Below are positions 1 to 37,194 of a stretch of 37,194 nucleotides of DNA, one piece after another. Made by a program: the position numbers and the translations under genes. The notes below the pieces were generated by a model. The model did no database searches. It had not been told where the DNA came from and saw only the letters and a program-made list of their open reading frames with translations. Source of the DNA: Flavobacteriales bacterium (lineage in GTDB: Bacteria > Bacteroidota > Bacteroidia > Flavobacteriales_D > Crocinitomicaceae). Position 1 is the first letter of the stretch. The number at the start of each line of letters is the position of its first letter. The stretch is taken from the NCBI GenBank assembly GCA_947453795.1, contig CANGIC010000005.1, positions 1-37,194 on the forward strand, read 5' to 3'.

Positions 1-2
1 GA

Positions 3-128
3 ACGTACACGGTTACCAGATTGAATGAAAGCTACACAGAGGCCCCGGAAAGGCTTTGGTTATGCGGAGTAACCAAGTTTGTTTTCGATAGTGATTATCC
101 GGAAGCGATAAGTGTGAAGTGCAACTGA
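3..128 (+). CDS. 3' end of a truncated ORF (...TYTVTRLNESYTEAPERLWLCGVTKFVFDSDYPEAISVKCN*), product unknown
   Basis: Open reading frame from the window edge to TGA at 126-128, followed by structured DNA and a terminator. No family recognised. Confidence 0.35.
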   Translation, partial: TYTVTRLNESYTEAPERLWLCGVTKFVFDSDYPEAISVKCN

Positions 129-143
129 TTTACAAGCACTAAT

Positions 144-233
144 GTTGCGGAGCAACTGATGTGCAAGCACTAATGTTGCAGAGCAACGAATGTCTTCGAC
201 GAATGCCCGTTGGGCGAATGCACATGGCTGTGC
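144..233. repeat. Train of consecutive short perfect hairpins separated by 4-nt NAAT/TGAT linkers
   Basis: GTTGC-GGA-GCAAC, TGAT, GTGCAAGCAC, TAAT, GTTGC-AGA-GCAAC, GAAT, GTC-TTC-GAC, GAAT, GCCC-GTT-GGGC, GAAT, GCACA-TGGC-TGTGC. The first part is also a 31-bp tandem duplication (GCAACTGAT..CAAGCACTAATGTTGC.GA). Confidence 0.65.
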
Positions 234-262
234 GAGGGTTTTCAACGAGGGCAAAGAGGTAC

Positions 263-293
263 AAAAAAAAGCCCCGAATAATTCGGGGCTTTT
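263..293. terminator. Bidirectional Rho-independent terminator
   Basis: AAAAAAAA GCCCCGAATAATTCGGGGC TTTT: GC-rich stem flanked by an A-run and a T-run. Confidence 0.75.
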
Positions 294-296
294 CAA

Positions 297-327
297 GCGG
301 AGAGAGTGGATTATGAACCATCCACTC
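297..327 (-). other. tRNA 3'-end-like sequence (partial T-arm/acceptor), possible att scar
   Basis: Minus strand reads GAGTGGATGGTTCATAATCCACTCTCTCCGC followed by the 263-293 terminator. It resembles a tRNA-Ser-type 3' end (..TTCxAATCCxACTCTCTCCGC), but no complete tRNA is present and the T-loop is imperfect. Confidence 0.4.
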
Positions 328-709
328 CAACGTCTTTATATTCAATAATTTATTTCAACTTTTTCACCCTAGAAACCCCGGTAGAAACCAAGCAACCCAA
401 TTGGGGGGCTTGACTGAACTCCTTGTGTCTCATTCAGGTATTGCAAATATAAGAGTTTCTTTTTGAAAATCAATTCAGAATGAACCCAAAAATGTTGCCG
501 GCGATTTTCTAGTGTACCATAAAATTTTTCTGCTGGCTCAATCACTCGATTTGCTCAAATATGACCAGGTGAACAATTGAACACTACCCAAATGAACATT
601 TGCTCATGAGGTGATCCCCCCATTTCCACCACTTTTGTCTTTAGTACAAATACTAAAAAATCAATTTTTTTTGGCAACACTAGTTGCATTTTTTGAAATC
701 ATATCTAGG

Positions 710-754
710 GTGGCAGATGGCAAGGTATATATATATATCCTTGCCATTTGCCAC
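710..754. repeat. Long inverted repeat with an alternating TA core (possible cruciform, origin or operator)
   Basis: GTGGCAGATGGCAAGG - TATATATATATAT - CCTTGCCATTTGCCAC: 16-bp arms with a single G/T non-match; followed by a second palindrome GGTGATTTCACC (757-768). Confidence 0.75.
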
Positions 755-861
755 ATGGTGATTTCACCCGATTTCGAGGAGGAAAACACCATGGTTTTTT
801 CGGTAACATCTCGCAATTTTATCAGTTATGCTTAATATCAACTATTCAAACTATTTTAAAA

Positions 862-1275
862 ATGAAAGAAAACTTAACCGTTGTCCTAGAACAACTAAAA
901 ACAGCGAAGATCCAGGTGAGTCGTAGAACTCTCCGAAAACAGATCAATCTTTTTGAATTTGATGATTCACATGAAATTGAATTCAATGGGCATCAATCAA
1001 CCAACAGTCTCGAAGATTACCTCTACAACCTCTATTCCCCTATAAAGAGGCAGGTAGATGATCTGGTGAATAACCTGCCTAAAGAGCCACAAGAGCTCCA
1101 AAAGGACTTTGACCTGGCCAGTTTCGAGGTCAAGGAATTCCGACAACGGTATTTCCCAAAGGAAAATATCGAGGTTTTACTTCATCGCGTTGAGCTGCAT
1201 AAATCCACTCCAAAGGAGCTTAAACAGGATGAGGCAATAAAAAAAAATCCTGAACTATTTTTCTGTACAGTATAA
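862..1275 (+). CDS. N-terminal part of an RteC-like regulator (frame-interrupted)
   Basis: ORF from ATG 862 (MKENLTVVLEQLKTAKIQVSRR...) ending shortly after an A9 run. The downstream ORF in another frame carries the RteC-like C-terminal half. Confidence 0.5.
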   Translation: MKENLTVVLEQLKTAKIQVSRRTLRKQINLFEFDDSHEIEFNGHQSTNSLEDYLYNLYSPIKRQVDDLVNNLPKEPQELQKDFDLASFEVKEFRQRYFPKENIEVLLHRVELHKSTPKELKQDEAIKKNPELFFCTV

Positions 1276-1285
1276 GATTCTCGAA

Positions 1286-1711
1286 ATGCTGGAGGAATTG
1301 TTCCGGCATCGCATCGTGCACATCAACAAATTCTGCCTATCTAGAAATTCTCCAACCATTCATGATCCGGATTCTATCCTTCCCACCAAGCAAGAATTAT
1401 CTGCCTATCTATCCGGTCAACTTTCTCTATTCCCAAAAGGCAGCGGATCAACCCTTATTCGTTGGAAACGCGACAAGGTCGAGTTTATCGAGCTTTTTAT
1501 TGCCGTCTATGAAAGCAATTCAGTAATATCTACCTCTAAGAGTAAATTAACCAGGAAGGAATTTTTCGGCCTTTTAATGTGGTTTTTCAATATTCAAATT
1601 GGCAACCTGGATTCGTCACTTACAGCAGCAAAAAATCGTAAAATCGAGAACAGTCCTTTTCTTAAAGAGTTATTGGTCGCATTTGAATCGTATTGCAATC
1701 GGAAAGGCTAA
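1286..1711 (+). CDS. RteC-like domain, C-terminal part (CTn/mobile-element regulator family)
   Basis: Pattern ..LIRWKRDKVEFIELFIAVYESNSVI...FNIQIGNLDSSLTAAKNRKIENSPFLKELL.. resembles the RteC C-terminal region. The open frame extends upstream to 1241. Confidence 0.6.
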   Translation: MLEELFRHRIVHINKFCLSRNSPTIHDPDSILPTKQELSAYLSGQLSLFPKGSGSTLIRWKRDKVEFIELFIAVYESNSVISTSKSKLTRKEFFGLLMWFFNIQIGNLDSSLTAAKNRKIENSPFLKELLVAFESYCNRKG

Positions 1712-1721
1712 AAAAAATCTT

Positions 1722-1745
1722 ATTGTAGTACAATTGTAGTACAAT
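1722..1745. promoter_or_regulatory. Two tandem 13-nt palindromes (operator or iteron candidate) upstream of the HTH/primase operon
   Basis: ATTGTAGTACAAT at 1722-1734 and 1733-1745: identical odd-centred palindromes with 11-bp spacing. Confidence 0.6.
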
Positions 1746-1796
1746 AATCAACCGAAATCTTCTCGCTAGTCTTGCAGCCGAAATAAATCGGCAGCT

Positions 1797-2102
1797 ATGT
1801 GGAATACCCAACAAAATAACGAGAATGCAGTCATCAAGTCCTTGGTTGAAAGGCTGGAAAAGGTTGAAAGAAAGCTCAACGAAATCAGTAAGGAAGTTAA
1901 TGAGCCAAAATCGGAATTCAAGTATCTGGATGTTATCAATGCTTCCAAATTCTTGGGGATGTCTAGAGCTAAGCTCTACATCCTTATGCGTGATGGTGTA
2001 ATACCATACACCTATGTCGGAAATCAGCGCAGACTGATTATGGCCGACCTGGTGAAGTATGTCGAAAAGAATTACATCCCGGCAAAGAAATCCATTTTAT
2101 AA
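1797..2102 (+). CDS. Excisionase-family HTH (HTH_17/MerR-like) DNA-binding protein
   Basis: ..EFKYLDVINASKFLGMSRAKLYILMRDGVIPYTYVGNQRRLIMADLVKYVEKN..: typical winged-HTH excisionase-like signature. Confidence 0.88.
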   Translation: MWNTQQNNENAVIKSLVERLEKVERKLNEISKEVNEPKSEFKYLDVINASKFLGMSRAKLYILMRDGVIPYTYVGNQRRLIMADLVKYVEKNYIPAKKSIL

Positions 2103-2122
2103 CTCTTAAACTAAGTAACTAC

Positions 2123-4198
2123 ATGTCATTAAACAAAGATACTATTCTAAACCTTACCAATGGTGGTATAGATGTTTTCAAACACTTCCTGGGAAGCAAG
2201 TTTACCAAGATTGAAAAATCATTCAAGAGCCCATTTTACAACGATAAGAAGGCCTCCTGCTACATCTACCTGGACAAGAAATCCAGGACTTTTAAATTCA
2301 AGGATTTTGGAGATGCCGAATACAGTGGTGATTGCTTCTTCTTTGTGAGTAAGGTTTTTGGATTGAGCTGTGATGACAAAGAAGATTTTATAAGGATCCT
2401 TGAAATCATTGACCAGGAGCTGCATCTCAATCTAGAGGACAAAGACCAAAAGCTCGATCGCATTCTTCGAGAAAATAAAGGCGAAGTAAAAGTGGCTGCA
2501 CAACTGCCTTCCATTCATGATGGATTTGAAACAGCCCAAACCAAAATGCCATTACAGGCAAAGGAATTTACGCCCAAAGAAATTGCCTTTTGGGCGCAGT
2601 ATGGAATCAGCAAGGAAATTCTCGACAAGTACCATGTGATTTCCATTCAAAGTTTTTCAGGAGTTGGCAAAGAGGGAAAAGAATACATCCTTGAAACCAA
2701 CGACACAGAGCCGATTTTCGGCTACCAGGGACGCAGATACACGAAGTTGTACCGACCTAATTCAAAACTTCGGTTCTTATACACCGGTGAAGTCACCGAG
2801 AACTATGTATTCGGATTTGACCAGCTGCCGATTCGTGGAGATGTGCTTTTCATTACCGGTGGCGAAAAAGATGTTCTTAGTCTCGTTTCACATGGATTGA
2901 CTGCTATTTGCTTCAACAGTGAAACGGCAAATATCCCAAAGAACATGATCCGAGGGTTGAGCTATCGGTTCAAGCACATCACATTGCTCTACGATGTAGA
3001 TGATACCGGACTTGCAGCCATGGAAAAGCTCATCGGATCTTTGAAAGAATATCAACTCAAAAGTTTGCGCCTGCCTCTATCCGGTGAAAAAAACGAGAAG
3101 GACATTTCCGACTTTTTTAAGATGGGACACACCCAGGACGACCTGATGATGTTGTTTCGTGAAATGCTAGACCAGCTGTATGAAGATACCATTGCGGTTA
3201 TGCGTTCCTGTGAAATTGATTTTGATAATCCGCCCAAGGCTCCGGAGCCATTGCTCACGATCAATGATGTAACTATTGGGACACCTGGAAACCTTGTTTG
3301 TATAGCAGGTTCAGAAGGCAGCGGAAAGACAAACTTTTTAGGAGGCATCCTTTCGGGTGCTATTAAGCCTGAAGGAATTGATATTGACACCTTAGGAACG
3401 ACCATTCGAGAGAATATAGACGAACAATCTGTTATCCTTTATGATACTGAGCAATCGGAATTTCAGCTCTACAAAAACCTCACATACATTTTGAAGCGAG
3501 CCAGCTTGAGCAAGCCACCTGCTTGGTTCAAGGCTTACTGCCTGGTTGGAATATCTAGGAATGAGCGAATGAACCTAATCCTGGAATCCATGGATAGATT
3601 CTTTTACGAAAACGGTGGAATCCACATGGTAGTGATTGACGGAATTGCTGACTTACTGGGAGCCGTAAACGATGAGGAAAGCTCCGTGAAGTTGGTTGAG
3701 GAATTGTTCCGCATGGCAGCGATCTACAATACCGTTATCATCTGCGTATTGCACATGGCTCCTTCCGGAATGAAACTACGAGGGCATCTTGGTTCGGAAG
3801 TACAACGCAAGGCTGCCGGAATTCTTCTAATAGAAAAAGACGAGAACAATAATTCAAGTGTCATCAAGGCGCTGAAAGTGAGAGACGGATCACCATTGGA
3901 TGTTCCGATGATACAATTCGGCTGGAGCAAAGAAGAAGGCCGTCATGTTTACCTGGGCGAAAAGAGCAAGGAGGATTCTGAAATGCGAAAAGCCAGCGAG
4001 TTGAAAGATGCAGCAACAACCATTTTTAAGGATAAGCACCTAATCACGAACCAAAATCTGATAAAGGCAGTCATGGAACACCTTGATGTGAAGGAGCGCA
4101 CCGCTAGAGCCTACATCAAATACATGAGAGAACACGAAATCATTGAAAGAAGCTCCGGAAATCCCCAGGAATACCAACTTTTTGCCATGCCTTTCTAA
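2123..4198 (+). CDS. Bifunctional primase/helicase-like replication protein (Toprim plus RecA-like P-loop ATPase)
   Basis: Toprim-type VLFITGGEKDVLSL..LLYDVDDTGLAAM; Walker A IAGSEGSGKTNF; Walker B-like VVIDGIADLLG; C-terminal HTH-like end. Confidence 0.88.
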   Translation: MSLNKDTILNLTNGGIDVFKHFLGSKFTKIEKSFKSPFYNDKKASCYIYLDKKSRTFKFKDFGDAEYSGDCFFFVSKVFGLSCDDKEDFIRILEIIDQELHLNLEDKDQKLDRILRENKGEVKVAAQLPSIHDGFETAQTKMPLQAKEFTPKEIAFWAQYGISKEILDKYHVISIQSFSGVGKEGKEYILETNDTEPIFGYQGRRYTKLYRPNSKLRFLYTGEVTENYVFGFDQLPIRGDVLFITGGEKDVLSLVSHGLTAICFNSETANIPKNMIRGLSYRFKHITLLYDVDDTGLAAMEKLIGSLKEYQLKSLRLPLSGEKNEKDISDFFKMGHTQDDLMMLFREMLDQLYEDTIAVMRSCEIDFDNPPKAPEPLLTINDVTIGTPGNLVCIAGSEGSGKTNFLGGILSGAIKPEGIDIDTLGTTIRENIDEQSVILYDTEQSEFQLYKNLTYILKRASLSKPPAWFKAYCLVGISRNERMNLILESMDRFFYENGGIHMVVIDGIADLLGAVNDEESSVKLVEELFRMAAIYNTVIICVLHMAPSGMKLRGHLGSEVQRKAAGILLIEKDENNNSSVIKALKVRDGSPLDVPMIQFGWSKEEGRHVYLGEKSKEDSEMRKASELKDAATTIFKDKHLITNQNLIKAVMEHLDVKERTARAYIKYMREHEIIERSSGNPQEYQLFAMPF

Positions 4199-4255
4199 CA
4201 ATATTCCCATGGTATTACCATGAGATTACCGGTCTTGCCCCCCATTTCCGGTGAG

Positions 4256-4288
4256 AGTCCTTGGTTTTTACCAGGGACTTTCTTTTTT
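4256..4288 (+). terminator. Rho-independent terminator after the primase-helicase gene
   Basis: AGTCCTTGG-TTTTTA-CCAGGGACT then TTCTTTTTT. Confidence 0.75.
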
Positions 4289-4350
4289 GACCTCAGTTGT
4301 CACGAATTATGGCAGTTCTAACACGATTATAAATTCGGAACTCGTTTATT

Positions 4351-4391
4351 TTTGTAAATACGATATATTTATTACTTTTGACAAATTTGTC
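4351..4391 (+). promoter_or_regulatory. Bacteroidetes-type promoter plus overlapping perfect palindrome GACAAATTTGTC upstream of the ter operon
   Basis: TTTG (4351) - 18 nt - TACTTTTG (4373-4380), matching the TTTG/TAnnTTTG Bacteroidetes sigma consensus. 12-bp palindrome at 4380-4391. Confidence 0.6.
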
Positions 4392-4421
4392 TAATGAACT
4401 CACCAAATAAAATATAGATAT

Positions 4422-4997
4422 ATGGCCATTAATTTACAAAAAGGGCAAAAAATTGACATTGGCTTGTCAAAGATGAGTGTCGGTCTTGGATGGACACCAA
4501 ATGAAGGTACTGGTTATGATTTTGATTTGGATGCTTCAGCATTCATGATTAACGAAGGGAGATTAATACCAGCTGAGCAATATTTTGTTTTCTACGGAAA
4601 CACAGACTCTCCTGATGGTGCGTTGCATCATACTGGCGATGATCCAACTGGAGGCAATAGTGCGGATGGTGATGATGAAACTATTGAAGTTGATCTATCA
4701 AAAGTTGAAGCATCCATTAATGAAATTTTGTTTGTTGTAACAATTCATGATGCGATTAATCGCAAACAAAATTATGGTCAAGTAAGAGATAGTTACATTC
4801 GTGTAGTTGATCAATCTAATGGGCAAGAAGTAGCCAAATATGAACTAGGTGAAGACTTTTCAATTGAAACTGCTGTTGAGTTCGGTAGACTTTATAGAAA
4901 AGATGGAAAATGGAAATTTGAAGCTTCAGGAATTGGTTACAAAGAGGACCTGGCATTTTTCTTAGCGAAATATTACAAGGGACAAATCATTAAATAA
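4422..4997 (+). CDS. terD: TerD family protein
   Basis: MAINLQKGQKIDIGLSKMSVGLGW..DFDLDASAF..FVFYGNTDSPDGALHHTGDDPTGG..GDDETIEVDL.. Confidence 0.95.
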   Translation: MAINLQKGQKIDIGLSKMSVGLGWTPNEGTGYDFDLDASAFMINEGRLIPAEQYFVFYGNTDSPDGALHHTGDDPTGGNSADGDDETIEVDLSKVEASINEILFVVTIHDAINRKQNYGQVRDSYIRVVDQSNGQEVAKYELGEDFSIETAVEFGRLYRKDGKWKFEASGIGYKEDLAFFLAKYYKGQIIK

Positions 4998-5014
4998 TAA
5001 ATCCTTACAACATT

Positions 5015-5779
5015 ATGGCAATTAATTTACAGAAAGGTCAAACTATTGATCTTAGGAAAAACGATAAAGGTGAGAGTGTTTATGATCTCTCTCAAGTCAC
5101 TGTTGGATTAGGTTGGGATGTTAGAGAAGAGAAAAAAGGATTTCTCGGTAAACTCTTTAGTGGTAACAAAGAAGCAGATTTTGATCTTGATGCGATTGCT
5201 TTTTTACTAGATAAGAATGGACAAGTTTCCAACCTAGGAAGGGATTTACAATTTTCAAATGGACATAAAGTTGGTTTGCACGGTGGCGATCTTATTTATT
5301 TCAATAGCATGACATTTCCTTCAGGAACCGGCACTTCCTCTATGCTATATCCTGCTGGAACACCCAAGTCGACAATGGCTCAAAGAGTTAATCAATTATT
5401 GAATAATGGTGAATTAATTGTTCATACAGGTGACAATCTTACAGGAGAAGGTGAAGGTGATGACGAACAAATTATAGTTAAGCTAAATTCCTTGCCATCA
5501 CGAGTAGATAAAATTCTTTTTTTGGTTTGTATCTATCAAGGTCAAGCCAGAAATCAGCATTTCGGTCAAGTAGATAATGCGTTTATAAGAGCCTGTGATG
5601 CCAAGGGAAAGGAAATTGCTCGTTACAGCCTTTCTAATAGTCCTGAATTTAATGGTATGAGGTCTATGGTTTTCGGAGAAATGTATAGACACAATGAAGA
5701 ATGGAAATTCCGTGCATTGGGCAATCCGGAGGCAACTGATAGCTTTGTAAATATTTTGAAACGATACGTAAAACAATAA
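5015..5779 (+). CDS. TerD family protein (paralog)
   Basis: MAINLQKGQTIDL..VGLGWD..DFDLDAIAFLL..VHTGDNLTGEGEGDDEQIIVKL.. Confidence 0.93.
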   Translation: MAINLQKGQTIDLRKNDKGESVYDLSQVTVGLGWDVREEKKGFLGKLFSGNKEADFDLDAIAFLLDKNGQVSNLGRDLQFSNGHKVGLHGGDLIYFNSMTFPSGTGTSSMLYPAGTPKSTMAQRVNQLLNNGELIVHTGDNLTGEGEGDDEQIIVKLNSLPSRVDKILFLVCIYQGQARNQHFGQVDNAFIRACDAKGKEIARYSLSNSPEFNGMRSMVFGEMYRHNEEWKFRALGNPEATDSFVNILKRYVKQ

Positions 5780-5783
5780 CAAC

Positions 5784-6422
5784 ATGAGAAGATTACCAGT
5801 ATACCTATTGCTTGACACATCAGGATCCATGATGGGCGAGCCAATCGAGGCTGTAAAAAATGGAGTTCAGACAATGGTGTCTGCTTTGAGACAAGACCCT
5901 TATGCTTTGGAAACAGCGTTTTTAAGTATAATTACTTTTAACTCATCAGCAAATCAACCAGTACCATTAACTGAATTGACAAGTTTTCAGACTCCTCCAA
6001 TCGAAGCATCTGGAACTACTTCTTTAGGTGCTGCGCTTACCCTCCTAGCTCAAAGAGCCGATTCAGAAGTGAATAAAACTACTACAGAGCAAAAAGGTGA
6101 CTGGAAGCCAATTGTGTTTATAATGACTGATGGAATGCCAACTGATGATTGGCAGAAAGGCTTAAATGACTTCCAAAAGCAAAAATGGGGAATGGTGGTA
6201 GCTTGCGCTGCTGGCCAAGCTGTCGATACATCTATTTTGAAACAAATAACAGAAATAGTTGTGCAGCTTGATACAGCTGATTCATCTTCATTCAAAGCAT
6301 TTTTCAAATGGGTTTCTGCCTCAATAAGTACAAGTAGCGCCAAGATTGAAGAAGGAGGAAAAGAAGTTGGAGGATTGAATGAATTACCGCCACCACCGCC
6401 AGAAGTAAATGTTGTTGTATAA
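5784..6422 (+). CDS. TerY-like vWA domain protein 1
   Basis: MRRLPVYLLLDTSGSMMGEPIEAV.. MIDAS DTSGS; ..FIMTDGMPTDD..; ends NELPPPPPEVNVVV. Confidence 0.93.
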   Translation: MRRLPVYLLLDTSGSMMGEPIEAVKNGVQTMVSALRQDPYALETAFLSIITFNSSANQPVPLTELTSFQTPPIEASGTTSLGAALTLLAQRADSEVNKTTTEQKGDWKPIVFIMTDGMPTDDWQKGLNDFQKQKWGMVVACAAGQAVDTSILKQITEIVVQLDTADSSSFKAFFKWVSASISTSSAKIEEGGKEVGGLNELPPPPPEVNVVV

Positions 6423-7060
6423 TGGTTAGAAGACTTCCTGTATACTTATTGCTTGACACGTCTGGCTCAATGAAAGGTGAGCCAATTGAATCTGTGAAGG
6501 TTGGATTGGAAGCGATGGTTAGTTCACTTAGGAAGGATCCTTTTGCATTGGAATCGGTTCACCTATCAATTATAACATTTGATAGAGAAGTTAAGGACAT
6601 ACTTCCATTGACTGAATTAGAGAATTTAACACTCCCAGACATTATTACTCCTGAGAGTGGCCCTACGCATTTAGGAATGGCCTTGGAGTTGTTATATGAA
6701 AGGTGTAACAAGGAATTCATTCGAGGTTCTTCCACCCAAAAAGGTGATTGGAAACCTTTGTTATTTATTATGACTGATGGTAAACCAAGTGATATGGCAA
6801 AATATCAAGAGTTTATACCTAAAATACAATCACTCGGTTTTGGAAGTATAGTTGCTTGTGCTGCCGGACCAAAATCAAACTCTGAGAGTTTAAAACTATT
6901 AACTGAAAATGTAGTGCATTTAGATACAACAGACAGTAGCACATTTTCACATTTTTTCAAGTGGGTTTCAGCTTCTGTTAGTATTGGTAATAGAAGTCAA
7001 GGATCAGGCGATAACAATGAATTACCGCCACCACCGCCAGATGTTCATCCTGTAATATAA
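6422..7060 (+). CDS. TerY-like vWA domain protein 2
   Basis: RRLPVYLLLDTSGSMKGEPIESV..; paralog of the preceding gene; ends NELPPPPPDVHPVI; start overlaps the preceding stop. Confidence 0.93.
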   Translation: MVRRLPVYLLLDTSGSMKGEPIESVKVGLEAMVSSLRKDPFALESVHLSIITFDREVKDILPLTELENLTLPDIITPESGPTHLGMALELLYERCNKEFIRGSSTQKGDWKPLLFIMTDGKPSDMAKYQEFIPKIQSLGFGSIVACAAGPKSNSESLKLLTENVVHLDTTDSSTFSHFFKWVSASVSIGNRSQGSGDNNELPPPPPDVHPVI

Positions 7061-7065
7061 AATTT

Positions 7066-8112
7066 ATGAGAAGATTACCAGTATATTTTTTAATTGATGT
7101 TTCAGAATCAATGGTTGGTGAGCCTTTAGATCAGGTTCAGGAAGGTATTGGAGCAATAATAAAAGAATTACGCACTGATCCATATGCGTTAGAAACAGTT
7201 TGGGTTAGTATTATTGCATTCGCAGGAAAAGCAAAAACAATATTACCTCTAACTGATATTATTCAGTTTTATCCGGTAAAACTACCGCTTGGTTCAGGAA
7301 CAAATCTAGGTGTTGGTCTTGATGCATTGAGACTTGAATTGGATAAATCAGTAAAGAAGACAACACAAGACACAAAGGGCGATTGGAAACCAATAGTATT
7401 CTTATTTACAGATGGTCGACCAACCGACAATCCTAGCTTGGCAATTGAAAATTGGAAGAAACACTACGGAAGCAGTGCGTTTTTTGTAAGTATTTCTTTT
7501 GGTAAAAACACCGACAAAGAATTGCTATCAAGCATTTCTGAACATAATTTAACTTTTGAAGCAACTGACAGCAATTCATTTAAGAAGTTTTTCAAGTGGG
7601 TTACTGCAAGCATAAAGGCAACAAGTCAAAGCATTGCCGATTCAAACAATCAAGTAATTGATTTATCAAAAGATCCAAACAAAGTCGTTAGTAAGAATAC
7701 CCAAGAGTATTCTGAGCGTATTGACGAAAATGTTGCGGTGTTTTTGGCTAAATGCCAGAATAATAAAACACCGTATCTAATCAAGTATGTTAAAGCATCA
7801 AAGCAAACAGAGATACCAGGTTTGGATTTTGAAACGCTTTATTTCAGACTGAACGGAGCATTTAACATAGATGAGGAATCCTATACTGAATTAAGCGATA
7901 ATGCTTCTCAAGGAAAACAAATTTCTTCTGAAGAGCTTTTAGGATTTCCAACCTGCCCAAGTTGTGGAAATCAATTTGGATTTTCTACATGTTCTTGTGG
8001 AAATTTATTATGTGTTGGTGACGAAGAAGTAACTACTTGCCCATGGTGTAATGTTCAAGCGAAATTTGGTGTTGGAGAAGGACACATTAACTTAAATAGA
8101 GCTAAAGGATAA
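7066..8112 (+). CDS. TerY-like vWA domain protein 3 with C-terminal zinc ribbon
   Basis: MRRLPVYFLIDVSESMVGEPLD.. vWA domain; C-terminal CPSCGNQFGFSTCSCGN..CPWCNVQAKFG. Confidence 0.92.
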   Translation: MRRLPVYFLIDVSESMVGEPLDQVQEGIGAIIKELRTDPYALETVWVSIIAFAGKAKTILPLTDIIQFYPVKLPLGSGTNLGVGLDALRLELDKSVKKTTQDTKGDWKPIVFLFTDGRPTDNPSLAIENWKKHYGSSAFFVSISFGKNTDKELLSSISEHNLTFEATDSNSFKKFFKWVTASIKATSQSIADSNNQVIDLSKDPNKVVSKNTQEYSERIDENVAVFLAKCQNNKTPYLIKYVKASKQTEIPGLDFETLYFRLNGAFNIDEESYTELSDNASQGKQISSEELLGFPTCPSCGNQFGFSTCSCGNLLCVGDEEVTTCPWCNVQAKFGVGEGHINLNRAKG

Positions 8113-9620
8113 TGAATATAGACTTGAAACAATATATTGTTAGCGTGCTTCATTTTGAATTGAATCTTTTAAAAGAAGATATCAATGGAGATGCTGTGGA
8201 TTTGTTGTATTCCGAATATTCTACAGATAGAAAAGACTTAAGCAGTGAAAACATAAAAAAACGCTATTCTGAATTGTTATCTGTGCAAAAATCTGATGCT
8301 ATTTCTGAAGATTCAAGTTTGGAATCTGAGCCTGAAAAATTACCTGAGCCACCATCTGAGATTTCATTGAAAGTCGATGTGCAAAAACCAATTGTAAACG
8401 AGAAAGTTGAAAGCCCAGTTATTAAAAATATACCAGGTAAGGCCATCGTAATTCCAAATGCTAAAGTAAATGAGCATTATTCTGTTTCAATTCCTTTGAA
8501 TGAAAATGGGTTAAATGGTATAGTGATAAACAGAATAGATGGATTAGATGCTTTGGGATTAGAATTTAATTCTGATAGCAATCAAATATCAGGCAGTCCA
8601 AAAGTTTCGGGAGAGTATTTACTTTCCATGGAATATAAACATCCAACAGAATCCGAGAATAGGCCATCACTTTTTAGAAATTTATCAATATATATTAATC
8701 CAGATCCTCGTTCTTTATGGACTGAACATGAGCCAGATTCAAATTCTATTTTCCCAAAATCACATACTGCAAATTCAGAATTCAATTTTCACGATAAAAA
8801 GATTGTTGGAGCGAGTAAACGAGGAAGAAGTCACGCCAAGGATGCAAAATTTAGAGATGATCATTACGAAATAGCAATTGACAATGTTTCAGATTGGATG
8901 TTGATAGCTGTATCCGATGGTGCTGGAAGTGCAAAATATTCCCGAGAAGGATCTAAGATTTTTTGTCAAACAGTTTTATCTGAAGTCTTCTCAACTGACA
9001 ATAGAAAGCACTTAGAATCGGTAGAGAATATTTTAGACACTGAAGATTTTGAGTCAAAGGAGAGAGAAATTAAGAATCACTTTTATTACGTTATAGGCAA
9101 CTCCCTCATCAAAGGATTTAAAGAGGTTGAAGAAGCTGCTAAGCTCAATGATGCTGTTGTTAAAGATTTTGCATGTACTTTCCTTGTGAGTCTTGTAAAG
9201 AAAATAAATGGGAAATGGTTCATTGTTGGTTTTTGGGTTGGAGATGGCGGAGTTGGTATTTATTTCGACGATAAAGAACCAATTATAATGGGCAAACCTG
9301 ATTCAGGAGAGTTTTCCGGCCAAACTCGATTTATTACAATGCCTGAAATATTAAATAATAGCGAAGACATTTTCAATAGAATAAAATTAGCGTTTGTTCA
9401 AGATTTTAGAGCTCTAGCTTTGATGACAGATGGAATTAGTGATGCATGGTTTCACACAGATGCGAATTTATTTAAGAAGGAGAAATGGGATGAATTATGG
9501 CTCGAAATAAAAAAGAACCAGTCCAGTGAAACAGAATTCTCTTCTATTGCATTGTTAGAATGGTTAGATTTCTGGGTAAAGGGAGAATATGATGATAGAA
9601 CAATTGTGATATTAAGTTAG
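8112..9620 (+). CDS. PP2C-family protein phosphatase with N-terminal extension and Ig-like region
   Basis: VSDGAGSAKYSREGS, ..VGFWVGDGGVGIYF.., LMTDGISD, YDDRTIVIL: PP2C motifs. Middle region NSDSNQISGSPKVSGEYLLSMEY resembles a putative-Ig/cadherin-like module. Confidence 0.85.
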   Translation: MNIDLKQYIVSVLHFELNLLKEDINGDAVDLLYSEYSTDRKDLSSENIKKRYSELLSVQKSDAISEDSSLESEPEKLPEPPSEISLKVDVQKPIVNEKVESPVIKNIPGKAIVIPNAKVNEHYSVSIPLNENGLNGIVINRIDGLDALGLEFNSDSNQISGSPKVSGEYLLSMEYKHPTESENRPSLFRNLSIYINPDPRSLWTEHEPDSNSIFPKSHTANSEFNFHDKKIVGASKRGRSHAKDAKFRDDHYEIAIDNVSDWMLIAVSDGAGSAKYSREGSKIFCQTVLSEVFSTDNRKHLESVENILDTEDFESKEREIKNHFYYVIGNSLIKGFKEVEEAAKLNDAVVKDFACTFLVSLVKKINGKWFIVGFWVGDGGVGIYFDDKEPIIMGKPDSGEFSGQTRFITMPEILNNSEDIFNRIKLAFVQDFRALALMTDGISDAWFHTDANLFKKEKWDELWLEIKKNQSSETEFSSIALLEWLDFWVKGEYDDRTIVILS

Positions 9621-9624
9621 GAAT

Positions 9625-11160
9625 ATGGCTAAAACAATAACGTTAGTTGGCATTTCTGGTAACACAATTGAATTTGTGGACAATGGCGATCCTATGCAAG
9701 GAGGTATGAAGGATGTTTACTTCAGTCCCGACAAATCCTATGTAGTAGCATTTTTCAGAGACTACGATTTTAATAAAAACAGGCAAGAGTATAACAATTT
9801 GAAGGATAGGATGCTTGAAATCGTAACCACCAAAAAGGATGGCGTTTTTAAGCAGGAAGGTGGAGCTTATTGGACAGATTTACTATGTTGGCCTTATGAC
9901 TTAGTAGAGCATAATGGAAAGTTGGGAATTGCTGTGCCAGCATATCAAAAACATTTCTTTTTTTCTGTTGGTTCAAAAAACAATGATTTTTTAGGTATAA
10001 AAGGAAAAGAAAAGAATGGAAAATGGTTTGCTTCTCCATTCCACTTTAATAAGAACCTGGATGCTCATGAAAAGGGTGATTGGTATAAGTACATAATTGT
10101 TTGCTTACACATTGCCCGGGCTACTAGAAGATTGCATTCTGCTGGGTTAGCACATAGTGATTTATCTTATAACAACGTTTTAGTTGATCCTACATCTGGT
10201 AAAGCAGCTGTTATCGATTTGGACGGATTAGTTGTTCCAGGGAAGTTCCCACCTGATGTTATGGGTACACCTGATTTTATTGCTCCAGAAGTTTTAGCTA
10301 CAAAACATCTAGCGAAAACAGATAGTAATCGGAAACATCCAAGTATTCAGACTGATAGACATGCGCTAGCTGTAATGATTTACATGTATCTGCTTCATAG
10401 ACATCCTTTGCGTGGAGGAAAAATTCATGATCTGGATCCAGTTAAAGATGAAGAGTTATCAATGGGCTCCAAATCCGTTTTTATTGAACACTCAACAGAT
10501 AAATCAAACAGGCCAAAAATGGCTGATGTTAAACCAAGCCATTTAACTCCTACTCCTTGGCCTGATGTTAGTAAGCTTCCTTACTCACTCTGCGGGCCAT
10601 ATTTGCAAGGTTTATTTAATCAAGCATTTATTGATGGCTTGCATAATCCGGCTTTAAGGCCATCGGCTGGGGATTGGGAACACGCGCTCGTTAAGACCAT
10701 TGATTTAATTCAACCTTGTCAAAATAAGTCATGTGAATTGAAGTGGTATGTTTTTGATAATAATACCAAGCCAAAATGTCCATTTTGTGGAACTTCTTAC
10801 AAAGGCCAACTTCCTGTTCTAAATTTTTATGTGAAAACACCAGCCGGTAAGTTTAGTTACGAGAATCACAGATTGATGGTATATAGCGGACAGAATATTT
10901 ATCAATGGCATGTAAACAAAAACATACTTCCTAATGAACGCTTAGCCCCTGAGACCAAAAAGCCAGTAGCAGATTTTCATTTTCATAATAACAAATGGAT
11001 TTTGATAAATAGGAAGTTGAATTCGCTATTAGATGTAAGTGATTCAAACAAAGAAATTCCAATTGGAAGTTCAATCGAAATAACAGACGGTAAACAAATT
11101 CTCTTGTCAAAAGAAGACGGCGGAAGGCTTATCATTGTTCAACTTGTAAATAACCAGTAA
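9625..11160 (+). CDS. Ser/Thr protein kinase-like protein with zinc ribbon and C-terminal FHA-like tail (Ter system)
   Basis: HSDLSYNNVLVD..AAVIDLDGLVVPG..MGTPDFIAPEVL; Zn ribbon CQNKSCELKW..CPFCG. Confidence 0.88.
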   Translation: MAKTITLVGISGNTIEFVDNGDPMQGGMKDVYFSPDKSYVVAFFRDYDFNKNRQEYNNLKDRMLEIVTTKKDGVFKQEGGAYWTDLLCWPYDLVEHNGKLGIAVPAYQKHFFFSVGSKNNDFLGIKGKEKNGKWFASPFHFNKNLDAHEKGDWYKYIIVCLHIARATRRLHSAGLAHSDLSYNNVLVDPTSGKAAVIDLDGLVVPGKFPPDVMGTPDFIAPEVLATKHLAKTDSNRKHPSIQTDRHALAVMIYMYLLHRHPLRGGKIHDLDPVKDEELSMGSKSVFIEHSTDKSNRPKMADVKPSHLTPTPWPDVSKLPYSLCGPYLQGLFNQAFIDGLHNPALRPSAGDWEHALVKTIDLIQPCQNKSCELKWYVFDNNTKPKCPFCGTSYKGQLPVLNFYVKTPAGKFSYENHRLMVYSGQNIYQWHVNKNILPNERLAPETKKPVADFHFHNNKWILINRKLNSLLDVSDSNKEIPIGSSIEITDGKQILLSKEDGGRLIIVQLVNNQ

Positions 11161-11181
11161 AACCCAATAAACAGAAATAGT

Positions 11182-12093
11182 ATGCAAGAATTAATTCAAC
11201 AAATTCAAAATCTTTGGCAGGATGTAATTAGCCACCCTGAATTATCAATCGGAATAGTTTTCAATTTAATTATTATTGAAAGTTTATTGTCTGTTGATAA
11301 TGCAGCAGTATTAGCATCAATGGTGAGTGACTTACCTCATGAACAAAAAAACAAAGCTCTTAAATATGGTATTTGGGGAGCTTACATTTTTAGAGGATTA
11401 GCAATGATTTTCGCCGCATATCTTATCGGGATTTGGTGGATAAAACCTCTTGGTGGTTTGTATTTACTGTATTTAGTTTATGGTCAATTTAATAAGGACA
11501 ATGATGCAGAAGATCCCATTTTAATTAAAATATTTGTAAATCCAATTAAGTATATTTTTGGCTTGATATTATCTCCCTTTTCCAAGGTTCTTACTCCTGT
11601 TAAAAATTGGCTTGATGCTAGAAGAAAAATGCTCGGCGTTTTTTGGTCAACAGTAATACTTGTTGAAATAATGGATATGGCATTCAGTATAGACAATGTG
11701 TTTGCTGCGGTTGCTTTTACGCCAAATATACTGTTGGTATGCATTGGAGTATTCATCGGGATTTTAGCGATGAGATTTATTGCGCAGTGGTTTGTTAAAT
11801 TAATGGAAAAATACAGTTTTTTAGAAAGTGCGGCGTTCGTTGTTATTGCCATATTAGGTGTTAAATTATTGCTTTCAAGTTATACTCACTTTTACCCTTG
11901 CTCAGCTCTAAGTGTTTTTCTTGAAGGTGATCATGAGTGTCTTAAGGCAAGTGGCCTGCCTATAACAGAAGGTCATGCAATTTCTAATGGAGATATATTA
12001 ACTTCAATCCTAACAGTAGCTATTTTCTTCATTCCAATTTTAACTAGTATCTTTTTCAACTTCCCCAAAAAGAATTTGATAGAACAAGAATAA
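11182..12093 (+). CDS. terC: TerC/DUF475-like integral membrane protein
   Basis: IIIESLLSVDNAAVLASMV..LVEIMDMAFSIDNVFAAVAFT..: TerC signature with repeated acidic DNxxA motifs. Confidence 0.92.
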   Translation: MQELIQQIQNLWQDVISHPELSIGIVFNLIIIESLLSVDNAAVLASMVSDLPHEQKNKALKYGIWGAYIFRGLAMIFAAYLIGIWWIKPLGGLYLLYLVYGQFNKDNDAEDPILIKIFVNPIKYIFGLILSPFSKVLTPVKNWLDARRKMLGVFWSTVILVEIMDMAFSIDNVFAAVAFTPNILLVCIGVFIGILAMRFIAQWFVKLMEKYSFLESAAFVVIAILGVKLLLSSYTHFYPCSALSVFLEGDHECLKASGLPITEGHAISNGDILTSILTVAIFFIPILTSIFFNFPKKNLIEQE

Positions 12094-12125
12094 TAAATAT
12101 GGGTAACCAAACCCGGTCGCCTATA

Positions 12126-12159
12126 AATGAAAATGGAGGCGCGAGCCTCCATTTTCATT
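12126..12159. terminator. Perfect 15-bp hairpin with GCGA tetraloop, probable bidirectional terminator between the Ter and R-M operons
   Basis: AATGAAAATGGAGGC-GCGA-GCCTCCATTTTCATT. Confidence 0.7.
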
Positions 12160-12280
12160 ATATACTCTTATGAGAACATTAGGAATAATATTAGCAGTTG
12201 TGGAACTTAAATGATAATACCGTTGCAGTTTTATTAGTTATTTCAATTATTAAAACAAAAAACACAAACGAATCACTTAA

Positions 12281-12610
12281 ATGAGAGGAGAGATGAAGGA
12301 AATAGGAATAAGAGTCGATATGGGTAAGTATCTTCATGAACTAAGATTAAGTCATGGATATTCTTTAAAAAAAGTTGCCGATTATCTCAATATTGATATT
12401 TCATTATTGAGCAAGATTGAACATGGTGAAAGACACCTACAAAGGCGAATGTTGCAAGGTATTGCCGATATATTCAAGCTTGATCACAGAGAATTACAGA
12501 TTAAATTTCTGAATGAAAGAATTGAGGAAGAATTCGGTGATGAGCCATACTTGATTGAATCGCTAACAATATATCTTAATGGCAAGGAAAAAAGGCGGAT
12601 AAAAATATAA
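12281..12610 (+). CDS. XRE-family HTH regulator (R-M controller-like)
   Basis: MGKYLHELRLSHGYSLKKVADYLNIDISLLSKIEHGERHLQRRMLQGIADIF.., directly upstream of hsdM. Confidence 0.9.
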   Translation: MRGEMKEIGIRVDMGKYLHELRLSHGYSLKKVADYLNIDISLLSKIEHGERHLQRRMLQGIADIFKLDHRELQIKFLNERIEEEFGDEPYLIESLTIYLNGKEKRRIKI

Positions 12611-12617
12611 TTACACA

Positions 12618-14186
12618 ATGGCAAAACAAAAAAAAGAAGTTGCAGAGAAAGCAATCGAAGTAACCTTATGGGAATCTGCGAATAAATTGAGAGGCAGCGT
12701 TGAACCTGCGGAATATAAACACGTGGTTCTAGGATTGATATTCCTAAAATTTGCCAGTGACAAGTTTGAAGAACACCGTCAAACACTTGTTTCTAAAGGA
12801 CAAGAAAAGTACATTGAAATGCCTGAGTTTTACAACCAGAGCAATGTGTTTTTCTTGGACGAGATAAGCCGCTGGAGTTATATCATCAAGAACTCAAAGC
12901 AAAACGACATTGCCTTGAAGATTGATACTGCCCTTCACAATATTGAGAAGAACAACAAAGCACTCAAAGGTGCCTTGCCCGATAATTACTTTTCTCGCTT
13001 GGGTTTGGATATCACAAAGCTTTCTTCTCTGCTTGATACCATCAACGATATTGATACACTGAAGGACAAAGCACAGGACATTGTGGGCCGTGTGTATGAA
13101 TACTTCTTAAGCAAATTTGCCTTGGCAGAAGGAAAAGGAAAGGGAGAATTTTACACTCCTAAAAGCATTGTAAACCTTATTGCTGAAATGATTGAACCAT
13201 ACAAAGGCATTATCTATGATCCTGCATGTGGCTCTGGTGGTATGTTTGTGCAATCCATTAAGTTTATCGAGAATCACCACGGTAACAAAAAAGAGATTTC
13301 TATATACGGCCAGGAATACACGAATACCACTTACAAACTAGCAAAGATGAATCTAGCTATTCGTGGCATTAGTGGTAACCTAGGTGAGAAAGCGGCAGAT
13401 ACTTTTGCAGATGACCAGCATAAAGACCTGAAAGCCGATTATATCATGGCTAACCCACCATTTAACCAAAAAGACTGGCGTGCCGAAAATGAATTGAAAG
13501 ATGATCCGCGTTGGAGAGGATATGATGTGCCACCAAAAAGCAATGCCAACTATGCCTGGATATTAAACATGGTTAGCAAACTAAGCGACAACGGTGTGGC
13601 TGGATTTATCCTGGCAAACGGTGCATTAAGTGGTGGTGGCGAAGAATACAAAATACGCAGAACCTTAATTGAAAACAATTTGGTTGAAGCGATTTTAGTG
13701 TTACCACAGGATATGTTTTACACTACGAATATCAGTGTAACGATTTGGGTATTGAATAAGAATAAAAAAGCACACAGCAGATACGTTGGTGATGAGCAGC
13801 GTAATTACCGCAACCGTGAAAAAGAAATACTTTTTATGGATTTACGCCAAATAGGCGAACCCTTTGAAAAGAAATTCATTCAGTTTAGTGAGCAACACAT
13901 TAAAGATATTGGAAAAACATTCCATAATTGGCAGCAAGAAAATGCCAATTACAAAGACATTCCAGAATACTGTTATTCCGCCTCTTTTGATGAAGTTGCA
14001 AAAAAAGATTTTTCACTCGTACCCAGCAAATATATTGAATTTGTAAACCGAGACGAAAACATTGACTTTGACGAAAAGATGCAAAGCCTTCAAACCGAAT
14101 TTGTCGATTTACTCAAAGCCGAGAGCCAAAGTAAAAATGATTTGTTAACCGTATTTAAAGAGTTGGGTTATGAAATCAATTTATAA
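12618..14186 (+). CDS. hsdM: Type I restriction-modification DNA methyltransferase subunit M
   Basis: N-terminal HsdM_N pattern; ..GEFYTPKSIVNLIAEMI..YDPACGSGGMF..; catalytic NPPF (DYIMANPPFNQKDW). Confidence 0.97.
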   Translation: MAKQKKEVAEKAIEVTLWESANKLRGSVEPAEYKHVVLGLIFLKFASDKFEEHRQTLVSKGQEKYIEMPEFYNQSNVFFLDEISRWSYIIKNSKQNDIALKIDTALHNIEKNNKALKGALPDNYFSRLGLDITKLSSLLDTINDIDTLKDKAQDIVGRVYEYFLSKFALAEGKGKGEFYTPKSIVNLIAEMIEPYKGIIYDPACGSGGMFVQSIKFIENHHGNKKEISIYGQEYTNTTYKLAKMNLAIRGISGNLGEKAADTFADDQHKDLKADYIMANPPFNQKDWRAENELKDDPRWRGYDVPPKSNANYAWILNMVSKLSDNGVAGFILANGALSGGGEEYKIRRTLIENNLVEAILVLPQDMFYTTNISVTIWVLNKNKKAHSRYVGDEQRNYRNREKEILFMDLRQIGEPFEKKFIQFSEQHIKDIGKTFHNWQQENANYKDIPEYCYSASFDEVAKKDFSLVPSKYIEFVNRDENIDFDEKMQSLQTEFVDLLKAESQSKNDLLTVFKELGYEINL

Positions 14187-15372
14187 AAAAATAGGCGAAA
14201 ACATAAAGCTTGTTGATGAACGAAACAAAGGATTAAAGGTAAAACAACTTTTAGGTCTAAGTATTTCAAAACAGTTCATTCCTTCTGTTGCTAACATAAT
14301 TGGAACGGATATGGAGAACTATAAAATTATTCGCAAAAAACAATTTGCGTGTAGTACAATGCAAGTAAGGCGTGATAAAAAAATGCCTGTTGCCTTATTG
14401 CAAGAAGTTGACGAGGCTATTATTTCGCAAGCATATCCTGTATTTGAAGTAAAAGATGAAAATGAGCTTTTACCCGAGTATTTAATGATGTGGTTCACTC
14501 GTTCCGAATTTGATCGTGAGGCTTGTTTTCATGCTGTTGGCGGTGTTCGTGGAAGTTTAGAATGGGAAGATTTTGAAAATTTGCAACTCCCTATCCCCTC
14601 CATCATCAAACAAAGAGAAATTGTAAAAGAATACAATGTTATCCAAAACCGCATAGCCCTCAACCAGCAACTGATACAAAAACTCGAAGAAACTGCACAG
14701 GCTATCTACAAGCAGTGGTTCGTTGATTTTGAATTTCCTGATGAAACTGGAAAGCCATATAAAAGTAATGGCGGGGCTTTGGTTTGGAATGAAGAATTGG
14801 GAATGGAAATTCCGAAGGGGTGGGAAAATAAATCAATTTTTGAAGTATCAAGTGTTACTTATGGATTTCCATTTAATTCTGAATTGTTTTGTCAGGATGA
14901 AACACTAAAACCTTTAATTAGAATAAGAGATATTCTTTCCAATGTTTCTGAAACCTATACAAATGAAAATGTTGACGAGAAATATTTAATCAAGAATGGA
15001 GATATTCTAATAGGAATGGATGGTGTTTTTCATATTAGTTTATGGTTTGGCGGTAAGGCATATCAAAATCAACGAATAGTTAGACTAAGAAATGACAAAA
15101 GAAATAATGTTTCTTTATTACAATTGTATTTTTCAATTTACCCACCTATTAAAGAATTGGAAAGTACAATAGAAGGGACAACGGTAGCACATTTAAGTGA
15201 CAAAGATATGAAGGCATTAAAAGTTCTAATGGCAAATGAAGTTGTTCAAGAAAAAGCATTCAAAATTTTAGAAAGCATTTCTGCAAATATGATAACAGTT
15301 TCAAGTGAGAATATTATTCTGCAAAAAATGAAAAATTTGCTTCTTTCCAAATTAGCGACAATAGAAAATTAA
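14170..15372 (+). CDS. hsdS: Type I restriction-modification specificity subunit S
   Basis: Two TRD-like halves joined by a helical conserved region (IKQREIVKEYNVIQNRIALNQQLIQKLEETAQAIYKQWFVDFEFP); position between hsdM and hsdR; 17-nt overlap with hsdM. Confidence 0.93.
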   Translation: MKSIYKKIGENIKLVDERNKGLKVKQLLGLSISKQFIPSVANIIGTDMENYKIIRKKQFACSTMQVRRDKKMPVALLQEVDEAIISQAYPVFEVKDENELLPEYLMMWFTRSEFDREACFHAVGGVRGSLEWEDFENLQLPIPSIIKQREIVKEYNVIQNRIALNQQLIQKLEETAQAIYKQWFVDFEFPDETGKPYKSNGGALVWNEELGMEIPKGWENKSIFEVSSVTYGFPFNSELFCQDETLKPLIRIRDILSNVSETYTNENVDEKYLIKNGDILIGMDGVFHISLWFGGKAYQNQRIVRLRNDKRNNVSLLQLYFSIYPPIKELESTIEGTTVAHLSDKDMKALKVLMANEVVQEKAFKILESISANMITVSSENIILQKMKNLLLSKLATIEN

Positions 15373-15374
15373 GA

Positions 15375-18300
15375 ATGAAATTCACCGAAGAAAAATTAGA
15401 AAAGGCTTTTACCGAATTGTTGGCAAATGAAGGTTTTCCTCATCATTTGGGCAATACCCTTGTGCGTGACACAGAGGAAGTAATTATAGAAGAAGATTTA
15501 ATAAACTATTTACTGAGCAAATATGCGAGCAAACAACTCTCGCTTAATGAGGCAAAGTCTATTGCACTTCAATTAAAAACGTTGCCTGCCAGCGACTTAT
15601 ATGAAAGCAATAAAACAATTTTACGTTGGCTCAGCGATGGTTTTATCCTTAAGCGAGAAGACCGCAACCAAAAAGACATTCACATTGAGCTAATTGATTA
15701 CAATGGCTTAGAAGCTCAATTGGCAAGTCCAGATTTAGATTTTATTGTAGCCGATCCAAAAGAACCTTACCCATCTGATTGCAATATTTACAAATTTGTC
15801 AATCAGCTAGAAATTGTTGGTTCAGAAAAGCGCATTCCTGACGGCATTATATACATCAACGGTTTGCCTTTGGTGGTCTTTGAATTTAAGAGTGCTATTC
15901 GCGAAGAAGCCACTGTATTTGATGCCTTTAATCAACTAACGGTTCGATACCGGAGAGATATCCCTGAATTGTTTAAATACAATGCCTTTTGTGTGATTAG
16001 CGACGGCATCAATAATAAAGCAGGTTCGTTTTTTGCCCCATACGATTTTTATTATGCCTGGCGCAGAGTAGCAGGTTTGGCAAAAGATGTTGATGGTATT
16101 GATAGCATGTTTACCCTGGTGCAAGGAATGCTCAACCAAAATCGTTTGCGTGATATTATTCGCAATTTCATATACATACCTGACACTTCTAAAAAGAACG
16201 AAAAAATTGTTTGTCGTTATCCACAATACTATGCCGCCAAACGTTTGTATGATACCATTAAAATAGCTCAAAAGCCCCAAGGTGATGGTAAAGGCGGAAC
16301 TTATTTTGGAGCAACAGGTTGCGGTAAAAGTTTTACCATGCTTTATTTGGCTCGTTTGCTGATGAAAAGCGAACACTTTGAGAGCCCAACCATTATAATG
16401 ATTACTGACCGTACCGATTTAGATGACCAACTTTCGGGACAGTTTACAAATGCAAAAAAATTCATTGGCGATAATACAGTAGTGAGTGTGGAAAGCCGGG
16501 CAAATTTGAGAGAATTGGTACAAGGCCGTCAGAGTGGTGGTGTATTCTTAACCACGATTCACAAGTTTACCGAAGACACCCAACTCCTATCTGATAGAAC
16601 AAACGTAATTTGTATTTCAGATGAAGCTCACCGCAGTCAAGTCAACCTCGACCAGAAGGTAAAAGTAACTGAGAAAGGCGTTACTAAAACATTCGGATTT
16701 GCCAAATACCTTCACGACTCATTACCAAATGCCACCTTTGTAGGTTTCACAGGTACACCTATAGATGCTACGCTGGACGTATTTGGTCGTGTGGTAGATG
16801 CCTATACTATGACCGAATCGGTAAAAGATGAAATCACTGTGCGTATTGTGTATGAAGGCAGAGCAGCTAAAGTGGCCTTGAATAATACTGAACTAGAAAA
16901 AATTGAAAAATATTACGAAGAAGCCGCAGCAGCAGGTGCAAACGAATACCAAATAGAGCAAAGCAAGGAAGAAACCACCAATATGAACGCCATTTTGGGC
17001 GATCCAAAGCGTTTAAAAGCCTTGGCAGAAGATTTTGTAACTCATTATGAAAACAGAATTTCAGAGGGTGCTACAGTCAAAGGCAAAGCCATGTTCGTTT
17101 GTAGCAGCCGAGAAATTGCCTATGAGTTTTATAAAAATGTGATTATTCTTCGTCCCGAATGGAACGAAATTAAATCAGCAGCGGATGAGGAAGAAGTAAG
17201 CGAAGAAGAACAAAAGAAAATCAAGCCAATGGAACGAATCAAAATGATTATGACCAGAGGCAAAGATGATGATGAAACGCTTTACAAGATGCTCGGGACT
17301 TCTGAATATCGCAAAACACTAGACACCGAGTTTAAGAACGAGAAATCTAATTTTAAAATTGCCATTGTAGTTGATATGTGGCTGACAGGTTTTGATGTGC
17401 CGTTTTTGGATAGCATTTACATTGATAAGCCAATACAACAGCACAATTTAATTCAAACTATATCAAGGGTAAACCGCAAATTTGAAGGTAAGAACAAAGG
17501 TTTGGTAGTCGATTACATAGGCATCAAGAAGCAGATGAACCTGGCATTAGCCAAGTACAACAAAGGCGATGAAGACAACTTCGAAGACATTGCTGAATCG
17601 TTGATTATTGTTCGTAACCATCTAGACTTATTAGCGAAACTCTTTCACACATTTGATAGTGCCAAGTATTTCAAAGGGACTACAATTGAGCAACTCAACA
17701 CTTTAAATTTAGCTGCTGAATTTGCCCAACAAACCAAGGACTTTGAAACACGTTTCATGGGCTTGGTAAAGCGATTGAAAGCCGCATATGATATTTGTGC
17801 AGGAAGCGAAAATTTAACTCAAACAGAACGCGATTTCACACACTTTTATTTAGCTGTTCGCTCCATCGTTTTCAAACTTACCAAGGGCAATGCACCAGAC
17901 ACCGCTCAGATGAATGCACGGGTAAGGGAGATGATTAAGGATGCCTTGCAAAGCGATGGTGTTCAAGAGATTTTTAAACTTGGAAACGAAGAAGAAAGCG
18001 AACAAGATTTATTTGATGAAGATTATTTAGCAAAGATTGATAAAATCAAAATGCCGAATACTAAAATCAAATTGCTTCAACAGTTACTTGCTAAAGTAAT
18101 TGGCGAAATAAAAAAAGTAAACAAAGTAAAGGGCATTGATTTTTCTAAAAAGATGCAAGTACTTGTAGAACGATACAATCAACGTGACGAAGCCGATATT
18201 CTGAAAAGTGAAGTCTATGAAGAAATGGCAGAACAACTCACTAATTTAATACTGGAAGTACACAAAGAATTTTCAGCAGGCGATGCCTTGGGAATTGACT

Positions 18301-18581
18301 TTGAAGAAAAAGCATTTTATGACATTCTGAAAGAACTGTGTGTAAAATACGATTTCAACTATCCAGAAGAAAAAATGATAGAACTTGCGAAAGCGGTTAA
18401 AGATTTAGTAGAAGGTCAAGCCAAGTTTCCTGACTGGAACAAACGAGACGATATTAAAGCAGCTTTGAAAGTTGGGTTAATTATTTTACTTGATGAGTTT
18501 GGTTATCCACCAGTCGATAAGGACGAAGTGTATGTTGAAATTTTCGAGCAGGCCGAGAACTATAAAAAAAATCAATCATAA
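15375..18581 (+). CDS. hsdR: Type I restriction endonuclease subunit R
   Basis: PD-(D/E)XK-like VFEFKSA; Walker A GATGCGKSFTM; DEAHRS; VGFTGTP; C-terminal helicase RVNRKFEGK. Confidence 0.97.
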   Translation: MKFTEEKLEKAFTELLANEGFPHHLGNTLVRDTEEVIIEEDLINYLLSKYASKQLSLNEAKSIALQLKTLPASDLYESNKTILRWLSDGFILKREDRNQKDIHIELIDYNGLEAQLASPDLDFIVADPKEPYPSDCNIYKFVNQLEIVGSEKRIPDGIIYINGLPLVVFEFKSAIREEATVFDAFNQLTVRYRRDIPELFKYNAFCVISDGINNKAGSFFAPYDFYYAWRRVAGLAKDVDGIDSMFTLVQGMLNQNRLRDIIRNFIYIPDTSKKNEKIVCRYPQYYAAKRLYDTIKIAQKPQGDGKGGTYFGATGCGKSFTMLYLARLLMKSEHFESPTIIMITDRTDLDDQLSGQFTNAKKFIGDNTVVSVESRANLRELVQGRQSGGVFLTTIHKFTEDTQLLSDRTNVICISDEAHRSQVNLDQKVKVTEKGVTKTFGFAKYLHDSLPNATFVGFTGTPIDATLDVFGRVVDAYTMTESVKDEITVRIVYEGRAAKVALNNTELEKIEKYYEEAAAAGANEYQIEQSKEETTNMNAILGDPKRLKALAEDFVTHYENRISEGATVKGKAMFVCSSREIAYEFYKNVIILRPEWNEIKSAADEEEVSEEEQKKIKPMERIKMIMTRGKDDDETLYKMLGTSEYRKTLDTEFKNEKSNFKIAIVVDMWLTGFDVPFLDSIYIDKPIQQHNLIQTISRVNRKFEGKNKGLVVDYIGIKKQMNLALAKYNKGDEDNFEDIAESLIIVRNHLDLLAKLFHTFDSAKYFKGTTIEQLNTLNLAAEFAQQTKDFETRFMGLVKRLKAAYDICAGSENLTQTERDFTHFYLAVRSIVFKLTKGNAPDTAQMNARVREMIKDALQSDGVQEIFKLGNEEESEQDLFDEDYLAKIDKIKMPNTKIKLLQQLLAKVIGEIKKVNKVKGIDFSKKMQVLVERYNQRDEADILKSEVYEEMAEQLTNLILEVHKEFSAGDALGIDFEEKAFYDILKELCVKYDFNYPEEKMIELAKAVKDLVEGQAKFPDWNKRDDIKAALKVGLIILLDEFGYPPVDKDEVYVEIFEQAENYKKNQS

Positions 18582-18827
18582 ATGAAATTCGGATTTCGCA
18601 TACCATCACTAACCAAACGAATTGCAGCTCGTACTTCGGTGAAGCGTATCATTCGCCATAACCTGGGCTTTAAGGCTCCAAGGGGTATGGGCTGGCTGAC
18701 GAATCCAAAGAAAGCTGCTTACAATCGAGTTTATAATAGAACCTCAAAAGGATGTTTGGTTGTGCTGCCCATTGTAATTTCTGGATTTGCTTTTGTATTA
18801 TTTTTAATTATTAAAATACTCGTTTAA
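18582..18827 (+). CDS. Small basic protein with C-terminal TM helix, unknown function
   Basis: Starts immediately after hsdR (18581/18582) and abuts the PrsW gene; ..KAPRGMGWLTNPKKAAYNRVYNRTSKGC then a hydrophobic segment. Confidence 0.75.
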   Translation: MKFGFRIPSLTKRIAARTSVKRIIRHNLGFKAPRGMGWLTNPKKAAYNRVYNRTSKGCLVVLPIVISGFAFVLFLIIKILV

Positions 18828-19859
18828 ATGCCATATCACATAGAAAGAAATGGCCAGCAACATGGGCCTTACGAATTGGACGCACTCAAAAAGTATGTGG
18901 AGGATGGACTTATTTTGCTTCAAGATAAAATACATGACCCCAAAGGAGCACCATTATCTGTTCGGGATGTATTGAAATCGAATGGTATCAGCGTTAAGGT
19001 AAAAAATAATGGCAATGTTTTAAGTCAAATTAAGAGCTTTGGTACAAAATTACTTATCCCTAAAGATTCACTCTCTTTTAAAAATCTCAAATCTGATAAG
19101 CGTTTATTAGTGATAGCACTAGTAGGTTTAGCTCCTGCATTTCTGATTTCATTCACTGGCGCAAGCGTTATAACATTTTATGCAATCGCCCTTTATTTTT
19201 CAATGATCTGGGGATTGTTTTATTACAGTGTTTTTAGTACTGGACAAGTTTCAATTAAGAAAGCGATCGGATTGTTTTTTCTTACTCAATTAGTCATATT
19301 TATTCTAGTCGATATTTTAAGGATTCCATCAATAAACCCTTTATACGCTTTGACTGGTGAGAATAATGGCTTCATTAGCAGATTGATTGGTTTTACATTT
19401 GGTGTAGGCGTTTTTGAAGAGTTTGTAAAATTGTTCCCTGTCTATTTATTGTTGAGAAAATCAAAAGAGCCTTTGGTTCCTCAGACGGTAGTGTTTTATG
19501 GACTTATGAGTGGTATCGGCTTTGGTGTTTTTGAAGGTGTAGTATATCAGTTGACCGTGAATAATCAGCTTGATTATGGAACCTCATTTTTTATGAATAT
19601 CGCTCGGCTAACATGCCTTCCATTCCTTCATTCCATATGGGCGGGTATCAGCTCATATTTCTTAGCATTCTCGTTTCTTTATCCCAAAAACAGACATTCG
19701 ATGTGGCTGCTTGGGATTTTGATACCTGCAATTCTTCATGGATTGTATGATACTCTTGGTTGGTCTATACTGGGACTGTTGGTCTCTTACATAGGGGTTA
19801 CATTATTAGTTATTTATCTAAAGAATGCAAAAGACTTTCAAAGCAAGATTATAAAGTAG
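18828..19859 (+). CDS. PrsW-family membrane protease with N-terminal GYF_2 domain
   Basis: GYF_2: MPYHIERNGQQHGPYELDALKKYVEDGLILLQDKI; PrsW: GVFEEFVKLFPVYLLL, GFGVFEGVVY, FLHSIWAG, ILHGLYD; multiple TM helices. Confidence 0.88.
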   Translation: MPYHIERNGQQHGPYELDALKKYVEDGLILLQDKIHDPKGAPLSVRDVLKSNGISVKVKNNGNVLSQIKSFGTKLLIPKDSLSFKNLKSDKRLLVIALVGLAPAFLISFTGASVITFYAIALYFSMIWGLFYYSVFSTGQVSIKKAIGLFFLTQLVIFILVDILRIPSINPLYALTGENNGFISRLIGFTFGVGVFEEFVKLFPVYLLLRKSKEPLVPQTVVFYGLMSGIGFGVFEGVVYQLTVNNQLDYGTSFFMNIARLTCLPFLHSIWAGISSYFLAFSFLYPKNRHSMWLLGILIPAILHGLYDTLGWSILGLLVSYIGVTLLVIYLKNAKDFQSKIIK

Positions 19860-19864
19860 GTACA

Positions 19865-20425
19865 ATGAGATCAAGAATTTGCTTCAATATCGACACAAAG
19901 AAAATTTCTAACACTGGCTTGTTTTCGCGATTACTTGGAAATCGAAGCAAAGTTGAAGAACATTATATCGATTGGGATATAAGCGTGGGGTTATTGAATG
20001 ACAGTTGTCAAATAGCAAATCAGGAAAATTTTGTTTTTTACAATAATCCAACTTATGGTAATGGTGCAATAACTTTAAAATCTTGTATTGAAATCAATAT
20101 ACGTGAACCTGAATTTGATGAAGAAGTTGAAATTGAATTTGATAAAATACCTGAAAATATTTCGGAAATAGTTTTCTTTCTTTCCAATCATCAGGAATTC
20201 AATTTTTACATTACTGATGTCAAAGTGAATATATTCAATAGTGAATGTTTCGACAATGCAAATTCAGAATTAAGTTTTACAAATAGTGATTCTTGCAATG
20301 CAATTGAGCTAATGAAATTTAAACGGAGTAAAGTAAATCAAAATTGGCAAATTGAAATTTTGAATACACCCATTCCGGGCTCAAATGGTCTATCTGTGAT
20401 TTTGAATAAGTATTTAAGTCAATAA
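19865..20425 (+). CDS. Divergent TerD-like protein
   Basis: From ATG 19865 (MRSRICFNIDTKKI..): ..YIDWDISVGLLND..ENFVFYNNPTYGNGAI..VEIEFDKIPENISEIVFFLS.. aligns to the TerD pattern. The called ORF start at 19760 overlaps the PrsW gene and is less likely. Confidence 0.75.
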   Translation: MRSRICFNIDTKKISNTGLFSRLLGNRSKVEEHYIDWDISVGLLNDSCQIANQENFVFYNNPTYGNGAITLKSCIEINIREPEFDEEVEIEFDKIPENISEIVFFLSNHQEFNFYITDVKVNIFNSECFDNANSELSFTNSDSCNAIELMKFKRSKVNQNWQIEILNTPIPGSNGLSVILNKYLSQ

Positions 20426-20426
20426 G

Positions 20427-22037
20427 TTAAATCTTCAATTGCCCCCCAGCATTAAACCTACCGGTGGCTTTTGCCTCTCCTTTGCCAACTTCGATAATCA
20501 CATCCACTTCGTGTGCATGAGTGTTTACTCCCTTGAAGCGACCTTCCTTTGTAGTATGGTAAATGAAGATGAATGAAACGCCTGGATATTGCTTGCGCAA
20601 TTCTTCAAGGTCTGTTACATCCATTCCAGCTTTTGAAACAGAATCAATGAACACAAACTGATACGGTGTTAGGTCTGACGGAATCCGGTCAGTGATATAC
20701 AGGTTTCGATGTGAAGCATTGAGCCTTTCAATTTTTTCTTTCAGCGTATAGCCGAATCCTTCTTCCACGGCACAATACAAAACCTTTCCATGATGCTCGG
20801 CCAGGTGCTTTGCAAAGTCGAGACACAGGGTTGATTTTCCGGACTTGGGTAAGCCATACACCATAGCTGAAAAGCCGACAGAGGGATCACCAATCAGCTC
20901 TCTGTATTTTCCCTGGAGACCGATCGTTTCAAAGTCCATACCTAGCAGTTCACCGGAGGGAACTACGATCGCTCCTTCCTCATCATCTTCGTAATCGGTT
21001 CCGTTTAGACTTTTTTTTTGACCGAATAAATCATCACCCACGATACCCATTAAGCCGTTGAGTTCAGCTCTGCTGATTTTCAGTGTATCTGCATTGCCGG
21101 CTACAAAGTTTTTCAGGCTTTCAAAGGCATCATTCAATCGCTTGGCGTATTTGTCGTTTTTATGAATTTTGCTTTTCTGCACAGCCTTGGTCATGCGTTC
21201 AATGAGCTTCTCAGCTCTCTCCTTCATTCCCTTTTTTCCGTTCAGGCTTACATAGGCTTTCAGCAAAGTGATGGACAGCATATTCTCCTGGCTACCGGCG
21301 ATTTCAAGGTAGCGTTTCAGGTTCTTTGCATCAATCTTAATCTCGGCCATATCGCCCATTTTCTCATAGGCTTTGATGAGCTGCTCCTGCATCAAATTGA
21401 CCTCTTTGGCATAAGGTGAATCCTTCCGGATCCTGCGCTCCAGGATGGCCTTTTGTAAGCCGGATAAAAGGTTCAATACCTGCGCCTGGGTTTTCACTTT
21501 ACCGTGCATGGAAGCATATCGCTTGATGAATTGCACATCAGTATCAATGCGCTCGATTGGTGTTGCTTCATTTTCGTCCTCATCTTCTTCAGGAACGGGT
21601 TTTGCTGTTTTTACCAATACCATTTCGTTGGTGTCAACGAAATGCTTTGCTTCCTCAATGGAATCAAATTTTTCATTGGCGAATTTTTGACCTGATTTAA
21701 TATCCCAAATGATAAACTTGGAAGATGTCGCTGATGCCGGGCGTATTTCCACCTTTAGCCCTTTGTAATTTAATCTCGGAGCTGTTTTAGGCGCAGTCTT
21801 GACAGATTTCTCTGGAATTGATTTTGCCGCCTTTGCCGGTGCATTCTTTTTGAGGTAGTCTCCGAGCTTGGAGAAATAGGCATCCACCACACGCTTGATG
21901 TTTTCGTTGGTGTTGTAAGCCGACCAGTTGTTCTGGGATGATCCCACCACCAGGTTATGTCCTTTGGAGAGGGCTTCCGGCATGGATGCCCAGTCAATGT
22001 CCTTTATTTCGGAGAAGTAGTTCTTTGTTGTAAGCAT
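20427..22037 (-). CDS. RecA/RadA-like P-loop ATPase with long N-terminal region
   Basis: VYGLPKSGKSTLCLDFAKHLAEHHGKVLYCAVEEG..FVFIDSVSKAG..SFIFIYHTTKEGRFKG. Confidence 0.8.
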   Translation of the reverse strand: MLTTKNYFSEIKDIDWASMPEALSKGHNLVVGSSQNNWSAYNTNENIKRVVDAYFSKLGDYLKKNAPAKAAKSIPEKSVKTAPKTAPRLNYKGLKVEIRPASATSSKFIIWDIKSGQKFANEKFDSIEEAKHFVDTNEMVLVKTAKPVPEEDEDENEATPIERIDTDVQFIKRYASMHGKVKTQAQVLNLLSGLQKAILERRIRKDSPYAKEVNLMQEQLIKAYEKMGDMAEIKIDAKNLKRYLEIAGSQENMLSITLLKAYVSLNGKKGMKERAEKLIERMTKAVQKSKIHKNDKYAKRLNDAFESLKNFVAGNADTLKISRAELNGLMGIVGDDLFGQKKSLNGTDYEDDEEGAIVVPSGELLGMDFETIGLQGKYRELIGDPSVGFSAMVYGLPKSGKSTLCLDFAKHLAEHHGKVLYCAVEEGFGYTLKEKIERLNASHRNLYITDRIPSDLTPYQFVFIDSVSKAGMDVTDLEELRKQYPGVSFIFIYHTTKEGRFKGVNTHAHEVDVIIEVGKGEAKATGRFNAGGQLKI

Positions 22038-22055
22038 GATTTTCTGTGTATTTGA

Positions 22056-25000
22056 TTAAAAGTCAAGTAATTCCAATTCCAGCTCCAATGCCAGGGCTTC
22101 CAGCTCCAGCTCGTTGGATACGGTTTCATCTGCCGGAACCGGTGCTGGCAGGCTCTGTTTGTATTCCAACAGGTAGTTCAGGCGGCCAAATTCCTCAGCC
22201 CGGTTGGTAGCTGTGCGGCCTTCCACCTGGAGAGCTGATTTCTTTTGCTCGATTTCGCCCCTTAATTCGCTCCAGCGAGGCGAGTTCTGCTCGCCCTGGT
22301 ATGTTTCCGCCCGAAGCTGCAAAGCGGCTTTATCGGCCTCGTATTGGCCTAAAACAGGGCTCAGGTCGCTAGTCAGGCTGTAACCCTTCGGTTTGAGGAT
22401 CGTTCGCTCGGTTTTCCGCACCTTACTCACATACTCCTTGAAGTACCCCAAATAGTACCGGTTGGAGAAATACACCCCCAGCACCGGGTAGCTATTTTCA
22501 ATTTTACGCCCCAGGGAAAGAATGTCTTTATCGGGCTGCTCAGTTCCGTTCAGCAGGGCTTCAATTTCCTCTTTGAGCTCCTTTGCCTTTTTCACCTGCT
22601 TGTTTTGAATCTCACCGTCCTCGGCTGCCTTGGGGATTTCTTTTAGAAAATCGCTGTTGAGCAGCGAGGTATGGAAAACTCGAATGGCTTCTAAACTCTT
22701 TGTTCGGTATTCGTTGTAGTCCTTGATGTCATTTTGAACTTCCTTGATGGCCTCAATAGCGGTTCCTAGTTTTCTGTATTCCCGGTTGAGCTGCTCTTTC
22801 TCCTGGTCGAAAAACATCTTTACCAAACGATCCACATCGGTAATGAGTGCAAGTTTGATTTCTTCGGGATCCAGGCTTTCCAGGTCGAGCACATTTCCCC
22901 GGTCACCACGGAACCAAATGTCATTGATGCGTGAGGTCTTTTCTTCGAGCTTTTGAAACACGAAAACATCCATGGAATCCTGGATAAGTGGCATCACAAT
23001 TCGCACATAGCTGAACTGATTGCCCTGTCGCCAAATACGCCCTTCCAGCTGACGAATGTCGGTTGGGTTCCATTCCGGATAACAGTTGTAAATCACCGTG
23101 CCTCGTTTCTGTAAGTCAATACCCTCACGGATAGTCGCTGTACCAATGATGATTTTCACCACACCGTCCAGGAACGCCTCTTTGATAGTTTCCTTTCGAG
23201 TATCGTTGATTTCAGAGGAGATGATTTCCACTTCATCAACTTTGATTTTATCATACATCACTCCACGCTGATAACCAACTTCATTCTCCAGGTATTCTTT
23301 GATGAGCGGAAAAAACTGTTTGCCTCGGTTCATGTAAATCACTTGGCCGGAAACATTTTCCTCATGCTGTTCGTGCCAGGTTTTTACAGAACGAATGCAC
23401 TCCATGACATACTGAATCTTCGGGCTTTCCTCAACAAACTCTTTGTAGTTCTCTGGTGTGCCATTCAGGATAAAGGGAGACAATGCGTTGTCCAGGCTGT
23501 ATGCTAATGCTCTAAACAAGTTGCCCATATCGAGCTTGCCCTGTGTAGATTTTTTAGCCATGGCCACAATGCCATTTTGATTTTCCCTTTGCTTGGGAGT
23601 CATGTTGATGTAGGTCAGCACTTGCTTGTCCTGCGCCAAACGAATCTTGGTATTGTTGAAGTCATACAGTAGCGGCAGGTTGATCTTCTTAGGTCGAACC
23701 ACACCGGCTTCTTCACCGGTTTTGTAAAGGATATGATTGTAGATGAGCTTTTGTAAAATCCTTCGATTGGTAAAGCTCTTAATCACTTCCTTCTCTACAA
23801 TTTCCTCTTTGTAGTTTGCTGTCCATTCCACAGTGGGAAGTACAAACAAATCAAAGAAGGTATCGAGGTTAGCAATGCCGTTATCTCGCAGCGAATCATA
23901 CGCCACAAGTGAAAGCATGGAATAAATCTCCAGCGGTGAATTGCTGAATGGAGTTGCGGTGAGAAGCATAGTATTTCGTCCAAACTTTCGCTGAATGAAA
24001 TTCAGAATCAAAAATGCTTTCTGTCCGGTTTCAGAGGTAGCTGATTGAATGTTGTAACGCTTGTTTCCGTCATCATCTGCTTTCACCTGGCTAAATACAT
24101 TTTTACAGCGGTGCGCTTCATCAATCACAGCATAATCAAAGCCCAGCACATCCACATCAGCAATGGTGTTCTTTAAGCCAATACCGATCATCTCACGGAA
24201 TTTCTGATACTCGATTTCTTTGTCCCTATGCGTTTTCTCTTTGGATTGCCCGAGCACATTTACTAGCTCCGTAAACAGCTCATCCGAAACAGAATCACCA
24301 AATCCTAATCGCTTGAATCCTTCGTAAGTCACCATGGTGATTGACTTTTCCGGTACAGCCTGGTTGATATTTATTTTGCTAACTACATCCGTTCCCAGGT
24401 TAAACCAGTCGTTCACTGTAATGCCGGTATGCGACAATACACCTGATACAAACTCACCGGTCTTTTTATCCGTGAATCCAATGATTTCATTCATCCACTT
24501 TTTGTAGGTGGGCTTGGGAACCACTACCAGTGGTCGTTTGCATTTGCCTGAATAAAGATTGTGAGCAAGATTGACAATAGCTGTCATGGTTTTTCCCACA
24601 CCCACATCAAAGGCATTGATGCCGGATCCCATGGCTTCCATAAAGGCCACACCTTCACGTTGAATGTCTGTGATTTGAAGTAACCCCGATTTGAAGCGAG
24701 CTGAACACTCAAAGCCAATCGGCACTTTGGAATAATTGATGTCGGACTGTCCGTTATAGAGACGGTTCCAGGCATAGTCTAAACGCTGCTGATCCTCGAA
24801 CGCCAATACCTCATGCAAGAATTTTGAAAAGAGCTTTTCTCCTTCGATGCGTGCGTTTGCTTTGAGTTCGGCTTTTTCCTCCTTACTCATTTTATCGTCA
24901 CGCAACGCACGATTTGCGATATAGTAATCTGCAATATCAACTGGTGAGCTTTTCTCAAAGTCGGTGTCCTGGTTGAGTGTAAAGAGCCATTTGATATAAA

Positions 25001-25727
25001 CATGTTGCAAGGTGTATTTTGCTTCACCGTCAAAGCGGATATTTATTTTCTCCCGGTCACGCTTGCGCTCAATTTTACCATTTACCTTTTTAAGTTCCTC
25101 GGCATTTTCTAGCTCCATGAATTCCTCTCGCACCTCGGTGATGTAAAAAAGATTGCCGTCTTGGGCAAAGTCGGATATGGCAGTAATAATCGGTCGTTCT
25201 TTCTCGTCAGGATTGGTAACGGATAACATCTCGGGCTTAGCATCTGCAACAGCTTTGCGGTGTTTCTCAAACACATCTTCGTCCCAATGTTTTAGAATTT
25301 CTTCCTTGTCCTTTTCAAGCTGTAATTCCCGGTCATACATATTCCCATAGGTATAGATCGGAAAGGGAAGGAGCTCTCCGGAAGTATAGTACAAAGCTCC
25401 AGCACGCACCAGGTCAAAAAGTTTTTCTTCTAGGGCTTTACCAGTTTGTTTCAGGTAATACTTCTCCCAACCTTTCATGGGTACTCCGAGCTTTCGCTTA
25501 TACCAAATCCAGGCGGTGATTTCTTCTTCAGAAATACCTTTGTTATAGCGGCTGACTACATCATCAAAAGACAAGACTTTGCCTTCGGTATCTCCCAGCC
25601 CTGAAAGCTCCTTGGCTTCCTTTAGCACACGGTCAAGAATATGCCGATTGCCTCTGATCTGAGTAGATAGATATGGATTGATTGCGCCCAATGCGCTGCT
25701 GTGGTGTATGCCTGATAAATAACTCAT
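22056..25727 (-). CDS. Large SNF2/SF2-like helicase (DarB / MTase-helicase-associated type)
   Basis: DVGVGKTMTAIVNLAHNL, VIDEAHRCKN, LLTATPFSNS, GTATIREGIDLQKRG..QLEGRIWRQGN. Confidence 0.9.
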   Translation of the reverse strand: MSYLSGIHHSSALGAINPYLSTQIRGNRHILDRVLKEAKELSGLGDTEGKVLSFDDVVSRYNKGISEEEITAWIWYKRKLGVPMKGWEKYYLKQTGKALEEKLFDLVRAGALYYTSGELLPFPIYTYGNMYDRELQLEKDKEEILKHWDEDVFEKHRKAVADAKPEMLSVTNPDEKERPIITAISDFAQDGNLFYITEVREEFMELENAEELKKVNGKIERKRDREKINIRFDGEAKYTLQHVYIKWLFTLNQDTDFEKSSPVDIADYYIANRALRDDKMSKEEKAELKANARIEGEKLFSKFLHEVLAFEDQQRLDYAWNRLYNGQSDINYSKVPIGFECSARFKSGLLQITDIQREGVAFMEAMGSGINAFDVGVGKTMTAIVNLAHNLYSGKCKRPLVVVPKPTYKKWMNEIIGFTDKKTGEFVSGVLSHTGITVNDWFNLGTDVVSKININQAVPEKSITMVTYEGFKRLGFGDSVSDELFTELVNVLGQSKEKTHRDKEIEYQKFREMIGIGLKNTIADVDVLGFDYAVIDEAHRCKNVFSQVKADDDGNKRYNIQSATSETGQKAFLILNFIQRKFGRNTMLLTATPFSNSPLEIYSMLSLVAYDSLRDNGIANLDTFFDLFVLPTVEWTANYKEEIVEKEVIKSFTNRRILQKLIYNHILYKTGEEAGVVRPKKINLPLLYDFNNTKIRLAQDKQVLTYINMTPKQRENQNGIVAMAKKSTQGKLDMGNLFRALAYSLDNALSPFILNGTPENYKEFVEESPKIQYVMECIRSVKTWHEQHEENVSGQVIYMNRGKQFFPLIKEYLENEVGYQRGVMYDKIKVDEVEIISSEINDTRKETIKEAFLDGVVKIIIGTATIREGIDLQKRGTVIYNCYPEWNPTDIRQLEGRIWRQGNQFSYVRIVMPLIQDSMDVFVFQKLEEKTSRINDIWFRGDRGNVLDLESLDPEEIKLALITDVDRLVKMFFDQEKEQLNREYRKLGTAIEAIKEVQNDIKDYNEYRTKSLEAIRVFHTSLLNSDFLKEIPKAAEDGEIQNKQVKKAKELKEEIEALLNGTEQPDKDILSLGRKIENSYPVLGVYFSNRYYLGYFKEYVSKVRKTERTILKPKGYSLTSDLSPVLGQYEADKAALQLRAETYQGEQNSPRWSELRGEIEQKKSALQVEGRTATNRAEEFGRLNYLLEYKQSLPAPVPADETVSNELELEALALELELELLDF

Positions 25728-26380
25728 AGTTCGGTCATTTGTAATTCTAATTCAAGAGCCAGTGCTTCCAGCTCCAATGTTTTTGATGATGCCTGTCCTC
25801 GGTGTGTTTTCATGAAATTCATCAGATGCAGATTTGCATCTCTGATATCCATGAAATTCACATTATCCTCGATGTAATCCCCTTTGTGGATTTGCAGATT
25901 GTAGTCCACGCCACCCTGGTAAATTCGGGCGTTGTATTCCCCATTTGTGTACTCCACATCAAAGTCGGGATCGGAAGCATCGAAGTATTTGATTGACCAT
26001 TCAAAGGGAACCGGCAGAATCAATCTATCCTCTCCAATGTGATGTCCAATCGTATTTTCAATCCAGGTGCGGTCTCCCTTGATGGATATAGGAAACTCCC
26101 TGGATGTAGTAATGATTTCCTCTCCGCATACCTTTTCCGGATGTTTGGCAAACCAGGTATTGAAGCTGCAAGCTTCCATAAGCGACAATGGGCTGTTTGG
26201 AAATTCCTTCTCCTTCATTCGGGCTTCGCTTAGCATCTCTTCCGAGGCTTTGTTTCTCATTACACCATTGCGAAGCAGTGCAATATCCGGATCATCATTT
26301 TGAGCCTGGGCAATAGCTTCCCGGAACACTTCAAGTCGTGCTCGCCAGTACATAGGAAGTTCTTGCGCATAGCTCATCAT
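25724..26380 (-). CDS. Hypothetical protein with LELEALALELEL C-terminal tail
   Basis: ORF coupled by ATGA-type overlap to the helicase gene; no family recognised. Confidence 0.75.
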   Translation of the reverse strand: MMSYAQELPMYWRARLEVFREAIAQAQNDDPDIALLRNGVMRNKASEEMLSEARMKEKEFPNSPLSLMEACSFNTWFAKHPEKVCGEEIITTSREFPISIKGDRTWIENTIGHHIGEDRLILPVPFEWSIKYFDASDPDFDVEYTNGEYNARIYQGGVDYNLQIHKGDYIEDNVNFMDIRDANLHLMNFMKTHRGQASSKTLELEALALELELQMTEL

Positions 26381-27138
26381 TAAATCATTTCAAGTTCTTG
26401 TTCAATTAAGGGTATCACCGCTGCCGGTATCATTTGATCGTGAATCACTTTACGAATAACCATTTCCTCTGCCTTGGAATAACCCTCACGGCTATGCAAT
26501 AGCTCATAGAGGTTGGGTGCGTTGGCTTCGGTTACTCGTTTGAGTTGCTTTAAGATTTCCTCACGGAGCTTCGTTTCAACCGATGAGTTCTTTATATCCG
26601 TTCCAGAAAGGCTTCTGTCACCTTCATCTGCAAATGAATAAAAGCCCTCCCTTGTCACAATTACATGATCCAGCAAAGCAATGTCGAACAGCTTCAAAGC
26701 ATCTTTCATTCTTTTGGTCAGCACACGGTCAGCTTCGCTAGGCTTTAGATTTCCGCTTGGGTGATTATGCGAAATGATGACAGCCTTTGCCAGTGTTTTC
26801 AGGGCAACGGCAGCCACGATTTCAATGTCCACCGGTGTTGAATTGATCGTGCCGGTTGAATGATGATAGTAGCCGATAATCTTGTTGGCTTGATTGAGAT
26901 ATATCGCCACAAAATGCTCTTGAACCTCAATGCCTTTGAGGATAGTATCTCGAATAAATTGATAAGCATCCCTTGAGGTTGTTACATTCCCAAAGAACAA
27001 ACGCTCTCCAGTGAAAGTGACTTCAATCTCACGAACATTCAATTCAGCGTTGAGTTCATCAAGCTGTTGCTCCAGCTCGTCAAAGCTGGCTTTGTCGTAA
27101 ACGAAATGAGGTTGGTATTGTGGTATCTTGTATGTCAT
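26380..27138 (-). CDS. radC: RadC-like JAB/MPN domain protein
   Basis: AVIISHNHPSGNLKPSEADRVLTKRMKDALKLFDIALLDHVIVTREGFYSFADEG. Confidence 0.93.
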   Translation of the reverse strand: MTYKIPQYQPHFVYDKASFDELEQQLDELNAELNVREIEVTFTGERLFFGNVTTSRDAYQFIRDTILKGIEVQEHFVAIYLNQANKIIGYYHHSTGTINSTPVDIEIVAAVALKTLAKAVIISHNHPSGNLKPSEADRVLTKRMKDALKLFDIALLDHVIVTREGFYSFADEGDRSLSGTDIKNSSVETKLREEILKQLKRVTEANAPNLYELLHSREGYSKAEEMVIRKVIHDQMIPAAVIPLIEQELEMI

Positions 27139-27902
27139 GCTGTTGCTTTTCTTCTAAATACTAAAATGTCTGTGGGTACTTGTGATGCCTTGAATACCGG
27201 TGGTAAACGATACGCATCCACGAAGTCTGCTATCTCTTGTATCTCCATTTTCTCTCCTTGATAGCTAATGCCGTTTCGCATGAAATTGCTTGAAGTCAGA
27301 TACACCAATAGCCCACCAGGGCGAAGCATCTTTAATCCGTAGTAGATGAAGAACAGTTCTATTTGGTGCATCTTCGGTTTTGGGAAATACGAGCTGTATT
27401 TGTTCTTGTATTTGCCATACGGAGGATTGCCAATGACCAGCGAAAAGGGATAACCTTCCAGCCAGGTGAGCTTGTTTTTAAGTCGTTGTGTAAACCTTGG
27501 CGGCTCCAGGAATGCAGTCTCAAAATACCCTTGGTAGATGTGTGCATCCGGATAGGTGATTTCAGCAATACGCTTGGTAACAGGATTGATTTCAAAGCCA
27601 TAACAGCGTTCTTTGAAAGGAGCCGGTGCAAAAAATCTTCCAGTGGCCAGTGAAGGCTCCAGGATGTTTCCTTTAGCGTCAAATCCATGGCGCATGGCGA
27701 GTTTCCACATCAAGTCCACGATGTATTGTGGGGTATAAAACTCATAAAGCAACCCTTCACCGGTTGCTCCTTTTGATCCTTGTCCGCCATCACCTTCATA
27801 CTGCTGGATAAATTCAATATCCTCGGCAGAATAATGCTCTCCCTTGCTCTCCTTCGCTTTGATGAAGGCCTCTATTTTCCTATTGAGTTCAAACTGATTC
27901 AT
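27135..27902 (-). CDS. N6-adenine-type DNA methyltransferase
   Basis: ..EFYTPQYIVDLMWKLA..ILEPSLATGRF..LVIGNPPYGKYKNKYSSYF.. Confidence 0.9.
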   Translation of the reverse strand: MNQFELNRKIEAFIKAKESKGEHYSAEDIEFIQQYEGDGGQGSKGATGEGLLYEFYTPQYIVDLMWKLAMRHGFDAKGNILEPSLATGRFFAPAPFKERCYGFEINPVTKRIAEITYPDAHIYQGYFETAFLEPPRFTQRLKNKLTWLEGYPFSLVIGNPPYGKYKNKYSSYFPKPKMHQIELFFIYYGLKMLRPGGLLVYLTSSNFMRNGISYQGEKMEIQEIADFVDAYRLPPVFKASQVPTDILVFRRKATA

Positions 27903-28534
27903 TTTGATTTTCTTCTTTGAATTTGAATGAACTCGGAATAGGTAATTCGTGCATTGGGATTTTTAAGTGTTACCCTTTGCTGCAATTTGCGAGGTGAGAA
28001 TATCCATAGCCAAGGCTTTTCCCTTGGGCCCAGGTAAACAACCTGAACCAGGGTGTCCTGATATTTGATTTTGACCTCTTGTGTGCTATCCTGTGCAATT
28101 CCGTGCACTTGGTAGTAATTGTCCGTGTAGGAAAATACTTTTACCGCAACGGTATCGTGAATGATGCTATCACGAAGCATAGTAATGATCCGCTTCTCGG
28201 TATTGATTGCAGTTGAGGAAACGCTCTCAGCACGCTTCGGATTAATTTTAAGATTTCGGATTTCATCGAGCAGCTTTGGATATAGTGTGCTTAACTCCTT
28301 CAATCGAAGCTGAAATACTTCATTCTCTACTGCGAGCTGTCCGGATTGCGTTTGAATCTCTTTGAGCTGCTGAACAGTCTGCCCCAGTGTTTTGCTAAGC
28401 CTGTCATTTTCCCTGGTCTGACTTCTCACCAGGCTTGTCAGTTTGATAGCCAGCAGGAAAAACAGAATTGCGAATGCGCAAAGCGCTATCGTCCTCGATG
28501 TTTTGCTCTTGAGTATTTGAATCAGATAGTTCAT
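27899..28534 (-). CDS. Membrane-anchored coiled-coil protein (Rz/spanin-like candidate)
   Basis: N-terminal TM (TIALCAFAILFFLLAIKL) followed by a long coiled coil; located in the lysis-like neighbourhood. Confidence 0.65.
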   Translation of the reverse strand: MNYLIQILKSKTSRTIALCAFAILFFLLAIKLTSLVRSQTRENDRLSKTLGQTVQQLKEIQTQSGQLAVENEVFQLRLKELSTLYPKLLDEIRNLKINPKRAESVSSTAINTEKRIITMLRDSIIHDTVAVKVFSYTDNYYQVHGIAQDSTQEVKIKYQDTLVQVVYLGPREKPWLWIFSPRKLQQRVTLKNPNARITYSEFIQIQRRKSK

Positions 28535-28706
28535 ATCCGGATGGCCTTTTGGTTTGTGCCCAGATGTAGGCAGATAAAATGGTCATGATTCCAGCTATGC
28601 TTGTTGTGGCTACAACTTCCATTTTCATGATGGTAGCCATGATGGTTATTCCGCCCAGGAACAAGGCTGCGATCACGGTGAGCTTCAGTCGTGTTTTGGT
28701 ATTCAT
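28404..28706 (-). CDS. Small membrane protein, holin-like candidate
   Basis: MNTKTRLKLTVIAALFLGGITIMATIMKMEVVATTSIAGIMTILSAYIWAQTKR: two hydrophobic segments. Overlaps the next gene out of frame by 131 nt. Confidence 0.6.
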   Translation of the reverse strand: MNTKTRLKLTVIAALFLGGITIMATIMKMEVVATTSIAGIMTILSAYIWAQTKRPSGYELSDSNTQEQNIEDDSALRIRNSVFPAGYQTDKPGEKSDQGK

Positions 28707-28733
28707 TTGATATGTGGTTTAATAGATTCATGG

Positions 28734-29012
28734 TTACATAGGGTAATATTCCCAATTACCGCCTTTGCAGATTTGTGAACTAAATCTTCTTTCCGTACCA
28801 ATGCCGATGCGAAAATTCATGTCCTGATCCAGGTTTGCTATGTCCTGAACCCAGTATATCCATGTGCCTTCAATACGAATGGCATAAGCTCCTTTCTCCA
28901 GCACTGGTGGCTGAAAATTGACTGGACTGTTGAAGGTTTTTTCACCTGCAATGGATTGTTGCGTAGTGGTATCGACAACACCTTCTAATTGCTTTGAGTG
29001 TATCTTATCCAT
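28734..29012 (-). CDS. Small spike/fibre-like protein
   Basis: From ATG 29012 (MDKIHSKQLEGVVDTTTQQSIAGEKTFNSPVNF..): SIAGEKTF-type repeats are typical of phage fibre/spike proteins. Confidence 0.6.
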   Translation of the reverse strand: MDKIHSKQLEGVVDTTTQQSIAGEKTFNSPVNFQPPVLEKGAYAIRIEGTWIYWVQDIANLDQDMNFRIGIGTERRFSSQICKGGNWEYYPM

Positions 29013-29017
29013 GGTGA

Positions 29018-29380
29018 TTAGTAATTGTAGCAAACGACAATGGTGTCGGTTACTTCAGTGATATATGGTACATCAAATGTTACGATGTTAGATCCTTGCT
29101 GTGGGTTGACATTATTTAGAAAAACACCATTGAAAAACACCTGAACACTATCCGGATCATTGACAGAATATGTCAAACTCAAAGTAATGGGTGCTCGGTC
29201 TTTGGATTCGAGGTTAGTGAATACCTCACGAGCATTATTGGTATTGCTCAATCCGGCTATTATTTCTTTGATCTGAGCTATTTCAGTTTGTGCTGCAATA
29301 GCTGTATCAAGTGCTTTAGGAATCTGCGCAAGTTCTTTTGCGAGATTCTCAATCTGTTTAATTTTTACAAAGTCTCCCAT
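29018..29380 (-). CDS. Small fibre/spike-like protein (coiled coil plus beta domain)
   Basis: N-terminal helical AKELAQIPKALDTAIAAQTEIAQIKEII then beta-rich SLTYSVNDPDSVQVFFNGVFLN.. Confidence 0.6.
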   Translation of the reverse strand: MGDFVKIKQIENLAKELAQIPKALDTAIAAQTEIAQIKEIIAGLSNTNNAREVFTNLESKDRAPITLSLTYSVNDPDSVQVFFNGVFLNNVNPQQGSNIVTFDVPYITEVTDTIVVCYNY

Positions 29381-29382
29381 GA

Positions 29383-29781
29383 TTATATGATTTGTAGGTA
29401 TTTCACCAGTATTACATCCGTAGTTTCCAAGTTGAATGAGCCGTGCCAGTAGAGCTTCGTTCCGTCTGTATGAAAGTCCTTATCGGTTCCATATTGATAC
29501 AACACGCCATTTATTGAGAAGAACAAGGCCTTGCCATCAATACTTAAAGCAAACGGAAAGTTGTTTCCGGTTTTTGGGGAGTATGTAAGCTGGACTTGAT
29601 TCCATTTCAAAGTTGGCACTGTGCCATCGCCGCCATCAGAGCCCACATAGGAACTGATGCGATACACTTCATTGTGAACGATGATCTCATCATTGACAGG
29701 ATCACCCAAGATCTCTAGGACTTCCTTTGTAGAGAAAGCCTTGGCTTCGCCTGTGCGCAGATGTCGTAATGTGAATCCCAT
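29383..29781 (-). CDS. Beta-rich small structural/fibre-like protein
   Basis: ORF in a tight operon; ..FALSIDGKALFFSINGVLYQYGTDKDFHTDGTKLYWHG..: receptor-binding/spike-like composition. Confidence 0.6.
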   Translation of the reverse strand: MGFTLRHLRTGEAKAFSTKEVLEILGDPVNDEIIVHNEVYRISSYVGSDGGDGTVPTLKWNQVQLTYSPKTGNNFPFALSIDGKALFFSINGVLYQYGTDKDFHTDGTKLYWHGSFNLETTDVILVKYLQII

Positions 29782-29894
29782 TGTTTAATTCTTCGTCTTT
29801 TTGTTGTTCAGCTGCCTCCATAACCATCTTCCTCCAAAAAACAGCAATGCTGCTCCAGCCAGACTGATACCCCCTTTGGCAGCTAGTTGAGGGG

Positions 29895-30365
29895 TTATGT
29901 CAAGGCTTTTTTTTTAACGGTATCTATGATGCGTTCATAGAGATTGATAATGGCGCTGCGATAGCCTTCACGGCTGTCGCCATTTGCTTCGCTGATATAG
30001 GGCGAATAAGCAATGCGCTGTGCATAGGTCTTATAGTCCTGACCGGCAGCGTGTGCCGATTTGTACTTACTGGAGATAAGCCTCGCAAAATCATAAAAGC
30101 TATCCTGTGGTGTCTTATACACTCGGAATTTCAGCTTGTATTTGTTCTGTGCTTGGTAGATATTTCCATCCCAATATTCATTCTTCGATCCACCGGCAGT
30201 GATGCCGAAATAGTTGTTGCTCTTGGTAGCCAAGCCGGAGGTTCCCCAGCCACTTTCATGGGCTCCCTGAGCCAGGATCACCATAGGATCCATATTGTAT
30301 TTCAGTCCGGCAGCCTTGGCATACTGAAAGTTGTTTACCACATAATTTTCACTCTTTGTGCTCAT
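29895..30365 (-). CDS. Glucosaminidase / FlgJ-like muramidase (endolysin-like); possible -1 frame extension to 29785
   Basis: ..MDPMVILAQGAHESGWGTSGLATKSNNYFGITAGGS..YDFARLISS..: glycoside hydrolase 73-like signature. A9 run at 29907-29915 just before the stop. Confidence 0.88.
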   Translation of the reverse strand: MSTKSENYVVNNFQYAKAAGLKYNMDPMVILAQGAHESGWGTSGLATKSNNYFGITAGGSKNEYWDGNIYQAQNKYKLKFRVYKTPQDSFYDFARLISSKYKSAHAAGQDYKTYAQRIAYSPYISEANGDSREGYRSAIINLYERIIDTVKKKALT

Positions 30366-31438
30366 GGTCTTATCTCTTTAATGAAGCGGGCATTTACCCA
30401 GCGTTCGGTATTGTCAACTGTTTTGAATTTGTAAAACCGATCCTTGCCGGTGTCCATAGTCATAATCAATAGCCCTAGCAATGTGTTTCGGTCAGCGTTT
30501 GCAATGGGTTGCAACCTTTCATTCAACACTTGCACAAAATGGGTGGTAATGAGTTTGGAAGCATTGACTGGGATGCCTTTAACCGTTTTATCCTTTGAAG
30601 GTGGTGCATCGAAATAGTCGAGTGGCTTCATCCAGGGCGTAGAGTTCACCGTAGCCGGATAGCGATCAAACATGGGTTTGTAGTAATCGAAAATCTCCAC
30701 ATAATTGGAAGATGCGCTTACCCAAAAAGTGAATTTCTTTTTGTTGAATGCTTTGAATGCAGCCGGAGCTTTTTCGCCTCTCACCACATAACCGACTTCA
30801 ATGAATTTCACATTGTTCACTTCATCGAAATGCTGGTTGCCTGTCGCATATCCGATAAACTCACCGGCCTTTGCCGTGCGAATGATGTTCTTTTCAGAAA
30901 ACACTTCGTAAAATGCTCCATGGTTGGAAGCATCCGGAGAGCTGCGAATGGTAACGGCTTTTTTGGCTACGACCAATTGTGACTTCTTTGCAAAAGTGAC
31001 TGGAGGTGCAGAGCCTTTCTTAGTTGATTTGCCAGGATTGGAACTAACTAGTGTAAGAAATTTAGAATAATCCTCAGCAGAGAGTTCTCTTTGTAGATCG
31101 TCCAGTAAGTTAGACTGATACAGATCTCGGTAATTCTTCGATACTTCATCCAGGTCTGAAATCTGACGGGCTGTATCTAAAATGAGCTGCTCGTTTGTAC
31201 CGTCTGAACTCATCATCCAGGACACACCGCTTCGATTCATGGCGTTGCGAAGTGTCATGGCTTGTCTTACAGAAGGCTTATCATCGGTTTGAGCTTGTGC
31301 AGCCGTTTTATTGATGTCACCAATGATTTTTTTGCCAAAGCGATATGCCAGGTAAACACCACCAACGACCAAAAGACCGTTGATAATCTTGCCCCGGTTA
31401 TCGGAAACTACTTCTATGACCTTCTCTTTAATCGGCAT
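30362..31438 (-). CDS. Membrane-anchored structural-like protein with helical repeat and SH3-like C-terminal region
   Basis: N-terminal TM IINGLLVVGGVYLAYRFGKKI; LDTARQISDLDEVSKNYRDLYQSNLLDDLQRELSAEDYSKFL annexin-repeat-like; VTIRSSPDASNHGAFYEVF SH3-like. Confidence 0.7.
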   Translation of the reverse strand: MPIKEKVIEVVSDNRGKIINGLLVVGGVYLAYRFGKKIIGDINKTAAQAQTDDKPSVRQAMTLRNAMNRSGVSWMMSSDGTNEQLILDTARQISDLDEVSKNYRDLYQSNLLDDLQRELSAEDYSKFLTLVSSNPGKSTKKGSAPPVTFAKKSQLVVAKKAVTIRSSPDASNHGAFYEVFSEKNIIRTAKAGEFIGYATGNQHFDEVNNVKFIEVGYVVRGEKAPAAFKAFNKKKFTFWVSASSNYVEIFDYYKPMFDRYPATVNSTPWMKPLDYFDAPPSKDKTVKGIPVNASKLITTHFVQVLNERLQPIANADRNTLLGLLIMTMDTGKDRFYKFKTVDNTERWVNARFIKEIRP

Positions 31439-31441
31439 GGC

Positions 31442-31615
31442 TTAAATCATTGAGCGTATTTTTAACAGCACTAATGGGTTATCTATTTTCTTTGAAATGG
31501 AAACCAACTCCTGCGGCTTGAATGTCTTTACAATGGCTTCAATGGCCTGTTGCACTTGCTTGGCTTCAATATCATTGCGCACTGGCACATTCACGGTGAC
31601 ATTATTGTTATGCAT
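31442..31615 (-). CDS. Small hypothetical protein
   Basis: From the internal ATG (MHNNNVTVNVPVRNDIEAKQVQQAIEAIVK..), overlapping the upstream stop by a few nt. The longer ORF start lies deep inside the upstream gene. Confidence 0.55.
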   Translation of the reverse strand: MHNNNVTVNVPVRNDIEAKQVQQAIEAIVKTFKPQELVSISKKIDNPLVLLKIRSMI

Positions 31616-32441
31616 TGGTTTCTGTTGCTTTTTGTGTTGATACTTGGGTAATGAATTTGAGAATGCGTTGGATATTCTCCTTGTCTTTCTCCAGCTCAAT
31701 AAACAAGAGGTAAAGCGTACCAAGCTCCTGATTGCTCAGCGTAGTGCTGAAATCGTTTATCAGGTTAATGATGCTTTGTCTTTGGTCATTTTGCTGCTCC
31801 TTGCTTTCATCCTTTTCAGTGGAATTGAGCTCCTTTTTTTCCTTGTCTTTTTCTTCGGTTCCAGCTAAAAAGCTCATGGCTGTACCTACCGGTGAATTGG
31901 TAAAGAACTTCGCTAGTCCGGGAAGTGCCATGCCAATAATGTTTGAGTAGTACTCCACTTGCTTTTTAGCATCGAGGGTGGTTTGCAAGTCGGTGACCTG
32001 GAATTGCAGCTCTTCGTTGAGTTCCTTTTGCTGTTGCAGTTCTTGTTGAAGCTGCTCCAAGGTCTTCTGCCTCTCCATTTCGTTGAACTTGCGTTGAACC
32101 ATATCATTGATTTCAACTTCGCCAAGCCCTTGGAAACCGCTGGTTGTTCGGTTGTGTATTTCTTCCTCAATCTCGTTTACATCGAAGGTCTTTGCCCAAA
32201 TGAGAATGCCTTTCTCCGTGTCTTTAAATTCAACCTTTACTTTGTCAGGACTTTCGCTTTTCTCATAGCTTCTGATGAGCTGCGAGAAGGCTGATACATC
32301 GGCCTGTTCAATGGCATTGAGTTTCTTTCCGTTTCTGTAAAAAGTGGCGTTGAATACCACAGCACTATATCCCTGCTTCGGAAAGGTTTTAATCATCTTC
32401 CGGCAGACTTCGATAAGGTGGTATATTCTTCGTTTGCTCAC
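31608..32441 (-). CDS. Coiled-coil protein with GFQGLGE motif
   Basis: Long ORF; long coiled coil MERQKTLEQLQQELQQQKELNEELQFQVTDLQ; charged C-terminal region. Confidence 0.75.
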   Translation of the reverse strand: MSKRRIYHLIEVCRKMIKTFPKQGYSAVVFNATFYRNGKKLNAIEQADVSAFSQLIRSYEKSESPDKVKVEFKDTEKGILIWAKTFDVNEIEEEIHNRTTSGFQGLGEVEINDMVQRKFNEMERQKTLEQLQQELQQQKELNEELQFQVTDLQTTLDAKKQVEYYSNIIGMALPGLAKFFTNSPVGTAMSFLAGTEEKDKEKKELNSTEKDESKEQQNDQRQSIINLINDFSTTLSNQELGTLYLLFIELEKDKENIQRILKFITQVSTQKATETNA

Positions 32442-32761
32442 TTAATTACAATTTGAATAAACTCCATCGTGGTGTCCACTTCTAGCGGAAGCGGAAACTC
32501 AACAGAGATGGTTCCTGAATAGTCCTCAATACCTTCCAGCGACTGCACATCAAGCGGAATTCGCCTTGCCCTTGAATCGGAATGAATCAATGTGCCTGGT
32601 GGAAGCGCTGCGGCATTCGTTAGAAACAGCAATTCGTTGTAAGCATAGAACTGATAATGGCTTGTACCCACCGGCAACTCAATTCTGTAGAACTGCTGAA
32701 GTGCCGGTTCAATTTGCCGCTGCTTCAGCTGCGACTGGATGAATACAAGATGATCGTACAT
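32438..32761 (-). CDS. Small beta-rich protein, virion-structural candidate
   Basis: Tight operonic ORF; beta-rich composition. Confidence 0.6.
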   Translation of the reverse strand: MYDHLVFIQSQLKQRQIEPALQQFYRIELPVGTSHYQFYAYNELLFLTNAAALPPGTLIHSDSRARRIPLDVQSLEGIEDYSGTISVEFPLPLEVDTTMEFIQIVIK

Positions 32762-33170
32762 GCTGTTTGCTGTTTTGTAGTTCGCATTTCAAATAGATGG
32801 CTACCTGATAGGGACGAAACCATTCCTTGATGTCTATCAATGGGTATGGATTCTTTTGCGTGTCCAGGTAAAACCCGGTCACCAACTGTCCTGATTCTAG
32901 TGGAATGTTTAACTCCTGATACTCCGGCAACTGATCCACCTGGAATTCATAGCCAACAAAATCGTTGACATACAGCTGCTTTCGAGAGTTGAACTCAAGC
33001 GCTACAAGTCCGATTTCCGGTATATCCACATCCGATCCAATTCCCTTGACATGACGAACTACATATCCTAAACAGCGTCCGTAATTCGAAGGCAAACGAT
33101 GGCGTATTTCAACCACCTGTTCGTACTCTGTTACATCAAGCTTTATGATATGGTAGCGAATCTTTGTCAT
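32709..33170 (-). CDS. Beta-rich protein, virion-structural candidate
   Basis: Tight operonic ORF; 53-nt overlap with the next gene. Confidence 0.65.
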   Translation of the reverse strand: MTKIRYHIIKLDVTEYEQVVEIRHRLPSNYGRCLGYVVRHVKGIGSDVDIPEIGLVALEFNSRKQLYVNDFVGYEFQVDQLPEYQELNIPLESGQLVTGFYLDTQKNPYPLIDIKEWFRPYQVAIYLKCELQNSKQHVRSSCIHPVAAEAAAN

Positions 33171-33589
33171 GGGTGTTTTTCCGGATGCTTTTCTCCGTGC
33201 TTTTCAGGATGGTGTATTTCATTCACCAGCCACAGATACAGTTTTACATCGTATGGATATAAAGCGGGATTCGTGCCTCTTGGATCAGTATATCTGCCTT
33301 CCACAGATGAGCCACCGGCTTCAATATGTTCCTCGAAACGAAAGAACTTATTGTTAGGAGCTACCTGGTTTCCGCAGGTGATCATTCTCACTTCATGTGC
33401 ATCGTCAAACACATCCAGTCCATTAATCTTCAAGCCAATCGTTGCGCCAACAAGCACCTGGTCACTCGGCACGGAAGCAAACACGCCCCGAACTTTAGCA
33501 TAGAGCTTGTCCGTTTCGGCAGCAAATCTTACCGAGTCACCTGGTGCATTAATCCTTATTCGGATCTGTTGGAACTTATGATTCTTCAT
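33167..33589 (-). CDS. Beta-rich protein with His-rich (PEKH) tail, virion-structural candidate
   Basis: Operonic ORF; ends HHPEKHGEKHPEKHP. Confidence 0.65.
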   Translation of the reverse strand: MKNHKFQQIRIRINAPGDSVRFAAETDKLYAKVRGVFASVPSDQVLVGATIGLKINGLDVFDDAHEVRMITCGNQVAPNNKFFRFEEHIEAGGSSVEGRYTDPRGTNPALYPYDVKLYLWLVNEIHHPEKHGEKHPEKHP

Positions 33590-33608
33590 GGCTCAGAGCT
33601 TTCGCTGT

Positions 33609-34313
33609 TTATGATTTGATGACTGATGTGCCACGAAGGATGGCTTTCAAATAAGACTTTTCAGGTGCGTTGCTTCCCCATTCTAGGTTGAACTCAATGG
33701 ACTGCTGATCCTTGATAACTTTTGGGTTGTCCAGGACATACAATCCTTTGAAGATGTCTTTACCTTCAGTGAAGAACACCTCGTTGGATGTGTTGGGCAC
33801 AAGCACAGTTCCGTTGGCTTTGAACTCAAACTCTCCGTTGCGCACATAGTCTGGAATGACATTGAACGCCACATCGGGAGCTGTTTCTGTTCCTTCGGCA
33901 ACACCGGCCAACAACTGCATTCCGTATAACAGGAAGAAGTTTCCTTTTTCCAATTTTCCGGATGAGATGTTTGAGATACCGACAACTTTGTTGTCATCAT
34001 CTTTGAACATCTTAATCACTTTGCTACCGGTGATTGATTTTACCACATACAGTGCGGTATCAACTGCTTGCAAGGATTGGTTTGCAAGTCCCTTTTGAAT
34101 CTCCGAAGGAAGCATGTGAATTCGTTTTTCAAATTCGGCACGACTGCGTGAGCTGGCTGTGGCGGTTTGAATGCGAGATTGCATTTGCATCTTGCGGAAG
34201 AACTTCTTTTTTGCAGGCATAGGCGCTGCATCCAAGGCCTCTAAAAAGTCATCTTCGTTGATGGCTCCCAAAAGGTTGTGTTCGCTTTGTTCGATTTCTC
34301 CGAGCGTAAACAT
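33609..34313 (-). CDS. Structural-like protein (major capsid/coat candidate by position and composition)
   Basis: Helical N-terminal region then beta-rich C-terminal half (..FLLYGMQLLAGVAEG..YVRNGEFEFKANGTVLVPNTSNEVFFTEG..LYVLDNPKVIKDQQSIEFNLEWG..). No homology recognised. Confidence 0.6.
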   Translation of the reverse strand: MFTLGEIEQSEHNLLGAINEDDFLEALDAAPMPAKKKFFRKMQMQSRIQTATASSRSRAEFEKRIHMLPSEIQKGLANQSLQAVDTALYVVKSITGSKVIKMFKDDDNKVVGISNISSGKLEKGNFFLLYGMQLLAGVAEGTETAPDVAFNVIPDYVRNGEFEFKANGTVLVPNTSNEVFFTEGKDIFKGLYVLDNPKVIKDQQSIEFNLEWGSNAPEKSYLKAILRGTSVIKS

Positions 34314-34347
34314 GATTATTGATTTTTAAGGTTGAACATTGATTGAA

Positions 34348-34905
34348 TTACATGATTTCGATGAAGGCTGGTTCGCTTTCGCTTCCAGATGCTCCGATGT
34401 TGCGTTCAGGAATGTCGAATTGTTCCTGAGCATCCATTGGGTTTGGATAAGGCATATACACAGCGTTGAGAGCCGGTAAATCCGGGTTGTAGCGTTCTAC
34501 GGCTAGTTGTACCGGTTCACGAAATACCTTAACCGGAGTGGACATATCCGAATCATCGTTGCCAAGACCACTGAAGTCAGCCAGTCCGGCCAACAGGTCT
34601 TTTTTCAAAATGACCTTCACGCCACTGAGTACCCCGGCAGCACCGACACCGGTTGCAAGGAGCTTCATGTTTTTTTCTTTGAGCATCACCGCTCCGGCAG
34701 CACCAGCTGCGATAAGTACTACTGGACGAGCCATTGCTTTAGCATTGAAGCCGGTTTCAGTTCCGTCCACTTTCAATACCTTGTCAATGAGCCTGCCGCC
34801 CACAGAACCCAGAACGACACCACTTCCGAGCATCGCCAGGTTTTTTACTTCTTCCATTACAGCCTGGCTGCTGAGTTTGGAATTGGTTTTTCGTTGAGTT
34901 GCCAT
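34348..34905 (-). CDS. Small multi-TM glycine-rich membrane protein with DFSGLGNDD motif
   Basis: Hydrophobic segments (NLAMLGSGVVLGSVGGRLI, PVVLIAAGAAGAVML, LLATGVGAAGVLSGV). Confidence 0.7.
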   Translation of the reverse strand: MATQRKTNSKLSSQAVMEEVKNLAMLGSGVVLGSVGGRLIDKVLKVDGTETGFNAKAMARPVVLIAAGAAGAVMLKEKNMKLLATGVGAAGVLSGVKVILKKDLLAGLADFSGLGNDDSDMSTPVKVFREPVQLAVERYNPDLPALNAVYMPYPNPMDAQEQFDIPERNIGASGSESEPAFIEIM

Positions 34906-34927
34906 GTTTATTGATTTAATTGATTGC

Positions 34928-36706
34928 TTATAAAAGTTTTACTGCTTTCACAGGTAATTGCTTGCTGCCTTTACTGTGTTTCTTTTTGGAATGATTTTTC
35001 TTCCTGCGTGAATAGCCAGATAGGGAAGTAGATTTCTTTGGCTTTGATACCATTCGATAGATACCATAAGCCAACAGACCGCCTCCGATAACAGCTGGCA
35101 CCGGATTCTTTTTGATGAATTCCATGACACCGCCTCCGGAACCTGTTGCTGCTGCATCATCAGTTCCTGTGCTTGCAGACTTTTGCGCAGATGCATCACC
35201 GCCGGATTCTGTGCCGCTTTCAGATCCTGCCTTTTGCAGAGCTTCAGCAGCACCTGGATCATTGGCCATTTCCTTTGCTAAATCATTGGGATCGACATTC
35301 TCGTTTTTGTTGAGTAGTCCTGAATCCTTTAATATCTTGATAGCCGCGACAATGATTGGGGTTGCAGCTGCTAGCGTTGCGGCCGTTACCGGTTCGCCCA
35401 GACCCTGAAAATCTTCTTCGATGAATCCGTCTAGGTTGCCAGCTTTGCCTTTCAGAATAGCGTTGCGCAAAGCATCACGCTTTCCCTGAAGTTTGTCTGC
35501 AAACAGGCGCTCTACTTTGGCAAGAGCATCCTTGCTTTTGTTCCATTGCGCTTCATTGATACCTTTTGCGGCAGCTTGTTCTTTGGTTGCATAGCCCCAT
35601 TTGAGTTTAGCAGCCATTTTACCCAAGTTGGTTTTCATGGCTACCAGAAATCCGCCACGGGCAGCAATAGAGACCGGATTGAAGCGGACAACCGCTTTAC
35701 CGACTTCCTTTAGGCCTTTACCAACTTTCTGAACTGCGTTCTTTATACCCTTGAAAAAACCTTTCTTTCCTGGGCCGTTGAGTGCATACTCATCATGATC
35801 GAACACATCATCACCCAAACCGGAAAATCCGTTTCGGAAGTTGAGTTGTTCCTCGTTCTTTTCCAGCACAGCCAATGCTTCTTCACGCTTGTCGGTGTAG
35901 AAATACTGAATGGCATAGTCAAGCATTTTGATAAGTGCCTGCGGATCGTCAATGGAACTAACCATTTTCGGATTTTCCGCAATGCTTTTTCGGGTAGCTA
36001 CCAAGTGACGATAGATGCTGTCCAAATCTTGTTTTGCAGAAGTAGCTCCTAAATCTGAGCCTGATAAACCTGAACCCATTACTACGGTGTCCAGGTCGCT
36101 ATTTAAGCCGCTGAGCACAGCGACATTGATTCCATTTAAACTCATGGTATAGTCCATTTTATCTGTGAAAGGTTTCTCGTATCCATAGGGGGAGACTACC
36201 GCATCTATATTCTTATATCCACCTCTGTTATCCGGAACAATCACATACACATGCTGCCAGTGATCGGCAGAATAGCGAGTGATGCGAAAGCTGTGAGGGA
36301 TTTTTAGATTGGTTAGAATACTGCTGATGAAAATGCTCATGCAGTCACAATCAACACCGGTTCTGCGCTCTGCCCAGGAACGAGCAGGTCTGCGAAGCTG
36401 CTCCAGTCCACGCTTGTCGAGCTTATACTGGATGTTGTTGTAAACGAAGTCGTAGATAGACTTGCAGGTTTCTTCCAGTGTGCTTCGTTTGAGCACAGGA
36501 GCAATGCGAGCTGTATCGGTGAGGTACTTGTGTACCACCTTTTCCATTAGCTCCACTGTATCGCTTACTTCACCGTCTTTGATGATGATGCGATCTCGTT
36601 CATCCGGCTTCGGGAAGTAACGGTCATACTGATTACCGTCACGTATCCGCCTTTGTCCGGATGTGATTTCAAAATCGGGCGATATGGTACGTGCCAGCTG
36701 CATCAC
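34928..36706 (-). CDS. Transglutaminase-fold (papain-like) protein with basic amphipathic segment, two GLG motifs and C-terminal TM
   Basis: Transglutaminase-like C/H/D: RRTGVDCDCMSIF, DHWQHVYV, NIDAVVSPYG; TM VPAVIGGGLLAYGIYRMV; basic tail. Confidence 0.8.
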   Translation of the reverse strand: MMQLARTISPDFEITSGQRRIRDGNQYDRYFPKPDERDRIIIKDGEVSDTVELMEKVVHKYLTDTARIAPVLKRSTLEETCKSIYDFVYNNIQYKLDKRGLEQLRRPARSWAERRTGVDCDCMSIFISSILTNLKIPHSFRITRYSADHWQHVYVIVPDNRGGYKNIDAVVSPYGYEKPFTDKMDYTMSLNGINVAVLSGLNSDLDTVVMGSGLSGSDLGATSAKQDLDSIYRHLVATRKSIAENPKMVSSIDDPQALIKMLDYAIQYFYTDKREEALAVLEKNEEQLNFRNGFSGLGDDVFDHDEYALNGPGKKGFFKGIKNAVQKVGKGLKEVGKAVVRFNPVSIAARGGFLVAMKTNLGKMAAKLKWGYATKEQAAAKGINEAQWNKSKDALAKVERLFADKLQGKRDALRNAILKGKAGNLDGFIEEDFQGLGEPVTAATLAAATPIIVAAIKILKDSGLLNKNENVDPNDLAKEMANDPGAAEALQKAGSESGTESGGDASAQKSASTGTDDAAATGSGGGVMEFIKKNPVPAVIGGGLLAYGIYRMVSKPKKSTSLSGYSRRKKNHSKKKHSKGSKQLPVKAVKLL

Positions 36707-37191
36707 AATACTTTCTGTGGCGTTGATTGATAAAAGATGCCGTTGGCGTAAGTCGAAAAAGTCATCTCGACAGGAATGCCGAGAATCTGCCCAATATCGT
36801 TGGTGCTTCCTGGTTTGAAAGCTGCGATGAGCTGAGGGATTTTCTTAAGGATACCGGTTACAAAAGTTCCAATTGTAGTCCAGCCGATCACCAGCTCAAT
36901 CGTGTCAATTTGCGACACATTCAGCGGTTCAATGGTGATGGTTTTATTCTCCGAGTTTGATTGCGAAAGAAGTTTGCCGTTGGTGGAAAGCGTAACAACC
37001 GGTTTTGTGATTTTTACTGAATCCTTCGTAGGGTTATTGATGGCAACCTCAGTACGAAAAGAAATACCTTGAAGGGTAACTTTATGGATTCGGGGATTGA
37101 CCAAATTGGTAGAAATGGAATCGCCCACATTTTTCATGCGGAGCAATTTGATAAGCCCATAGGCTCCCAAACCAATTAGTCCTATGCCCAA
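36703..37191 (-). CDS. N-terminally membrane-anchored LEA14/WHy-like beta-sandwich protein
   Basis: N-terminal TM GLIGLGAYGLIKLL; ..NPRIHKVTLQGISFRTEVAINNPTKDSVKITKPVVTLSTNGKLLSQS..: LEA_2-type pattern. Confidence 0.7.
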   Translation of the reverse strand: MGIGLIGLGAYGLIKLLRMKNVGDSISTNLVNPRIHKVTLQGISFRTEVAINNPTKDSVKITKPVVTLSTNGKLLSQSNSENKTITIEPLNVSQIDTIELVIGWTTIGTFVTGILKKIPQLIAAFKPGSTNDIGQILGIPVEMTFSTYANGIFYQSTPQKVL

Positions 37192-37194
37192 AAC

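Follow-up and report, generated by a model that had tools for sequence, protein, structure and literature searches.

Described tailless phages with an internal membrane

The closest described system is SSIP-1, an unclassified tailless phage with an internal membrane, whose genome resembles hardly anything in GenBank according to one review (PMC6356626) and whose family is left open in another (PMC6260650). Its 40-kb-scale dsDNA genome encodes an integrase and a lysin. The annotated virion proteins include a transglutaminase-like protein (gp34) and an ATPase (gp40), and a giant helicase/methyltransferase (gp43) is annotated as structural. A two-TM protein (gp44) adjoins the capsid genes; the capsid proteins are probably the paralogues gp45 and gp46 (210-211 aa; hhalign probability 95). 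Sphaerolipoviridae and Matsushitaviridae (HHIV-2, P23-77) are likewise tailless, with an internal membrane and two dedicated capsid proteins of the vertical single-jelly-roll type. Portogloboviridae (SPV1) are archaeal viruses with a single-jelly-roll capsid protein, whereas Tectiviridae, Corticoviridae and Finnlakeviridae (PRD1, PM2, FLiP) have double-jelly-roll capsid proteins and genomes of 9-15 kb.

The stretch of DNA analysed here (37,194 nt, one entire contig; the window) is likely the near-complete provirus of an SSIP-1-type phage, a temperate dsDNA virus with a tailless icosahedral particle and an internal membrane, although there is no evidence of a particle, of induction or of circular DNA. 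Particle formation and a membrane within the particles are inferred only.

Organization of the element

The late module extends on the minus strand from 37,191 down to 20,427 and is longer than the interval 28,734-37,191 delimited in a first-pass annotation. The gene inventory of that annotation (endolysin-like, spike-like, holin/Rz-like, beta-rich and membrane proteins) held in full, all genes being confirmed as densely spaced minus-strand ORFs. Its coordinates held only in part, as they omit several genes of the module: those at 27,899-28,706 for the holin/Rz-like proteins, and those for the helicase, methylase and ATPase. All late genes described below are encoded on the minus strand.

The plus strand carries an early/replication block (263..4290) with genes for proteins of 175, 141 (RteC-like), 101 (HTH_17) and 691 aa (Toprim primase-helicase), assigned by Pfam. 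The block shares 94% DNA identity with locus L186, where the same late module adjoins. Exchangeable cargo (4422..18581, plus strand) consists of ter genes (TerD, TerY, PP2C, kinase, TerC), an HTH gene and a type I restriction-modification system (M, S, R), and is swapped for different cargo in loci L184-L187. The junction of cargo and late module is marked by a conserved 81-aa gene (18582..18827, plus strand; 71-79% identity in L185 and L186). At the opposite end, a gene for an Ig-like protein with an N-terminal TM (36703..37194) runs past the contig end. As inferred from sequence alone, the whole 37.2-kb contig is likely a single provirus that lacks only its integrase end.

Capsid candidates

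The first-pass annotation predicted a jelly-roll capsid protein among the beta-rich proteins, and this prediction is met by the model of the 234-aa protein (33609..34313). The model consists of about 77 mostly helical residues and one 8-stranded domain. Among solved structures, the SPV1 capsid protein, a single jelly roll, ranks first both in probability and in TM-score (6oj0; probability 1.00, TM-score 0.41/0.52, E = 1.7e-3), and many viral jelly rolls are found among the structural matches. We note that the confidence of the model is medium (mean pLDDT 74, pTM 0.64), and that TM-scores to known capsids reach only 0.4-0.5. No sequence or profile link to PDB chains was found for the family, and neither sequence similarity nor common genes connect the lineage with SPV1. 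A BFVD search returned an entry that may be an SSIP-1 protein, an identification based on nothing but its length; sequence and profile comparisons with gp45 and gp46 show no similarity. The assignment as a single-jelly-roll major capsid protein is a model-based prediction of medium confidence.

A double-jelly-roll capsid of the tecti-, cortico- or finnlake-type was rejected, since 234 aa offer space for one jelly roll only. The tectivirus/corticovirus/FLiP analogy drawn at first pass needs refining: these groups share with the window only the general tailless internal-membrane logic, and the nearest relative is SSIP-1, probably a single-jelly-roll phage.

The 140-aa protein (33167..33589; AF2 pLDDT 89.9) is a predicted beta-sandwich and a candidate penton or minor capsid protein. 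Foldseek matches of its model are equivocal: they include HHIV-2 (weakly, virion protein 6h82_b), SPV1 and plant-virus coats, but the top ones by E-value are the lysozyme inhibitor PliG and TasA; no sequence match to Sphaerolipoviridae or Matsushitaviridae was found. The 153-aa protein (32709..33170) is its paralogue (hhalign on position-defined alignments; probability 98.6, E = 1.4e-15). A beta-rich protein of 107 aa (32438..32761) is present in 72-74 of about 80 loci. None of the 234-, 140-, 153- and 107-aa proteins has a convincing Pfam or PHROG match. In contrast to the capsid pair of SSIP-1, the provirus lineage usually encodes one 234-aa candidate together with the small 140/153-aa paralogues, and the capsid proteins of the two are not alignable.

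Proteins related to SSIP-1 virion components

Two conserved late proteins are homologous to SSIP-1 virion proteins, which supports the tailless internal-membrane reading given at first pass. The 592-aa protein (34928..36706) has a transglutaminase/papain-like domain (Cys120-His152-Asp168) and a hydrophobic C-terminus; its family matches gp34 (HMM E = 5.7e-17), the catalytic Cys and His being common to both. The 536-aa protein (20427..22037) combines an N-terminal region, fused to the ATPase in the provirus lineage as a difference from SSIP-1, with an AAA/RecA-like domain, and its family matches gp40 (HMM E = 1.6e-18; tblastn 4e-8). It is a candidate genome-packaging ATPase; since the module extends to 20,427, the search past 37.2 kb that had been proposed for such an enzyme is not needed. 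A packaging role is inferred and not shown, because the AAA domain (RecA/AAA_24-like) is also found in other, tailed or transposable, phages.

Adjacent to the ATPase, a helicase-methylase unit consists of a 1223-aa SNF2-type helicase (22056..25727), a conserved 218-aa protein (25724..26380), a RadC-like JAB protein (26380..27138; PF04002, 4e-38) and an N6-adenine DNA methylase (27135..27902; PF07669, PF02384). The HMMs of the window's family match gp43 only weakly; the relation rests on relatives in Persicobacter, whose best plain blastp E-values against gp34, gp40 and gp43 are 1e-7, 2e-14 and 2e-5, respectively. A 185-aa two-TM protein (34348..34905) is a possible, weak counterpart of gp44 (E = 0.035). 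The module further encodes a 358-aa protein with a hydrophobic N-terminus (30362..31438; 67 of about 80 loci), a candidate membrane-associated virion protein, a coiled-coil protein of 277 aa conserved across loci (31608..32441), and a short conserved protein (31442..31723; 57-60 aa in relatives), whose true start is probably internal because the ORF overlaps that of the coiled-coil protein.

A motif [hydrophobic]-[SQNE]-G-L-G-[DEN], a further difference from SSIP-1, occurs five times in four otherwise unrelated late proteins, with 0.04 occurrences expected: at residues 295 and 434 of the 592-aa protein, at 112 of the 185-aa protein (FSGLGN), at 104 of the 277-aa protein (FQGLGE) and at 42 of the helicase (ELSGLGD). 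It is possibly a maturation-protease site; cutting by the transglutaminase-like domain is inferred and has not been shown.

Lysis and fibre-like genes

The lysis genes comprise a glucosaminidase endolysin (29895..30365; PF01832, E = 5.7e-23), in whose place relatives can have an amidase or a different lysin, a 211-aa DUF6549 protein with one TM in a spanin-like position (27899..28534; PF20186, 4.7e-42) and a 100-aa holin-like protein with two predicted TMs (28404..28706). Between them lie two fibre/spike-like proteins of 99 aa (28734..29033; weak BppL_N match, 0.0013) and 120 aa (29018..29380; phrog_1795 tail fibre, 3.7e-4; 305 aa in many relatives), and a fibre-associated protein of 132 aa (29383..29781) that is conserved in 28 loci.

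Distribution and mobility

The 234-aa protein is conserved in at least 133 loci across Bacteroidota genomes, and close relatives have gone unrecognised in genomes of well over 100 Bacteroidota species. The gene order transglutaminase-p185-234-(140/153)-107-coiled coil is retained in 56 of the 60 loci with enough flank, so the grouping of the late module exceeds chance. The SSIP-1 gene module is now represented by a syntenic provirus lineage that is almost invisible to current virus catalogues: the 234-aa protein is found on only one of 2.9 million IMG/VR contigs and on no phage in INPHARED, single-protein scans of IMG/VR gave no matches, and tblastn against phages found nothing with the transglutaminase-like and capsid proteins, the ATPase alone leading to SSIP-1. 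The distribution is patchy, with carriers making up 26 of the order's 399 genomes, and one genome harbors two copies.

Six complete or nearly complete relatives carry lysins and integrases or large serine recombinases. A tyrosine integrase is found among the relatives, as are serine recombinases whose 3' ends run into tRNA genes; long direct repeats at the element borders were not found. With integrases and attachment borders present in relatives, the element qualifies as temperate and integrating, the window's own integrase lying off the contig. One relative resides on the Persicobacter plasmid pPP10, beside ParA, ParB and replication genes.

The first-pass annotation recognised no terminase, portal, tape-measure or tail protein, which held: Pfam and PHROG listings contain no recognised terminase, portal, HK97 capsid or tape measure in the window. 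Terminase, portal or tail genes beyond the window would have refuted its reading. Neither these families nor an HK97 capsid or tape measure were recognised in the six relatives (first 25 of 73 matched PHROG and first 25 of 29 Pfam families).

Alternative explanations

The best-surviving alternative, which we consider unlikely, is a particle that does not replicate, domesticated from such a virus into a gene-transfer agent, a bacteriocin-like particle or a nanocompartment. In its favor, no virion has been seen, and the element is near-absent from viral datasets yet common in genomes. Against it stand traits of a mobile virus, namely intact recombinases, tRNA borders, the primase-helicase block, the relative on a plasmid, lysins and defence cargo that can be exchanged, the patchy distribution and the duplicate copy in one genome.

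A tailed prophage, with terminase and tail genes that have diverged beyond recognition or lie off the contig, would account for the weak fibre-like matches (phrog_1795, BppL_N) and for lysis genes common in tailed phages. This reading is very unlikely, as chromosomal relatives that are complete or nearly so also show no recognised terminase, portal or tape measure among the families examined, and two of the proteins are homologous to virion components of SSIP-1. A further alternative is a conjugative or mobilisable element, or a plasmid, that encodes a cell-surface or secretion apparatus in place of a virion. The RteC-like gene and the Persicobacter plasmid copy might point to it, and mobile elements of Bacteroidota also carry RadC and helicase-methylase genes. 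It is nevertheless very unlikely, given endolysins, SSIP-1 virion homologues, the absence of relaxase and type IV secretion families from those examined, and the typing of pPP10 as non-mobilizable. Both readings were rejected because none of their hallmark genes was recognised among the families examined.

Proposed cycle and hosts

For a tailless phage of the SSIP-1 type, the primase-helicase would replicate the provirus after induction, and the late operon would provide a shell of 234-aa single-jelly-roll subunits, with the 140-, 153- and 107-aa small beta-barrel proteins as putative minor or vertex proteins and the 592-, 185-, 163- and 358-aa proteins anchored in the membrane. The virion ATPase may package the DNA, the helicase-methylase would be co-packaged, and lysis would involve the glucosaminidase and the holin/spanin-like proteins.

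A bolder reading is that a largely unrecognised temperate tailless phage lineage of family rank or higher pervades Bacteroidota and relies for virion maturation on a cysteine protease of transglutaminase fold. The enzyme would cut several precursors (membrane, scaffold, helicase and ATPase proteins) at a shared [hydrophobic]-x-G-L-G site, a convergent analogue of adenovirus-type maturation. We regard this joint claim as tentative and more likely to fail than to hold.

The lineage also differs from SSIP-1 in bearing exchangeable defence islands, and its hosts come mainly from freshwater, soil and marine habitats, whereas that of SSIP-1 is a halophile. Cultured carriers are Chitinophagaceae bacterium LGM1, Taibaiella soli, Longitalea luteola and Persicobacter psychrovividus, which open induction, the structure of the virion and the suggested maturation by proteolysis to direct tests.

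Relationship to Salisaeta icosahedral phage 1

The window is likely a provirus, nearly complete, from a lineage of tailless, membrane-containing phages with single-jelly-roll capsids; this lineage is related to Salisaeta icosahedral phage 1 (SSIP-1). No earlier report of such proviruses was found in the open-access literature searched; subscription literature, including the original SSIP-1 paper, was not covered. SSIP-1, which was reached via a search with the ATPase (536 aa, 20427..22037, minus strand), is an isolated icosahedral phage (T=49) that has an internal membrane and capsid proteins of two types; its genome is circular dsDNA of 44 kb (PMC6260650, PMC6356626). Profiles built from the ATPase and transglutaminase families of the window match SSIP-1 gp40 (E 1.6e-18) and gp34 (E 5.7e-17), respectively, both annotated as structural proteins in that phage. 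The gp34 match is specific, because generic Pfam transglutaminases match the window's 592-aa protein only at E 0.02-0.09. Cys120, His152 and Asp168 of the transglutaminase protein are 99% conserved, and gp34 retains the first two of these residues. Two shared virion proteins, gp34 and gp40, support membership in an SSIP-1 group; the capsid proteins do not decide the matter either way.

Extent and composition of the element

The window spans a whole contig of 37,194 bases from a draft Bacteroidota genome. The first-pass annotation had proposed a tailless, membrane-containing virion module at 28734-37191. Its account of this upstream part of the late operon held, and the whole unit is larger: the genes from 37,191 to 20,427 form a single compact minus-strand operon of about 44% GC, the plus-strand half of the window having mostly about 34-40%. 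These late genes also occur in close relatives, where they run on into a methylase, RadC, an SNF2 helicase and the ATPase. In four relatives the far side of the ATPase holds exchangeable cargo and, past it, conserved genes: a replication block or junction genes. The replication block (263-4290, plus strand) is 94% identical to that of the related locus L186. Between it and the ATPase junction gene lies an exchangeable defence/cargo block (4422-18581), compared across the window and loci L184, L185, L186 and L187: the window carries ter and type I restriction-modification genes, L186 instead methylases, GmrSD and SIR2 genes, and L184 an LmuB-like gene (Lamassu). Just outside the replication block of L188 is a 414-aa gene, judged from sequence alone to encode a tyrosine recombinase. 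We infer that the window is one provirus; the only parts missing would be the integrase end and, opposite it, a small gene.

A short imperfect repeat (ACTAATGTTGCxGAGCAAC) lies at 120-200, near the contig end and ahead of the replication block. In one sub-lineage a patatin-like phospholipase gene, a candidate membrane-active gene, sits between ATPase and recombinase (L041, 12543-13721).

Capsid candidates

The 234-aa protein (33609..34313, minus strand) is the predicted major capsid protein. Its AlphaFold model, built on a 25-sequence alignment (pLDDT 73.7, pTM 0.64), comprises N-terminal helices and an eight-stranded domain (residues 81-233). Among solved structures it matches the SPV1 capsid chain (probability 1.00, TM 0.41/0.52, E 1.7e-3) and PBCV-1, iridovirus, circovirus, picornavirus and FLiP penton proteins, as well as a copper monooxygenase. 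The best BFVD matches include uncharacterised viral proteins, one being I1ZBH9 (211 aa). Possibly this is SSIP-1 gp46, a suggestion resting on equal length only; gp35 has the same length, and identity is unproven. The 140-aa protein gives a confident beta-sandwich model (pLDDT 89.9) whose matches include HHIV-2 and SPV1 chains, without a clear best identity; its family and that of the 153-aa protein are paralogues (probability 98.6, E 1.4e-15).

Longitalea luteola (L125) carries a tandem pair of homologues of the 234-aa protein (239 and 207 aa), conceivably two capsid proteins as in SSIP-1.

A recurrent GLG motif

The late proteins contain five copies of the motif [hydrophobic]-[SQNTE]-G-L-G-[DENQ], where shuffling predicts 0.04 and none of 2000 shuffles gave more than 2. 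The motif stands twice in the transglutaminase protein and once each in the 185-aa two-TM protein (p185), the 277-aa coiled coil and the 1223-aa helicase. It has no occurrence in the window's early and cargo proteins. Across loci, the transglutaminase protein is about 38-fold and the coiled coil 51-fold richer in a similar string than flanking proteins, and the 234-aa protein lacks it; as related sequences are not independent, these odds make the enrichment look more significant than it is. SSIP-1 gp34 and gp36 carry the similar strings RGMGE and QGMGD. In the ATPase, a related LNG sequence sits between the N-terminal region and the AAA domain, and on the Persicobacter plasmid pPP10 this protein is split into two separate genes. 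On the simplest reading, which is inferred, the transglutaminase-fold domain would cleave at this motif, which resembles the adenovirus protease consensus. Alternatively, the motif might be a virion-targeting tag.

Tail genes and integration sites

Among the 99 proteins of six complete or nearly complete relatives, a family scan found no terminase, portal or tail assembly families within 25 of the 73 matched PHROG and 25 of the 29 matched Pfam families. Its matches included endolysins, amidases, integrases, invertase-type recombinases, regulators and methylases; the one match to a "tail protein with endopeptidase domain" accompanies a lysin domain. Serine recombinase genes end within tRNA genes (Arg, His, Met, Leu), and in one relative a tyrosine integrase adjoins tRNA-Ser.

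We note that in five integrations (G030, G091, G111, G035 and Taibaiella soli; loci L041, L037, L045, L042 and L167) the large serine recombinase gene finishes, at its 3' end, by reading the tRNA gene in antisense, and several of the recombinases end in G(L/F/I)EPxx-type peptides. Genomes G030 and G091 harbor near-identical elements, both at tRNA-His.

Distribution and gene order

A search of 85,000 species genomes with the 25-sequence alignment of the 234-aa protein, whose members are 34-86% identical to the one in the window, yields 133 loci. For 80 of these the record titles name Bacteroidota or a subgroup, with two exceptions, an unnamed bacterium and locus L151. Crocinitomix and Fluviicola MAGs are among the carriers from the window's family, and from this we infer that the host is probably a Crocinitomicaceae-like flavobacterium. 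Elements are carried by 26 of 399 genomes of the window's order and by only 3 of 393 sampled across the phylum. The same alignment matches a single IMG/VR contig, and the phage records searched gave no match to the 234-aa protein. The order transglutaminase protein, p185, 234-aa protein, one to three small beta proteins, 107-aa protein, coiled coil is kept in 56 of the 60 loci with enough flank.

Two plasmids of Persicobacter psychrovividus also carry the virion module (loci L173, L178 and L179). One is pPP10, of 53 kb, the other pPP1, of 1.07 Mb, and their copies match SSIP-1 gp34, gp40 and gp43 by plain blastp. On pPP10 it adjoins ParA, ParB and replication genes, and this plasmid may be a phage-plasmid.

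One exceptional locus, L151, is titled Saccharospirillaceae, a proteobacterial family; its contig matches one from the window's own order (G111:C9) and is probably mislabelled. Some genome bins hold two differing copies of the element (G799:C19 and G799:C157; L105/L107; L115/L116; L131/L133).
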